The notes below the pieces were generated by a model. It was not told where the DNA came from and ran no database searches. It was given only the letters and a program-made list of their open reading frames with translations. A program made the translations under genes and the position numbers. Below are positions 1 through 64,000 of a DNA stretch of 64,000 bases, piece by piece. Origin of the DNA: Trichomonas vaginalis G3 (Eukaryota > Parabasalia > Trichomonadida > Trichomonadidae). Each line of letters opens with the position of its first letter. The stretch's first letter is position 1. The DNA lies in the NCBI RefSeq assembly GCF_026262505.1, contig NC_067205.1, positions 17,174,001 to 17,238,000 on the forward strand, read 5' to 3'.

Positions 1-2000
1 CAACAGTCATATTGTCAGTCAAACCGTCAGTTATATTGTCAGTCAAACTGTCAGTCTTATTCTAACTAAAAAGCTAATTCATAGTGTCTGTCAAACCGAA
101 GTCATATTGTCAGTCAAACTATCAGTCTTATTCTCACTAAAACCATCAGTCATACACTCTCTTAAACTATGAGTCATATTGTCACCCAAACTCTCAATCT
201 TACACTCACTCAAATCAACAGTCATATTGTCAGTCAAACCGTCAGTTATATTGTCAGTCAAACTGTCAGTCTTATTCTAACTAAAACCGTAAGTCATAGT
301 GTGTGTCAAACTGTCAGTCATATTGTCACTCAAATTGTCAGTCTTATTCTAACTAAAAAGCTAATTCATAGTGTCTGTCAAACCGAAGTCATATTGTCAG
401 TCAAACTGTCAGTCATTCACTCACTCAAATCAACAGTCATATTGTCACCCAAACTGTCAGTCTTATTCTCACTAAAACCATCAGTCATACACTCTCTTAA
501 ACTATGAGTCATATTGTCACCCAAACTCTCAATCTTACACTCACTCAAATCAACAGTCATATTGTCAGTCAAACCGTCAGTTATATTGTCAGTCAAACTG
601 TCAGTCTTATTCTAACTAAAAAGCTAATTCATAGTGTGTGTCAAACTGTCAGTCATATTGTCAGTCAAACTATCAGTCTTATTCTCACTAAAACCATCAG
701 TCATACACTCTCTTAAACTATGAGTCATATTGTCACCCAAACTCTCAATCATACACTCACTCAAATCAACAGTCATATTGTCAGTCAAACCGTCAGTTAT
801 ATTGTCAGTCAAACTGTCAGTCTTATTCTAACTAAAAAGCTAATTCATAGTGTCTGTCAAACCGAAGTCATATTGTCAGTCAAACTATCAGTCTTATTCT
901 CACTAAAACCATCAGTCATACACTCTCTTAAACTATGAGTCATATTGTCACCCAAACTCTCAATCTTACACTCACTCAAATCAACAGTCATATTGTCAGT
1001 CAAACCGTCAGTTATATTGTCAGTCAAACTGTCAGTCTTATTCTAACTAAAACCGTAAGTCATAGTGTGTGTCAAACTGTCAGTCATATTGTCACTCAAA
1101 TTGTCAGTCTTATTCTAACTAAAAAGCTAATTCATAGTGTCTGTCAAACCGAAGTCATATTGTCAGTCAAACTGTCAGTCATTCACTCACTCAAATCAAC
1201 AGTCATATTGTCACCCAAACTGTCAGTCTTATTCTCACTAAAACCATCAGTCATACACTCTCTTAAACTATGAGTCATATTGTCACCCAAACTCTCAATC
1301 TTACACTCACTCAAATCAACAGTCATATTGTCAGTCAAACCGTCAGTTATATTGTCAGTCAAACTGTCAGTCTTATTCTAACTAAAACCGTAAGTCATAG
1401 TGTGTGTCAAACTGTCAGTCATATTGTCACTCAAATTGTCAGTCTTATTCTAACTAAAAAGCTAATTCATAGTGTCTGTCAAACCGAAGTCATATTGTCA
1501 GTCAAACTGTCAGTCATTCACTCACTCAAATCAACAGTCATATTGTCACCCAAACTGTCAGTCTTATTCTCACTAAAACCATCAGTCATACACTCTCTTA
1601 AACTATGAGTCATATTGTCACCCAAACTCTCAATCTTACACTCACTCAAATCAACAGTCATATTGTCAGTCAAACCGTCAGTTATATTGTCACTCAAACT
1701 GTCAGTCTTATTCTAACTAAAAAGCTAATTCATAGTGTGTGTCAAACAGTCAGTCATATTCTCAGTCATACTGTAGTTCATACTATCACCCAAATTGTTG
1801 TTCATTCTGTCACTCAAACTCTAAGTCATATTGTCAGTCAAACTGTGAGTCATATTCTCTCTCAAACCTTGAGTTATACTGACAACCAAACCCTCATTCA
1901 AAATGTCACTCAAACTGTCAGTTATATTCCTAGACACATTCAAACTTTCAGGCATATTGTCAGCCAGATACTCAGTTATAGAGTCACTTTTTTGTCATTA
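1..2000. repeat. Minisatellite array with 335-base higher-order units
   Basis: The stretch is built of 12-base words near GTCAGTCATATT, paired into 24-base units. These form a higher-order repeat whose start (TATGAGTCATATTGTC) recurs at about 169, 504, 720, 935, 1270 and 1605. Spacings are 335, 216, 215, 335 and 335, so two copies lack about 120 bases. The array is cut by the window start and degrades after about 1,750. Short reading frames of up to 112 codons arise on the plus strand, with an 8-residue period such as SHIVSQTV. However, 335 is not a multiple of 3, each frame ends at a TGA overlapping the next ATG, and the minus strand is also open. I read it as non-coding satellite DNA. Confidence 0.9.
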
Positions 2001-2116
2001 ATGAATTCAGTTATAGATTCAAACATACATTCGGTCCAATATTGGGTCATGCAGTTAATTCTACATTTTTTTAACTTGTAAGTCATTATTTATGAAAATA
2101 TTTAAAATAGTGTAAT

Positions 2117-2257
2117 TGCACAGTGATGTGCAGTATTATCTTTAATATTAATATTGTAATATGATATTAGATTTTATCATATGAGATATTAATATTGATT
2201 TATGGATCACTGCACAATGATGTGCAGTATTATCTTTAATATTAATATTGTAATATG
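2117..2257. repeat. 46-base direct repeat pair
   Basis: A 46-base segment beginning TGCACAGTGATGTGCAG occurs at about 2117-2163 and again at 2212-2257 with one difference. It starts with an imperfect palindrome (TGCACAGTGATGTGCA). No gene is visible from the end of the satellite to about 3,150; the DNA there is AT-rich with no recognisable coding or RNA signal. Confidence 0.7.
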
Positions 2258-3151
2258 CAATGTTATATTCTAATTTGAATGTTCCTTTTTAACCTCATGA
2301 TTTCTTCTCACTGATCTGCCTTTTTATGCAGCATTTTGTATTTAATCTCTCTTATCCTTTAGATTCTCTATTCTTTCCATCTTTCTAAACCAGATTCCAT
2401 TGTTAATTCTTAAATTAACACAAATCTTAAATTTCATATTAGTCATTGATCTGAAGTTATTGAAACATCTGACGTCTTTAGATTATCTTATCTAATATTA
2501 AAATGATTGATCTATTTACATTTTTAAAATAGTCCTAAAAAGTCTCAATATTTATAAAAGCATAATAAAATTAAATTTTTTAATATCATTTTGTAAATTA
2601 TTCGTTTACTTTATGGCATAGTCTTGAAAAAGTATCAAAAAACATTATCTTAATGGTCTCTAAAGAGGTTAAGTAGCATACACACAGATATGCTAATGTG
2701 GTAAAAAGAGATTTATTGCAAAAAGTCCAAAATAGTATATTTATTATCAAGATTCGCGTGGAAACGTACGAGTTTGGGACGAATAACTAACATTCTTAAA
2801 CATTTAGTAATACTCTGATAAGTACAAGTCCTTAGATGCGACATATGGCTTCTTTTGTTCTAACTTACCAAATTCAAGAACTCAAGTTGGCAGTAACTCT
2901 GTACTAAACATACTCTAAGAGCTTGTCATTATTCCGTGTATGACAAATCATACTTTAATGTTTTACTCGTTGAATAAAGAATGCTTGATTTTGAAATCGA
3001 ATGTTTTTGCTTAAATAGTTCCAGATTCTTGAACTAGGGACGGAATTAGAGGACACGTCTTTGCTGGTTAGTCGCGTGCTTGATGACAATATGCTACAAT
3101 TATAATAAACGTACAAAAGGGACGAAAATTGAGAGCTTGTAACTTTCAACC

Positions 3152-3529
3152 TTTTGCTAATTGTCGTTAAAAATTAGGCGTAAAGCAAAAATTGATATTT
3201 CATATGGTTTTATGATAGATAAGCATTATATTCCCACTCATTATATTCGTAAATTTTGAGGTTTATCCTTCGCTTTTAAGATCATTGAATTTGATTTTTA
3301 TATAAAATAGTTATATATTAGAAAATAATATGAGTTTATGTGATATTATTTTTCAGAAGATTTTGTGTTCTTCTTCAAAATTTTATTTTTTTATTAAAAA
3401 GAATCTTTACAAAATATACATTTACTTTAATTAATATTTAAAAACGTGCTCTATCAAAAGTTCCAAAAATTCAATATTTTAGCTTTTCTGAGGTGTCACT
3501 TTTGATGAATTTCTGTTTACAACAGAAGA
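3152..3529 (+). repeat. Single arm of the palindromic element at 11.3-12.6 kb
   Basis: This segment is nearly identical to the left arm of the palindrome (11309-11683, reverse orientation) and to most of its right arm (from 12175). It ends with the same terminal sequence, TTTCTGTTTACAACA. It is a solo arm, and its outer end abuts the reading frame of the integrase gene at 3,563. The terminus contains TCACTTTTGATG, which looks like an initiator followed by an ATG (3505), so the arm may provide a promoter for that gene (inference). Confidence 0.8.
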
Positions 3530-3562
3530 TACGGCAAAAACACTTTCAATCGGAAAAGACGT

Positions 3563-4362
3563 TTGAAAAAAATTTTCGTACTACTCGGCTATCCAATCAA
3601 AGAAAGAGGAAGACCAAAGAAAAAAATTTTTGAGGAAGATGTATACAAAATTTGGAAATTAAAGCACAATATGACATTGGATACAAAAGAATCAAAGAAT
3701 CATATTTCGAAAAAGTTGAAAGATTTACTTTCAACGATGCTTTCAAAATTTTCAATCAACAACATTTGTTTACATTTCACAGGCATCAAAAAGTCGATGA
3801 ACATCCACATGAATACGTTGCGCAATATGTTAATCAATTGTGGCATATTGATTTGAAATTTCTGAAGGAAGATAACGGTAACCTTCAATATTTAATTTCA
3901 TTTCTTGATGACAGAAGCAGATATATTATTTGCTGGGATGTTTTCGATACAAAAGAAATGAAAAATACTGCCAGAGTATTTCGTCACGCAATTGATTTAG
4001 TCAAATTAGTTCCACATGGAATTCTCACAGATAATGGAACAGAATTCTTCGGAAAGGATTTTGAAGCGGTTTGTCAAGAATTCAATATAAAACATTTCAA
4101 AACTCATCCGTACACTCCAGAGGAAAATGGAAAAATTGAAAGGAGTTGGAAGACTCTTTTCAAGACAAACCCTGGAGTGAACGCCATTGAGTTCATCCCC
4201 AATGTTGTTTCTCAGTACAATATGGTGTGGAAACACTCCTCATTATTCAAACTCTTTGGGGAGAAATTGACTCCATTTCAGGCCTGGGAAAGGGGCCCAA
4301 ATGGACAAAAGATCTCTGCGCTGACCCAGGCTTCGAAGTTCAAAGAAGAAACTAAAAGATAA
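3563..4362 (+). pseudogene. DDE integrase-type (rve) transposase, frameshifted
   Basis: The main open stretch (3652-4362) encodes a retroviral-integrase-fold transposase core. Visible catalytic motifs, numbered from 3652, are LWHIDLKFL (D67), GILTDNGTEF (D127) and PEENGKIERSW (E163). The D127-E163 spacing is that of a DD35E enzyme. The N-terminal part (a basic GRPKKK region, then an EDVYKIW helix) lies in a different frame from about 3563, so the gene has a frameshift near 3650. The core has no ATG of its own at the left edge. It is probably an inactive copy. It belongs to the same broad rve class as the transposase at 27.0-28.0 kb, but the two are clearly different in sequence. Confidence 0.75.
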
Positions 4363-4521
4363 TTTCAATTTAAAAAAAACGCAGAAAATGAAAAACCAAT
4401 CAAATTTAAAAGTCTCGAATAAACGTTAATTTTATTACTCTACAAGTTTTTCAATAAATGCCTAAGATGGCCGAGAAATGAAATATAAGTATATAAATAT
4501 TAAGGAAAATAGTAAAAGAGT

Positions 4522-4702
4522 CACGATTTGACATACACAGATCGAACATATTTTAAAAACTCTATCATAATCCTTACAAATCACACAAAGTTTAGTTTAA
4601 TAGTTTAGCATCATGACAAAAATATCATCATTTTTACTTAACTTGGCACGATTTGACATACACAGATCGAACATATTTTACAAGCCCTATCATAATCCTT
4701 TC
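4522..4702. repeat. 55-base direct repeat pair downstream of the integrase
   Basis: The sequence starting CACGATTTGACATACACAG occurs at about 4522 and again at 4648, each running about 55 bases with a few differences. It lies just after the integrase gene and may be subterminal DNA of that element. No terminal repeat or target duplication could be identified. The rest of 4,363-4,990 holds no recognised gene. Confidence 0.7.
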
Positions 4703-4990
4703 TAATAATTGTCGAAATAAAAATCGTTTATCAAGAATTACATTAATTTTTTATTGTTTTCAAACTTCTTTTCCTAAATTTTCTTTATTTTAATAAAGTT
4801 CAGTTTTTTATTTTTATTAATTTTTCTTTTCAAATTCAAAATATGTATTCAATTAATTGTGTTATTCGATATATTCAATTGGTTTAAAAATTAGATTAAA
4901 GTTTAATAAATTATCATAATAAAATTTTCGGATTGTTTTTTAGAAAATATGTGTATCGTTTTGAATGATTTTATAATGTGTATATACGAA

Positions 4991-5171
4991 GAATTAGAGG
5001 GTGTGAGATACCATTACATACGATAGTACTCACACCCTCCAATTCCTAGCCAAAATGGCTAAAAATTGGGTGCAATTTTTTACATTGCACCCACTTTTTA
5101 GCCATTTTGGCTGAGAACTACGGTCTGCGAGGTACATAGATAGAATCAGTACCTCGCAGACTATAGTTCTC
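4991..5171. repeat. Array of three abutting hairpins
   Basis: Three near-perfect inverted repeats follow one another with gaps of 2 and 0 bases. Hairpin a, 4991-5045: 17-nt arms, one A/C mismatch. Hairpin b, 5048-5112: 29-nt arms, one T/C mismatch, 7-nt loop. Hairpin c, 5113-5171: 23-nt arms, one C/A mismatch and one G/T pair, 13-nt loop. The three stems are unrelated in sequence. The layout matches the five-hairpin array at 15.3 kb. No reading frame, terminal repeat or target duplication is visible. The function is unknown. Confidence 0.85.
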
Positions 5172-5694
5172 TATATGGCGTCGAAAATTTTAATAGTATA
5201 TTTTTATATCTTATATTATAACACAACAGCAAATCTATATCAACTTAGCCTTAAAACACCAAACTTCTACTTGCATTCTCACTCACAAATGTTAAACACC
5301 CATCTCCAAAAATATAAATTCTTCACAATTTTTTTAAATTGAGAACATATAAACTGTTATCATTCAATAATTTCAGATATTAAATAATAATAAATTTAAA
5401 ACATCATATATTAATGATTTTTTATTAAAAAAATATAATTTTGTTTTCAATTCAAATTTTAATATCTAATAATTTTAATTAGTGTATACCTTACATCATT
5501 ATTCTCCATTTTCCAAATCTGACAAATAAATGTCAAAAATCCTCAAAATAGTGTCACTTTTTGTCAGAAGTGAAGTCACGCTATTTTTCATGCACAACAA
5601 TTTTTATATAATGAAATAAATAAATGTTAAGTATTTGAATACAAAAAAATATTGAAAAATTGAATCAAACCGGAAAAGTTTGGAAAAGAGAAAA

Positions 5695-5768
5695 AGCCAG
5701 TGGCGGGACTCGAATCCGCAACCCCAAGATTAAGAGTCTTATGCTCTATCCGGTTGAGCTACACAGGC
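5695..5768 (-). tRNA. tRNA-Lys (anticodon CTT)
   Basis: The minus strand folds as a tRNA. Acceptor strands are GCCTGTG and CACTGGC with one U-U mismatch. The D stem is GCTC/GAGC. The anticodon arm TAAGA-CTCTTAA-TCTTG carries CTT. The T arm GCGGA-TTCGAGT-CCCGC has one A-C mismatch. A run of five T follows as a polymerase III terminator. No intron is seen. The two mismatches and the unusual T at position 73 leave some chance that it is a pseudogene. Confidence 0.85.
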
Positions 5769-6186
5769 TATTCGAATCTTCAATTTTTTTCGAATATAAA
5801 AAAATAACTAATTGATATTTCAATTGCACTCTCAATTTTATATTTCAATTTTCTGAGTGGTATCGAATTTTAAAAAAAATCTCAAGAACAAAAAAATATT
5901 TTAAATTTTTTCCCTTGTATTTTCATATTACTTTTAAATAAAATTTTCATTGAACATTTTAATCACTTTCAAAAGTTGACAAAAACTCTAAAAACATCTA
6001 TATTATGGAATTTCCATCATGAATGATTAAAATTAATCCTTAATTATATTAATCACGAATTGTCTAATTTAATTTTTTCACAAACTAGCATAATTATTTC
6101 CAATTATTGTTTATAATGGTAAGTTTGTTTATTGCATTTTATTTTATATCAAAATTCAAAAAAAATCGCATATAGAAAGAAATTTA

Positions 6187-7929
6187 TTAAACGTCTAGTG
6201 CAGGATCTTCGTCATCATTTCCACCTCCAAAAATATTATCACTATCATGTACCGCACTTGTACTAAACAACTTGTGATCTTCTGTTGCTATCTCTGGAGG
6301 CTCGTTTGACATTACAACTGTTTCTTCAGCATTATCAAATGAATCATTATTTTCATTACTTTCATTCCTTCCTTTCATCTTGAAAAATATTATCACAACA
6401 ATAATTGCAACAACTACAAGAATGGATATAACAATTACAGGAATCAACCAAGAGTTCTTGCTTCGTGATGGACGTTTCGCTATTTTATCATTTTCTTTGT
6501 TGTCGTCTGATTCTTCAGATATATCTTTATCATTTTCTTTTTTTTCATCTTCTTTAGGTTGTTCTTTTCCATCTTCTTTAGGTTGTTCTTTTTCATCTTC
6601 CTTAGGTTGTTCTTTCTCATCTTCCTTAGGTTGTTCTTTCTCATCTTCTTTTGGTTGTTCTTTGGGAGCTTCAACTAGAAAATCTAATTCTAGATCATTC
6701 TCAGATCTAAATCCATCGTCGTCAATAATATGCATTATTAGCTTGTGTGTTCCTTCTTCAAGAGATGTAAATGGTATTTTTATTGTGAAAGATGCAGCTT
6801 GATTGTTACACTCCTTCTTCTCTGGAATTTCATGATCTTGTCCGTTTTCATCAATCTTGTAATGAATAGTAACACTCTTTTCATCAAAAAGTTCTAAAAC
6901 TAGTTCGATTTCATCACTTGGATTGTATTTTTCTTTTAATTGATTAGAATTTTTGATTGTCGGAAGCTTATTAAGAATAATGTCCTTCTGGATTGAATTT
7001 GATTTATATCCAAAAGCATTCTCAACAACAAATTTGAATTGATACGGTCCTGCTTCTTTGAACTCTAAAGTAAATTTACCAGATTTGATTGATTTTTCCA
7101 TGTTAATTCCTTTCTGAGATCTAATTTTTCCTTTATAGTAATCAAGATAATGGAAGTTCATACTATTAAAGCCATCTTCTGCATAAACTGTCCATGTCAC
7201 TTCATGATTGGAGTTTGGATTATATCTATCAGCTAAAGGTTCATTCAAAAAGATCTTAGGTGGGCTCTTTAAATCTATACCATAACCCAATCTAACTTGT
7301 AACTCTAAAGTCTCACCTGGTTTAATCAATCTGTTCTGCCATGAAAATGAAACAACATTAGCTTGTTTTTCTTCTGGGTTTTCTAAGTTATTCCAATATG
7401 GATAAGTCTTCCAATTTGTATAGGAATAAGAATTTGGACCATACCAAAATGCATCCACTTCTGATGAAGGCTTGTTATTATTTGTAATAAAGTTGAATAC
7501 TAAATTATTCTTTGACTGAACAATCCTATGTCCTTGTCTGAATTGAAAAGGTTTAACAGTAAATGCATCAACATAATTAAGTTTAAGATCTGCAAATGCA
7601 CCTAATGAAAACGTTTTATCAGTATCTCCGTCATTCTTTACTTTAAACTTCAATGTCAAATAATTGGATGTATAAACGGTATCATATTCTGTTTCGATGG
7701 AAATTCCTTCATGGTTTGCTTTGCCATTGTCCTTACCTCTTAAGAGCTGTAATTCTCCATCATTCACCTTGTAAACAAGAAACCAGCCTTTGTTTTTCTC
7801 TGTAGATTCGAACACTGTTCCTGCTTCATCTTTAACCTTGAGATCAAAGTTTGAATTATCGTTGTCTCCTGTCTTTTTGATAACCACCAGTTCGGAGATA
7901 GCTTGATATAAGAAGAAACCAAGCATCAT
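6187..7929 (-). CDS. Type I membrane surface protein with Ig-like ectodomain and Pro/Glu stalk
   Basis: A 580-residue protein. It has a short hydrophobic start, a long Ser/Asn-rich ectodomain with Ig/cadherin-like beta segments, and an acidic stalk with five tandem EQPKEDEK-type octads (about residues 432-472). A single transmembrane segment follows (around SWLIPVIVISILVVVAIIVV), then a short basic stop and an acidic cytoplasmic tail. The tail ends near HKLFSTSAVHDSDNIF, resembling the tail of the paralogue at 8,622-10,451. The ATG is preceded on the minus strand by TTTCATT, a good initiator. The family is not one I can name; it appears to be a trichomonad-specific surface family. An endocytic or trafficking role for the tail is inference. 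Confidence 0.85.
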   Translation of the reverse strand: MMLGFFLYQAISELVVIKKTGDNDNSNFDLKVKDEAGTVFESTEKNKGWFLVYKVNDGELQLLRGKDNGKANHEGISIETEYDTVYTSNYLTLKFKVKNDGDTDKTFSLGAFADLKLNYVDAFTVKPFQFRQGHRIVQSKNNLVFNFITNNNKPSSEVDAFWYGPNSYSYTNWKTYPYWNNLENPEEKQANVVSFSWQNRLIKPGETLELQVRLGYGIDLKSPPKIFLNEPLADRYNPNSNHEVTWTVYAEDGFNSMNFHYLDYYKGKIRSQKGINMEKSIKSGKFTLEFKEAGPYQFKFVVENAFGYKSNSIQKDIILNKLPTIKNSNQLKEKYNPSDEIELVLELFDEKSVTIHYKIDENGQDHEIPEKKECNNQAASFTIKIPFTSLEEGTHKLIMHIIDDDGFRSENDLELDFLVEAPKEQPKEDEKEQPKEDEKEQPKEDEKEQPKEDGKEQPKEDEKKENDKDISEESDDNKENDKIAKRPSRSKNSWLIPVIVISILVVVAIIVVIIFFKMKGRNESNENNDSFDNAEETVVMSNEPPEIATEDHKLFSTSAVHDSDNIFGGGNDDEDPALDV

Positions 7930-8621
7930 AATGAAACTTTTGATAGGAGTCCTACTTTTGAGAGAAAAACGTCAATAATCACAAATTTGATTGCAATTTG
8001 TCAAAAAAAGTTATCTAATATTGTCACAAGATACTATTTGGAATTATATGAAACAAACAAAATTTATAAATGTTTCTGAATTTATAAATTGAATGTTTAA
8101 TCAAAATTTGAATAATGCTAATGGGTTATTTTTATCCATTTGAAGTTGCTTTTATTCATATTCTTCTATAATTGATAATGAATCATATAATTAAGGCAAC
8201 TATAATTTCCCTCAAAATGAAATGAATTTGCAAATTCATATCGTAGCAAACGATTTTTAGAGGAAACTTAGCTTAATGAAATAAGTTCATAAAATTATTA
8301 CAGGTCTTTGTCAAAAATATATCGAACAATTTTTGATGTAAACCTTGTTAAATCTTAACAATTTTATAAGCACTATATATAATTATGAAATGATATTGAG
8401 ATGATTGGACTCGTTTCAATGTGATTGAATGTAAATTACAGGTTTTATTTGTAAAGAATGGTTTTACTCTCAGAAACATATATTTTTATAGTCATTATAT
8501 CAAAATATATGTTATGTTTGTGTTACTAATTATAAAATGCCTATCCAATTTAAATTATCCAAAATTTGAAATTTAATTTTTTAATTTCCGAAAAAAAAAA
8601 TGAAATACAAAAGATAGAAAT
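7930..8621. other. Intergenic spacer between the paralogous surface genes
   Basis: AT-rich DNA holding the promoter of the 6,187-7,929 gene (initiator at 7930-7935) and the 3' end of the upstream paralogue. Nothing else is recognisable. Confidence 0.5.
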
Positions 8622-10451
8622 TTAAGTGTTATCGACATTGTTGTGAAGAATATATAAAAGATGCTCTGTTTTTTGTTCTTCGAAATCATCTTTGAAGATA
8701 TCATCTTCTTCATTTGACAAATTTGTTGAGAATAAAGGATTATCCAGAGTTACTGGCGTTGAATTGCTTGTAACGATTGCAATTGTCTCTTGCATATCAT
8801 CAAACGATGAATCAGTTTGTGAACCTTCATTTTTCTTTTTATGAACAAAGTAAATCAGGCCAATTACTAGAACTATAATTACTATTATAATGCATACAAC
8901 AACTACTGGAATTATCCATGATTTATTGGATTTAGATGGTCTTACTTCATTAGTTCCAATGCCAAGATTTTTATTAGTGTCACTATTTGATGTTAATTCC
9001 GAATTATCTTTTAGAGCTGAATGATTTGATTCCGAACTTTGAATCAGTTTTGATTCCTTATCTTTTTCATCTGGTTTTTGTGCTGGTGTTAGTTCTTTAC
9101 TCGCCTCATTTGGTGATTCATTTGAATCATCAACATTTGATGAAGGTGAAGATGGAATTTTATTTTCTTCCTCAATTGGAACATCTGGCTCTGATTCTTC
9201 AATAAGAGTAAAGTGTTTATCAACTATGCTCTCTGACTTGAATCCATATTCATCTGTAGCATAAATTGTAATGGTATGATTACTGCCTTCTAATGTTTCT
9301 GGTATAGGTATAGTTATAATAAAATCTGTCTCAATATTATTTGTTACCTTTTGTTCAGTAATTGTATAATAACTTTCATCATTGTCAAGTTTATAATGGA
9401 AATGAACAAATGATTCATCCCATACCTTGCCTTGTATAGTAATATTTTCGCCTCTTTTATATGATCCAAGCTCGTTGTCAATTCTAATTGTAGGGAGTTT
9501 TGTCGCATAGATTGTTCTTTCAATAAGATTTGAGGTATAATCGGATGAGTCAACTGCCCAAATCTGAAAATTGTATATTCCATGTTTGAGAGTTTTTGTG
9601 ATTATTGCATATTTATGTTTAAAAGTTTCATTTGTTTTGAAGGAACTATTGAGAGTTTTTTGATTAATGCTATTGTAAACGAACACTGTAACATCATCAT
9701 TGACATCATTATCATAGACAGTAAAGTTGATGCTTAATTTTGTTTCAGGATCATATCTTTCTTGAAGTTCTGTGTTAAGGATAAGCTTTGGTGGAGTCTT
9801 AATGGAAGTTCCTTTTCCGATTGTAAATCCAAATTCGACGGTTTCACCGGCCTTTATAATTCTATTCTGCCATGATAATGCCATCTCAATGTCTCCATGT
9901 ATTTCTTGAGGATTTGAAAGGTTTTCCCAATATGGATTTGTTGTTAGTGTTCTCCTGTTGTTAATATCAGGTGTTCCATACCAAAATGCATCGGCATTTG
10001 TAGAACTGTTTAATCCGTGTGTAAGAACAGAGCAAGATTCACTATTTGACTTAATTGTAAAACCTTGACGGAAATCTAGTGGAATTATGGTACTTTGAGG
10101 AATAAGTAACTGGAGATCTGCATAAATACCCAAAGAAAAGTCAATAGGTTCTTGATTATTGTTGGAAACTGTAAATGAAATGAAAATGAAATCATTATTA
10201 ACGTGATTATTGAGTTTTGCCTCTATTCTTGTATTTTTATAAGAGGATATCTTTTCCTGATCCTTTTTTATGAACTGAGTATTCCCGTTGTTAACCTTGT
10301 AAGCAACAAAGAAGCCTTGAAATTGAGAGGTTATACTAAAAGCTTCATTATTTGAATCAATATAGGCTATATTAAAGCATGCATCTGAATTCTTTGGAGT
10401 TGACTCCTTTAAATAAGATGTTGCAGTCCTTACAAGAAGGTTAAACATCAT
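8622..10451 (-). CDS. Type I membrane surface protein, paralogue of the 6.2-7.9 kb gene
   Basis: A protein of about 609 residues with the same plan as its neighbour. The aligned ectodomain shares motifs such as DAFWYG, NPYWENLSNP/YPYWNNLENP, SWQNRLIKPGET-like and PPKLILN/PPKIFLN. A Ser/Glu/Pro-rich stalk follows, then a transmembrane segment (SWIIPVVVVCIIIVIIVLVI) and an acidic tail containing DNPLFSTN and DDIFKDDFEE. The open frame runs 11 codons further upstream without an ATG, so I place the start at the MM pair (10451), which aligns with the neighbour's MM start. Its stalk lacks the neighbour's EQPKEDEK repeat. The two genes are a tandem duplication on one strand. Confidence 0.85.
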   Translation of the reverse strand: MMFNLLVRTATSYLKESTPKNSDACFNIAYIDSNNEAFSITSQFQGFFVAYKVNNGNTQFIKKDQEKISSYKNTRIEAKLNNHVNNDFIFISFTVSNNNQEPIDFSLGIYADLQLLIPQSTIIPLDFRQGFTIKSNSESCSVLTHGLNSSTNADAFWYGTPDINNRRTLTTNPYWENLSNPQEIHGDIEMALSWQNRIIKAGETVEFGFTIGKGTSIKTPPKLILNTELQERYDPETKLSINFTVYDNDVNDDVTVFVYNSINQKTLNSSFKTNETFKHKYAIITKTLKHGIYNFQIWAVDSSDYTSNLIERTIYATKLPTIRIDNELGSYKRGENITIQGKVWDESFVHFHYKLDNDESYYTITEQKVTNNIETDFIITIPIPETLEGSNHTITIYATDEYGFKSESIVDKHFTLIEESEPDVPIEEENKIPSSPSSNVDDSNESPNEASKELTPAQKPDEKDKESKLIQSSESNHSALKDNSELTSNSDTNKNLGIGTNEVRPSKSNKSWIIPVVVVCIIIVIIVLVIGLIYFVHKKKNEGSQTDSSFDDMQETIAIVTSNSTPVTLDNPLFSTNLSNEEDDIFKDDFEEQKTEHLLYILHNNVDNT

Positions 10452-11308
10452 TCTGAGAATTTGATAAAAATTGATAGAATTCAAATATTTCTTTCAAACT
10501 TTGAATATGAATTGTCAAAATTTATCACCGTGTAATGTTGTCATTTTTAGATATAAGAATGATATTATACATAAAACTTTTAAAAGAAATATTACATTCA
10601 CAAAATTGAGTGGACGACTTAAAATATAATCAATTCTATTAGATATGGAGTCTGTGTCAAAATTCTAAATACATTTGTCTGTCTTTTTAAAATTTTTCCC
10701 ACGAGTAAATGATTTGTAAAATTTTTATGTATAAAATGTAAATGTAATCAAATAAATGGTGTAAAATATTCATCCCCCATTTATCAATGGCTATATCTTG
10801 ACATCATTTTGGGTACAAATAATCTGAAATTGGAGAAGTGAAATTCTGAGTTGATAATTTATGGGCTTTTTCAAATTCAGTTGAGTAATGGTCATGGTTA
10901 TACATACCATTACTATTTTGAGCATGACTGAATAAGAAATCCATTTTTTTGGAGATAATTCTCACAAATTTGATTTAGTTATAAATCCTTAAAAGGGGAA
11001 CCTTAAACATTGAGGGTATAATGAAATCAAACTAATAAACTCGAATTGCGAAAAATTGAATAACTAATTTGATCAAATTCAAAAATTATAACATCGATTT
11101 GTTTGCTCGTTGGTGGGTACTTGTAATGTGAAACATTTAATCCGGAATGAAATTAAAAATAATTTTGATTTTGAGTTAACGCAATTTAAACAGTTCGTAC
11201 TTATTAGATATGATTATGCGATAATGCATGCAATGTTTATTATTTAAAATCCAATGAACTAAGAAATTGCAATATTCAGTAATTGTGACTGAATTTTTAA
11301 ATACCCTG

Positions 11309-12559
11309 TGTTGTAAACAGAAATTCATCAAAAGTGACACCTCAGAAAAGCTAAAATATTGAATTTTTGGAACTTTTGATAGAGCACGTTTTTAAATATT
11401 AATTAAAGTAAATGTATATTTTGTAAAGATTCTTTTTAATAAAAAAATAAAATTTTGAAGAAGAACACAAAATCTTCTGAAAAATAATATCACATAAACT
11501 CATATTATTTTCTAATATATAACTATTTTATATAAAAATCAAATTCAATGATCTTAAAAGCGAAGGATAAACCTCAAAATTTACGAATATAATGAGTGGG
11601 AATATAATGCTTATCTATCATAAAACCATATGAAATATCAATTTTTGCTTTACGCCTAATTTTTGACGACAATTAGCAAAAAATGTTAAATGTTAACACT
11701 CAGTCCATTTGAATATGAAAAATAAAATTGACTTTGATTAAATGTTTTTATTTATCATGCAATCTTCTTGCGACCAAAGATTTGAATAAAAGTTCAAAAA
11801 ATAAGATAGCTTAAAAATAATATACGGTAGTGTTTACTAATAGATGAATAGTATATAAATTCTATTAAAATGGATTTGATCCAAAAAAATATAAAACCAA
11901 AAATAATTGTTATAATTTAAATGAAGAAGTAATTTAAAACGATTTTATTTATGATCAAATTTTATATATTTTTTTGGATCAAATTCATTTTAATAGAATT
12001 TATATACTATTCATCTATTAGTAAACACTACCGTATATTATTTTTTAAGCTATCTTATTTTTTGAACTTTTATTCAAATCTTTGGTCGCAAGAAGAATTG
12101 CATGAAATAAAAACATTTAATCAAAGTCAATTTTATTTTTCATATTCAAATGGACTGAGTGTTAACATTTAACATTTTTTGCTAATTGTCGTCAAAAATT
12201 AGGCGTAAAGCAAAAATTGATATTTCATATGGTTTTATGATAGATAAGCATTATATTCCCACTCATTATATTCGTAAATTTTGAGGTTTATCCTTCGCTT
12301 TTAAGATCATTGAATTTGATTTTTATATAAAATAGTTATATATTAGAAAATAATATGAGTTTATGTGATATTATTTTTCAGAAGATTTCATTCTATATGC
12401 CTATGAAAAGTACTCTCAAAACTAACTTTTTCCTAATTATAATTAAATCTAGAATATTGTATTATGCTTAGTATTATTTCATTTTTCTCATTCAATTTAG
12501 AATTTACAAATGTCAAAAAATTGAGAGCTGTCACTTTTGATGAATTTCTGTTTATTACA
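11309..12559. mobile_element. Giant palindromic non-autonomous element
   Basis: The element starts TGTTGTAAACAGAAATTC and ends with the inverse (GAATTTCTGTTTATTACA). The two halves are inverted copies meeting near 11,935. The right arm carries a divergent stretch at about 12,386-12,530. No protein longer than about 70 codons is present, and the longest frame simply spans the palindrome centre. A solo arm sits at 3152-3529 next to an integrase gene, which suggests that such a transposase may have mobilised it (inference). No convincing target duplication is seen. Confidence 0.8.
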
Positions 12560-12700
12560 GAACGAACCAAAAATTTCATTAGAAAACTTTTCATTTTTGA
12601 ACGATCAACTATAAAATGACTTCTTGTAGTTTAATATGTGAAATTCTCAAGCGAACAAAGAATTATCAATCTATTGAAAAAAAATTCAATTCATTCTTCC

Positions 12701-13972
12701 ATGACCCGTTTTGCAGGAGGACTTGAATGCATACACTTGTACCAAAACAGCTTTTTACAGATGGCTTTATCAGTATCTGATAGAAAGTATATTCATCCAT
12801 TGATTGAGCAGATTCAACAAAGATGTCTTGGATTAAGAGTCAAAGCTAAGGAATTTGAGTTAATCAGCGGACAAAAAACGCCAGAACTGATTTCAATTCC
12901 ATTATCCATTACATATTTAAAGGAAGCTACAACCTGGATGAAAGAATACCATGGATTAAATAGTCAGATGTCTTTAGGATCGATCGGATTCAATGATAAC
13001 CTCATTGTCTTAAATCTTTGCCATAATATGTGCGATGGTAGATTTATGGCTAATCTAGCTTCTGAATTGAGTGATGAAAACGCTGTAAACATTCGCCCAA
13101 TAGAAGGATGCCCAATTGAGCCATCAACATACTTCACCAAGGAAGTTAGCCTTAATAACAAGGAATGCAAAGTCTGCGGCAATGATCCACAGATTGCAAG
13201 ATATATTACTAAAGGAGTAGGCAAAATAGCGCCAAAATATACTGAATCATACTGGTACAGATTCCCAATGAAGGAACTTGCTTGCTTCAATAGCAAAACA
13301 CAAACAGCTACAAAGTTATTGGAGCATCAAATTGCTGCTGTTTCCTTAGCAGCTGCTTCAATGAATAGTGATAAGGAGTACTACAATATGGGCGCATCGT
13401 GTCCTGTTGATATTAGAAGATTTACTCCTTCGACTCCATATGAACCTCTCAAGTCCATCGATTCCGAAATCGTTAAGAAATACTCATTCGCTAACTTTGT
13501 TGCTTCCGTTTCCGCTTATACAAAAGCAAAACCAAGCGAAACAATTAGAGATATCCTTCCAAGAATCAGAGAATGCATGAATGACAAGATTAAGTCTGGC
13601 GAACAGTTCAAGTTCTTATATACAATGCAAAAAGTTGTCGAAGCCGGTGGAGTTCAAGGAGAATTCCCAGATGGCGCTGGTATTGAAGTTTCATCCATTG
13701 GATCGATCAAAGTTGGAGGCAGAATCAAAGATTACTTATTCAGCCATGTTATCAATGGCGAAGAATCTTCAAAGTCTATCGAATTTGTTACTTATTCTTT
13801 GAAGACACCAACAAACTACGACTTCTCTGGATATCTTAACTACATGCCAGGAGATGCTACAGTTGAAGAAGCTGGAAAACTCTTGAAATGCTTCGAATTT
13901 TCATTAAAGCATGTCGAAGACAACACTACAGTTGGCGATGCCATTAAGTTGATCCGTAAGGAAGTCTTATAA
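12701..13972 (+). CDS. HxxxDG acyltransferase-like protein (condensation/alcohol acyltransferase fold)
   Basis: The motif LCHNMCDGRF fits the HxxxDG catalytic signature of CoA-dependent acyltransferases and condensation domains (BAHD, alcohol acetyltransferase, NRPS C-domain superfamily). A C-terminal part with NPAG/DFGWG-type function is less clear. The first in-frame ATG is 12701. However, coding-like sequence in the same frame (FSSEQRIINLLKK) begins near 12641, just after a stop. An ATG at 12616, preceded by a TCATTTTTG initiator, is in another frame, so a one-base frameshift near the start is likely. The length from 12638 would be 444 residues, normal for the superfamily. Substrate and pathway cannot be told from the sequence. 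Confidence 0.75.
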   Translation: MTRFAGGLECIHLYQNSFLQMALSVSDRKYIHPLIEQIQQRCLGLRVKAKEFELISGQKTPELISIPLSITYLKEATTWMKEYHGLNSQMSLGSIGFNDNLIVLNLCHNMCDGRFMANLASELSDENAVNIRPIEGCPIEPSTYFTKEVSLNNKECKVCGNDPQIARYITKGVGKIAPKYTESYWYRFPMKELACFNSKTQTATKLLEHQIAAVSLAAASMNSDKEYYNMGASCPVDIRRFTPSTPYEPLKSIDSEIVKKYSFANFVASVSAYTKAKPSETIRDILPRIRECMNDKIKSGEQFKFLYTMQKVVEAGGVQGEFPDGAGIEVSSIGSIKVGGRIKDYLFSHVINGEESSKSIEFVTYSLKTPTNYDFSGYLNYMPGDATVEEAGKLLKCFEFSLKHVEDNTTVGDAIKLIRKEVL

Positions 13973-15315
13973 AGAATTTTCTTTCTCATTATATCTGAAT
14001 AAAAAACACAATTTCTTTCTAAATACGATTGAATGGCATAATATGTCCAAATACTCTATTTACTTTGCTTTCCTACATCAACATATGGTAAAAATGATAT
14101 TATTAAAATTATAGAATTTAATAATCCCATTTTTGATCACATTTCTCATGAATATCGAAATTATATAAAAAATCAAATATAATAGCTTATCTTATTTTTT
14201 CCAAAGAAAATTAGAAAGTGAAAAAATCATTATTAAAAACTAAGATTTGAAATTCATTTTTTATTTTTTGAAAAAATTTTGGAAATAAATCGCAAAATGG
14301 TCAAGCTTAATTATAATCAATATTCCTTAAAAGATCGATATACATGAAAATTATCAAAATCATAAGAATTTTCCAAATCAAAAACGTTGATTACGATGAT
14401 TTGGATCTTGAATACTAAAATACTATATACTTTTGTCCGAAACAGAAACTTTGGGGTAGCGAATATTTTATGTATTCAGCCTCCTATTCTTTGATTTCTC
14501 ACAGTTGGGTATATAGGCATTTCAGTTTTAATAATTTAATCAGATAGGTGTTTGCATTGTATTATTCCATATATCTTCGGTTTATACATTACTTTTTTTG
14601 TTATCGATAATTCTTCAAAGAAATTCGGAAATAATTGCTGAATTAGCACATCCATATCATAATTATCATTTCATTAACACCAATCAAAATCCCGATAATG
14701 AAATTTTTCTCGAGACATTTCAGAAAAGCGTACTCTTCATTAAATGAGTTGGAAATAATGCATACAGTGCGGTCGATACAATAATCAAAAAATGATTGGT
14801 CTCTATGATTAATTTATGATTTTTCATGATTTTTAATGTTATTCTCGTACGAATATTTGCATTCTAATCCGAACTGAATTCATATCGAAAACATGCTTTC
14901 AGAATATTTTTACGTACTTCAGTCATAAGGGCGAAATAGCTCTCAAAACTGTATTTACGTTTTAAGATTGTCTTTAATTGGGCACAAATTATATATTAAA
15001 ACACATATTAAAACTTTAAGTTCCAATCAATTCTCACAATTCTTTTTCAATCATTATAAATTTTTTAAATTCTTATTTAGAATAGCATATGCACTACATA
15101 TCTTGTTGCATGCTAAGATCAGTCATAATGTAAACCTCTCAATTTTATTGTCGTGGGAAGTATCTCAATTCCTTCAAAAAAATTGAAAAACTATTTAATT
15201 TTAAAAATATAATACTTTTAATTAGTTAATTAATTGGAGATATTTTTAAAAAATCACTTTTGATAATACTTTTGAGAACTTTAATTCAAAAAATATATTC
15301 AAAAATATCCAGGAT
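13973..15315. other. Gene-poor AT-rich stretch
   Basis: No gene, RNA or repeat was recognised here. A 72-codon frame at 14,968-15,186 has the low-complexity composition of random AT-rich DNA. Confidence 0.5.
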
Positions 15316-15640
15316 ATCAAGAGGGAATTGTTCCTTATGAGGTATATAGTTATGATGTATACCTCATAAGGAACAATTCCCTCCTTAAAACGAGAAAACT
15401 TGTTCGAAATTGTTTATCATTTCGAACAAGTTTTCTCGTTTTTAATAAGAAACTAAAGGCTATGAGGCACTGATTATATATTAGTGCCTCACAGCCTTTA
15501 GTTTCTAATAGATAGCTGGGAAACTTTCTCCAAATGATAAGTTATTCAGAGAAAGTTTCCCAGCTATCAAGAGGGAATTGTTCCTTATGAGGTATATAGT
15601 TATGATGTATACCTCATAAGGAACAATTCCCTCCTTAAAA
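15316..15640. repeat. Array of five back-to-back perfect hairpins
   Basis: Five inverted repeats follow with gaps of 2-5 bases. H1 15321-15383 (26-bp stem). H2 15387-15442 (24 bp, 8-nt loop). H3 15448-15506 (24-nt arms, one A/C mismatch). H4 15511-15568 (20 bp, 18-nt loop). H5 15571-15633 is identical to H1. The segment 15316-15390 recurs at 15566-15640, so the array is a 250-base unit H1-H2-H3-H4 plus the start of a second unit. Stem sequences differ among H1-H4. There is no reading frame. The near perfection of four unrelated stems argues for recent origin or selection. Function is unknown. Confidence 0.9.
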
Positions 15641-16268
15641 TCGTAGACATTTTTATACTTATTAATTAACCATTCAAAATCATATTCCTCTGAAAAGTTA
15701 TTTTATTAAAAATTTAGAATTTTAATAAATATAGAGTTTGAATTTCATACAATACCTATATATTTTCAATAATGGAATTTGAAAACCATTCTCAAAAGTT
15801 CTCAGAAAACCTTTTTTTCATTAATTTTAAGAAATCTGAGTATTAAATTAAGTGATAAATTCGTTTGACACTACTTTAATTTTTAAATTCAAAAAATTAT
15901 ATGTGCTTCTTAAAATGACTCAAAAAAATTTTATTATAAAATAATATATAATATTAAAAATCACACAACATTTTTTTACTTTACATAATCGTACTTCCTC
16001 GACGATTAATTTCCACTCAATTTCTATCGTTGACCGAACTTAGCATGCAACAATCTAAATTTTTTACAATTCAATGAGTATTTATGTTTTTAAAACATGC
16101 AAGCAAATCGTGTTCTTATTCTAATTTTCAAAAAATAAGATGTAAGAAATATTGTTTAAAATAATCAATTGAGAAGGGAGCTTCTCAATCATTCACAAAA
16201 ATTCAAAATTTCAATTATTGAATGAGATTGAATGACTCTCACAATCATAAAAAAATTATTATTAGAAG

Positions 16269-16733
16269 ATGTCTGCAATTAGAAGTACACAGATGATTAA
16301 ACCATTCAGATGCGTCAATGCTCCAAAGAACAAATTCTCCGCAGCTGAAGATGAAATGCTCAGGAACCTTGTTAGGAAGTATGGCGAAAATGAATGGGAT
16401 TTAATCTCGCAAGTTCTAGGTACTAAGAATTCCAGACAATGTCATGATCGATGGGTATATAACTTATCACCAAAAGTTAACAAAAAGCCTTTTACTGAAG
16501 AAGAAGATCAGAAGTTATTGGACTTAGTAGAAAATCTAGGTCCACACTGGGTTCAAATATCTAAAAGAATGCCGGGTAGAACAGATACACAGATTAAGAA
16601 TCGTTACAAAGTACTCAAGAGACGAGTTAATTCCATAATTAAAAATATTAAATTTGATTTATTCCCACGATATATAATGTATTTTCAATTTTTAGACTCC
16701 TTTAAATTGAATATAATTATGCCTAAATTTTAG
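16269..16733 (+). CDS. Myb-like DNA-binding protein (two SANT/Myb repeats)
   Basis: A 154-residue protein. Repeat 1 covers about residues 20-68 (KNKFSAAEDEML, W43, SRQCHDRW with W62). Repeat 2 covers about 72-119 (PFTEEEDQKLL, W94, GRTDTQIKNRYK). The first tryptophan of each repeat is Phe, as often seen in divergent Myb repeats. Short R2R3 Myb proteins of this size regulate transcription in T. vaginalis through Myb-recognition elements next to the initiator (known for Myb1-3). The last 35 residues are AT-rich, hydrophobic read-out with no domain, so the C-terminus may be altered. TCACAAT and TCATAAA lie upstream as possible initiators. Confidence 0.9.
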   Translation: MSAIRSTQMIKPFRCVNAPKNKFSAAEDEMLRNLVRKYGENEWDLISQVLGTKNSRQCHDRWVYNLSPKVNKKPFTEEEDQKLLDLVENLGPHWVQISKRMPGRTDTQIKNRYKVLKRRVNSIIKNIKFDLFPRYIMYFQFLDSFKLNIIMPKF

Positions 16734-16778
16734 GCATGTGAAAAAATATATGTGACAATATGAAACCATAAATTTTAT

Positions 16779-16913
16779 TTAAAGACCTGGATAATATGGT
16801 TTTGAACCAGTTTCTTCATATGTGGGTAATGGAGTGCTTGGAGGAACAAGGCCACCACCAACCTTATGGGGTTGTATTTTATCTGTATCAGTATCAGGGG
16901 CAGAAACTATACC
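16779..16913 (-). pseudogene. C-terminal remnant of a coding gene
   Basis: On the minus strand, 44 sense codons run to a TAA at 16779-16781, with a proline/glycine-rich text including GGGLVPPSTPLPTYEETG and ending KPYYPGL. Composition is clearly protein-like and GC-richer than its surroundings. It is stopped upstream by an in-frame TAG (16914-16916), and no start is available. It resembles the cytoplasmic tail of a surface protein, but this is a guess. Confidence 0.45.
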
Positions 16914-16916
16914 CTA

Positions 16917-18130
16917 AAGTTTTTGTTATTGGAATCTGACACGCCCGTAAATTTTTATAAAAGCTCATTAATACAGCTCCCTGATTGGAGACATTCTTTG
17001 TGACATATACCATATACTTATGTAGGCATTAGAGAATCTACCATATGATTTTAGTAGTCTACTAATGACATTCATAGTGCAATTAGACGAAATTTATTTT
17101 GCTTGTAAAACCACACTACATGAAGGTCCAAACCCATTATTATAACATTATATTACTGGTACATAGTAGTATATATTGCTGAGGTTGAAATCTAAATCTA
17201 AAAAGTTATCAAGATATCAAACTAATGTAATTGGCCTAGTCTATTCAATTACAGATATATTAGTATATATGATCCAGTGAATTGATTTATACATAATGAC
17301 ATGATATATAAAAAAAATTATAATATTTTAAAATTAGAGTTAAAATTTCACATATCTACATGCAAATGGTTAGAAATGTTATGCATATATCAATCTCGGT
17401 TGTGATTTTACTATATAGGAAAATATGTCGGAGTAATGATTCAAACTTTCAAAGTAATGCTTTATTTGAACAATATGAATTGAAATTCATTTTGATAAGT
17501 CAGGCTATGAATGATAATGATATAATAACAGTTTAAAAAAAGATAATATTATAAATTTTGAAAAGATTGATATTTTTTATTTAATTTGGAATCTTCTTAA
17601 TTCCAATTGATGTAGAATGTGGTATCATGTCAATTTTTGAAATTCGGCTAATTTTGGAAAGACATTTTGAATTGGGTATCAATTGTTAAAATTAAGCTTG
17701 GTTATTAATGTAAGTCAAATGCAAAATAAGGGAGAAGACAATATTTGTAATTAAATATAACAAATTCACAATTTGAAGAATATCAATATAATTTGAAAAA
17801 ATTGTTAATTTCATAGGCAACAAGATGTCTATTGACACTGCATATAATTGTGAATATATTCTTCATTTCAAAATTGATAGAGATTTAAAAACTACATGCG
17901 TAAAATGAAAACTGATGATAAATGATATAAACTAATATGATTGTATAACATTGAGTGTTTTTATAAACTAAATAGATGTAGAATTCAATAATTAATGAAA
18001 ATATTAAGATTTTTAAAGATAAATACAAATCATATGGTAAATTTGTGTTTAAGGGATTTTGAATAAGGATATTGTTTATGTACTAAATATATGTATGGAT
18101 AGGCAAGAAAATAAAGAGATTGTATAATGA
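16917..18130. other. Gene-poor AT-rich stretch
   Basis: No gene, RNA or repeat recognised. Confidence 0.5.
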
Positions 18131-19880
18131 GAATGTGATTGCAAAAGTTTGACCGACAAGAGTGTAATATGCACTCTTGTCGGTCACAATGTGTCATTCC
18201 GGGAGACATTGCCACTGCATGTCCCCCAGATTGGCACACTGTTCCGCATTCATAACTTGAACGCGGAACTTTGACCGACAAGAGTGTAATATGCACTCTT
18301 GTCGGTCACAATGTGTCATTCCGGGAGACATTGCCACTGCATGTCCCCCAGAATGAGACAATTTGTTGCAATCAGAATGTGCTTGCAAAAGTTTGACCGA
18401 CAAGAGTGTAATATGCACTCTTGTCGGTCACAATGTGTCATTCCGGGACATTGCCACTGCATGTCTCCCAGAATGAGACAATTTGTTGCAATCAGAATGT
18501 GCTTGCAAAAGTTTGACCGACAAGAGTGTAATATGCACTCTTGTTTTAATAAATTTTAATTACCATATAAGTATCTTTACATACAATCTTTACATTATAA
18601 TTTTTCCTAATTAATATTTATTTCATATTTTTTTGTGCTTAATCTAACTTATAGCATGTACTGAACTATTTTACAGACTCTACTGAGCTATCTCAACATA
18701 TAAACCAGTGAAAAAAAAACACATATATACTCACTTCATATTCTGATCTCATGCCATATTATCGCAAAAACTATATTTATACACCACACCTCATAAAACA
18801 TCATTTTAGCCCTATCGAAGCGTTCAAAACCTATTTTTCCCGCGTAATCTGATTCTTCAGGATCCGCTGATTCGATTTCTGCCGTCAGATCGCGAAAATA
18901 TGCATTACATAACAAGATATACACAAATTACTAAACTTAATATTTTCCTTAAAATTGCAATTCCTCCATATGACAATATTTATTATCTTCTCCGTTTTCC
19001 CTAACAAATATATTTAATTTTCTGAGTAATACGTATAATAAAATGAATTTCTCAAAAAATCAAATTCAAAATTAATAATGGATAATGACTAGATATAATC
19101 TGAACTTTTGAATGCATACATTTTTTGAAAAAATTGGATTTTGAAAATTATGTTGTTGTGTATGAACTTCAAGAGAAATTTTAAGGAAAATATTAAGTTT
19201 AGTAATTTGTGTATATCTTGTTATGTAATGCATATTTTCGCGATCTGACGGCAGAAATCGAATCAGCGGATCCTGAAGAATCAGATTACGCGGGAAAAAT
19301 AGGTTTTGAACGCTTAGATAGGGCTAAAATGATGTTTTATATGAGGTGTGGTGTATAAATATAGTTTTTGCGATAATATGGCATGAGATCAGAATATGAA
19401 GTGAGTATATATGTGTTTTTTTTCACTGGTTTATATGTTGAGATAGCTCAGTAGAGTCTGTAAAATAGTTCAGTACATGCTATAAGTTAGATTAAGCACA
19501 AAAAAATATGAAATAAATATTAATTAGGAAAAATTATAATGTAAAGATTGTATGTAAAGATACTTATATGGTAATTAAAATTTATTAAAACAAGAGTGCA
19601 TATTACACTCTTGTCGGTCAAACTTTTGCAAGCACATTCTGATTGCAACAAATTGTCTCATTCTGGGAGACATGCAGTGGCAATGTCTCCCGGAATGACA
19701 CATTGTGACCGACAAGAGTGCATATTACACTCTTGTCGGTCAAACTTTTGCAAGCACATTCTGATTGCAACAAATTGTCTCATTCTGGGGGACATGCAGT
19801 GGCAATGTCTCCCGGAATGACACATTGTGACCGACAAGAGTGCATATTACACTCTTGTCGGTCAAAGTTCCGCTATCTGA
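18131..19880. mobile_element. Nested palindromic element built of hairpin repeats
   Basis: The inner arms (about 18545-18955 and 19188-19596) are near-identical inverted copies around a spacer of about 230 bases. Outside them lie about 121-base direct repeats, four on the left and three on the right, mirror images of each other. Each repeat contains a 37-base hairpin (arm TGACCGACAAGAGTG, 7-nt loop), at 18150, 18272, 18394, 18514 (cut) and, inverted, at about 19591 (cut), 19707 and 19828. Between hairpins is GC-richer DNA. No transposase is present, and no target duplication was found. It is probably a foldback-type element. Confidence 0.8.
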
Positions 19881-20127
19881 ACCCAATTCCGGACCAGTAC
19901 CCCATTTTGCGATTAATCCAATGGGAATCACTTCCAACATTAAAACTTTATAGGTGGATCCCACTAATTTATTAAATTGTTCGATCTATTCCTGCATACT
20001 ACTTTCAAATTAAGAAAGTTCTTGTCTCATGCATGAATATTTTCATACTCATTGCATCAATGATCTAACAATTTAAAGCTCGCTAACAACCTAAAGCAAA
20101 AAACAAAATGATCTGCTAACTATGCAG

Positions 20128-20275
20128 GCAGCTCAAGCGCACCAAGGGGAGGCGTTTTTCTGAATTGGGCGATCTTCGTGAGATCTCAGGAGGCGAAGAT
20201 TCGGAACCCAACCGGCTTCAAGCTGTAACATCTGGCTAGCAGGCCATACATTTTTAAACCGCCTCTAACCGTTCA
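20128..20275. ncRNA. Candidate structured RNA in a GC-rich island
   Basis: A compact GC-rich island in AT-rich DNA can form nested helices. GAGGCG (20149-20154) pairs with CGCCTC (20260-20265). TTGGG (20165-20169) pairs with CCCAA (20207-20211). ATCTTCG (20172-20178) pairs with CGAAGAT (20194-20200), enclosing the palindrome GAGATCTC. No long reading frame fits. I looked for signatures of U1/U6, SRP, RNase P/MRP and U3 RNA and did not find a convincing set. The transcribed strand is not known. It could instead be a relic of an unrelated gene. Confidence 0.4.
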
Positions 20276-20367
20276 TCTCGACCACATTATCGGCATTCAT
20301 ATATATATTTGAATATTAAGACAAATAAAACCATTTGTTTGATCGAAATTGAGTAATTTATTGTTAA

Positions 20368-21407
20368 GGGTGCACACGAGATGATCATGTAAACTTCAGA
20401 ATTTAGAACCTTATTTTTAGGCATTATCTTGGCTACCTATTTAGGCTCGAAAAGCAAAAAATATCAAAAAATACAACTTGACTCCATTATGACCCTTTCA
20501 TGGAGGTAGTTTTTATCCGCTAGTATTTTCCCTTTGAATCTCTTTACAATTCGAAATCAAATTCAAAACTCAGTAGAAGAAAGGAAGAATCGACTTACTA
20601 CGGTTGTAATACGAATAAATACATATATTTAATTATTTTTATTTACATAATAATTGTTTGAAGCTCATTTTCCAACAAATTTTTAAATAAAAACATTAAA
20701 ATGTTGAAAATGTTCATATATTTTAATAGGGTTTCGGCACTTTATTGAGGAATTACTACATACATAGTCGAACTGAACTTGATATTTTGAAATTTAAATT
20801 ATTTATCAAAATTAAAATTTAACTTGAAATTTATAATTATTTAGTCATATTTTGCATAATTCTAAGTAGATTTTGTAAAAAATCAAGAAAGAAAAATTTT
20901 AACGTGCTTTATTTTTTCTTTTTTATAATAATACATATTATTATATAATTAACATATTCATAATGTTTCACCCTTTCAAAAATATAATCCTCCTCCTCTC
21001 AAATAAACGTACATACGGGTGGCCTCTTTTTTCAAAAAATTAAAATTTGAAATTTTGGGCTCAAATATTAGAGATTTTTTCAACCTTCAACGATATATGT
21101 TGTCTATATCAGACCTCCTTTCTTTTTGATACTTAACATTGTTCCTAAATCTTAGCCGTTAAGGCTGTTCTGAAAATATTTTTTTTTCGAAAAAATTCGA
21201 AAAAAATTCTTAAAATTCAAAAATCCCTTAATTCCTGAGGATTTTGGAAAAAAGTTTTACATGAACATGTGTATATTATATGAAGTATATTGATAAGGTA
21301 AAAATCAAATTTTATTGCATATTCATCGAGAAAATAAACTAACGAATCCCTCAAAATTGAGAGGGTAATCCTCCTCCTCTCAAATAAACGTACATACGGG
21401 TGCACCC
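20368..21407. mobile_element. TTAA-flanked non-autonomous DNA element
   Basis: The element has ends GGGTGCAC and GTGCACCC and is flanked on both sides by TTAA (20364-20367 and 21408-21411), the target duplication of piggyBac and Kolobok transposons. A 36-base segment with CTCAAATAAACGTACATACG occurs near both 20,990 and 21,370, so the right end was partly duplicated. A second, truncated copy in the other orientation lies in the MULE (34436-35124). No transposase is encoded. Confidence 0.75.
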
Positions 21408-21534
21408 TTAAAACAAAAAAAATTAAGAAAAAAGTTTGTCATTTTCTTTGATATTTATATATTTGAAATATACCTTATAAATATATCATTTAATTTATCC
21501 CATTTTAATATTATGAGTATCAAATGCGAAAATC

Positions 21535-21796
21535 AAAAAAAATACTGTCCTGATTCGAACTCAATCCATTTAATCCTGGCATACAGACCATCCCATTATG
21601 CCAAAAAGATTATTTGTTATTTTCTTAATAATACCCAGATTTTCCTTACTTTTACCACCTCTCTAAAGCTGGGGACACCGCCTATCGTTGGGAGTAGCTA
21701 TTAAATAGAACCACCAAGGGTATTTTTCGAACTGCCGGTGTAGTGGAAACATCCGACATAATGATTCATTATGCCAAGGTTTGATTCCCATTTAGC
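21535..21796. other. Two degenerate tRNA-like sequences
   Basis: On the minus strand near 21540-21612, a GAGTTCGAATC T-loop-like motif is followed by an 8-T run. On the plus strand near 21733-21796, the motif GGTTTGATTCCC and a 7-bp anticodon-like stem CATAATG/CATTATG are present. Neither forms a proper acceptor stem, and the second lacks T33. They may be tRNA fossils. Confidence 0.25.
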
Positions 21797-22630
21797 TAAT
21801 TTTTTTCTTTTTTGGATCATGAATTTTTTTTTTGGGTCACTATAAGATTTGTTTCATGTTCTAAATCTGCTGCATATGTAATCTATTTTTATTTACCTAT
21901 TTTTTAAAAATCTATTGGATTGCCAAATTTGAATATATTTAAAATCATAAAAATCCAAAAAAACTATAAATATATGTTTTATGCATAGTGCCGATACTCA
22001 AATATCAGATTACTTAGATCCATGAATAATATCCGAATTTTTTTTCTTAAAATTAAACTTCAAAACTTCTTGCAATCTTATTCTTAATCAATTGTAAATT
22101 TTTAAAACCATTTTTTAAAATAATTTTGCGTAAATTTTATTCTCATGTTGTTTTAATCGAAAATTGATACATTTTCAAAAAAATAATATTGACTTATGAA
22201 ATTCATTTTTAAGGTGAAATAGTATTGTTTTTATTAAAGTATATGAATAATATATAAAAAATTAATGAATAATATAAGCAGATTTTTAGTTTACAAAACA
22301 AATATGAGCAATGCAATTTCAAACTTTTGCTGGCAATTTCGATATTGCTCAAGTTTGTAGTATTTGTGATACCTATAACATCGGCTTAATCAAAATTCGA
22401 TTTTTCTTATGAGTTATTGAGAAAATTTGATTGCAATGAGAAGGATTTCGACGTTTTTGATAAACTAAGAGCTGAGCTTTAGGGGTTCAGTTCATTTATG
22501 GCTGTAGTTTGATGCGTAGATCTCTTTTTTATTGTAAATTCTTTCAGCATGGAGATCGAGAATGAATCTTTTGAGAACTTTATGAGTTTTTACACCCGTA
22601 AAGAGGTCCTTCGAGGAAAGATAGTCCAGA

Positions 22631-22860
22631 CTACATGAAGATGTGGGTTAACCAAAAAAATCCGATGGTTTCCCATATTCATGTAGATCTTCGAAAAAAT
22701 GAGCACCAAAAAAGCCAAAAAAATAGGCTTTTTATTGGATTTGTACACTAGATCAATAATCTATTTAGGATCTGACACTCTTTTTAGCCAGAGATATGAG
22801 GTCCTTTCTAGGAAAACGATCTATTCATCCAGAAAAAAAATGAATTATCGTTTTCCCCAG
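22631..22860. repeat. Decayed hairpin cluster
   Basis: Three imperfect inverted repeats follow one another: CTACATGA...TCATGTAG (about 22631-22686), CCAAAAAAGCC...GGCTTTTTATTGG (about 22707-22739) and GGAAAACGAT...ATCGTTTTCC (about 22811-22857). Arm and loop sizes resemble the intact arrays at 5.0 and 15.3 kb, but the stems hold several mismatches. Confidence 0.4.
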
Positions 22861-23646
22861 AAATTACATGGGGAGTGGTAAAAGTAAGGAAAATCTGGGT
22901 AATACGCCAAAAAATCACGACTTCTAGCCTTCTCATTATTGTCGTTAATCATGATTATTGAACAAATATATTTTTAATATTACTGAATTGAAACAAAATA
23001 ATAACATATGAACTTTAGTTCATTATTAAAAACAATACCATTGACTATCAAAAGTAAATTTACTTACATTTGATTGAATAATATTGTTTTGTTATATAAT
23101 GCACTAGAGTACATATGTTTATATCTCTTCTGTGAATGATAATATTAACTTAGAGTGATTTTTTTGATATTTTGCTGTTTCATCTGATGCTGTTGAGAAT
23201 CTTTTTTCTTTTGATAAGAAGTTTAAGTAATCTTAATATACATTGCTAAACCAAGTTCTGTAGGATGGATTTTGAAAGAGTTAATGTATAGTTCGCTGAA
23301 TAATTTGATGTCTTTGAAATTTTGAAGTTAATTTATCAGGAAATGACTATGCATTCTTCTTATTTGCTTGTGTTATACATAGTTTTCGTGATCCTATCCT
23401 TTTTAAGCATGCGTTGAAGTTGGGAAAATATGGAATCTCACAAAAATAATGTAATACATTGAAGGGATGCTAGTTTTCATTGAGGGTAATATTGAGTTCA
23501 TCATTTATGTGCTGAGATTAGTTGTTCAGTACCAACAAAATACTTTCCCAAAATAATCCCAACATATAGAAAATTTTGTATGAACCAATTCAAATTCTTT
23601 TCCCAATTCTCCTATTGAATTTCGATAGAGTTTTATCACTTCATTA

Positions 23647-24387
23647 ATGGATAAAGCATCCCTCGCTCAACAATCTGTTGGTTCAATTGTTGCTAACAGC
23701 TTCTCAACAGCTAATGTCTTTGCAAAATTCGGCATTGACTTTTGCTGCCATGGTTATGTAAAATTATTAGACGCTTGCAAGACCGCAAAAGTCCCACTTG
23801 ATACAGTTTACGACGCTCTTATGGAGAACGAGAAGAGCCAGAAGTCAAATGGTATCGAATTCTCAAAGTGGCCACTTGATTTGTTGATCGATTACGTTCT
23901 TAAGACACACCACCGCAACATTCGCAAATACGGTCCAGAAACACTTAAGCTTATCAGCAAGGTCGTCAAAGTTCATGGCGAAAAACATCCAGAGTTACAT
24001 GAAGTTAAGAAGAACTTCCTCAACTCTCTCAATGACCTAGAAAACCACTTACAGAAGGAAGAACAAGTCTTATTCCCATTCGTATACCAACTTTGCGAAG
24101 CTGATGCAAAGGGATTAACAATGGGCAGAATGCACTGCATGACTGTTGATAATCCAATCAGAGTTATGATGGAAGAACACGAGAATGAAGGTGCTAGATA
24201 CTTCCATATGGCTAAACTCACAAATAACTACACAGCTCCTGCTGATGGCTGCAACTCTTATAAACTTGCTTACAGCCAGATTAAGCAGTTCAATGAAGCT
24301 TTGTTTGAACATATTCATATAGAAAATAACCTCATCTTCCCTCAGGCTTCTGCTCTTGAGAAGAAAATTGTTTTTGGTGCTGAATAA
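23647..24387 (+). CDS. Di-iron iron-sulfur cluster repair protein (RIC/ScdA/YtfE family)
   Basis: A 246-residue protein. The N-terminal ScdA domain carries VGSIVANSF and KFGIDFCCHG (C33, C34). The C-terminal hemerythrin-like four-helix bundle has candidate iron ligands H88/H89, H110/H114, H134 with E138, H178 with E182, and H222/H224 with E226. Family members restore damaged iron-sulfur clusters after nitric oxide or oxidative stress, and RIC paralogues are reported in T. vaginalis. The family is mainly bacterial, so an origin by transfer is likely (inference). Length is normal and the gene looks intact. A perfect initiator, TTCATTA, sits 4 bases before the ATG, implying a very short 5' leader. 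Codon use is GC-richer than the surrounding DNA. Confidence 0.93.
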   Translation: MDKASLAQQSVGSIVANSFSTANVFAKFGIDFCCHGYVKLLDACKTAKVPLDTVYDALMENEKSQKSNGIEFSKWPLDLLIDYVLKTHHRNIRKYGPETLKLISKVVKVHGEKHPELHEVKKNFLNSLNDLENHLQKEEQVLFPFVYQLCEADAKGLTMGRMHCMTVDNPIRVMMEEHENEGARYFHMAKLTNNYTAPADGCNSYKLAYSQIKQFNEALFEHIHIENNLIFPQASALEKKIVFGAE

Positions 24388-24937
24388 AATTATAAATGAG
24401 TCTTCCTAATTTTATCCACCTCTTTTTTTAATTATTTTTCCATACAGTTCATTAGACCTTCATAGTATTAAAAAAACAACAAGTTCCATATGAAACCAGA
24501 ATATGAAGAGACAAAATCGTCATCTTTTCAATATCAATGCTTTTGAATTGTCCAATAATTTTCCAATATTTCCAATAAATAATATTGAATCAGATTTTAA
24601 AACCAAACCCATGTACAAAATGCAACAGAGAGTTTACAAAGCTGCCTGTATGTAGAGCAATATTTTGATCTAAAGAATTCTTATATGATATACTGAGTAA
24701 ATCAAAAATGCGAATTGCACCATGCAATTTAAACGAAGAGTTATTGTAGATTTAATGAGAAACAAACAAAATTTATGATAATTTTTAGAAAATTTTATGA
24801 CTCCGTTTTACTTTTACTCGAAAATCAGTACGTATAAGAATTACCCTTATTGACCTTTATCATGAAACTATTTCTCGTGATATCAGTTGTGACTTAAAGA
24901 CGATAAAAAACAACTCAAAAAAATTAAAAAATTAAAT

Positions 24938-25010
24938 TGCTTTCGGTGAGGCTCGAACTCGCGACCTTAGGATTATGAGACCTACGCTCTACCTACTGAG
25001 CTACGAAAGC
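24938..25010 (-). tRNA. tRNA-Met, elongator (anticodon CAT)
   Basis: The minus strand forms a full cloverleaf. The acceptor GCTTTCG/CGAAAGC is perfect, with A73. The D stem is GCTC/GAGC with loop AGTAGGTA. The anticodon arm is TAGGT-CTCATAA-TCCTA. The T arm GCGAG-TTCGAGC-CTCAC has one mismatch. The sequence is close to eukaryotic elongator tRNA-Met. No intron. Confidence 0.93.
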
Positions 25011-25530
25011 AATACATTTGGTTCAAAAAAGTTTTGTTTTTGATAAAAAATTGCCATTTTTCTTCCATGTTTAATTAATCAATCATTGAAATATGGATCC
25101 CTGTGATATACTGTACGTCGCCATGTAATATTATTCATGAATTTTATGTGAACGATATTTTCATTTCAATTCGAAACTCACAAACGATAATCGCATCTGA
25201 TTTTTATAACCTTGCATCTAATTTACCCGTCGTTTCCATTATTTAGTTACAGGCAATTTTTCTTTTCTGAACTCTCTCAACACAACAATAAGTTGGCCAA
25301 AGAGATTTTTAATTCTAGTAAATATCATTACGGAGAGGCACATTTTATATTCGAGATTAATCGTCAGTCGTTATCGATATTCACTCTGAAAATGAAATCA
25401 CTTTTGAATGATCTACATTTTTTTTAAAGAAAAAAAATTCATGTAAACACAAAACTGCGCAATAGTAAATTAAACATTTTCACATATGCCAATATTGCAT
25501 AAAAACAAATTTTCCTTTTCAAGTTTCAAG
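25011..25530. other. Spacer upstream of the integrase transposon
   Basis: AT-rich, no gene recognised. A 71-codon frame at 25,212-25,427 lacks any domain or initiator support. Confidence 0.5.
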
Positions 25531-26130
25531 CAATATTTTTCAAATTGTTATAGACCGAAAATAGATTTTTTCGGTTTTCTCTTCAAATAATTGAAAGAAT
25601 GATACTATTATAGGTTTATTATATTATATAGCATATAATCATGCTATAGCCGAAAATTATAAGTTTTGAGAAGATTGAATATAACACAAATAAATTTGAA
25701 TGTAAGTTAAATTGCTTGTTGTTTTTAATAGCTATTTAATGAGAAATCCAATATTGCAAAATTCAAATTGAATGATTGAAAGAACAGAAAAAGTCATTCT
25801 TTTCAATTTCGAATATGTTTCATTGTATTTATAATTATATGGCAAATAAGATATTTAAACTTGATTTTTGAAGGAAAATTCACAAAATTGAATAAATTCA
25901 AATAATTTTTATTCAAAAATAAACTAGTTATTTGAGTTTAATACTAATTATCTATTCAAACTACAAAGTTTGTAATTTAAAATATTTTGTGAGATCAGAT
26001 TGAATTAATTCAAGGTTCTTTTCAATTAATATTCATGACCATATTACGCATTTTCGAACATTCTAAACCAAATATATAAAAATGGGAGACGAATGTTAAA
26101 TTTGCTAGACATGGGGGAGTTGTCTGCAAA

Positions 26131-26625
26131 GTTTTAGCTCTTATCTCTAACAAAAAATTAATTTTTTAAAAAAATGACCGAATACGTTTCACAGCGAGAA
26201 AAAAATAAAAGGCAAGATAGAATTTTCTAGACATAAAGAAGTTGTTTACCGAGTTTTAGCTCTTATCTCTAACAAAAAATTAATTTTTAAAAAAAATGAC
26301 CGAATACGTTTCACAGCGAGAAAAAATAAAAGGCAAGATAGAATTTTCTAGACATAAAGAAGTTGTTTACCGAGTTTTAGCTCTTATCTCTAACAAAAAA
26401 TTAATTTTTAAAAAAATGACCGAATACGTTTCACAGCGAGAAAAAAATAAAAAGGCAAGATAGAATTTTCTAGACATAAAGAAGTTGTTTACCGAGTTTT
26501 AGCTCTTATCTCTAACAAAAAATTAATTTTTTAAAAAAATGACCGAATACGTTTCACAGCGAGAAAAAAATAAAAGGCAAGATAGAATTTTCTAGACATA
26601 AAGAAGTTGTCTACCAAGTGTCAGC
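26131..26625 (+). repeat. 121-base tandem repeat, left array (4 copies)
   Basis: Copies begin at about 26131, 26253, 26374 and 26495, each running from GTTTTAGCTCTTATCTC through GACCGAATACGTTTCACAG. They differ mainly in A-run length. The first copy has a variant start that grades into the transposon arm. Confidence 0.92.
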
Positions 26626-27026
26626 TGTTACTTCTTCTCAATACTGATATAAAATAAAAATCTTTATTATTTATTTAACCTTTATTGTTTCATTAAACTT
26701 CATTTATTTTATATTATAGTTTTATTCTTTTAGCTACTTGTAAAATAATCTAATTTTATATCATCATTTTACCGGATTATTCTTCAGTACATCGATTGTG
26801 TATCTAAAATAATATTATTATCCTTATTCTGTTTTTCCAAAATTCTTTTAAATATCTTTTTTGGTTAGATTACTTTATACTTTTTACTTTTATTTTTTAA
26901 TTTCAAAAAAAAATTTGGTGATTGTTCTATTCTGTTACAATGTGCATTATCATATTCTAATGAATTATTCATTACATACATTTAAAAAAACTTGTTAAAA
27001 ATGAAATTAAAAAATTATGTTTATTA

Positions 27027-28001
27027 TTACGCTGTGAATGTGTCAACAGCGGTCATGCCTGTATCTGTATCCCATATTTGCCACAACCTTTCTGTATCTG
27101 CATTTGTGTATTTCGGTTTCAGCTGATACATTTGATTTGGCGTGTAATTTGTTCCGGTTAATGGATTAATTGGGAGATCTTCATGCGGTGTGTTATTATT
27201 GTACTCCCAAATAAAGGCAGGAATGGCCTGAATGCTTTGGCAGCGCTCCAATGTCGGCCAGAATCTCTCAATCTTCCCATTTTGGTAGGGAGAATGAGAG
27301 TCTGTATGCCGCCATTGGACGCCCCAAAGATCAAGTAGATCTTGAAAGGCGCCCCTATTTTCTGAACCGTTGTCGGTCCAGAAACAATAAGGGGCACCAA
27401 ATTCAATGAAGGCGGAAGCCGCAACGTTCGCTGTCGTCGCTGCCAGCATATCTGGTATTTGTATACACGCTAAGACTTTGCGGCTAAAATCGTCGATTAT
27501 GCCATAAATATACTGGCCACGAACACCCCTAAAATAATGAACATCTGCGTGCCAGATAAGATTGGGTGAAAGCGCCCAATATCTTACTGCTGTTTCTGCC
27601 CCGGCATGCTCTAATCGCGTCTTGGTGAAATGATTTTCTTTGAAGTATCTGCGTACTTCTCTATATGATACATCAATTTGTTGTAATTTCAAACGTTTCC
27701 ATTGTTTTGTTTGACCACAGGGAAAGGCCCAGTGGTCATGTATCACAGCAAGAGCTTTGATTTGGTCGTAGGGATTGACCCTACGACCTTTCTTGCCTTT
27801 AGGCAATGGGATATTCTGTAAGCTAAATTGATTTTGTAAAAAAGATTTTGAAACATCTAAATATTTGAAATCATTTGATTGAAGGGTTGGGGCGATGGGA
27901 ACATGGGTGCAAGCTTCTTCTCATGTCATTTTACCTTCTTCAATCTGATTGGAAATACCAATTAGGTAAATTCGATCGACATACCCTTTGTAAGGATTCA
28001 T
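27027..28001 (-). pseudogene. DDE (rve-fold) transposase with one premature TGA
   Basis: The true start is the ATG at 28001, because TCATTAGA (an initiator) lies just before it. The frame runs about 324 codons and is interrupted once by TGA (27921-27923, codon 27), where a Trp-type codon TGG is likely ancestral. Catalytic residues numbered from 28001 are D153 (IWHADVHYF), D210 (FWTDNGSEN) and E245 (NGKIERFW), with 34 residues between the last two. An N-terminal helical region with a basic patch (KGKKGRR) precedes the core. The fold is that of IS481/IS3-like and Ginger/Maverick integrases; the exact superfamily cannot be set here. It lies alone in the transposon and should act on its inverted termini. 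Confidence 0.85.
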
Positions 28002-28189
28002 TCTAATGAAGTACGTTAACAATCAAAATATTCTATAAGTGTCTAGTATGGAATTCAAAAGAATAAAGAAAATGGTAACGTAAATAAACGTATTATGAAA
28101 TAATTTATAATTAAAATGAAAAAAAAAGGAAAAATAATAAGTAAAGTGACTGGAAATGAAAATTAAAATCAGTGTACAGTTTTATTTTT

Positions 28190-30945
28190 TTCTCGCTGTG
28201 AAACGTATTCGGTCATTTTTTTAAAAATTAATTTTTTGTTAGAGATAAGAGCTAAAACTCGGTAAACAACTTCTTTATGTCTAGAAAATTCTATCTTGCC
28301 TTTTATTTTTTTCTCGCTGTGAAACGTATTCGGTCATTTTTTAAAAATTAATTTTTTGTTAGAGATAAGAGCTAAAACTCGGTAAACAACTTCTTTATGT
28401 CTAGAAAATTCTATCTTGCCTTTTATTTTTTTCTCGCTGTGAAACGTATTCGGTCATTTTTTTAAAAATTAATTTTTTGTTAGAGATAAGAGCTAAAACT
28501 CGGTAAACAACTTCTTTATGTCTAGAAAATTCTATCTTGCCTTTTATTTTTTTCTCGCTGTGAAACGTATTCGGTCATTTTTTTAAAAATTAATTTTTTG
28601 TTAGAGATAAGAGCTAAAACTCGGTAAACAACTTCTTTATGTCTAGAAAATTCTATCTTGCCTTTTATTTTTTTCTCGCTGTGAAACGTATTCGGTCATT
28701 TTTTTAAAAATTAATTTTTTGTTAGAGATAAGAGCTAAAACTCGGTAAACAACTTCTTTATGTCTAGAAAATTCTATCTTGCCTTTTATTTTTTTCTCGC
28801 TGTGAAACGTATTCGGTCATTTTTTTAAAAATTAATTTTTTGTTAGAGATAAGAGCTAAAACTCGGTAAACAACTTCTTTATGTCTAGAAAATTCTATCT
28901 TGCCTTTTATTTTTTTCTCGCTGTGAAACGTATTCGGTCATTTTTTTAAAATTAATTTTTTGTTAGAGATAAGAGCTAAAACTCGGTAAACAACTTCTTT
29001 ATGTCTAGAAAATTCTATCTTGCCTTTTATTTTTTCTCGCTGTGAAACGTATTCGGTCATTTTTTTAAAAATTAATTTTTGTTAGAGATAAGAGCTAAAA
29101 CTCGGTAAACAACTTCTTTATGTCTAGAAAATTCTATCTTGCCTTTTATTTTTTTCTCGCTGTGAAACGTATTCGGTCATTTTTTTAAAAATTAATTTTT
29201 TGTTAGAGATAAGAGCTAAAACTCGGTAAACAACTTCTTTATGTCTAGAAAATTCTATCTTGCCTTTTATTTTTTTCTCGCTGTGAAACGTATTCGGTCA
29301 TTTTTTTAAAAATTAATTTTTTGTTAGAGATAAGAGCTAAAACTCGGTAAACAACTTCTTTATGTCTAGAAAATTCTATCTTGCCTTTTATTTTTTTCTC
29401 GCTGTGAAACGTATTCGGTCTTTTTTTTAAAAATTAATTTTTTGTTAGAGATAAGAGCTAAAACTCGGTAAACAACTTCTTTATGTCTAGAAAATTCTAT
29501 CTTGCCTTTTATTTTTTTCTCGCTGTGAAACGTATTCGGTCATTTTTTTAAAAATTAATTTTTTGTTAGAGATAAGAGCTAAAACTCGGTAAACAACTTC
29601 TTTATGTCTAGAAAATTCTATCTTGCCTTTTATTTTTTTCTCGCTGTGAAACGTATTCGGTCATTTTTTTAAAAATTAATTTTTTGTTAGAGATAAGAGC
29701 TAAAACTCGGTAAACAACTTCTTTATGTCTAGAAAATTCTATCTTGCCTTTTATTTTTTTCTCGCTGTGAAACGTATTCGGTCATTTTTTTAAAAATTAA
29801 TTTTTTGTTAGAGATAAGAGCTAAAACTCGGTAAACAACTTCTTTATGTCTAGAAAATTCTATCTTGCCTTTTATTTTTTTCTCGCTGTGAAACGTATTC
29901 GGTCATTTTTTTAAAAATTAATTTTTTGTTAGAGATAAGAGCTAAAACTCGGTAAACAACTTCTTTATGTCTAGAAAATTCTATCTTGCCTTTTATTTTT
30001 TTCTCGCTGTGAAACGTATTCGGTCATTTTTTTAAAAATTAATTTTTTGTTAGAGATAAGAGCTAAAACTCGGTAAACAACTTCTTTATGTCTAGAAAAT
30101 TCTATCTTGCCTTTTATTTTTTTCTCGCTGTGAAACGTATTCGGTCATTTTTTTAAAAATTAATTTTTTTGTTAGAGATAAGAGCTAAAACTCGGTAAAC
30201 AACTTCTTTATGTCTAGAAAATTCTATCTTGCCTTTTATTTTTTTCTCGCTGTGAAACGTATTCGGTCATTTTTTTAAAAATTAATTTTTTTTAGAGATA
30301 AGAGCTAAAACTCGGTAAACAACTTCTTTATGTCTAGAAAATTCTATCTTGCCTTTTATTTTTTTCTCGCTGTGAAACGTATTCGGTCATTTTTTTAAAA
30401 ATTAATTTTTTGTTAGAGATAAGAGCTAAAACTCGGTAAACAACTTCTTTATGTCTAGAAAATTCTATCTTGCCTTTTATTTTTTTCTCGCTGTGAAACG
30501 TATTCGGTCATTTTTTTAAAAATTAATTTTTTGTTAGAGATAAGAGCTAAAACTCGGTAAACAACTTCTTTATGTCTAGAAAATTCTATCTTGCCTTTTA
30601 TTTTTTTCTCGCTGTGAAACGTATTCGGTCTTTTTTTTAAAAATTAATTTTTTGTTAGAGATAAGAGCTAAAACTCGGTAAACAACTTCTTTATGTCTAG
30701 AAAATTCTATCTTGCCTTTTATTTTTTTCTCGCTGTGAAACGTATTCGGTCGTTTTTTTAAAAATTAATTTTTTGTTAGAGATAAGAGCTAAAACTCGGT
30801 AAACAACTTCTTTATGTCTAGAAAATTCTATCTTGCCTTTTATTTTTTTCTCGCTGTGAAACGTTTTCGGTCATTTTTTTTAAAATTAATTTTTTGTTAG
30901 AGATAAGAGCTAAAACTTTGCAGACAACTCCCCCATGTCTAGCAA
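28190..30945 (-). repeat. 121-base tandem repeat, right array (23 copies)
   Basis: Twenty-three head-to-tail copies, each marked by CTCGCTGTGAAACG, in inverted orientation to the left array. Copies are almost identical, differing in T-run lengths and rare substitutions. The last copy has the same variant text as the left array's first copy (CAGACAACTCCCCCATG), which anchors the array to the inverted arm. Confidence 0.95.
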
Positions 30946-31929
30946 ATTTAACATTCGTCTCCCATTTTTATATATTTGGTTTAGAATGTTCGAAAATGCG
31001 TAATATGGTCATGAATATTAATTGAAAAGAACCTTGAATTAATTCAATCTGATCTCACAAAATATTTTAAATTACAAACTTTGTAGTTTGAATAGATAAT
31101 TAGTATTAAACTCAAATAACTAGTTTATTTTTGAATAAAAATTATTTGAATTTATTCAATTTTGTGAATTTTCCTTCAAAAATCAAGTTTAAATATCTTA
31201 TTTGCCATATAATTATAAATACAATGAAACATATTCGAAATTGAAAAGAATGACTTTTTCTGTTCTTTCAATCATTCAATTTGAATTTTGCAATATTGGA
31301 TTTCTCATTAAATAGCTATTAAAAACAACAAGCAATTTAACTTACATTCAAATTTATTTGTGTTATATTCAATCTTCTCAAAACTTATAATTTTCGGCTA
31401 TAGCATGATTATATGCTATATAATATAATAAACCTATAATAGTATCATTCTTTCAATTATTTGAAGAGAAAACCGAAAAAATCTATTTTCGGTCTATAAC
31501 ACAATATTTTTCAAATTGTTTTCTTGCAAAATAGTTTGGATATGACATAAACCTAAAAACAATAATAATGACCCATTATTTATCGGTTGTTATGAATTCA
31601 TTATTCATTCAAAAGTATAAATTCGAATAAATTCTTTATTGCCATCTAATAATTCTTTCGGATCTTTTCTCCACCTAACAGCTATTTTGAATATCCATTC
31701 AAATAACTAACCAAACAAGACTAAATCTTCACATACTAATGCTGAATCAAAATATCTAATTTTAGCGACCTTATACAAAATTAGATTTAGCGGAAAAATG
31801 AATATTCTCATTGAGTTACAACAAAATGATAAGAAAAATTTCTATTGAATTTAGTTAATTGAAAAACAAATATTTTTTTCAATACTCCATTCAATTTTTC
31901 ATTAGCTCAATATTTTCTATATATTAACT

Positions 31930-31939
31930 GAGTCATTTT
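31930..31939 (+). promoter_or_regulatory. Initiator of the protein kinase gene
   Basis: GAGTCATTTT directly precedes ATG 31940. TCATTTT matches the trichomonad initiator, placing transcription start at A31935, 5 bases before the ATG. Confidence 0.75.
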
Positions 31940-32902
31940 ATGGACAACGTGGTTATTCCAGACCATTCGGGTAGGTATAATTTTGTTAAAGTGATCAACA
32001 AAGGAGGGTTCTCCGTAATTTGTTTAGCTCAGGACTACAAAACGGGAGAACAGGTAGCTGTAAAAATTATCAACCGTGAAGATATGAAGGAAAACGATTT
32101 GATGGAATATCTTGAACGCGAGCTCAGATTAATTAGCAGGCTTTCTCATCCGAGCCTGCCCAAAATTTACGACATTATTTATGAAGAAAATTTAATAATG
32201 ATAATTATGGAATACTTGCCAAATGGAAACATCATAGAGCGCATACTTGAGAAGGAGTATTTTACTTTGAACAAACGAATCGAGGTTTGTTATTCAATTT
32301 TAGAAGGTCTTAACTATTTACACGAAAGAGGAATTGCCCATAGGGACATAAAGCCCGAAAACATAGTATTTGATAGCTATTTCAATCCTAAGCTTATTGA
32401 TTTCGGCTTTTCTTGTGAAATAACCGGAAAAAACGCTACATACTGTGGAACTCCAAGTTTTATGGCTCCTGAAATCATGCTCGGACAAAAATACGATGCA
32501 ATTAAAGCAGATATGTGGTCATTCGGTATAACAGCACACATCATCCTTACTCATGAGTATCCTATCTTGTTCAAGAACGAAACAGATCTCCTTAAGAACG
32601 TAAGAAACCATTCCCTCAAATTTCAGATTCTTATCCAAGGCAAATTAAGAAAGTTCATAGAGAGCTGTTTAGAGTTGAATCCAGAGCAAAGACCAACTGT
32701 AAGTGAACTCCTAGAGATGCTCAAGCCAATTGTGGAAGATAACTCCAGTGAATTAAGAGCTAAAAGTGAAAAAGCAATTTTACCGAAACTAAATATGGGC
32801 AAAAGATCAAATACATTTAACAAGAAGACAAAACTCATTCCAACAAGCAGAACTTGCAAGATAACTCCTATGATCAAAGTCAGATATTTCGGAGGATTAT
32901 AA
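31940..32902 (+). CDS. Serine/threonine protein kinase, CAMK-like
   Basis: A 320-residue protein, mostly kinase domain (about residues 13-265). The glycine loop is reduced (NKGGFS). The invariant lysine is K42 (VAVKII) and the helix C glutamate lies in LERELRLI. The catalytic loop is HRDIKPEN (H134-N141). DFG starts at D154, the activation segment has GTPSFMAPE (ending E178), and DMWSFGI follows. The HRDxKPEN lysine supports Ser/Thr specificity. A short basic C-terminal tail (KRSNTFNKKTKL) has no domain. All catalytic residues are present, so it should be active. CAMK-like kinases of this size are a large family in T. vaginalis. Substrates are unknown. Confidence 0.93.
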   Translation: MDNVVIPDHSGRYNFVKVINKGGFSVICLAQDYKTGEQVAVKIINREDMKENDLMEYLERELRLISRLSHPSLPKIYDIIYEENLIMIIMEYLPNGNIIERILEKEYFTLNKRIEVCYSILEGLNYLHERGIAHRDIKPENIVFDSYFNPKLIDFGFSCEITGKNATYCGTPSFMAPEIMLGQKYDAIKADMWSFGITAHIILTHEYPILFKNETDLLKNVRNHSLKFQILIQGKLRKFIESCLELNPEQRPTVSELLEMLKPIVEDNSSELRAKSEKAILPKLNMGKRSNTFNKKTKLIPTSRTCKITPMIKVRYFGGL

Positions 32903-33463
32903 GTAATATATCTTTATTGTATATTTTATTTATTATTCACTTATATATTGTTCATCATTTTTGTTTGGTATTGTTTAAAAGATTCCTGTAGTTTAATTTT
33001 AATTATTTTTTATATAAATTTTCATGGTTAATGTTTCAACACAAATAGGAAGCAACTATGACACCTAGATATTATAGTTCAAATCTGTAATCCGGTAATG
33101 GAAAATAAAAAAAATATATGAATTTAATATTATCACAAATTATAATAGTTCTATAACAATATACATATCATACAATAAATATTTTCATTAATAAATACAG
33201 TTGTCTTTTAACTATGATGTATTAAAAACATGTAGAATATCATGCTTTTTTATCTTTTAAAAAACTGCATAACCACTTTGCAAAGTGTTAAATATTACAA
33301 GAAAATATTTTTTTACATCCCAACAGTGAAATCAACAATGATTATTTGTTTGAATTGATGTCGCATAAATTTATTGAGGAATATTATACCAATTATATGA
33401 TTTATAAATACAAGACCTTCAATTTAAATTTATAATATTCGGTCAGCCTAATTTCTAATAAAA

Positions 33464-33907
33464 TTAAAGATATTTTAATACTTTTGTCGATGCTAATCGT
33501 GAAACTTTTGTAAAAGCTTGATTTAGAACTGTGTGTGATAAACTATCCATACATATGTATGATCCATGCACTTGATCATAAACTTGGCAGAGATTCGCGA
33601 ATTTTAACGCAATTGATCTCTTGAAATTAATACCATTGCGATGACAGTGGTCACGAATATACATCATAGCTTCTAAAGGAGTCATAAATTTTGCATTATT
33701 ACATAATTTTTTGTCAAATGGAATCAAAATTTCTCGGACAGTGTGATATTCAAATGTTTTAAATGGAAATGATAAGCTTGCTATTGGCTTAAGCTCCTCC
33801 TCACCTGCTTTTGGACTATTTTGATTATTTTCCGATGCGGCAACACCTGAATTATTGATCATTGGGAATATTTTGATAACCATTCGGTTATCGGTTTTTT
33901 TATACAT
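33464..33907 (-). CDS. Uncharacterised 147-residue protein
   Basis: I do not recognise a family. The protein has a flexible Asn/Glu-rich start and then a mixed alpha/beta part with two Cys/His-containing helices (YIRDHCHRNG, FANLCQVYDQVHG) and no signal or membrane segment. Composition is coding-like. No clear initiator precedes the ATG at 33907; a second in-frame ATG lies 8 codons on. The MULE inserted only about 55 bases upstream of this start, so it may have removed the native promoter. Confidence 0.55.
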   Translation of the reverse strand: MYKKTDNRMVIKIFPMINNSGVAASENNQNSPKAGEEELKPIASLSFPFKTFEYHTVREILIPFDKKLCNNAKFMTPLEAMMYIRDHCHRNGINFKRSIALKFANLCQVYDQVHGSYICMDSLSHTVLNQAFTKVSRLASTKVLKYL

Positions 33908-34435
33908 CAGAACAAATCAATTAAAATTCATATGAAAAAGAATATTATATGATACGAGTTAAGTTTGAAGGGCGCGTAAAGGGTTGGCGTCCTAAGGCGT
34001 CCTGATGTAAACTATTCAATTTTTGAGAAGTTTACACCATAATTGAATAGTTTATGGCGTCCTGAGAGGAGATTTCAATGGGTATGGCGTCCTAAAAAAT
34101 AGAAGAAAATGATTTTTTTCTCGATTTTTCTAGAAATTGAATTTTTTAAAAAAGAAAAAAAAAATCAAAACGTATACATTCAAGAAAGACTATAAATGAA
34201 GATTTTTCTATTTTTTTTCATTCTAAAACATTTTTTTTGGATAATTTTTTTTAATAAATATGTAAGAAAGATTGAAGAAAAAGTAAATTTACTTTAAGAA
34301 AATTCGTTTTACATGATGTAAGACCCATAATATAGATCCGTATTTTTCCCAAGTGAGCGGGGTATCTCCAATTCCAGCCCTATCGTCCTCCCAGTGTCAG
34401 TTTTCAATATAAAATCCAAATTTTTTTTGAAAATA

Positions 34436-35124
34436 AAAATTTCAAATTTTAATTTTTTGAAAAAAGAGGCCACCCGTATGTACGTTTATTTGAGAGGAGG
34501 AGTATTATATTTTTGAAAGGGTGAAACATTATGAATATGTTAATTATATAATAATATGTATTATTATAAAAAAGAAAAAATAAAGCACGTTAAAATTTTT
34601 CTTTCTTGATTTTTTACAAAATCTACTTTAAATTATGCAAAATATGACTAAATAATTATAAATTTCAAGTTAAATTTTAATTTTGATAAATAATTTAAAT
34701 TTCAAAATACCAAGTTCAGTTCGACTATGTATGTAGTAATTCCTCAATAAAGTGCCAAAACCCTATTAAAATATATGAACATTTTCAACATTTTAATGTT
34801 TTTATTTAAAAATTTGATGGAATATGAGCTTCAAACAATTATTATGTAAATAAAAATAATTAAATATATGTATTTATTCGTATTACAACCGTAGTAAGTC
34901 GATTCTTCCTTTCTTCTACTGAGTTTTGAATTTGATTTCGAATTGTAAAGAGATTCAAAGGGAAAATACTAGCGGATAAAAACTACCTCCATGAAAGGGT
35001 CATAATGGACTCAAGTTGTATTTTTTGATATTTTTTGCTTTTCGAGCCTAAATAGGTAGCCAAGATAATGCCTAAAAATAAGGTTCTAAATTCTGAAGTT
35101 TACATGATCCTCTCGTGTGCACCC
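34436..35124 (-). repeat. Truncated copy of the TTAA element
   Basis: The segment matches 20368-21062 in reverse orientation and ends GTGCACCC followed by TTAA (35125-35128). About 345 bases at its left end are missing. It lies between the MULE terminus and the transposase 3' end, so it inserted into the MULE or was captured by it. Confidence 0.75.
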
Positions 35125-35492
35125 TTAATAGCATGTTATTAGACAATAGGAGTGTAATGATATTGACTAAACAGAAATGAGAGAATAGAGATATAATTTT
35201 GATAAGCAATATTGCGAACAAATTCTGAAGTAAAATTGCGATCAATAATTGAAAATTACGATCATGTACTGAAAAATGACGATCGAATTGAATGAATAGA
35301 ATTATATCTAAGAAAAAATAAATTGTATTTAGAAGATGAACAAAGAAAGGTGTATGCTAAAAATCATTTAACAATAAATGGAAATAAAACGAAATTGTTA
35401 AAAGAAAAAAATGAAAATTGTTAAATAATATATTATTTTTTAGTCATAAGAATAAAAATATAGTAGTTATAAAAGGAATTAGACTTCATATA

Positions 35493-37745
35493 TCAATTCT
35501 TTTTCTCTGTAGATGTGGAACGTTTGCTTTTCGATCTCTTTCGATGAACTTGAAAATATAAGTTATTATCGCTGAGAATCCTTTCCGAAATAGGAGCTTT
35601 ACGTTTAGGAGGATTGTCGGATGACTTTTGTTTTTTATTGTTTGATTTTGTTGTTATGGAAGATTTTTTCTTATTTTTTTCAGAATTTTGCTTGCTATTA
35701 ACTGAAACTTGTTTTGACGGCCCAACAATAGCATTTGTAGTAGGAAGAATTCCCAATAACGAGCGCATTTTCGATAATTGTTTTTCAATATGATCAAGAA
35801 GGTCCAGCTTATGTTCTAGATTACTAGACATTTGATTTGTAGAAGGATGGTTTTGATTTTCTGGTTCTAAATCTGTAGAGTCTGCAATATTTGAATTTTC
35901 GGAGCGAATTGGAGCATCTGAACCTTGATTTGTATCGGCTTGCTCAAAATTAGTTTGAATTGGAGTGGATGAATTAAAATCTGGATGATTTAATGTTTCA
36001 TTAAATAATGCCATAATTTTTTCTCTTTTTTCATTAATAAACTTAGTGATCATTGTATCTTTATCTGTTAGATCGATCGATTTGAGTATATCTGCATCAT
36101 GAACTGGAATATTTTCGAACAATGAACTCGATTCTATGGAACCATATGGAGAAATCTCGTTCTGAGCCAAAGAAAGATCACTTACGTTGTATTGTTTGAT
36201 AGAAAAAATTGTTTTCTCAAGTTCTTTTTGAAAGCAGTCAAGAATATAATTTTTGTAGCTATCAGTGATAACGGTTTTTATATGGCGCTCGATCTTCTGG
36301 TTATTTTTGATGGCGTTATATTTATCTAATTGGATTTGAGATATCTTCTTAATAGCTTCATAAATGTTTGGATGTTTTAACGAAGAAAATTCTGAATGCA
36401 TACTCTCGAGGCAATCATTAGTGAATATTGCAGTTGCATTATTATATTGAGATATTAAATTGTAGTGCGGCAACCAAACTTTGTTGAAATAATCAATATA
36501 ATCTTTGATCGAATCAACTTTATTTTGATTAATTATATGCATTGTAAGTACAAATTCTTCATGAGACATGAATGGAGTAATAGAATATAGCTTAAATAAA
36601 GAATTTTGTAAAGTATTGAAATTTTTTGTATAAAGTGCTACAAGTTTCCTGTGTAAAGCTTGTTTGAAATGAAATAGGCATCCAATTATACGGACTTTAG
36701 GGAAAATTTGTTGAAGTGCCTCTATCATTCCCTTTTCAAAATCACAATGAATTTGAATTAGCTTTGAAAATTGAATACCCTTGACAGTAAAAATATATTC
36801 AAATGCCTTCTTATAAGATTCAAATGTGCGGTTTTTCATGAATATAAATAAAAGTGGTAGATATTGATTTGTTGAAGGTTCACAAATCATAATTGTTAGC
36901 ATCTGTCCTTTTTGAAAATGTTTTGGTGTAATTTTAAAAGTTCCATCGCAAAATAAATCTGTGGCTTCTTTTGCAAATTGAATTGCCTTCTCAAAACCAA
37001 AAAACATCGTCTCACAATTTGCTTGAAAATCATGGCCAATGAAAAACTGCTCGCCATTTATTAAACAAAAATTAGCAATTTCATCGTCTGTAATTTTTTC
37101 TCCAACAGAAAATTTTCTGGACTTATTATAAACTTCCCTGACCAATGAATCTTTAATTAATGGGTTTTCATCAGTACCAACAGCAAGTTCTGTCATAAAT
37201 TTTTTAATCTGCTGAAAAGTGCCGTTGTCTTCAGAAAATTTTGCCATTGCCTTATTGTATATTTCTGTCAGAGTCATTGATTTATGAAGATCATTTTTTT
37301 CATTTTGTAACTTTTTAAATTGTCTGCATTCGGGTATATGTTCCTTTTGTAAATCTTCGGAAACTGAACTGTTCTCAATTTTAACTAAATAACGTGCTTG
37401 ACAAGAATGATCGATGCAACGGTAGTAACGTTCAATATTATTTGAATTAATAATATTTGTATGATCATGCGAATAAAGCATATCTTTGCGAACAATTGTA
37501 TCAGGATATTTTCCAGTAACTGCGGGAATATTTTTAACTGCAATATAACTAAAATATCTTCTGACAGCTTTAGATTCATTTTCGGCGTATTTAATATTAA
37601 AATATTGAAGAACTTGTTTGATTATATTCGTTTTTTCATCTCTCGATGTTGATTTTTGGTATTTATCAGATTGTTCCCTGATAAATATTTTATTTTCGTC
37701 TGTAAAGTTTGCTCTTTTTTGATTAAATATAGATGATTTTCCCAT
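35493..37745 (-). CDS. MULE transposase
   Basis: A 750-residue intact protein. Near the N-terminus is a WRKY/FLYWCH-like zinc motif (C110, C115, H136, C140). The transposase core carries LFCDGTF (D267), QIHCDFEKGM (D335), the family's CxxH (C356, H359 in GCLFHF) and NDCLESMHSEF (E447), giving a DDE triad. The C-terminal 100 residues are Ser/Lys-rich and basic (KNKKKSS, PPKRKAP), likely for nuclear import or DNA contact. The ATG is preceded by TCATTTTTTA, a strong initiator. It cuts and joins the MULE termini. The frame and catalytic residues are complete, so the element may be active. Confidence 0.93.
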   Translation of the reverse strand: MGKSSIFNQKRANFTDENKIFIREQSDKYQKSTSRDEKTNIIKQVLQYFNIKYAENESKAVRRYFSYIAVKNIPAVTGKYPDTIVRKDMLYSHDHTNIINSNNIERYYRCIDHSCQARYLVKIENSSVSEDLQKEHIPECRQFKKLQNEKNDLHKSMTLTEIYNKAMAKFSEDNGTFQQIKKFMTELAVGTDENPLIKDSLVREVYNKSRKFSVGEKITDDEIANFCLINGEQFFIGHDFQANCETMFFGFEKAIQFAKEATDLFCDGTFKITPKHFQKGQMLTIMICEPSTNQYLPLLFIFMKNRTFESYKKAFEYIFTVKGIQFSKLIQIHCDFEKGMIEALQQIFPKVRIIGCLFHFKQALHRKLVALYTKNFNTLQNSLFKLYSITPFMSHEEFVLTMHIINQNKVDSIKDYIDYFNKVWLPHYNLISQYNNATAIFTNDCLESMHSEFSSLKHPNIYEAIKKISQIQLDKYNAIKNNQKIERHIKTVITDSYKNYILDCFQKELEKTIFSIKQYNVSDLSLAQNEISPYGSIESSSLFENIPVHDADILKSIDLTDKDTMITKFINEKREKIMALFNETLNHPDFNSSTPIQTNFEQADTNQGSDAPIRSENSNIADSTDLEPENQNHPSTNQMSSNLEHKLDLLDHIEKQLSKMRSLLGILPTTNAIVGPSKQVSVNSKQNSEKNKKKSSITTKSNNKKQKSSDNPPKRKAPISERILSDNNLYFQVHRKRSKSKRSTSTEKKN

Positions 37746-37755
37746 TAAAAAATGA
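37746..37755 (-). promoter_or_regulatory. Initiator of the MULE transposase
   Basis: Minus-strand TCATTTTTTA lies directly before the ATG at 37745, placing transcription start about 8 bases upstream of it. Confidence 0.7.
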
Positions 37756-37800
37756 AATGATGCAAAATTTACGAAAACCGTTCGAAAATTGAATCAAAAA

Positions 37801-40697
37801 TGAAAAGTAATACTTAAATGAGGAATTCTTTGAGATATTGGTCTTAGATTGAATGTAGCGTCATTCTTATATAGAATATATATTCATATCATCGGAAATA
37901 TGATAAAAAGCATATAATAAATGTCAAAAAAGTGAACAAATAAGCAAAGATATTTTTTAAAAAACAATGAAAAGTAATACTTAAATGAGGAATTCTTTGA
38001 GATATTGGTCTTAGATTGAATGTAGCGTCATTCTTATATAGAATATATATTCATATCATCGGAAATATGATAAAAAGCATATAATAAATGTCAAAAAAGT
38101 GAACAAATAAGCAAAGATATTTTTTAAAAAACAATGAAAAGTAATACTTAAATGAGGAATTCTTTGAGATATTGGTCTTAGATTGAATGTAGCGTCATTC
38201 TTATATAGAATATATATTCATATCATCGGAAATATGATAAAAAGCATATAATAAATGTCAAAAAAGTGAACAAATAAGCAAAGATATTTTTTAAAAAACA
38301 ATGAAAAGTAATACTTAAATGAGGAATTCTTTGAGATATTGGTCTTAGATTGAATGTAGCGTCATTCTTATATAGAATATATATTCATATCATCGGAAAT
38401 ATGATAAAAAGCATATAATAAATGTCAAAAAAGTGAACAAATAAGCAAAGATATTTTTTAAAAAACAATGAAAAGTAATACTTAAATGAGGAATTCTTTG
38501 AGATATTGGTCTTAGATTGAATGTAGCGTCATTCTTATATAGAATATATATTCATATCATCGGAAATATGATAAAAAGCATATAATAAATGTCAAAAAAG
38601 TGAACAAATAAGCAAAGATATTTTTTAAAAAACAATGAAAAGTAATACTTAAATGAGGAATTCTTTGAGATATTGGTCTTAGATTGAATGTAGCGTCATT
38701 CTTATATAGAATATATATTCATATCATCGGAAATATGATAAAAGCATATAATAAATGTCAAAAAAGTGAACAAATAAGCAAAGATATTTTTTAAAAAAAC
38801 AATGAAAAGTAATACTTAAATGAGGAATTCTTTGAGATATTGGTCTTAGATTGAATGTAGCGTCATTCTTATATAGAATATATATTCATATCATCGGAAA
38901 TATGATAAAAAGCATATAATAAATGTCAAAAAAGTGAACAAATAAGCAAAGATATTTTTTAAAAAACAATGAAAAGTAATACTTAAATGAGGAATTCTTT
39001 GAGATATTGGTCTTAGATTGAATGTAGCGTCATTCTTATATAGAATATATATTCATATCATCGGAAATATGATAAAAAGCATAATAAATGTCAAAAAAGT
39101 GAACAAATAAGCAAAGATATTTTTAAAAAACAATGAAAAGTAATACTTAAATGAGGAATTCTTTGAGATATTGGTCTTAGATTGAATGTAGCGTCATTCT
39201 TATATAGAATATATATTCATATCATCGGAAATATGATAAAAAGCATATAATAAATGTCAAAAAAGTGAACAAATAAGCAAAGATATTTTTTAAAAAACAA
39301 TGAAAAGTAATACTTAAATGAGGAATTCTTTGAGATATTGGTCTTAGATTGAATGTAGCGTCATTCTTATATAGAATATATATTCATATCATCGGAAATA
39401 TGATAAAAAGCATATAATAAATGTCAAAAAAGTGAACAAATAAGCAAAGATATTTTTTAAAAAACAATGAAAAGTAATACTTAAATGAGGAATTCTTTGA
39501 GATATTGGTCTTAGATTGAATGTAGCGTCATTCTTATATAGAATATATATTCATATCATCGGAAATATGATAAAAAGCATATAATAAATGTCAAAAAAGT
39601 GAACAAATAAGCAAAGATATTTTTTAAAAAACAATGAAAAGTAATACTTAAATGAGGAATTCTTTGAGATATTGGTCTTAGATTGAATGTAGCGTCATTC
39701 TTATATAGAATATATATTCATATCATCGGAAATATGATAAAAAGCATATAATAAATGTCAAAAAAGTGAACAAATAAGCAAAGATATTTTTAAAAAACAA
39801 TGAAAAGTAATACTTAAATGAGGAATTCTTTGAGATATTGGTCTTAGATTGAATGTAGCGTCATTCTTATATAGAATATATATTCATATCATCGGAAATA
39901 TGATAAAAAGCATATAATAAATGTCAAAAAAGTGAACAAATAAGCAAAGATATTTTTAAAAAACAATGAAAAGTAATACTTAAATGAGGAATTCTTTGAG
40001 ATATTGGTCTTAGATTGAATGTAGCGTCATTCTTATATAGAATATATATTCATATCATCGGAAATATGATAAAAAGCATATAATAAATGTCAAAAAAGTG
40101 AACAAATAAGCAAAGATATTTTTTAAAAAACAATGAAAAGTAATACTTAAATGAGGAATTCTTTGAGATATTGGTCTTAGATTGAATGTAGCGTCATTCT
40201 TATATAGAATATATATTCATATCATCGGAAATATGATAAAAAGCATATAATAAATGTCAAAAAAGTGAACAAATAAGCAAAGATATTTTTTAAAAAACAA
40301 TGAAAAGTAATACTTAAATGAGGAATTCTTTGAGATATTGGTCTTAGATTGAATGTAGCGTCATTCTTATATAGAATATATATTCATATCATCGGAAATA
40401 TGATAAAAAGCATATAATAAATGTCAAAAAAGTGAACAAATAAGCAAAGATATTTTTTAAAAAACAATGAAAAGTAATACTTAAATGAGGAATTCTTTGA
40501 GATATTGGTCTTAGATTGAATGTAGCGTCATTCTTATATAGAATATATATTCATATCATCGGAAATATGATAAAAAGCATATAATAAATGTCAAAAAAGT
40601 GAACAAATAAGCAAAGATATTTTTTAAAAAACAATGAAAAGTAATACTTAAATGAGGAATTCTTTGAGATATTGGTCTTAGATTGAATGTAGCGTCA
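37801..40697. repeat. 167-base satellite inside the MULE (about 17 copies)
   Basis: Head-to-tail copies of a 167-base unit start at 37801, 37968 and so on up to about 40637, the last being partial (ending GTAGCGTCAC). Copies are nearly identical, with small indels in A/T runs. The array begins 56 bases from the transposase ATG and ends 49 bases before the accessory gene ATG, so it fills the divergent promoter region. Each unit holds GCGTCATTCTTATATAG, which contains an initiator-like TCATT. Confidence 0.95.
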
Positions 40698-40746
40698 CAA
40701 ATTTCACAAATATAATTTACTATACAATTTTATTCATTTTTTTAAA

Positions 40747-41852
40747 ATGGCTGACGACAGTCTGTATCAACTAACTCAACTAGTCAAGCATAATGATTAT
40801 TCTTCGGATTCATTAAATCAACTTTATCAATGCATAAGTACAATGACAGAAAGATCAATTGGATGCTTGAATTGGGATAAATTTTTCAAAAAAATCACAG
40901 TGACTGATGAAGTTCTTTTACATTTTTAGCATCCGTTTTAAACATTGAAAAGATATCAGAATGTTTCAAGGATTCTATTTTTTATCACAATATTAATCTT
41001 GAAAAATTCAGTAATTTAACTGAAACAGAACAACAAACAATTTTAAATTCCTACAAAGCGGATAAATTTACATATTACATAATGTGCTCACAAATTGTAA
41101 AATCAAACTGGAACAATTTATCCCAAACTTTAGTTAATATTGCAAATCAATATTTGCCATTTTTAGATGAAGAAAAGCAAATATATATATTTACTGAAAT
41201 AACTGGCAATTATCAAAATTTTGAAATTTCAGTTGCAAACTTGTTACTTTTTTATGAAAACAATGAAGAACAATTAAGCAACTGTTTTAATTTAACATTG
41301 TTCCAGCAAATTTATTCCAAAAATGGAATCGAGCAAATGATATTTTTTGCTGCAAATACAATTTGTTGCAATAACACTTCTATCAATTTTTACAATCTCC
41401 TTGAAATTGAAGAAATGAATCCATTTGATTTTTTTTATTTCTCAATTCAATATAAAGAGATATTAAATTGCGATGATTTTCCAAAAGTTACAGAAGTAAT
41501 CACAGGTTTAATCTCAGCTTCAAATATTAATGCTATTATGCGAATTTGCCAAAAAATTTTGGATAAAATTACATTTTATAAATGTAATTATTGCCATATT
41601 ACCTCAATATGGAATTTTATCACAAATGCAGCAATAATTCTTCCTGATGAAGATTTATTAATCAAATTATTAAAATTCATAGAAAAAACAGAAAAAGCAA
41701 CAGATGAATTATTCGAACCGGAGAATGATTTGGGTTTTTATGAATATTTAAATTCGATTTTCTCAGATATTACATCTGCGAGAAATAAGCAATTTCTCTT
41801 GGAATTTCTAAATACCCATGAAGATGACTTCACTTATGATCAGACATTGTGA
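40747..41852 (+). pseudogene. MULE accessory gene, alpha-helical protein, one frameshift
   Basis: The first 60 codons (40747-40929) end at TAG in a T run. The next frame is open from about 40920 and continues without a break to 41852, giving about 368 residues in total. One missing T at about 40921-40925 explains the break. The protein is all-helical, with text such as SNWNNLSQTLVNIANQYL and EEKQIYIFTEITG that recalls HEAT-type repeats of karyopherins; this family call is weak. TCATTTTTTTAAA before the ATG is a good initiator. It is transcribed away from the transposase and may be a captured host gene or a second MULE gene. Confidence 0.65.
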
Positions 41853-42837
41853 GGTCATTTTTGATCAACAAATTAATTGAAATTCCGATCAAAAAAAATC
41901 ACAAATTGGATCAAAAAAATCGAATCTCAAGTTAAAAATAAAAAATTTCTACATTTTTATCAAATTTAGATTTTTTTTTTCAAATCATGCGAATTGATTG
42001 AATAATTGCATATTTTATCCCATGCATCTAGAAGTATGTGTAATATTTTTGCTTTCATCAAGAAATTGTCGAATTTGATCTTAATTTTTTTTGAAAAATA
42101 TACTTTTAGAAAAAGAAATAGTGATTGAATAGCTGCCCATGCTGTAAAAGGGTTATTTTTACAAGTAAAAAAAATTGTTATTTTTCGAGCAAGTCGAGGC
42201 TTTTTTACCATCTTATTTTTGAAAAATTTACGAAAAATTATATCTGAAAAAACGCTTCATTTTGATATCTTACAATGATAAAATACCAATGTTGCTGGGA
42301 TATAATAGCTACACCTGGACATCTACTACATTAATGCGTATGACAGGTAAAGTTGATTTCAAAAGTATAGCCTGGAAAGATTACAATAAATCAACGATAA
42401 TTCAAAAAAATTTCTTATAAGTTAACATAATAAAAATTTAATTTTTATATTGCTTGTATTATACTTAAGTATATAATATATTTAAATCTTAGAATGAAAA
42501 TTCGGGACGCCCTAGCTATTCAATTTTCCCTTAGGACGCCCATAAACCTCTCAAAAATGTGATGTAAATATCACAATTTTGAGAAATTTACACTAGGACG
42601 CCTTAGGACGCCAACCCCTTTTTTACCAGTTTGAATAGTTCTCAGAAACGCTATCGTTTTTGCCAGTCAAATAAGATACTCCATAATTATTCTTCATTTT
42701 TGTAGAATATATAAATTGGTTGGGACCAGTGGACAAGTTTTTCAATTTCTATAACCATTTCAATTATTTGACAGAAAAAGATTCGTCCATGAAAAAAGCC
42801 AGTTATTCGTTTTTCGAGTTTATATTATTGAACATAT

Positions 42838-43080
42838 GTGAATAAAGAATTTCAATGGTTTAATATTACATCACTTGAAAGTCATATTGAAGATTTTTTC
42901 AATTTTCATATAATGCTTAAAGAGAATCATGATTTAACAACTAATTTTGATATATCAACAAGGTTTTTGGCATTTGGTTATGTTATTGTGGCTATCAGCC
43001 TGGTTCCTAAATTCAAGATCAATATCCGGAAAAAAGAACTATACAGATTGTTGCCATTTGCATATCTAATAAAAACTTAA
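42838..43080 (+). pseudogene. Gene fragment of an uncharacterised family
   Basis: A coding-like stretch without ATG (begins GTG) that includes SLESHIEDFFNF and FGYVIVAISLVP. A second related remnant at about 43250-43320 reads ESFETHIKDLF after an in-frame stop. Both look like pieces of one family, probably decayed copies. I do not recognise the family. Confidence 0.35.
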
Positions 43081-43725
43081 AATGTGACAACAGTTTCTGT
43101 TAAGTTTGAATGAATCTTTTAATCTTTTGTTATTTGACTCATAATTTTTGGGATGGCAATCTTTCTATTAGATTATACTGATAAATGTAAATAGCAGCAC
43201 ACATACCAAACAGATATTTTTAAAATTATATTTTAGGAAGATTCGATAATGCTAAAGTACCATTCAAATGACTTGAAACATATGAATCTTTTGAAACACA
43301 TATCAAGGATTTATTTTAATATCTATTAATATATGATTATAATGAATCGCATTTCAAAAATACGATTTTTGGTACTATTCCAATGCGTCTCACTTACTTA
43401 TGCCATTTGATATACATATTGCTATGGTCACATATGCAAAATCCTTCTAACCATCTTCATTGTTCAAATTCTCCAACCATCTAAAGTTGATAGAAAGACA
43501 ATTTTCTAGGACTTTCTATTACTTAGAAATTTGAATCGTTCTATCAGCTCAAGAGTCGCTTTGGATTGAATTTTTTTAATATGACACTTCCACCATCCGC
43601 CATTTTGGAAAAATTCAAAACGCAAAAGAATACAAACCAAGACTATGAGACGATTAACTTAATTTGAAGCAAATTTTCTTTTTCTCTCACTTTTTTTGCA
43701 ATTATTTCTTTTTCTCTTTTAAGAA

Positions 43726-46667
43726 ATGTTTTCGCTTTTCATACTTCCTTCACTTTGTGACACATACGAAACAAAAACATTCAGCCAAGTCATTGATCAC
43801 AACAATTCAGACAAGAAATTCAATCAAAGATATTACGTGAATACTCAATACGCAGAGAAGGCTGATCACCTTATTTTCTATCTTGGTGGATTTACTACCC
43901 TTAATTCTGCTGAATTAGAAGTCAGCCCTGTCAATCAAGTTGCTAGTTCTTCTAAAGATATAGTTATTGGTCTTGAAAACAGATATTTCGGTGCTTCAGT
44001 TCCAACTGAAGATCTTTCTACCGAAAATCTTAAATACAATACAATCGATCAACACTTAGAAGATATTAAAGATTTTGTCCTCGAAATGAAGAAACAATAC
44101 TGCAACGACCCATCGAAGTGCCGCGTTCTTACTGTAGGCAGAGGTTTTGGAGCATCTCTTGCCACTTGGGTTCACATGAAGAAAGGAAAAGAATTAAATA
44201 TCGTCGGAACATGGGCTTCATCAGCTTTCTTGCTTGCTGATACCGAGTTTTCAGATTATGATCACCATGAAGCTGTCGTATTTAACCATTGGGGCAATTG
44301 CTACGATACATTTTGAGGTGCTTACGGAACAATCGATTATATTGCCAACAGAAAGGATAACACAACAACACCAGCTATGGAAGAAAGATTTGGTGTTAGT
44401 AATACAACCGGACTTAAAGATCGTCCACTTGATTTCGTTGTTATGTTTACTGAAGCAATTAGCACTGGTTTACGTACAACATCACTCACAAAATACATAG
44501 AGCAAATGTGCACATTGCTCAATTATGAAAACTACACGACAGAAAAGCAAATTGTCGATCTTATGGCAGAATATGTTCCAAAAATTGTTCCGACCGACCA
44601 ATTTACAAATCTTTGGCCACATATGTCCAAGGATCCAAGTTTGAATTCTAAATTGGCAGATAAAAGAGCCGAATATTAAACTCTTTTTTTTTATTTAGGT
44701 ACCCTATTCAATTTCTATCGTCACCATATGGAGAGGTCAGGCCCATATCATAAAACATTAAGTTTGGACTTACTAAGACATGTAAGAATTACCTTGCTTG
44801 TATAGGGGCATTAAATACTTTTAGATGCTAAAATCTTCAAAATTAATTTAATTTGATATTCAAAATATGCACGAAAATGTAAATAAATACGGATCTAGCT
44901 CTCACATATCTCTATTTTAAGCATTGATAAGTATTTCTACATTCTATTTTAAAAAATATTCAAATTTCACAATATTCTTTTCATTGATAATCTACATATT
45001 AACGAGAATGATATAACTTTTCATGTGTTTAGAAGTTCTTAGCTTTAGTACTGTATTGTTGAAAAATTATTGAAGACTTTTTTCTTTTTGAGAAATTAAT
45101 GCAATAACCAAAGAGGAATTGCATATGCTGCGCACTAAAATTATAGAAATGTCTCTAATTAGACACAAATAGAGATATTCGGAAATAAAAATTTGAAATT
45201 TTGATCAAAAACGCTATTTTCTAATCATTTTTATTTTAACTATATATAAAGTATCTTTTTCTATAATTTATACTTGATGGTTTAAAAGACGTTTAGACTC
45301 AAAATTTTACTGCATTTCATGTGGTAACTATGCTTTATCACTAACTACCTCCTTGTTTCAACCCTGAACAATATATTATACCTCCCAATGCAGGTATTAC
45401 TCCAACAAAATTAGCAATTTGGCTATTGTCTAAAATTTTCTCAAAGAAAGAGGAGTAAAGTCCCATTTTTAGAATTCGAGCTATATTAGAATGCAACTTA
45501 GACAAAAGGTTACAGTTTCAATACACATATTCAAAAAATTTGCATTCGAAATTTAAGATAAAGTACAATTTCCAAAAAAGAGTATCGAATCAGTGCACAA
45601 ATATGCATTTACATGCTTACACTAGCTTGCACTAGTATTAATAATTTTGAAATTAATTTTCAAATTATTCCCATGCCTTTTGCAAAATTATTATGCTTAT
45701 GATTCTAAGCATAGTTAAGCGATCTCGAATTTGAATTGCTAAGAAAAAATAATTAGTAAAAAATTTGTCTATGCATTCTGTATGATGCTACTAACTATAT
45801 TAGCAGCATACCTAAAATCTTTTCAATATTTTTGAGGGAATTTGAATGGTACCGGTTGAGAGCTTTTTTAATTAAGGTACTATTTCGATAGAATTTGAAT
45901 GGTACCCCTTCAATTTTGTGAGGGACCCCTTTCATTTTTTGAATAGGGTACCTTAAATGAAAAAAGGACCTTACATCAAATGCAACGAAATCTCATCATT
46001 CCCATGCGCAGGCAAGAATGCTGAGTGGAGAGATATTGATATTGCCCCAGCATATTGGACATCCGTCTGTACAGATTTGTTTAATATCACGAAATTAGCA
46101 AATGCAACAGTTTTCAATGACAAATATGGCGGAAGATTCCCACCAGCCGAAAGGACATACTTTGTACATGGTTTCAATGATGCTTTCCTTGAAGCTTCCT
46201 GTACAATTCCAGATGATAATATTGATAAGAAAGTAGATTCCATTTTAGAGTCAGGTTTCTCCGATGACTTGAATCCAGAACAAGAAACTGACTCTCCACA
46301 GCTTAAGAAGATCAGACAAAAAGTTATTAACACGATGATCAACTGGATACAGTTTGATCCAACACCAAGACCATCTCCAGTACCAACACAATCACCTTCG
46401 CCATCGCCAAAGCCATCTTCGAAACCAACAGAGACACTTCCACCAAATCCAACACAAACAGTAATTCCTTAGACACCAACACCTGATTCCCAGAAGACAG
46501 GAGGAATTCCAGTAGTCGCAAAGGCAACAATTGGTGTTTTGGCAGGAGTTCTTGTAATTTTCGTTATTATTACAATTTTCTTGGTTGTCAAGCTGAGGAA
46601 GAACAAGACACCACTCATAAGTACAATGGGATCAATGGCTCCAGCATCCCAGGAACATCTCATTTAA
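43726..46667 (+). pseudogene. Serine carboxypeptidase S28-like surface protein, broken
   Basis: The N-terminal part (43726-44676) matches family S28 (lysosomal Pro-X carboxypeptidase/DPP2): FSQVIDHN, YLGG, ENRYFGASVP, GTWASSAF. The C-terminal part (45957-46667) continues with ERTYFVHGFNDAF, then a Pro/Ser stalk, a transmembrane segment (VLAGVLVIFVIITIFLVV) and a short tail. Breaks: TGA at 44314-44316, TAA at 44677, a MITE at 44698-45952 and TAG at 46470-46472. The nucleophile motif GGSYG reads GRGFG (G140 in place of Ser), so catalysis was probably lost before or with gene decay. A signal-like start (MFSLFILPSLC) is present. Sequence between the breaks stays protein-like, so the decay is recent. 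Confidence 0.8.
44698..45952. mobile_element. MITE inserted in the S28 pseudogene
   Basis: A 1,255-base insertion with inverted ends GGTACCCTATTCAA and TTGAATAGGGTACC. It is flanked by TTA on both sides (44695-44697 and 45953-45955), a likely 3-base target duplication. Near-copies of the terminus (GAATGGTACC) recur at about 45843 and 45897 just inside the right end. No coding region is present. Confidence 0.8.
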
Positions 46668-49085
46668 ATTTTAAAATTTCTTATAAAATATTTTTAGTCA
46701 GTAAAGAATTTTATTAGAAAACATAATATATTCATCATTTCTGAAAACATTCAAATACATCATCAACTCATTTTTAAGAGAAATTTTCAATTTTCCTAAA
46801 TATTTCCATTTGCTAAAGCTGATTTTGTCAATTTGTTTGAAATCATTAACAAACTCCTATAATTTTCCTTATTTTCTATAAACAATTATAATGAATAATG
46901 TCCCCCGTTTGGTGCTTAAAAAATCTGCCAGCTAAAAAACGGTTATTTCCCCTCAAAAAATGGCAAATCCGGTAGTTTTGGGTATCGCCCCCATCTAAAA
47001 TGAGCATTTTTTTGACACTCGAGTGTCAAATTCAATGTATTGGCTCAAGAACGAGGTTGATTCCAGACATCAATATGAGCAATTGAATCACATATGTGAT
47101 TCCGTTTTTACCCATATGGTTTTGTCTGAATCTCAAGAAATCTTATCAGATAATTTCAGTCAAACTCAAAATTTCGTAGAATTAGTATGGTAACATTCAT
47201 TCCTTGCCCAATTCTATTATGCTCATTCATTCTTTTTATTAGTAATAAACTATATTGCGAATTTTTTATTTACCTTAAGGAATTACGAGTTTACACTGTT
47301 AGAAATTCTTTGTCCTTGTAAATTATGTAATTCCCCCACTTCAAATTAGAATCTAATTTTTTATAATTTAAATTTCATCATCTTCATTCAGGTTCATAAA
47401 AGCATCTCAAAACACCTTTCAGAACCTTCGATACGATATTCTACTATGAAATTTTTGTTGAATTCCTAATATACGAATAAATGCAAATTTTTACCATTTT
47501 TTATCTTATTTAAACAAATATTACTTAATGTAATCTTATCTATACTTCGAGAATATTGTATGATTCTGATTGCTTTGAGATAAATTAGGATTCTAAGCTC
47601 AATTTGGATTTGAATTTTACCACAAAATTGCATTATCAAATAATTATGATAATGTGTGAAATATATGATAGTAGTCTAATTCAAAAATTATATTGTTTTA
47701 CTTTAGATCATAAATAAAAAATATTAAAAATTATTAAGCCACTATATGAAAATGATGTAATAAATCATATTTCAATATAAAATTAAATTGATTTGTCGAT
47801 TTAATATTGACTTAATCCACACTTTCTCGTTTCAAAATTAAAATTTAAGTTAATTTTTTAAATTTTTTTCCAAAAAAATTTTAATTTATAAAATTTGTGG
47901 CTTGTCCACTTCACTTTGATCTATCCTTTTTAGCTTTCGTAATTTTTTTGGAAAACCCAAGCAAGCAATCAGACAGAACAGATGAGGTTACTAGATAGTA
48001 TACCCAACGCCTACTCAAGATCAACAACAAAAACAAAACTTTTTCACACATTATTCAAATCATTCACCCGAAACTACAAAAATTCTTAAGAACTTAGCGA
48101 CAACACATATACAAAAACAAAATAAATACAAAATTACCTCATAACTTTCGAAACAACCGACAGAAAAAACAAATTTTGCAATAATAGTATACAAAAGAAA
48201 AGAACAAAAACAGAAGATGAGTAGAAAACAATAAGAAGAGAGGGAAAATAAATGCATTCGGCGCCAGATCAAAAAAATACATGTGCTGACTCGGCTAGAT
48301 TATGCTACTCAATCTCGAGCTCAAAGAAGAAATGAGACTCGAGCCCGAGGGAGATAAATATATACTAAGTAAATTACCTATTTGTATCATTGTTGTTTGA
48401 ATAAACTTAATTTTTAGTCTTAAAAACAATTTTTTTAAAAGCTCATTGAGTGTCAAAATAAATTGTAAACATCACAATTTTTTATGCCTTCCAAATTTCT
48501 TTTTAATCCTTGTGCAATCGCATTAAAATCAGATGCTATTTCTATATTAAAGTTTTCATTTATTTTTAGGAAATCCGAAATTTTTTGGCTTCCAAAAAAA
48601 GATTAAATTTATGATATATCGAAAGAGAATCAGAAATAGAACCTATATTATAAGTATGAGGCAAAAAACGGAAGCCCCATTCAAATCTCACGTTTCTGCC
48701 ATTAGCAACCCCAAAAATTTTTAGCTATTTTTTGGGGACATTAAACATTTCAACTTTTAACGAAATAAATTTGATAGAGGTTCACTCAATATTGAGGCAG
48801 AAATACGATAGAGAGACATTACGTAGGAAAATGGGTTTATGGTATCAAAAAAGGCAGGAAAGTTCCATAACAAGGAAAATGGTTTATATTAAGAAGGCTG
48901 TTTTACATAAAATAGATAATATTCTTGAATCACTTGACAATTTAATGATTATTGCAAAAAGATTATTACATCTTTAATAATTCTGCCAAATTTATCATAA
49001 AACTGACCTAGAACAATACTAATTGCCTTAGCCTTTAGTAAAAAAGTTTAATTTTTAACAAATCTCACCGAAGTAATATTTTTAT
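46668..49085. other. Gene-poor stretch with a 20-base perfect palindrome
   Basis: No gene or RNA recognised. TTTGACACTCGAGTGTCAAA at 47011-47030 is a perfect palindrome. An 81-codon frame at 48,732-48,977 starts without ATG and has no domain support. Confidence 0.5.
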
Positions 49086-49091
49086 TCAAAT

Positions 49092-50393
49092 TTAAGTATC
49101 ATTTTCTGTTGGAGAAGGTGTTCTGTAAGGAAGAGGAACAAAGTTATATGGTACAGCACCAACAGCATGTGATTCAATATTGCAATCATCAAAACGTCTG
49201 TTGAATTTCATGAATCCTTTATAGTTTGTTCCACCTGTTTGGGCACCCGAGTGTAAACCAGTAATATTAATAGTGCCAAGCTTGATTTGGTCTGTTGAAG
49301 ATGTAACAAGGGTGGCATTATCTTTGCATGTGGTTGTATTGCAAGCCGGATATGAAATACCGAAATCAGAACCAAAATGTGGAATAACCCACCAGTATCT
49401 ATATAAGTTCTTGGTATATTTCGTTGCGTCAGTTGAAAGGTTCAATTCATTCTGTCCCCAACCAATGATGGTGACATCTAACATACCAAGGATTTTTCCC
49501 CAAGTTGATTGAATTGCTGATCCATCTGTTTGCCAATATCCGGAGTAAACACCTCCAGCATATGTGAATAAAGAGCTGTACACTGTGATAGATGATGTTA
49601 CAGCTCCGACTTCCCAAAGATGAGATTTGATCCATCTCCAGTTATAGAGGAAATAGATTGGGCAACCTGTCACTGGATCTCCTGGGTTGCAGCTGCCTGT
49701 GAGAGCCCAATAGTGCTTGCATCCTGTGAGACCTGGATAGCATCTATTGTTTTGGCAGTTTTCTCTTCTGAAATCTGAACGAGGAGCTTGCATGTATGTT
49801 GCTCTCTCAGATGTGGAAGATCCTGGAGTATCCCAGCTATTATAATCTGGTGGATTGTATGTCCAGAAAAGCTGATATGCGTTGAGAGGAGTTCTTTCTA
49901 TGCATGAATCACCGAGCATATCACAATCCAGAACATATTGTAAAGAGAAGTTGACAAATTGGGAGGCCCAACGAGAAACAGAGACTGTCATAGCGGCCGT
50001 GACAGCTGGAGCCCATGAGCTGCATAATTGAGTAACATCAAATACTGGGAACTGCATTGTATCAACAGTTGGTTTATAAGCAACTTGATTTGAGGCATTA
50101 TTTTGAGTTGGGAATGCAGCAATGTTTGTAAGTCCTGTTATATAATTTGTATCAACCCAATTAAAGAATTCTTCATTTGCGCCAACAGGAACAGCGGAAC
50201 CATGGTTCTGTGGAGGTGGTCTAACAGGAGATAAGAAGCGTTTTGCTTCACCAATGGTCATTTTTGAGAATTTAGGATAAAGTTTAGCAGCATATGGTGC
50301 TTTTGGATCATTGTTGATTGCATCAACTAATTCTTGTGTAATGAGTGGATCAGAGTCCTTTAAAGAAGATACAAAACATGAAAACAATAACAT
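49092..50393 (-). CDS. Papain-family (C1, cathepsin-like) protein lacking catalytic residues
   Basis: A 433-residue protein with a short hydrophobic start (MLLFSCFVSS), a propeptide-like region and a C1 peptidase fold. The active-site block reads TQLCSSWAPA (C124-W127), where C1 enzymes have QxxCGSCWA. The residue before the Trp is Ser and one residue is missing. The histidine block reads GMLDVTIIGWG (about 303-313) instead of xHxVxxxGWG, and the asparagine block reads YWWVIPHFG instead of YWxVxNSWG. The frame is intact, so it appears to be a maintained pseudo-peptidase with a binding or inhibitory role (inference). An initiator TCATT lies at 50401-50405. T. vaginalis has many C1 peptidases. 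Confidence 0.85.
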   Translation of the reverse strand: MLLFSCFVSSLKDSDPLITQELVDAINNDPKAPYAAKLYPKFSKMTIGEAKRFLSPVRPPPQNHGSAVPVGANEEFFNWVDTNYITGLTNIAAFPTQNNASNQVAYKPTVDTMQFPVFDVTQLCSSWAPAVTAAMTVSVSRWASQFVNFSLQYVLDCDMLGDSCIERTPLNAYQLFWTYNPPDYNSWDTPGSSTSERATYMQAPRSDFRRENCQNNRCYPGLTGCKHYWALTGSCNPGDPVTGCPIYFLYNWRWIKSHLWEVGAVTSSITVYSSLFTYAGGVYSGYWQTDGSAIQSTWGKILGMLDVTIIGWGQNELNLSTDATKYTKNLYRYWWVIPHFGSDFGISYPACNTTTCKDNATLVTSSTDQIKLGTINITGLHSGAQTGGTNYKGFMKFNRRFDDCNIESHAVGAVPYNFVPLPYRTPSPTENDT

Positions 50394-51940
50394 TTATTTT
50401 AATGATAATTTTTTGAGAGAATTGAATAGATTCAATTTGAGGTTCAATAAAACATCATAAATAATATCAAAAATGGAATATAAAAACAAACATACAATAA
50501 GTATCATTTTTGATAGGGTTGTTAGATTCCCGACGATAGTTGTCTTGGAAGATTTGCCTGGTGTCATCATAGTGTCTTTAAATCAAAAATTTTATTTTGG
50601 AGTTAGTTTTATTGATTTTTCAATAAAAAACATTTCTAAAACAAGAAAATAAAACGATAAAATATTTATATTTTATATAAGGATCTTATATATTTAAAAT
50701 AAATATCATTTTATTTTTTTCATTGGTGTCTGTCAAACCATAATACACTATTCAAAAATTCAATGTGTCTTGCGGTTTCAAAAGACACCTTCAAATTGAA
50801 CGATAGCACAGATACTATTGAATTTTACCCATTGTATTTAGTTTTTACCCTTTTTATTTTTAATTAATGACTGAAACAGCCGTTTTGCTATGACCTCAAT
50901 CACTTTTATTTATTATTTTAAATATTATTTAATTTTATTATTTGAATAGGCCAACTTATATTTGAGAAGCTCAATTTGAGACCACTTAATACATTGAAAT
51001 ATCATAAATATTGAAATATTAAAAAGTGTATTTCAAAATATTGAAATTATAAAAATTTATAATACTGAAATTGAGACAAATTAATAAATTCAATGTTTTT
51101 TTTTGAAATAACTCTCAAATATTATTTTTTTGTTTATTTAATGATGAATAAATATAATTGCTTTAGTCAATCATAAAAACTAATTTAAGTTTAAAATAAT
51201 GAAAGGATCATTTGATCGTTTTTTAAAATACAATTATTTTTGATGATTTGCAAGAATCTTTGAAAAGAATATAATATAGGTTCTATTTTTGTAAAATTTA
51301 TCCAAATCATGTATTACATAAATTACGATTAAAACGATGAAAGAACCAAAAAGTGTGTTTTGTGTTTTGTTGTTGCGTGTTGGATGCGGGATCCTGTTAT
51401 TTCCGAAATCGACAAAAAATTTGGAAATTTAATTTCCGAAATCGAAATTATATTAATGTTTTTAATATTCTTATATCAAAAGGATTAAAGTTCATTAAGA
51501 GAAAAATAATTCTTCTTCTTCAATCTATTGGCGCATTTATTTCTACACGCCAATAAGGAAGGGAAAATTATAAGACACCATGGTGTCTTCAAAACGCTAA
51601 TTTTTGATATTTTTAACAACCCTAATTTTTGACAATCTTATACAATTCATAAGGTTTATTTTTTATTTTAAAAATTCTATTGTGTATTCGCTGTGTAATT
51701 CTGTTTCCGATAATTTTAAGATTTTTTTAGCCGATCAAAGATTGAATATTTGATACAAAATTTTCACACACAATTTCAATAAGGTTTAATTTTTGCAAAT
51801 GTTCGCTTGCAATTTTGGATTATAACCTTTATTAGTTTTAGCAATTTTGAAGAAAATGGTAGATGGATTTAAGAGTTTCTCACAATATAGAAAAATGATT
51901 CACAATCAGTTAACTAAAAAAAAAAAAAAAAAAAAAAAAA
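50394..51940. other. Spacer with a short coding-like remnant
   Basis: On the minus strand at about 50506-50586 a short open stretch reads like protein (QIFQDNYRRESNNPIKND) but has no clear start and ends in AT-rich DNA. It may be a gene fragment upstream of the peptidase-like gene. The rest is AT-rich and ends in a run of 26 A (51916-51941). Confidence 0.35.
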
Positions 51941-52231
51941 AGGTAGTGGGGCTTCCAGGCACTTCGTGCCTTCTAGCCCTGAAGATGTTTAGTATAAATG
52001 AAGTTCTTATATACGGGTCTTCCAGGAGCTTTTCACAAATTATATATGTTTTCATGTTTTGTCAAGACTTCTTCGTAAAATCAGACAAAAATAATGTTTA
52101 GGGTAGAAGGTTAGATATAACCTCTTTTCTAACCTCTTTTCTACCCTCTTGAATTTTCAAGACTTCTTCGTACATGTTTTGTCACTTTTCTGTCACTTTT
52201 CAGGAAAAAACATTTTTATTATATATATAAA

Positions 52232-53050
52232 ATGAATTTTACAAAACCACCGTTACCCTTCTTTGGAAATAAGAGTAGATGTAAAGATATTCTATTGAGA
52301 GAACTTAAGAAACTACCGAATGGTCTAACATTTGTAGACTTGTTCGGTGGAAGTTTCTATATATCTCATTTGTGCCATACAATATTTCCTGACTCAAAGA
52401 TTATATGCAATGACTTCGACAACTATATGAACCGTCTCAAACATATACCAGACACAAACAAAATATTGAAAGAGTTAAAAGAAAAGATACCTATAGGTAA
52501 GATGGAACGTATACCATTAGATAAGAAAAATACTGTCAGAGAGGTTTTGAAAAAGGCAGAGTATATTGACTGGGATAGTATATCTGCTAGACTATTATAT
52601 AGTGGTGCTATAAGAGTTCATGACATTGAAACACTTATGTCAAAAGTTTTATATCTTAACTATACAAATGTTTTCAAAGAGAACATAGAAAAATATATTG
52701 AGGGTATAGAGTTTGTGAGATGTCATTGGACAGAGTTGTATGAAAAATATAAAGACAAGGAAAATGTTTTCTTTATAGTGGACCCGCCGTTCTATAACAC
52801 ATGGGATTTTCAATACCAAGTAGACTGGACTTTGAGAGACTCTTTAGAAACTTTAGACGTTTTACATAACCATCCATGCTTTTACTTTACATCCGATAAA
52901 AGTGGTTTGGAAAGTGTCATGAGATGGTTAGAGGACATACATGACTATGAGTTTAGATACGATAAGATAGAATATGAGAGAGGTCCTATAAACTGGAGAA
53001 AGTGTCATAACAAAGAAATTTTACTAGTAAGTAAATGTGGTTTGAAATAG
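52232..53050 (+). CDS. DNA N6-adenine methyltransferase (Dam/D12 class)
   Basis: A 272-residue protein. The AdoMet-binding block is PFFGNKSR (about 9-16) with motif I FVDLFGGSF (34-42). The catalytic motif IV is DPPF (184-187), a permitted variant of DPPY. Length is that of a Dam/M.EcoRV-like enzyme, which methylates adenine in a short site. Adenine methylation and Maverick-derived adenine methyltransferases are reported in T. vaginalis. The gene is at the left edge of the element and looks intact. ATATATAAAATG precedes the start. Its role could be to mark or protect the element's DNA, or to affect host chromatin (inference). Confidence 0.92.
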   Translation: MNFTKPPLPFFGNKSRCKDILLRELKKLPNGLTFVDLFGGSFYISHLCHTIFPDSKIICNDFDNYMNRLKHIPDTNKILKELKEKIPIGKMERIPLDKKNTVREVLKKAEYIDWDSISARLLYSGAIRVHDIETLMSKVLYLNYTNVFKENIEKYIEGIEFVRCHWTELYEKYKDKENVFFIVDPPFYNTWDFQYQVDWTLRDSLETLDVLHNHPCFYFTSDKSGLESVMRWLEDIHDYEFRYDKIEYERGPINWRKCHNKEILLVSKCGLK

Positions 53051-53165
53051 GACTACTTGTTTTAGGTTTTTTCCATTGTGTCATTTACTTATTTGACGTG
53101 CAGAAAGATATAGAGAATATGAAGATGAACCAATGCCTGCAAATGTTCAGCATATGTACTCGTAA
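53035..53165 (+). pseudogene. Small single-pass membrane protein, frameshifted
   Basis: The ATG at 53035 overlaps the end of the methyltransferase gene by 16 bases. The product starts with a hydrophobic segment (IGLLVLGFFHCVIYLF). The expected polar, acidic tail (EYEDEPMPANVQHMYS, then TAA at 53163-53165) lies in another frame, so one frameshift near 53100 is likely. Total size would be about 43 residues. Small membrane proteins of this kind occur in viruses related to Polintons. Identification is by pattern only. Confidence 0.4.
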
Positions 53166-53188
53166 GAGATATTTTTATCTAATATTAA

Positions 53189-53590
53189 ATGGACGCACAG
53201 AACTTAGCGAATGCACAGCAACCTGGACAACCAAACCCAGAGAATATTCCAAATGAAGTTAGAATACAAACTGCAATGGCAAACTATGGTCAAGTGCCAA
53301 CAGATGTACAAATGCAAACTGCCATGTCAAATGACGCTGCGTTAGGTTTGCCACCATGGTATGCAAATATGAGATGGAAAGAGTTTTATACAAACCCCGA
53401 AGTGGGATATAAACAACTCTATGCAGATGACGCGAACACAGGAGTTGACCCAGAGTATGTTTTCTACCAGAGGAGAAATAGAATGTATGAGCTCCAGTTA
53501 AAGAATGCTATGGAACTCAGAAGGAAACGTAAGAGACTAGTGGACATTAGATTTTTACATATAGTAAAATGGGTTTCTTTGGAAGAATAG
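53189..53590 (+). CDS. Maverick protein, unknown function
   Basis: A 133-residue protein with a Gln/Asn/Pro-rich start (NLANAQQPGQPNP) and two related segments, IQTAMANYGQVPTDVQ and MQTAMSNDAA. A charged C-terminal part ends in a basic patch (LRRKRKRL). No known domain. TTTTTATCTAATATTAAATG precedes the start and fits the shared Maverick start motif. Its neighbourhood suggests a virion or virion-assembly role (inference). Confidence 0.7.
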   Translation: MDAQNLANAQQPGQPNPENIPNEVRIQTAMANYGQVPTDVQMQTAMSNDAALGLPPWYANMRWKEFYTNPEVGYKQLYADDANTGVDPEYVFYQRRNRMYELQLKNAMELRRKRKRLVDIRFLHIVKWVSLEE

Positions 53591-53811
53591 GAAACTTCTT
53601 TCGAAATGTTGGAAGAGGTATATGGAATGGAATAAAAACCGTCGGAAGAGGAATTTGGAACGGAGTCAAAAATATTGGCAAAAGAGTAGGTCAGTTCGTT
53701 GGTATTATACCTAAAGACCCTGAACCAGAAGAGCAAGCTCCTGTTATACAACAGCCTGAACCTGCACCACAGTCTAGTTGGCAACCAAATCCAACACCTC
53801 AACCGTATTAA
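53569..53811 (+). CDS. Small amphipathic virion-like protein with Pro-rich tail
   Basis: An 80-residue protein. The first half is a glycine-rich amphipathic region made of repeated GRGIWNGI/VK units. The second half is Pro/Gln-rich. It starts MGFFG, like MGLFG in the protein at 56,884. Such proteins resemble membrane-active minor capsid proteins of adenovirus-like and Polinton-like viruses, but this is inference. It overlaps the previous gene by 22 bases, and its start is preceded by TTTTTACATATAGTAAAATG. Confidence 0.7.
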   Translation: MGFFGRIGNFFRNVGRGIWNGIKTVGRGIWNGVKNIGKRVGQFVGIIPKDPEPEEQAPVIQQPEPAPQSSWQPNPTPQPY

Positions 53812-53815
53812 AAAA

Positions 53816-54664
53816 TCATATTTTTACCGTTCGATAGTAGTTGTATATGAGACTAAGTTCTAAGTAAAACGCATGGTATAATGGAATTATTCTCTTTCTT
53901 CCATCTGTAGTAAACCATACTTGAAAGTCTGAAATACTTCCACTTGGTGGTTCATATAGCTTTGTAGGTTTTTCGTAAAAGTCATTTGCCAAGCATAAAA
54001 AAGAGTTTTGTGCACCAGAAAATGAAGCATGAACTATAATAGCATCTGAGTCGAAAACATTTTCATATGTTCCATTAGGGTTTTCGACTTCATAAAAGTT
54101 CGGGTGTACTGGATATTCTGCAGGCTGATTTAACATCCTCAAAAATCTATACCATGCCAAGTTGTTATATTTTGTAGAAATATAAACGTCTTCTCCAAGG
54201 TCTTCTATTCTATTGAATTTAACAGTTGCATTTTTCCTGTCATATATAATATCGAGATGGTACTCTCCTTCGTCAATGTTGTACTGTTTTGCATATTCGA
54301 GATAGATATCGTTTATTTTTTCTTGAAAAGCTTGAAGAGTTGTTTCTAAGTTTACAAGCAAATTCACTTGTAAAAGTTTTCCCTGTTCAAATTTCTCATA
54401 CGTACGTTTTTCTTTGTTATAGTATCGAACTTCAAAAGCGACCGTAAATGGGAAACCATGTATGGCTTCTGAAATGAACTTCATTCTACGAAAGCCAATA
54501 GCTTTTGTGACGGATGGGTCTCTTAACCATCTAAGTGGGTAGTCAAAACGATAGCCTTCATGCTTTACGGTCTCTGTCTCAAACTTTTGACCGACATTCG
54601 TAAAAAGTTCATCTAATGGTTTAGTTGTAGCAACTCTTGAATTTTCTTTTTCTATTGAAAGCAT
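53816..54664 (-). CDS. Putative capsid protein (penton-like candidate)
   Basis: A 282-residue protein, beta-rich by eye, with no recognised enzyme motif or membrane segment. Its size and its place beside fibre-like and amphipathic small proteins fit a single-jelly-roll minor capsid (penton) protein of Polintons. I cannot confirm the fold from the sequence alone. The gene is convergent with the 53,569 gene (4 bases apart) and divergent from the fibre gene (18 bases apart). Its start lies behind TTTTATTCTAGATAAAATATG. Confidence 0.5.
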   Translation of the reverse strand: MLSIEKENSRVATTKPLDELFTNVGQKFETETVKHEGYRFDYPLRWLRDPSVTKAIGFRRMKFISEAIHGFPFTVAFEVRYYNKEKRTYEKFEQGKLLQVNLLVNLETTLQAFQEKINDIYLEYAKQYNIDEGEYHLDIIYDRKNATVKFNRIEDLGEDVYISTKYNNLAWYRFLRMLNQPAEYPVHPNFYEVENPNGTYENVFDSDAIIVHASFSGAQNSFLCLANDFYEKPTKLYEPPSGSISDFQVWFTTDGRKRIIPLYHAFYLELSLIYNYYRTVKI

Positions 54665-54682
54665 ATTTTATCTAGAATAAAA

Positions 54683-55913
54683 ATGTCGAAAGAAACAGCG
54701 TCTATGAGAGAAATACAACACAACCGACAACTCATTGTGCAAGCTCTAAATAAGAACACAACAAACTTTTCAAACTATTCTAAGATATCTGAGTCATTGA
54801 AAGAAGGAAACTTAAAACTGACGATAAACCCATTGACAGACGAGTTTCTGTTTCAAGACAGTAAGAACCATACTGTTTGTATAAATCCAACAAAAAGAAC
54901 TTTAAACGAGAAACCTATAGATGAACTTCTTTTGAAAGCAGATATTGACAACAAAGCTGACAAAGAGTATGTAGATGCAACAAGAGACTATATTCTCGCA
55001 TGGACAGATAGAACATACCCACAAAAACATCATACACATAACATCTATGACGTAGATGAACTACCAGCAATGTTAGATGACAAAGCAGATAAAACATATG
55101 TTGACAATAAAATGTCAAGTGAAGTGACAAGAGCTGACAAAGAATATTCTAAAAAGACTCATACACATACCATTGCAAATATTACAAACTTACAAGAAAC
55201 CTTAAACAGGAAAAGTGACGTTGGACATACACACGATTTCTTCGCAACTGTTGGTATAGAAAATATTGAAGGAACGGTTGAAGGAGCTGGTGGGGATGTA
55301 TTAGATTGGAAACCTCCTAACTTTCCACAAGGTTTAACATCGGAAGAAGACATAACAACGATGAGATACATTAGATGTAGAAATGTCTATGTCATGGAGG
55401 ATGAAAACAAAGTTAAATTCACTGCTCAAGATTTATATGATAAAAAAGCTGACAAAACAGAGCTTCAAACATTAAAGACAGAAATACTTCAAACACTATA
55501 TCCTATAGGCTCTATTTATACGTCAATGAACTCTACCAGACCAGAAGTAGTACTTGGTTTTGGAACTTGGACTCAAATAGTCGACAGGTTTTTGTATTGT
55601 GCAAACTCTTCAAAGGAAACAGGTGGAAGTAAAACGATTTCAGGTGAAAACTTACCTGCGCACAGTCACTACATAGATTTAAGTACATCTCAAGCAGGTT
55701 GGCATAAGCATAAATTTTGGGATTGGTCAGCAATGAAAAAAGGTAAAGGATATGATGTTAAAGACAACGTTCAGTTTGCTATAAATTGTTTCTGGGTAAC
55801 ACTCAGGAGATGGAAACCATACACATCGCGTTTCATATACGCAAACAACGGGACAAAGTAAAGACTACATGCCACCTTACATGACAGTTTACGCATGGTA
55901 TAGAATTGCTTAG
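54683..55913 (+). pseudogene. Phage tail-collar-like fibre protein, frameshifted near the 3' end
   Basis: The first 392 codons hold a tail-fibre-like rod with repeated KADK/HTHxI segments (ADKEYVDA, ADKTYVDN, HTHTI, VGHTHDF). A collar-type domain follows: YPIGSIYTSMNS, FGTWTQIVDRFLY and ENLPAHSHYID. The expected collar ending (THRVSY...MPPYMTVYAWYRIA, TAG at 55911-55913) lies in another frame from about 55800, so one frameshift near 55797 is inferred. The product is likely the attachment fibre of a virion. Proteins with phage tail collar domains are annotated in T. vaginalis. The start follows ATTTTATCTAGATAAAAATG. Confidence 0.85.
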
Positions 55914-56866
55914 TCGTCATTTTCAACTTCTTTAGCATATTCGTCAGGAGTTGTCTTATATTTGTTAGGAACTGTCTTTGAAAGTATACCACCTTGAACT
56001 TTGACAAGTTTGAAACGAGGTCTGACAATAGTAGTTTTATCTTCTGCTTGCAGTGTACATTTTGCCATGTTTGCCTAAAACTTCATAATATTCTCTTGTA
56101 TACTTTCTTCTATTTTTACGAACACGAATGTGAGTACCTGTCGAGTTCCCATTGTTGTCATAGTCAATAGTATTTTCATATGGGTCGCGTTTAGGTATTT
56201 CTATTTTTACTTTGTCACCTTTCTTAAGTTTGAAGCCTGGCATTCTTTCTTGTTTGTCTCTTTTGACTAAACTATTAAATATATAGTCTTTCTCTAAGTC
56301 AGGGTTGTTTTTCATTTCTTCGGGGAGTGGTTTCCCAAACCTTTTTGTTTACGGTTATTGTAAATATTTAAAACTTGTCTCATCTTTGCCATGGAGAAAT
56401 GTCTATACTTGTCGTCATATGACATTTCATCTACCTCGCCGCCTTGTGGTTGGTTTAAGTCTCTTAAGATTTTTATACAACTGTCAATGACACCAAGAGC
56501 AGAATGGTTTTGGTCGACAATGAAATATTGGTTTACATTTTTTGAACGCAGATAGTTTTTAATATCGTCTGATTTGAAAGAACTTTCATAGTCAGATGTC
56601 AGTTTTGTTGGATGGTATTTGTCAACGAATATTGTCAAAGCAGTTTTCACATCTAAAATATTTTTGGACCATAATGGTATGGCTTCACAGTATCTTGTGT
56701 TTTGACCAACAAATATTAGCCAGTATGGAGGTCCATCTTCTCTATACCTCGGAATGTTTTCCAAGATATCCATAAACCAAGCATTTGGTGTTGAACTAAA
56801 GATTTTTATCATGAGTGCTTTCTTTGTCGCTTTAGAAACATAGGGGTCCTTGTTTGGATTCGTCAT
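55910..56866 (-). pseudogene. Maverick integrase (rve), two frameshifts
   Basis: The catalytic core is 56312-56866: WFMDILENIP (D33), LTSDYESSF (D92) and, where a Glu is expected, ALGVIDSC (D128), keeping DD35 spacing. A second frame (56037 to about 56335) carries the C-terminal SH3/chromodomain-like part (FKLKKGDKVKI). A third (55910 to about 56060) ends PNKYKTTPDEYAKEVENDD. Frameshifts are inferred near 56330, in a G run, and near 56060. The core stop overlaps the start of the second frame. No HHCC zinc finger is seen at the N-terminus. It should insert the element, but this copy is broken. Confidence 0.85.
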
Positions 56867-56883
56867 TTTTTACCCTATAAGAA
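56867..56883. promoter_or_regulatory. 17-base divergent promoter of integrase and minor virion protein
   Basis: Only 17 bases separate the two start codons. Both strands read as the Maverick start motif: TTTTTTACCCTATAAGAAATG on the plus strand, and CTTATAGGGTAAAAAATG on the minus strand. Confidence 0.55.
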
Positions 56884-57285
56884 ATGGGTTTATTTGGCGC
56901 ATTAGCAGGAGTTGCATCTAGATTTTTGCCAGCAGTGGGAACACTAGCCAGAGGTGCATTTGGAATTGGAAGGAAGATTTTGAGTACATTAGGTATACTG
57001 AAAGAGAAAGCACAACCTATTATACAAACTGTACAGAAAGGTTGGGATGTAGCACGAGATGCAGCAAATCTTATTCCAAATCCTGAAACAAGAGGAAAAG
57101 TTCAAGGATGGATGGACAATGTAGGAAGACAAGCAGGAAACTATTATAACAAAGCAAATGACTACTATAACCAAGCAGGACACTATATGGACCAAGGTGA
57201 AAGATTCTTTAACAGAGGATATAACCATGCACAACAGTGGGTAAACAATAACCAACCGCAACCACCTCAAACTTGGGGAATGTAA
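56884..57285 (+). CDS. Minor virion-like protein with amphipathic start
   Basis: A 133-residue protein beginning MGLFGALAGVASRFLP, a glycine-rich amphipathic helix, with further amphipathic helices and an Asn/Tyr/Gln-rich tail with YYNKANDYYNQAGHYMDQ repeats. It resembles membrane-lytic minor capsid proteins (adenovirus pVI type) found near the integrase in Polinton-like elements. Function is inferred. It shares the MGxFG start with the 53,569 protein. Confidence 0.7.
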   Translation: MGLFGALAGVASRFLPAVGTLARGAFGIGRKILSTLGILKEKAQPIIQTVQKGWDVARDAANLIPNPETRGKVQGWMDNVGRQAGNYYNKANDYYNQAGHYMDQGERFFNRGYNHAQQWVNNNQPQPPQTWGM

Positions 57286-57304
57286 AGTTTTTTACTGAGA
57301 TGAA

Positions 57305-57457
57305 ATGAACAATACAGCATTGAGACAAATGGGTTCAAGATGGATTTGTCGGCTTCCAGCAGTTACACAACGTGTTTGTCAAGTTCTTCCTATACCTCAG
57401 GAAGTTTTAGACCGACTTAAAAAACAACAACAACCAGTTGAAAACAAACCAAACTAA
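57305..57457 (+). CDS. Small basic protein of 50 residues
   Basis: The frame runs from ATG 57305 to TAA 57457. It carries Arg, Trp and Cys in its first half (QMGSRWICRLPAVTQRV) and is Gln-rich at the end. The 17 bases before its ATG (TTTTTTACTGAGATGAA) are repeated exactly before the next gene, which supports both as real genes. It may be a core or packaging protein; this is a guess. Confidence 0.6.
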   Translation: MNNTALRQMGSRWICRLPAVTQRVCQVLPIPQEVLDRLKKQQQPVENKPN

Positions 57458-57476
57458 AATTTTTTACTGAGATGAA

Positions 57477-58061
57477 ATGACCGAAGAAGTTGAAACGGTA
57501 GATTTGACACCACAAACAAAAAGTTCAGAACCATTGTCAAAACCTGTCAAAGAACTTACAGATGAAGAGAAAAATTCAATAATAGAAAGTGCCAGGTCTG
57601 GAAATACAAACCCTAACTATAAAGTCACTTTTCATAGAAATGGAACGGCTAGTATCTCAAAAAAGAAACAGACTCTCACAAATAAAATATTGAAGTCTGA
57701 AGGAGCTTTCGAGACAACAGATGGAAAAGTTTACTTCACCGACCAACAGTTCATTATAGAACATCTCATTGACTTAGAGTCGAAATATTCTAAACTTTAC
57801 AACAAACACAAAAAGTTGAAAGGAAAACAAAAACAAATGGCATATGATATTTACGAAGATGTTGACGACACAACTGTTCCTGCAAGTGAAGTAAAGTCAG
57901 AGGAACCGAAAAGTGACGAAAAACCAATAGAAGAAGGGGAGCCAAAAACTGAAGAAAAACCAAAACCAAAGGTTAGTTTTCAAACTAAACCAAGCCAACC
58001 TTCATTAGCTGGTATGGGTTGGCGTCAAAGGCTTATGGCAGCGGGAGGTTATGTAAAGTAA
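57477..58061 (+). CDS. Maverick protein, acidic/Lys-rich, unknown
   Basis: A 194-residue protein with acidic, flexible ends (KSEEPKSDEKPIEEGEPK) around a charged helical centre (ILKSEGAFETTDGKVYFTDQ, SKYSKLYNKHKKLKG). It ends in a basic, Gly-rich patch (GWRQRLMAAGGYVK). No known domain. It sits between the minor virion proteins and the polymerase. It shares its exact upstream sequence with the 50-residue gene. Confidence 0.7.
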   Translation: MTEEVETVDLTPQTKSSEPLSKPVKELTDEEKNSIIESARSGNTNPNYKVTFHRNGTASISKKKQTLTNKILKSEGAFETTDGKVYFTDQQFIIEHLIDLESKYSKLYNKHKKLKGKQKQMAYDIYEDVDDTTVPASEVKSEEPKSDEKPIEEGEPKTEEKPKPKVSFQTKPSQPSLAGMGWRQRLMAAGGYVK

Positions 58062-58092
58062 AGAAAAAATATATTTTTTTATTTTTATAAAA

Positions 58093-60246
58093 ATGCCCCC
58101 ATATAGAATGGATAGAAAGTCTGCTAGAATAAAAGCAGAGTTGCAAAGATATGGTTGGAGAGTTTCGAAGAATTTTAAATATAGGAAGGGAAGACCCATA
58201 AAAGTCTATGACAAATTGTCTGGTCTTCGCTACGAAATGGATTTGGAAACAGCACGTGCCAATTATCCAAACAGACTAGAGAGGTTAGAAGAAGAACGTC
58301 TTATGGACATGCCTTTCGATGTTAGTGAACCTCAAGTTGAAGGACACGACGGCTTTGCCAGATTCTACTGGAAACATGACAAACAATTGAATCCTTTGAG
58401 GAGGAAAAAAGGAAAAGGTGAAGACGCACATGCCCCCATGGAAAGAACAAGATATGCATATGAAAAGTATCGCGAGGTTAGAAGTAAAATTGGACAAGGT
58501 GGAGACTTTACAGTAAAATTTGACGAAGGAAAGAACAAAGAAGGCTTCATGGGTGTACTTGCTGCAATTCAAGACGGAAATAAGAAAGGATACAATCTCA
58601 GATTGACCATAACAGATTTGGATGGTCACATTTACTATGCACATGGCAATGTCACAACAGCCGCAAAACTTCTTGACGCTTTCAAGACTACAAAGAGAGA
58701 ACAAATGGCTGACTCGGACTCAGACATTTTGAATGCAATTGAAGGAATTGCAAGTGTAAAGTTCGAATGGTACCAACCTAACCCTCAAGCAGTCAGACAA
58801 CATGCTGGGTATTTCCCCTTCAGAAATAAGTCTGACATTGACTTAACCAGGTATGGAATTTACAATTCAATTGAAACAATTGTCAATGAACCTTGTATTC
58901 TTACATGTCTCAGGAACTCTGGTCTTGTTACAGATGAGAAAATGAAGTATCTTGAGTCATGTGTGAAGACAAGGTACATTCTCAGAGGTCAATTGGCAAA
59001 AATTGCACCGTTGGCAAATGTCAATATCCGAGTCAACATACCTACAGCTAAAGGTTCTTCACATGACGACTATGTTGTTGACAAAGACTTACCATGGTTG
59101 AAGATTGTAATCGTCCACAACCACTTCATGTTGAACGAAAGTCTTACAAACCCATTGTTCGGAAAAGGCAAGTGCAACATTGTCAGAGCTGTTAACATTC
59201 TTTTCGAGAAAGGTTTGTTGGAACCGATTCCAGATGACAAGCTGACAGAAACTTTTGTACCAAAAGACGAAACAAACTTTTCATTGTTAGCAAGACCAAA
59301 AGTTGTTCCAGACAAAGTTATAGCACAAAAGAAGTACACAGTTCCAAAAGGAGTTGGATTGTTCGGATACCAACCTGAACCAGAAGAACTTCCAATGAGG
59401 TTGCAAGAACTTCAAGATGCTATAAACAAACTTCCATTGAGACATCCAATCGACGTCAAATTGTATTGGAGAGCATCAGAGTTAGGTCAGAAGGTTTTAT
59501 ATGAAACAGGTTGCTTTGACGATGTTTATGAGATAACAGGAGGAGTTTCTCAGAAGATACGAGACTCACTTGAATTTCCACGAACTGGACCGATTGGATG
59601 CGACAAGTTCGACTCATATGAAAAAATATACTATGTCGACCTTAACGCCGCATACATGAGGTTCGTCCAATATATCCCGACTGGAATTCCAAACGAAGAT
59701 GGTGAGTTCCCAGGAAGGAACTATACAGTTGGAAAAGTCATACAACAACTGTATGATATTAGGAAAGCTTCAAACCCCAAACTTGCAATGACATTAAAAT
59801 TGCTTATGAATTCGACATGGGGGTATTCCATTCAAAAACCTCAAGAGATGAAGAGTAAACATTATGAGAAGGTCGACAACTTTGTTGAAAGGTTTTCTCC
59901 TTTTGTTTTGAAGTACGAATTCACTCAAGGTCAAAGTGGCTTAGTAACCACATTAAAACCTATTGTCGAACATTGGTCTTACCCTCAGTTCGCAAAAGCA
60001 GTCCTTGACGAGTACAACAAATTCTTCTCCGAAGTCAAATCCAAAGTCAAGGTTTACTATGAGAACATCGACGCACTCATGACGAACGAAGAAGGCTATA
60101 ACAAACTCATTGAAATGGGTATGGTCGGTGAGAAGATGGGTCAATTCAAATTGGACAAAATTTTCACCGAAGTTCATGTAATATCGAAAAGGAAATATTG
60201 GGGCATACTTGAAGACGGCACAGAAATAAAACATTGCATGAAATAA
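58093..60246 (+). CDS. DNA polymerase B (protein-primed type), probably truncated
   Basis: A 717-residue protein. Motif A is YYVDLNAAYM (D516), motif B KLLMNSTWGYS (K569-S579) and motif C VYYENIDALM (N658, D660), with KRKYW near 699-703. A large N-terminal region of about 500 residues precedes the palm. I find no exonuclease DxE block, and the segment between motifs A and B is short. The protein ends at GTEIKHCMK, soon after motif C, so the C-terminal thumb seems lost. Motif C has N where catalytic D is expected (YxDTDS class). It replicates Maverick DNA in intact elements; activity here is doubtful. The start follows a TTTTTATAAAAATG box. Confidence 0.88.
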   Translation: MPPYRMDRKSARIKAELQRYGWRVSKNFKYRKGRPIKVYDKLSGLRYEMDLETARANYPNRLERLEEERLMDMPFDVSEPQVEGHDGFARFYWKHDKQLNPLRRKKGKGEDAHAPMERTRYAYEKYREVRSKIGQGGDFTVKFDEGKNKEGFMGVLAAIQDGNKKGYNLRLTITDLDGHIYYAHGNVTTAAKLLDAFKTTKREQMADSDSDILNAIEGIASVKFEWYQPNPQAVRQHAGYFPFRNKSDIDLTRYGIYNSIETIVNEPCILTCLRNSGLVTDEKMKYLESCVKTRYILRGQLAKIAPLANVNIRVNIPTAKGSSHDDYVVDKDLPWLKIVIVHNHFMLNESLTNPLFGKGKCNIVRAVNILFEKGLLEPIPDDKLTETFVPKDETNFSLLARPKVVPDKVIAQKKYTVPKGVGLFGYQPEPEELPMRLQELQDAINKLPLRHPIDVKLYWRASELGQKVLYETGCFDDVYEITGGVSQKIRDSLEFPRTGPIGCDKFDSYEKIYYVDLNAAYMRFVQYIPTGIPNEDGEFPGRNYTVGKVIQQLYDIRKASNPKLAMTLKLLMNSTWGYSIQKPQEMKSKHYEKVDNFVERFSPFVLKYEFTQGQSGLVTTLKPIVEHWSYPQFAKAVLDEYNKFFSEVKSKVKVYYENIDALMTNEEGYNKLIEMGMVGEKMGQFKLDKIFTEVHVISKRKYWGILEDGTEIKHCMK

Positions 60247-60268
60247 AAAATTTTTATTCGAATTTGAA

Positions 60269-60514
60269 TTAAAATGTGGGAATTCTTGGGAACGGGAAAG
60301 GCTTATTTACTTGAGGAACAGGTAAAGGTGGTGGAGGTGGAGGTGGTGGCAACCAGTCCATTTTATATTCCTTCCTAGCTAATTTCCGTTTAATTTCATG
60401 GTCGCCCTCGGAGTCTTTGAATCGGACAGGTCGAGTTACACCATTCTTGGTCTCAAACTCATATATAACCTGTTTGTCTGTATTTTCATCGACTATGGCA
60501 CGAGACACAAACAT
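60269..60514 (-). CDS. Small Maverick protein with Pro-rich C-terminus
   Basis: About 81 residues from ATG 60514. The frame is open a little further upstream without an ATG. The first half is charged with a beta-like segment (VIYEFETKNGVTRPVRFKD). The second half has eight consecutive prolines and further prolines. It converges on the polymerase gene and diverges from the 60,545 gene with 30 bases between starts. No family recognised. Confidence 0.6.
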   Translation of the reverse strand: MFVSRAIVDENTDKQVIYEFETKNGVTRPVRFKDSEGDHEIKRKLARKEYKMDWLPPPPPPPPLPVPQVNKPFPFPRIPTF

Positions 60515-60544
60515 TGACCAAACGGACAAAAAGTGTCATTTCAG
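60515..60544. promoter_or_regulatory. 30-base divergent promoter
   Basis: Separates the starts of the minus gene (60514) and the plus gene (60545). On the plus strand TCATTTCAGATG gives an initiator directly before the ATG. The sequence TGACACTTTTTG (minus strand, near 60530) recurs in other spacers of this element (near 63640 and 63895). Confidence 0.5.
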
Positions 60545-60808
60545 ATGGTCACGCAGCCAATCGCATTCGAGCACTTCGAAGAAGCCTTACGTTCCAAGGG
60601 AGAGGGTGTCTGGTGCAAGGCAGAGGTCATGAAACTCTACGAGCAGTACATCCTCAATGCCTGGGAGGACAAATCGTCCTTGGATTGGCAATTCTACCAA
60701 CTCCTCTGGGACGACCTCCTACGCAACTGGGATGACGAAAGAGTCCAATTCAGGGGTCAGGAACTACTTGTCCAAATTCTCATTAATTTAAGCCGCTTAC
60801 GCAACTAA
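60545..60808 (+). CDS. Small helical Maverick protein
   Basis: An 87-residue all-helical protein (IAFEHFEEALRSKGEGVW, QFYQLLWDDLLRNW) from ATG 60545. The frame continues 4 codons upstream from a GTG, but the ATG follows the initiator TCATTTCAG, so I use it. GC content is higher than in the surroundings, as in all genes of this right-hand block. Function unknown. Confidence 0.7.
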   Translation: MVTQPIAFEHFEEALRSKGEGVWCKAEVMKLYEQYILNAWEDKSSLDWQFYQLLWDDLLRNWDDERVQFRGQELLVQILINLSRLRN

Positions 60809-60858
60809 AAAAACTAAATTTACTTGGGGTTTCCCCCTAAAATAAAATTTTTTTACTC

Positions 60859-61548
60859 TTAGAACCACTCGAGGTTCTCCTTACGGTTGTTGAGCTTGTC
60901 ACCGTCAATGTGTCTGACCTTCGTCTTCTTGTTTGGATTTGGAACCCATTGCATACCGACAAGCCTTCCCATGGAAATTGTACCGTAATTTCGAAGGGTA
61001 AGGGTCAAGTGTCCCAAGTTGTTGAGGACTGGGGTAAGAACCTTGCCTGTCTCCTTGTTGCGGATTTGATATGGGTAGGGTTGGGAAATTTCGTAACCGT
61101 CATCGGCAACAAGGGTTGCCCAAACTTCCTCTTCTTCGTGTTTCTCTTCTTCCTCTTCTTCCTCTTCTTCCTCTTCTTTGATAATACCTTCGGCAATTCT
61201 GTGTTCACGAAGTACGGTGTTGCATGTTCTGTCCTTTCCGAGTACCTTCCAGATGGCGTCTATCTCTTCGAAGAAACGGTAGATGAGTCTGGCAAGGTCT
61301 CGGTTCTCTCTCGCGTAAATGCGCAAGGTTTCCGTCAAATCATTCAGGCATTTCTCATTGGAAGCTTGGTTCATGAGGACATCGGCTTTGAGCTTGGTCA
61401 TCTCTGACATAAGACTACTTTGGAGAGTCTTAACGGTGTTTGTCAGATGAGCTTTCAAATTCAAAATTTGAATTTGAACTGGGCGCTTGTCTGGCAACAT
61501 TGAAAGGACATCTGCTATTGTGTTCGGCTTCGGTGCTTGTTCGGACAT
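60859..61548 (-). CDS. Coiled-coil protein with C-terminal half HNH nuclease motif
   Basis: A 229-residue protein. Residues 25-105 are helical and probably coiled-coil, residues 124-141 are a run of Glu, and residues 145-229 resemble HNH homing-type nucleases. The signature is RHIDGDKLNNRKENLEW (H213, N220/N221), preceded by GRLVGMQWVPNP as in NUMOD/HNH families. The protein stops right after EWF, so the last His of HNH enzymes is missing and activity is doubtful. TCATTTTTTCG precedes the ATG (host-type initiator). It could act in element processing or be a DNA-binding relic. Confidence 0.75.
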   Translation of the reverse strand: MSEQAPKPNTIADVLSMLPDKRPVQIQILNLKAHLTNTVKTLQSSLMSEMTKLKADVLMNQASNEKCLNDLTETLRIYARENRDLARLIYRFFEEIDAIWKVLGKDRTCNTVLREHRIAEGIIKEEEEEEEEEEEKHEEEEVWATLVADDGYEISQPYPYQIRNKETGKVLTPVLNNLGHLTLTLRNYGTISMGRLVGMQWVPNPNKKTKVRHIDGDKLNNRKENLEWF

Positions 61549-61580
61549 CGAAAAAATGAAGTGGTTTGAGAATGACGGTT

Positions 61581-62165
61581 TTACTTCAAAAAGCTTGTTA
61601 TGACGGTTAAGTCATACAACAAGTTTAAAATAATATCTTGTTCTTCTTCTGAACGTTTGTTGTCTCTTCCGATAAAAGTTTCGAACATGAGAACCAAAAA
61701 ACGTTTTTTGAGATTGCGAAAGAGTTCAGGCAAACGTTCATATTCTGGATATGTTGGGAGCAGTTCAAAACATCTGAGCTGACTTTCGGACAAAATTGGG
61801 ACAATGTCAGAAAATTCATCTTTGGTCGGACTGCTTGAAGGTAAGTCCCTTACATGTAAGTAGCTCTGGTAAAGTCTTCTCATTTCTGCTAACTTTTGGA
61901 GTATAGCTTCGTAGTTTAGAAGTTTTAATTTTAAATGTCTTATTCCACTCTTGACATCTAAACGGTAACTATCCATGAGGTCAAGAGTAGCTTTGGTAGC
62001 TTTAAGTGGAGCTATCTGTTCCTTGACTCCTGCAATTTTGGTTGCAATTGTGGTTTGAGCTCCTTCAAGTTCGCCGTCTATGTCGTTCTCAACGCCTTCA
62101 ACCATGGCTTGAAACTCTTCATCGGTCCATTGAGATTGGTGTGGGACGAATTTAACTTGCTTCAT
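61581..62165 (-). CDS. Maverick protein, helical, unknown
   Basis: A 194-residue, mostly helical protein (IAGVKEQIAPLKATKATL, AILQKLAEMRRLYQSYLHV) with coiled-coil character and no recognised domain. The start is well supported by TCATTTTTTGAATG on the minus strand. It lies 32 bases upstream of the HNH-like gene on the same strand. Confidence 0.7.
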   Translation of the reverse strand: MKQVKFVPHQSQWTDEEFQAMVEGVENDIDGELEGAQTTIATKIAGVKEQIAPLKATKATLDLMDSYRLDVKSGIRHLKLKLLNYEAILQKLAEMRRLYQSYLHVRDLPSSSPTKDEFSDIVPILSESQLRCFELLPTYPEYERLPELFRNLKKRFLVLMFETFIGRDNKRSEEEQDIILNLLYDLTVITSFLK

Positions 62166-62192
62166 TCAAAAAATGAAAAAAAATGTTTTTAC

Positions 62193-62582
62193 TCAAAACG
62201 TTAAGGTTGACTGAACTGGTTGGATGTCGCCTTCACAGGTTATGTAGAACGGCTGACCCGAGAAGTGAAGGAGAGACTGAATTGCCAATTTCATATGGGG
62301 TAGGGGGTTCTCCTTGTTTGGTATTTTTATCCAAGGACGTTTGTTTAGGAACTTAACAAGAGCTTCTCTTTTGGCGTCCTTTATGCCATCGTAGGCTGTC
62401 CCGTCTGGTATTTGAATTGGAATTCCAGTCGAAGTCTCGAGCTGAAGTGTAGACCTTCCAGAAATAGTGGTGAACTTGACCTTGGGCTTCATTACCCTGC
62501 GCAAGTACTGCTTAACAACTTCATTTATCTCTATAAGGTAAATTGCCTCGTCAAATCCTTCTGGTATTCCGAGTCCTTCCAT
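62193..62582 (-). CDS. Maverick protein, unknown, about 129 residues
   Basis: The frame is open far upstream, but that part is made of a 22-base tandem repeat, so I start at ATG 62582 (MEGLGIPEGFDEAIY). The protein has helical and basic segments (VVKQYLRRVMKPKVKF, DAKREALVKFLNKRPWIKI). No domain recognised. The spacer to the divergent gene at 62,833 is 250 bases. Confidence 0.6.
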   Translation of the reverse strand: MEGLGIPEGFDEAIYLIEINEVVKQYLRRVMKPKVKFTTISGRSTLQLETSTGIPIQIPDGTAYDGIKDAKREALVKFLNKRPWIKIPNKENPLPHMKLAIQSLLHFSGQPFYITCEGDIQPVQSTLTF

Positions 62583-62832
62583 CCGACAGGAAAATATTTT
62601 CCCGACAACTGGAAAAAAATTTCCCGACGACAGGAAGAACTCTTCCAGTTGTCCGTCCGTAAACCATTCAAATTTTCGAAAATTGAGAACTTTTGGTCGA
62701 ACTTCAGAAAAAGTTTTTCCTTCCGACAGGAAAGGTTTTTCCTTCCGACAGGAAAGGTTTTTCCTTCCGACAGGAAAGGTTTTTCCTTCCGACAGGAAAG
62801 GTTTTTCCTTCCGACGGTTAAGCCACAAACAG
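62583..62832. repeat. Divergent spacer with 22-base tandem repeat
   Basis: About five tandem copies of a 22-base unit (CCTTCCGACAGGAAAGGTTTTT), at about 62709-62815. Each holds a short imperfect palindrome (CCTTCC...GGAAAGG). Related words TTCCCGACAAC and TCCGACAGG recur to the left, near 62582-62640. It separates the starts of genes at 62582 (minus) and 62833 (plus). The repeat is likely regulatory or a recombination by-product. Confidence 0.85.
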
Positions 62833-63411
62833 ATGTCCGACGTACCACCAACCGAGCCCATTCCCAAACCAGAGGAACCTAAAGCACCAGCCCCTGCACC
62901 TCAGCAACCTCAGTTCCAGCAAGTCCCTCCACCAAATTACTACCAATTTCCACCTCAAGGTTACTACCTACCACAAGGCTTCCCGAACTACCCTCCTCCT
63001 CAGCCTATGCCTTACTTCCCCAACCCTTGGATGTTTATGCAAAACCCTGCCCCACAATTCCAATCTCAATCCAAGAGAGACCAAGAGTTCGAGGAAGGTC
63101 TGAACCGCTTACGCAAAGAGTATGCTACTACCCCAATGGAAGAAGACAGGCTTTCAGTCTCTTCCCTCAAATCGACCGATTCGACTCGTACCACAGATTC
63201 GGTTCGTGACCGTGAAGACTACCTCAAGCAGTCTGAGAGACTCTTCATCCTACAACCATTTACAGTTGGAGCTCTCAAGAACATGCGCAATTACGAAGGT
63301 CAGACACCAGCTGGAGACCGCAAAACAGACGTACTCGCAAGAGCAGTCCAACTGGTCAAGACAAAGACTGAGATAGTCGACTTCATTCTTGCAGCTTGCC
63401 CATACAAGTAA
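62833..63411 (+). CDS. Proline-rich Maverick protein
   Basis: A 192-residue protein from ATG 62833. The frame upstream is only tandem repeat. The first 80 residues are Pro/Gln/Tyr-rich (PPNYYQFPPQGYYLPQGFPN). The rest is charged with Ser-rich and helical parts (SVSSLKSTDSTRTTDSVRD). Similar Pro-rich proteins are common as scaffold or virion components, but no family is identified. Confidence 0.7.
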   Translation: MSDVPPTEPIPKPEEPKAPAPAPQQPQFQQVPPPNYYQFPPQGYYLPQGFPNYPPPQPMPYFPNPWMFMQNPAPQFQSQSKRDQEFEEGLNRLRKEYATTPMEEDRLSVSSLKSTDSTRTTDSVRDREDYLKQSERLFILQPFTVGALKNMRNYEGQTPAGDRKTDVLARAVQLVKTKTEIVDFILAACPYK

Positions 63412-63439
63412 AAAAATAAACAATTACGAGTTAAACTTT

Positions 63440-63640
63440 TTATTCTTTCTTTTCTGAGTTGTTTAGAGCTGGTTTCTCTTGTAGAAACCTTTCGTACTCT
63501 TCCATGGTCATGTAATTGCGAATTTGGTACGCAATTCCAGGTTCGTTGTTTTTGAACCTTACGTATGTAACGCTTCCATCCTCCTCAGGGAAGTAAGCTG
63601 CTAACATCTGACCAAGTTTTCTCGGTGACTCGGAGCTCAT
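63440..63640 (-). CDS. Small Maverick protein
   Basis: A 66-residue protein from ATG 63640 (MSSESPRKLGQ), with an acidic middle and a KPALNNSEKKE end. The frame is open 4 codons further without ATG. No domain. Same start style as neighbours (MSE/MSS). Confidence 0.5.
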   Translation of the reverse strand: MSSESPRKLGQMLAAYFPEEDGSVTYVRFKNNEPGIAYQIRNYMTMEEYERFLQEKPALNNSEKKE

Positions 63641-63692
63641 TAAAAATGTCACTTTTTAAACGTTAAGTTTTTAGTCTTATTTTACCCTTTGT

Positions 63693-63887
63693 TTACCCTT
63701 TGTTTACCCTTTGTTTGTCAATGTAGTATTGGAGTGCAATTTCTCCAAATTCTCTGTGTCGGAGTTCTTCAGCATTTTCCAAGGTGTACCTGGAGAACTC
63801 AAAGAAGTTGTCAAGAAGATACTGCCATGCTGCTCTTCTGAGTTCGTCGGTATTTTGGAAGTGTTGCACCTTCGAGTCTTCGGACAT
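63693..63887 (-). CDS. Small helical Maverick protein
   Basis: A 64-residue protein from ATG 63887 (MSEDSKVQHF). An upstream in-frame ATG (63926) exists, but the initiator TGTCATTTTTTTC sits directly before 63887. Helical, charged, ends RVNKG. Downstream is a tandem repeat of TTTACCCTTTG (about 63680-63715). Function unknown. Confidence 0.55.
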   Translation of the reverse strand: MSEDSKVQHFQNTDELRRAAWQYLLDNFFEFSRYTLENAEELRHREFGEIALQYYIDKQRVNKG

Positions 63888-63931
63888 GAAAAAAATGACA
63901 CTTTTTCTATTAAACCGTTTTGGCATTTCTC

Positions 63932-64000
63932 ATGAGTGAGTATAGTTCTGCCGAACCATTGGAAGAGAAGAAGTACCCTTGCTGGCAAAAGACAAAAATA
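63932..64000 (+). CDS. Start of a Maverick gene cut by the window end
   Basis: An ATG at 63932 opens a frame of 23 codons to the last base, beginning MSEYSSAEPLEEKKYPC. It is divergent from the 63,887 gene with 44 bases between starts. It starts MSE like its neighbours. No domain visible yet. Confidence 0.5.
   Translation, partial: MSEYSSAEPLEEKKYPCWQKTKI

What the first reader, a model, noticed from the sequence alone, without database searches (positions are those of the whole stretch)
15316..15640. Tight array of five near-perfect hairpins
H1-H5 fill 15321-15633 with only 2-5 bases between them. Stems are 20-26 bp with 8-18-nt loops, and only H3 carries a mismatch. H1-H4 have unrelated stem sequences; H5 repeats H1 exactly, giving a 250-base period. 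No open frame, terminal repeat or target duplication explains it. Possible readings are small-RNA precursors (Argonaute- and Dicer-like proteins are reported in T. vaginalis), a mobile palindrome family, or a structured RNA. All are inference.
Basis: partly seen in the sequence, partly recalled or inferred. Interest (0 to 1): 0.85.

Follow-up and report, generated by a model that had tools for sequence, protein, structure and literature searches.

The report
Evenly spaced hairpins inside jumping genes
The five hairpins are the inner part of a small jumping gene present in hundreds of copies; related jumping genes in the same genome carry the same kind of hairpin row at an almost constant 62.5-base spacing, which suggests that the row may matter for how these elements spread.

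Summary
The array is real: five hairpins, dyad centres exactly 62.5 bp apart, DNA-fold z -29.7, none in 20 shuffled windows. The array is the interior of a 949-bp element (15104-16052) with TGTTGCATGC..GCATGCAACA terminal inverted repeats and 4-bp duplication ATCT; 658 end-like sites suggest about 330 copies in a 180.9-Mb genome. Related arrays lie 3' of IS481-type transposase genes: the window holds a second case (relic 3652-4362, array 4991-5171), and of six transposase loci fetched without knowing of an array there, four had one. Termini and 4/15-bp duplications match IS481EU, a parabasalid transposon superfamily; the passages seen of its paper do not mention hairpins. Hairpins alternate between two classes; stems diverge by paired changes while pitch stays near 62.5 bp; mismatches show no G.T excess, which argues against an RNA-folding constraint. 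Inferred mechanism: a symmetry- and spacing-constrained DNA element, six helical turns per dyad, acting in cis in transposition or copying. Neutral palindrome upkeep and RNA roles remain open. New variant of a known kind.

The parts
15104..16052 (+). Non-autonomous IS481EU-like DNA transposon, 949 bp (called F1 here)
   Evidence: In 20 of 20 fetched loci the match around the array ends at 15098-15104 (15160 in L015) and 16052-16065, split in two in L011, L019 and L023; ends and duplication
15100..15103 (.). Left target site duplication ATCT
16053..16056 (.). Right target site duplication ATCT
15104..15125 (+). Left terminal inverted repeat TGTTGCATGCTAAGATCAGTCA
   Evidence: 326 forward + 332 reverse sites genome-wide at up to 3 mismatches, control 0
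16031..16052 (-). Right terminal inverted repeat (TGACCGAACTTAGCATGCAACA on the + strand)
15321..15383 (.). H1, class A (type A2), 26-bp stem, dyad centre 15352
15387..15442 (.). H2, class B (type B' by its place in the cycle; by similarity alone it scored as B), 24-bp stem, dyad centre 15414.5
15448..15506 (.). H3, class A (type A1), 24-bp stem with one mismatch, dyad centre 15477
15511..15568 (.). H4, class B (type B), 20-bp stem, dyad centre 15539.5
15571..15633 (.). H5, exact copy of H1, dyad centre 15602
3652..4362 (+). Relic of an IS481-type DDE transposase (open frame of 236 aa) upstream of a second hairpin array
   Evidence: NCBIfam NF033577 110.9 bits, below its cut-off of 224; Pfam rve 1.7e-17; found again by the genome search at C3:17177652
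4991..5171 (.). Second hairpin array in the window, A-B-A (4991-5045, 5048-5112, 5113-5171), dyad pitch 62 bp
5562..5599 (-). Right end of that second IS481EU-like element (..CGCTATTTTTCATGCACAACA); its left end and a duplication were not found

Best explanation
What it is (shown): the interior of a 949-bp non-autonomous DNA transposon of IS481EU type. Rows of dyad-symmetric hairpins recur in the IS481EU-like transposons of this genome. In transposase-bearing elements they lie 3' of the transposase gene, between it and the right terminal repeat; non-autonomous derivatives lack the gene and keep the row. Each row is a lattice of two alternating hairpin classes at about 62.5 bp per dyad (A+B = 125 bp; A1-B-A2-B' = 250 bp). 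How it works (inferred): stem sequence drifts by paired changes while symmetry and pitch stay, and mismatches show no RNA-type wobble bias, so the row most likely acts as DNA. It would be a set of palindromes six helical turns apart (62.5/6 = 10.4 bp per turn), so that dyads face one side and could bind a symmetric protein, or extrude hairpins, in register. Its likely job is in cis, for mobilisation: assembling transposase or a host factor on the element, or stalling forks or pairing ends during copying. The even spacing itself is most simply the fossil of an ancestral tandem array of a palindromic 125-bp unit, which must have a second dyad halfway. My odds: identity about 0.93; DNA-level function in cis about 0.5.
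For: Element: matches end at the TIRs in 20 of 20 loci. Exact 4-bp duplication in 22 of 25 distinct element rows (29 rows, 4 of them the same elements on the other strand; two L011 rows share one right end; L015 gave no row); mispaired flanks 22 of 812. In an array-blind sample of 20 exact-TIR sites 16 had both ends and 16 of 16 an exact duplication. IS481EU link: TGT..ACA or TGT..ATA termini, duplications of 4 bp (F1) and 15 bp (L031, L034, L060), as described for IS481EU (PMC10045372, passages). Of six transposase loci fetched without knowing of an array (L056, L057, L059, L060, L061, L142), four had one. At 63 transposase loci an array hit lies within 2 kb downstream at 12 and upstream at 0 (lower bound). 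Pitch: 76 of 82 spacings within 1.5 bp of a multiple of 62.5, 41 exactly 62.5, about 4 expected (related arrays are not independent). Covariation in 37 hairpins of four types: Watson-Crick 0.89-0.94 against 0.56-0.69 with arms swapped between members; pairwise compensated differences 863, one-sided 426. F5 and F2 arrays are 86-88% identical over 145 bp while the transposase DNA aligns at 68% over 265 bp. No G.T excess. In 13 array-blind copies 23 of 26 variant pair states are one-sided and the 3 two-sided ones all sit in one copy, L042: no sign of routine correction in place. 80 prokaryotic IS481-relative loci: 0 arrays.
Against: No functional data. In the array-blind young copies stems do not vary less than flanks (0.016 against 0.003 and 0.007 variant cells per site). 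Three of 16 complete copies carry one hairpin only, exactly 250 bp less, and still have duplications, so a long row is dispensable or was lost after insertion. L056 and L057 showed no array of their own in the short downstream stretches held. The row of L059 is inverted relative to L058 and one loop is inverted between L059 and L060, so any function must tolerate orientation. No autonomous element with F1's own terminal repeat was found. The transposases score below the IS481 model's cut-off (best 128.7 of 224 bits; 0 of 63 over it). Of six elements tested for 15-bp duplications three had none (L059, L035, window). Similar arrays in different families could reflect exchange. Helical phasing follows from the lattice model and is no independent proof.
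Confidence: 0.55

Rival explanations
1. Neutral palindrome upkeep: the row has no function. It began as a tandem array of a palindromic unit inside an IS481EU ancestor; stems stay symmetric because replication template switching or gene conversion between arms and between arrays copies changes from one arm to the other, and the row rides along with the transposon.
For: Arrays expand and contract by whole 250-bp units: 1, 5 or 9 hairpins in F1, 87 in L031. Loop and row inversions show active recombination. Copy L042 carries several compensated changes at once, as arm copying or conversion from another array would give. Stems in young copies are no less variable than flanks. The constant pitch follows from a palindromic tandem unit without any helical constraint.
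Against: In 13 young copies 23 of 26 variant pair states are one-sided, so correction in place is not routine. The row sits at the same place, 3' of the transposase, in different families and is kept in non-autonomous elements that lost the gene. Pitch drifts by no more than 1-2 bp in most arrays although indels occur in young flanks. Array DNA is better conserved than transposase DNA between F5 and F2.
Confidence: 0.28
2. RNA-level role: the row is transcribed, as 3' UTR of the transposase or as a non-coding RNA, and its hairpins act as small-RNA precursors, as a decoy against silencing, or as RNA-stability elements.
For: Strong RNA folding (z -27.0). The place 3' of the transposase gene suits a 3' UTR.
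Against: No G.T excess over A.C among stem mismatches (19 to 21; isolated 11 to 19). Row orientation relative to the transposase is not fixed. No Rfam match. That paper reports a piRNA-like class with about equal strand coverage of repeats and does not mention these arrays in the passages seen. A fixed centre-to-centre pitch is not expected of RNA hairpins.
Confidence: 0.15
3. Assembly artefact or chance palindromes.
For: None found.
Against: Identical arrays at dozens of sites on six large contigs with different flanks and site-specific duplications; 0 such hairpins in 20 shuffled windows.
Confidence: 0.01

Closest known systems
IS481EU (probably including 'Banshee') DNA transposons of parabasalids (Kojima & Bao 2023, PMC10045372)
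   Same: TNT..AYA termini, short TIRs, 4- and 15-bp target duplications, IS481-like DDE transposase in the related autonomous elements, parabasalid-type host.
   Different: Main-text term searches show 0 mentions of hairpin, palindrome or tandem, whereas here rows of phased hairpins recur in several families. Whether F1 equals one of the paper's seven non-autonomous families could not be checked, because its supplementary sequences were out of reach.
MITEs and other short non-autonomous DNA transposons
   Same: Short, TIR-bounded, non-coding, high copy number, probably mobilised in trans.
   Different: 949 bp with an internal ordered row of five hairpins shared with transposase-bearing relatives; hairpin count varies in whole 250-bp units.
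Bacterial REP/BIME palindrome clusters (recalled, not tested)
   Same: Ordered palindromes of limited types in alternating order.
   Different: Here inside a eukaryotic transposon at constant pitch, next to a DDE transposase.
Integron attC arrays (recalled, not tested)
   Same: Rows of hairpin-forming DNA whose structure is kept while sequence varies.
   Different: No cassettes between hairpins were seen; here the enzyme next to the row is an IS481-type DDE transposase.

Membership tests
IS481EU superfamily (F1 element with the array) | Terminal signature TNT..AYA | tested here: met
   TGT..ACA at 15104/16052 and in the copies
IS481EU superfamily (F1 element with the array) | TIRs mostly under 50 bp | tested here: met
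   22-bp imperfect TIR, outer 14 bp perfect
IS481EU superfamily (F1 element with the array) | Target duplications near 4, 15 or 25 bp | tested here: met
   4 bp in 22 of 25 distinct rows and 16 of 16 complete array-blind copies
IS481EU superfamily (F1 element with the array) | IS481-like DDE transposase, or an autonomous partner with the same ends | tested here: inconclusive
   F1 has no gene; no partner with the same TIR was found. The link is through homologous arrays and similar ends in elements that carry such a gene
IS481EU superfamily (elements L059, L060) | IS481-like DDE transposase | tested here: met
   Best two of 63 matches to NF033577 (127.6 and 128.7 bits, below the 224-bit cut-off); D..D..E core conserved. 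L060's frame has one internal stop
IS481EU superfamily (elements L059, L060) | Identity with a published IS481EU consensus | not testable with these tools
   Supplementary sequences of PMC10045372 were out of reach (0 look-ups allowed)
Ginger1 | TIRs of about 40-270 bp and CCGG/CCGT duplications (recalled from the paper's abstract; only a search listing was seen here) | tested here: not met
   22-bp TIR; AT-rich varied 4-bp duplications
Polinton/Maverick | 6-bp duplications (value as given in the passages of PMC10045372) | tested here: not met
   4-bp duplications
miRNA or small-RNA precursor | Small RNAs mapping to the stems | not testable with these tools
   No read data on hand
Known structured RNA (Rfam) | Match at the gathering score | tested here: not met
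   0 matches in L061, L059, L036; only a tRNA at 5695-5768 in window 2600-16600

The most novel reading that the evidence does not exclude
IS481EU transposons carry a shape-recognised cis element: a helically phased row of palindromes, one dyad per six turns, whose sequence is free to drift as long as symmetry and pitch are kept, and which a transposase or host factor reads as hairpins or cruciforms. Non-autonomous elements succeed by keeping this row and the ends while discarding the gene.
Probability: 0.3. Interest if true: 0.88.

Novelty: new variant of a known kind. Interest (0 to 1): 0.66.

Why it matters
A transposon module that keeps symmetry and spacing but not sequence would be an unusual kind of cis signal, and would give a test bed for whether palindromic DNA in eukaryotes can be read by structure. 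It also offers a practical marker: hairpin rows at 62.5-bp pitch pointed to IS481EU-like elements, including ones that lack the transposase gene. Hundreds of near-identical F1 copies, with rows of 1, 5 or 9 hairpins among those read, form a natural series for separating selection from mutational upkeep of palindromes.

Tried and rejected
Autonomous partner of F1 with the same terminal repeat: two facing-TIR pairs (C2:6928128/6932140 and C3:4674087/4679817) proved to be two separate F1 copies each. An rve-like open frame between the C2 pair belongs to a large family with many copies in roughly 9-kb-spaced clusters on contig C4, probably Maverick integrase (inference), and not to F1. Transposases next to F1 in L056 and L057 lie outside, or overlap only the edge of, an inserted F1 copy.

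Stem against flank rates in the first 20 copies were discarded, since those copies had been picked by their match to the array; the array-blind sample replaced them and pointed the other way (stems more variable, cells counted per copy). Whether the one-hairpin (700-bp) copies form a mobile subfamily: unclear; they share one rare site and otherwise resemble different long copies. Class by centre parity failed for F2 and was replaced by similarity and order. Co-location control: shifts of the transposase positions gave downstream counts of 1, 7, 0, 0, 1 and 0, and one upstream hit at one shift; the 7 (-20 kb) falls in the tandem cluster on C2 whose copies recur every 4.9 kb, so that cluster inflates both count and control. 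Prokaryotic relatives: 153 found, the best 80 kept and scanned, 18 hairpins in 374,538 bases, 0 rows. Literature on the arrays: searches listed no paper that names them in title or the abstract start shown; subscription journals and the supplements of PMC10045372 were not seen.

Full report
Observation. They are far beyond chance: 0 such hairpins in 20 shuffled windows, fold z -29.7 as DNA and -27.0 as RNA. Their dyad centres are 15352, 15414.5, 15477, 15539.5 and 15602, exactly 62.5 bp apart.

What carries it. A genome search with the array found 82 matches (41 places on each strand reading), with only 40 of 579 candidate stretches scored. In 20 fetched 10-kb loci the match around the array ends at 15098-15104 (15160 in L015) and 16052-16065, with the match split in L011, L019 and L023; four loci also matched other parts of the 11-kb query. 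These limits are terminal inverted repeats TGTTGCATGCTAAGATCAGTCA / TGACCGAACTTAGCATGCAACA. A 4-bp target duplication is exact in 22 of 25 distinct rows (29 rows, 4 of them the same elements on the other strand; L015 gave none); mispaired flanks agree in 22 of 812. End-like 22-mers number 326 + 332 in the 180.85-Mb genome, reversed-pattern control 0. Both ends match within 3 mismatches, so this suggests about 330 elements (inference). H1-like arms number 720 + 712, control 0.

Array-blind sample. Taking 20 exact-end sites in list order on contig C1: 16 have both ends and 16 of 16 an exact duplication; 13 are about 950 bp (five hairpins in 12, four detected in L039) and 3 are about 700 bp with one hairpin, the gap being exactly 250 bp (15362-15611). 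Of the four without a second end in the stretch, L040, L045 and L050 show hairpins and L053 none. L019 has nine hairpins. Variant cells per site are 0.016 in stems, 0.010 in loops, 0.003 and 0.007 in flanks, and 0 in the TIRs; shared variants count once per copy. Of 26 variant pair states 3 are two-sided, all in copy L042.

Link to a transposase. The window holds a second row, A-B-A at 4991-5171, 629 bp after an open frame (3652-4362) that matches IS481 transposases (110.9 bits, cut-off 224) and the integrase core rve (1.7e-17). A genome search with the IS481 model gave 63 scored matches, none over the cut-off, best 128.7 bits. Six of these loci were fetched without knowing of an array there. 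L059 and L060 (the two best scores) have an A and a B hairpin about 435 bp after the gene. The stretch downstream of C2:10384201 (L061) has B'-A1-B-A2-B'-A1 with near-perfect stems, and that downstream of C4:17023970 (L142) has A1-B-A2. L056 and L057, fetched because F1 lies beside them, showed no row of their own in the short stretches held. L058 was chosen because an array was already known there. Against 120 array places from three searches, 12 of 63 transposase loci have a row within 2 kb downstream and 0 upstream; position shifts gave 0-1, except 7 in a tandem cluster. F1's TGT..ACA ends and 4-bp duplications, and the 15-bp duplications of L031, L034 and L060 (none found in L059, L035 and the window relic), fit IS481EU, described from parabasalids with TNT..AYA ends and 4-, 15- or about 25-bp duplications (PMC10045372, abstract and passages). 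Term searches of its main text gave 0 for hairpin, palindrom and tandem.

Architecture. In 13 regions that I chose as arrays (L031 and L019 left out), 76 of 82 successive dyad spacings lie within 1.5 bp of a multiple of 62.5 and 41 equal it, against about 4 expected; several regions are close relatives, so they are not independent. L031 holds 87 dyads. By similarity the dyads alternate between class A and class B wherever neighbours are 61.5-67.5 bp apart, in the order A1-B-A2-B', with the finer B types partly set by position. A tandem array of a palindromic 125-bp unit must have a second dyad halfway, so alternation and even pitch follow from one ancestral event (inference).

Covariation. In 37 hairpins of four types, stems are 0.89-0.94 Watson-Crick, against 0.56-0.69 when arms are swapped between members; pairwise differences are compensated 863 times and one-sided 426 times (pairs are not independent). 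Mismatches are G.T 19, A.C 21, other 34, and isolated ones G.T 11, A.C 19, other 14 among 65 unique hairpins. A hairpin kept for RNA folding should favour G.U. Between F5 and F2 the arrays are 86-88% identical over 145 bp, the best match being inverted, while transposase DNA aligns at 68% over 265 bp and the proteins are 41% identical. Of 153 prokaryotic relatives of the transposase, the 80 kept have no such row.

Mechanism. Shown: a transposon component with conserved symmetry and pitch and drifting sequence, placed 3' of the transposase in the loci where gene and row were both seen, and kept in elements without the gene. Inferred: a DNA-level cis element read by symmetry or shape, phased at six turns. 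Against: stems of young copies are not constrained, one-hairpin copies exist, orientation varies, and no assay exists. Neutral upkeep by arm copying (0.28) and RNA roles (0.15) remain. I keep 0.55 for the best reading as a whole.

Novelty. The element fits a known superfamily; the phased hairpin rows were in none of the titles, abstract starts or passages I saw. I therefore call it a new variant of a known kind.

Noticed in passing
window 3152-3531 and 11302-11681: A 380-bp, 99% inverted repeat encloses 7.8 kb that includes the second IS481EU relic; the same sequence occurs in L029 and begins just before the relic's transposase frame, so the relic may be cut by another element.
   Followed up: no
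window 28061-31053 and 37622-40755: Two long tandem arrays, period about 121 bp (23 copies) and 167 bp (17-18 copies), the first next to a 628-bp perfect inverted repeat (25546-26173/30874-31501).
   Followed up: no
window 18150-19864: A different hairpin family (TGACCGACAAGAGTG..CACTCTTGTCGGTCA) repeated at 122-bp spacing within large inverted repeats.
   Followed up: no
window 1-2081: 24-bp periodic repeats with higher-order blocks and several open frames.
   Followed up: no
window 35493-37745 (- strand): MULE transposase domain protein of 750 aa (PF10551, 7.9e-12).
   Followed up: no
window 54683-55861: Open frame with phage-tail-repeat and Gp10 C-terminal domains in a higher-GC stretch.
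   Followed up: no
L026 1119-1689 and 5727-6295: An F1 copy sits in the middle of a mirror-symmetric set of other, longer hairpins.
   Followed up: no
L031 264-6678: A 6.4-kb element with a 15-bp duplication and 87 hairpin dyads, mostly a 250-bp tandem array.
   Followed up: partly
G000 contig C2, 10.38-10.42 and 11.06-11.09 Mb: IS481-like transposases with hairpin rows recur every roughly 4.6-4.9 kb, as a tandem amplification.
   Followed up: no
G000 contig C4, 8.28-8.60 and 20.77-21.34 Mb: Large clusters of a near-identical integrase-like frame at roughly 9-kb spacing.
   Followed up: no
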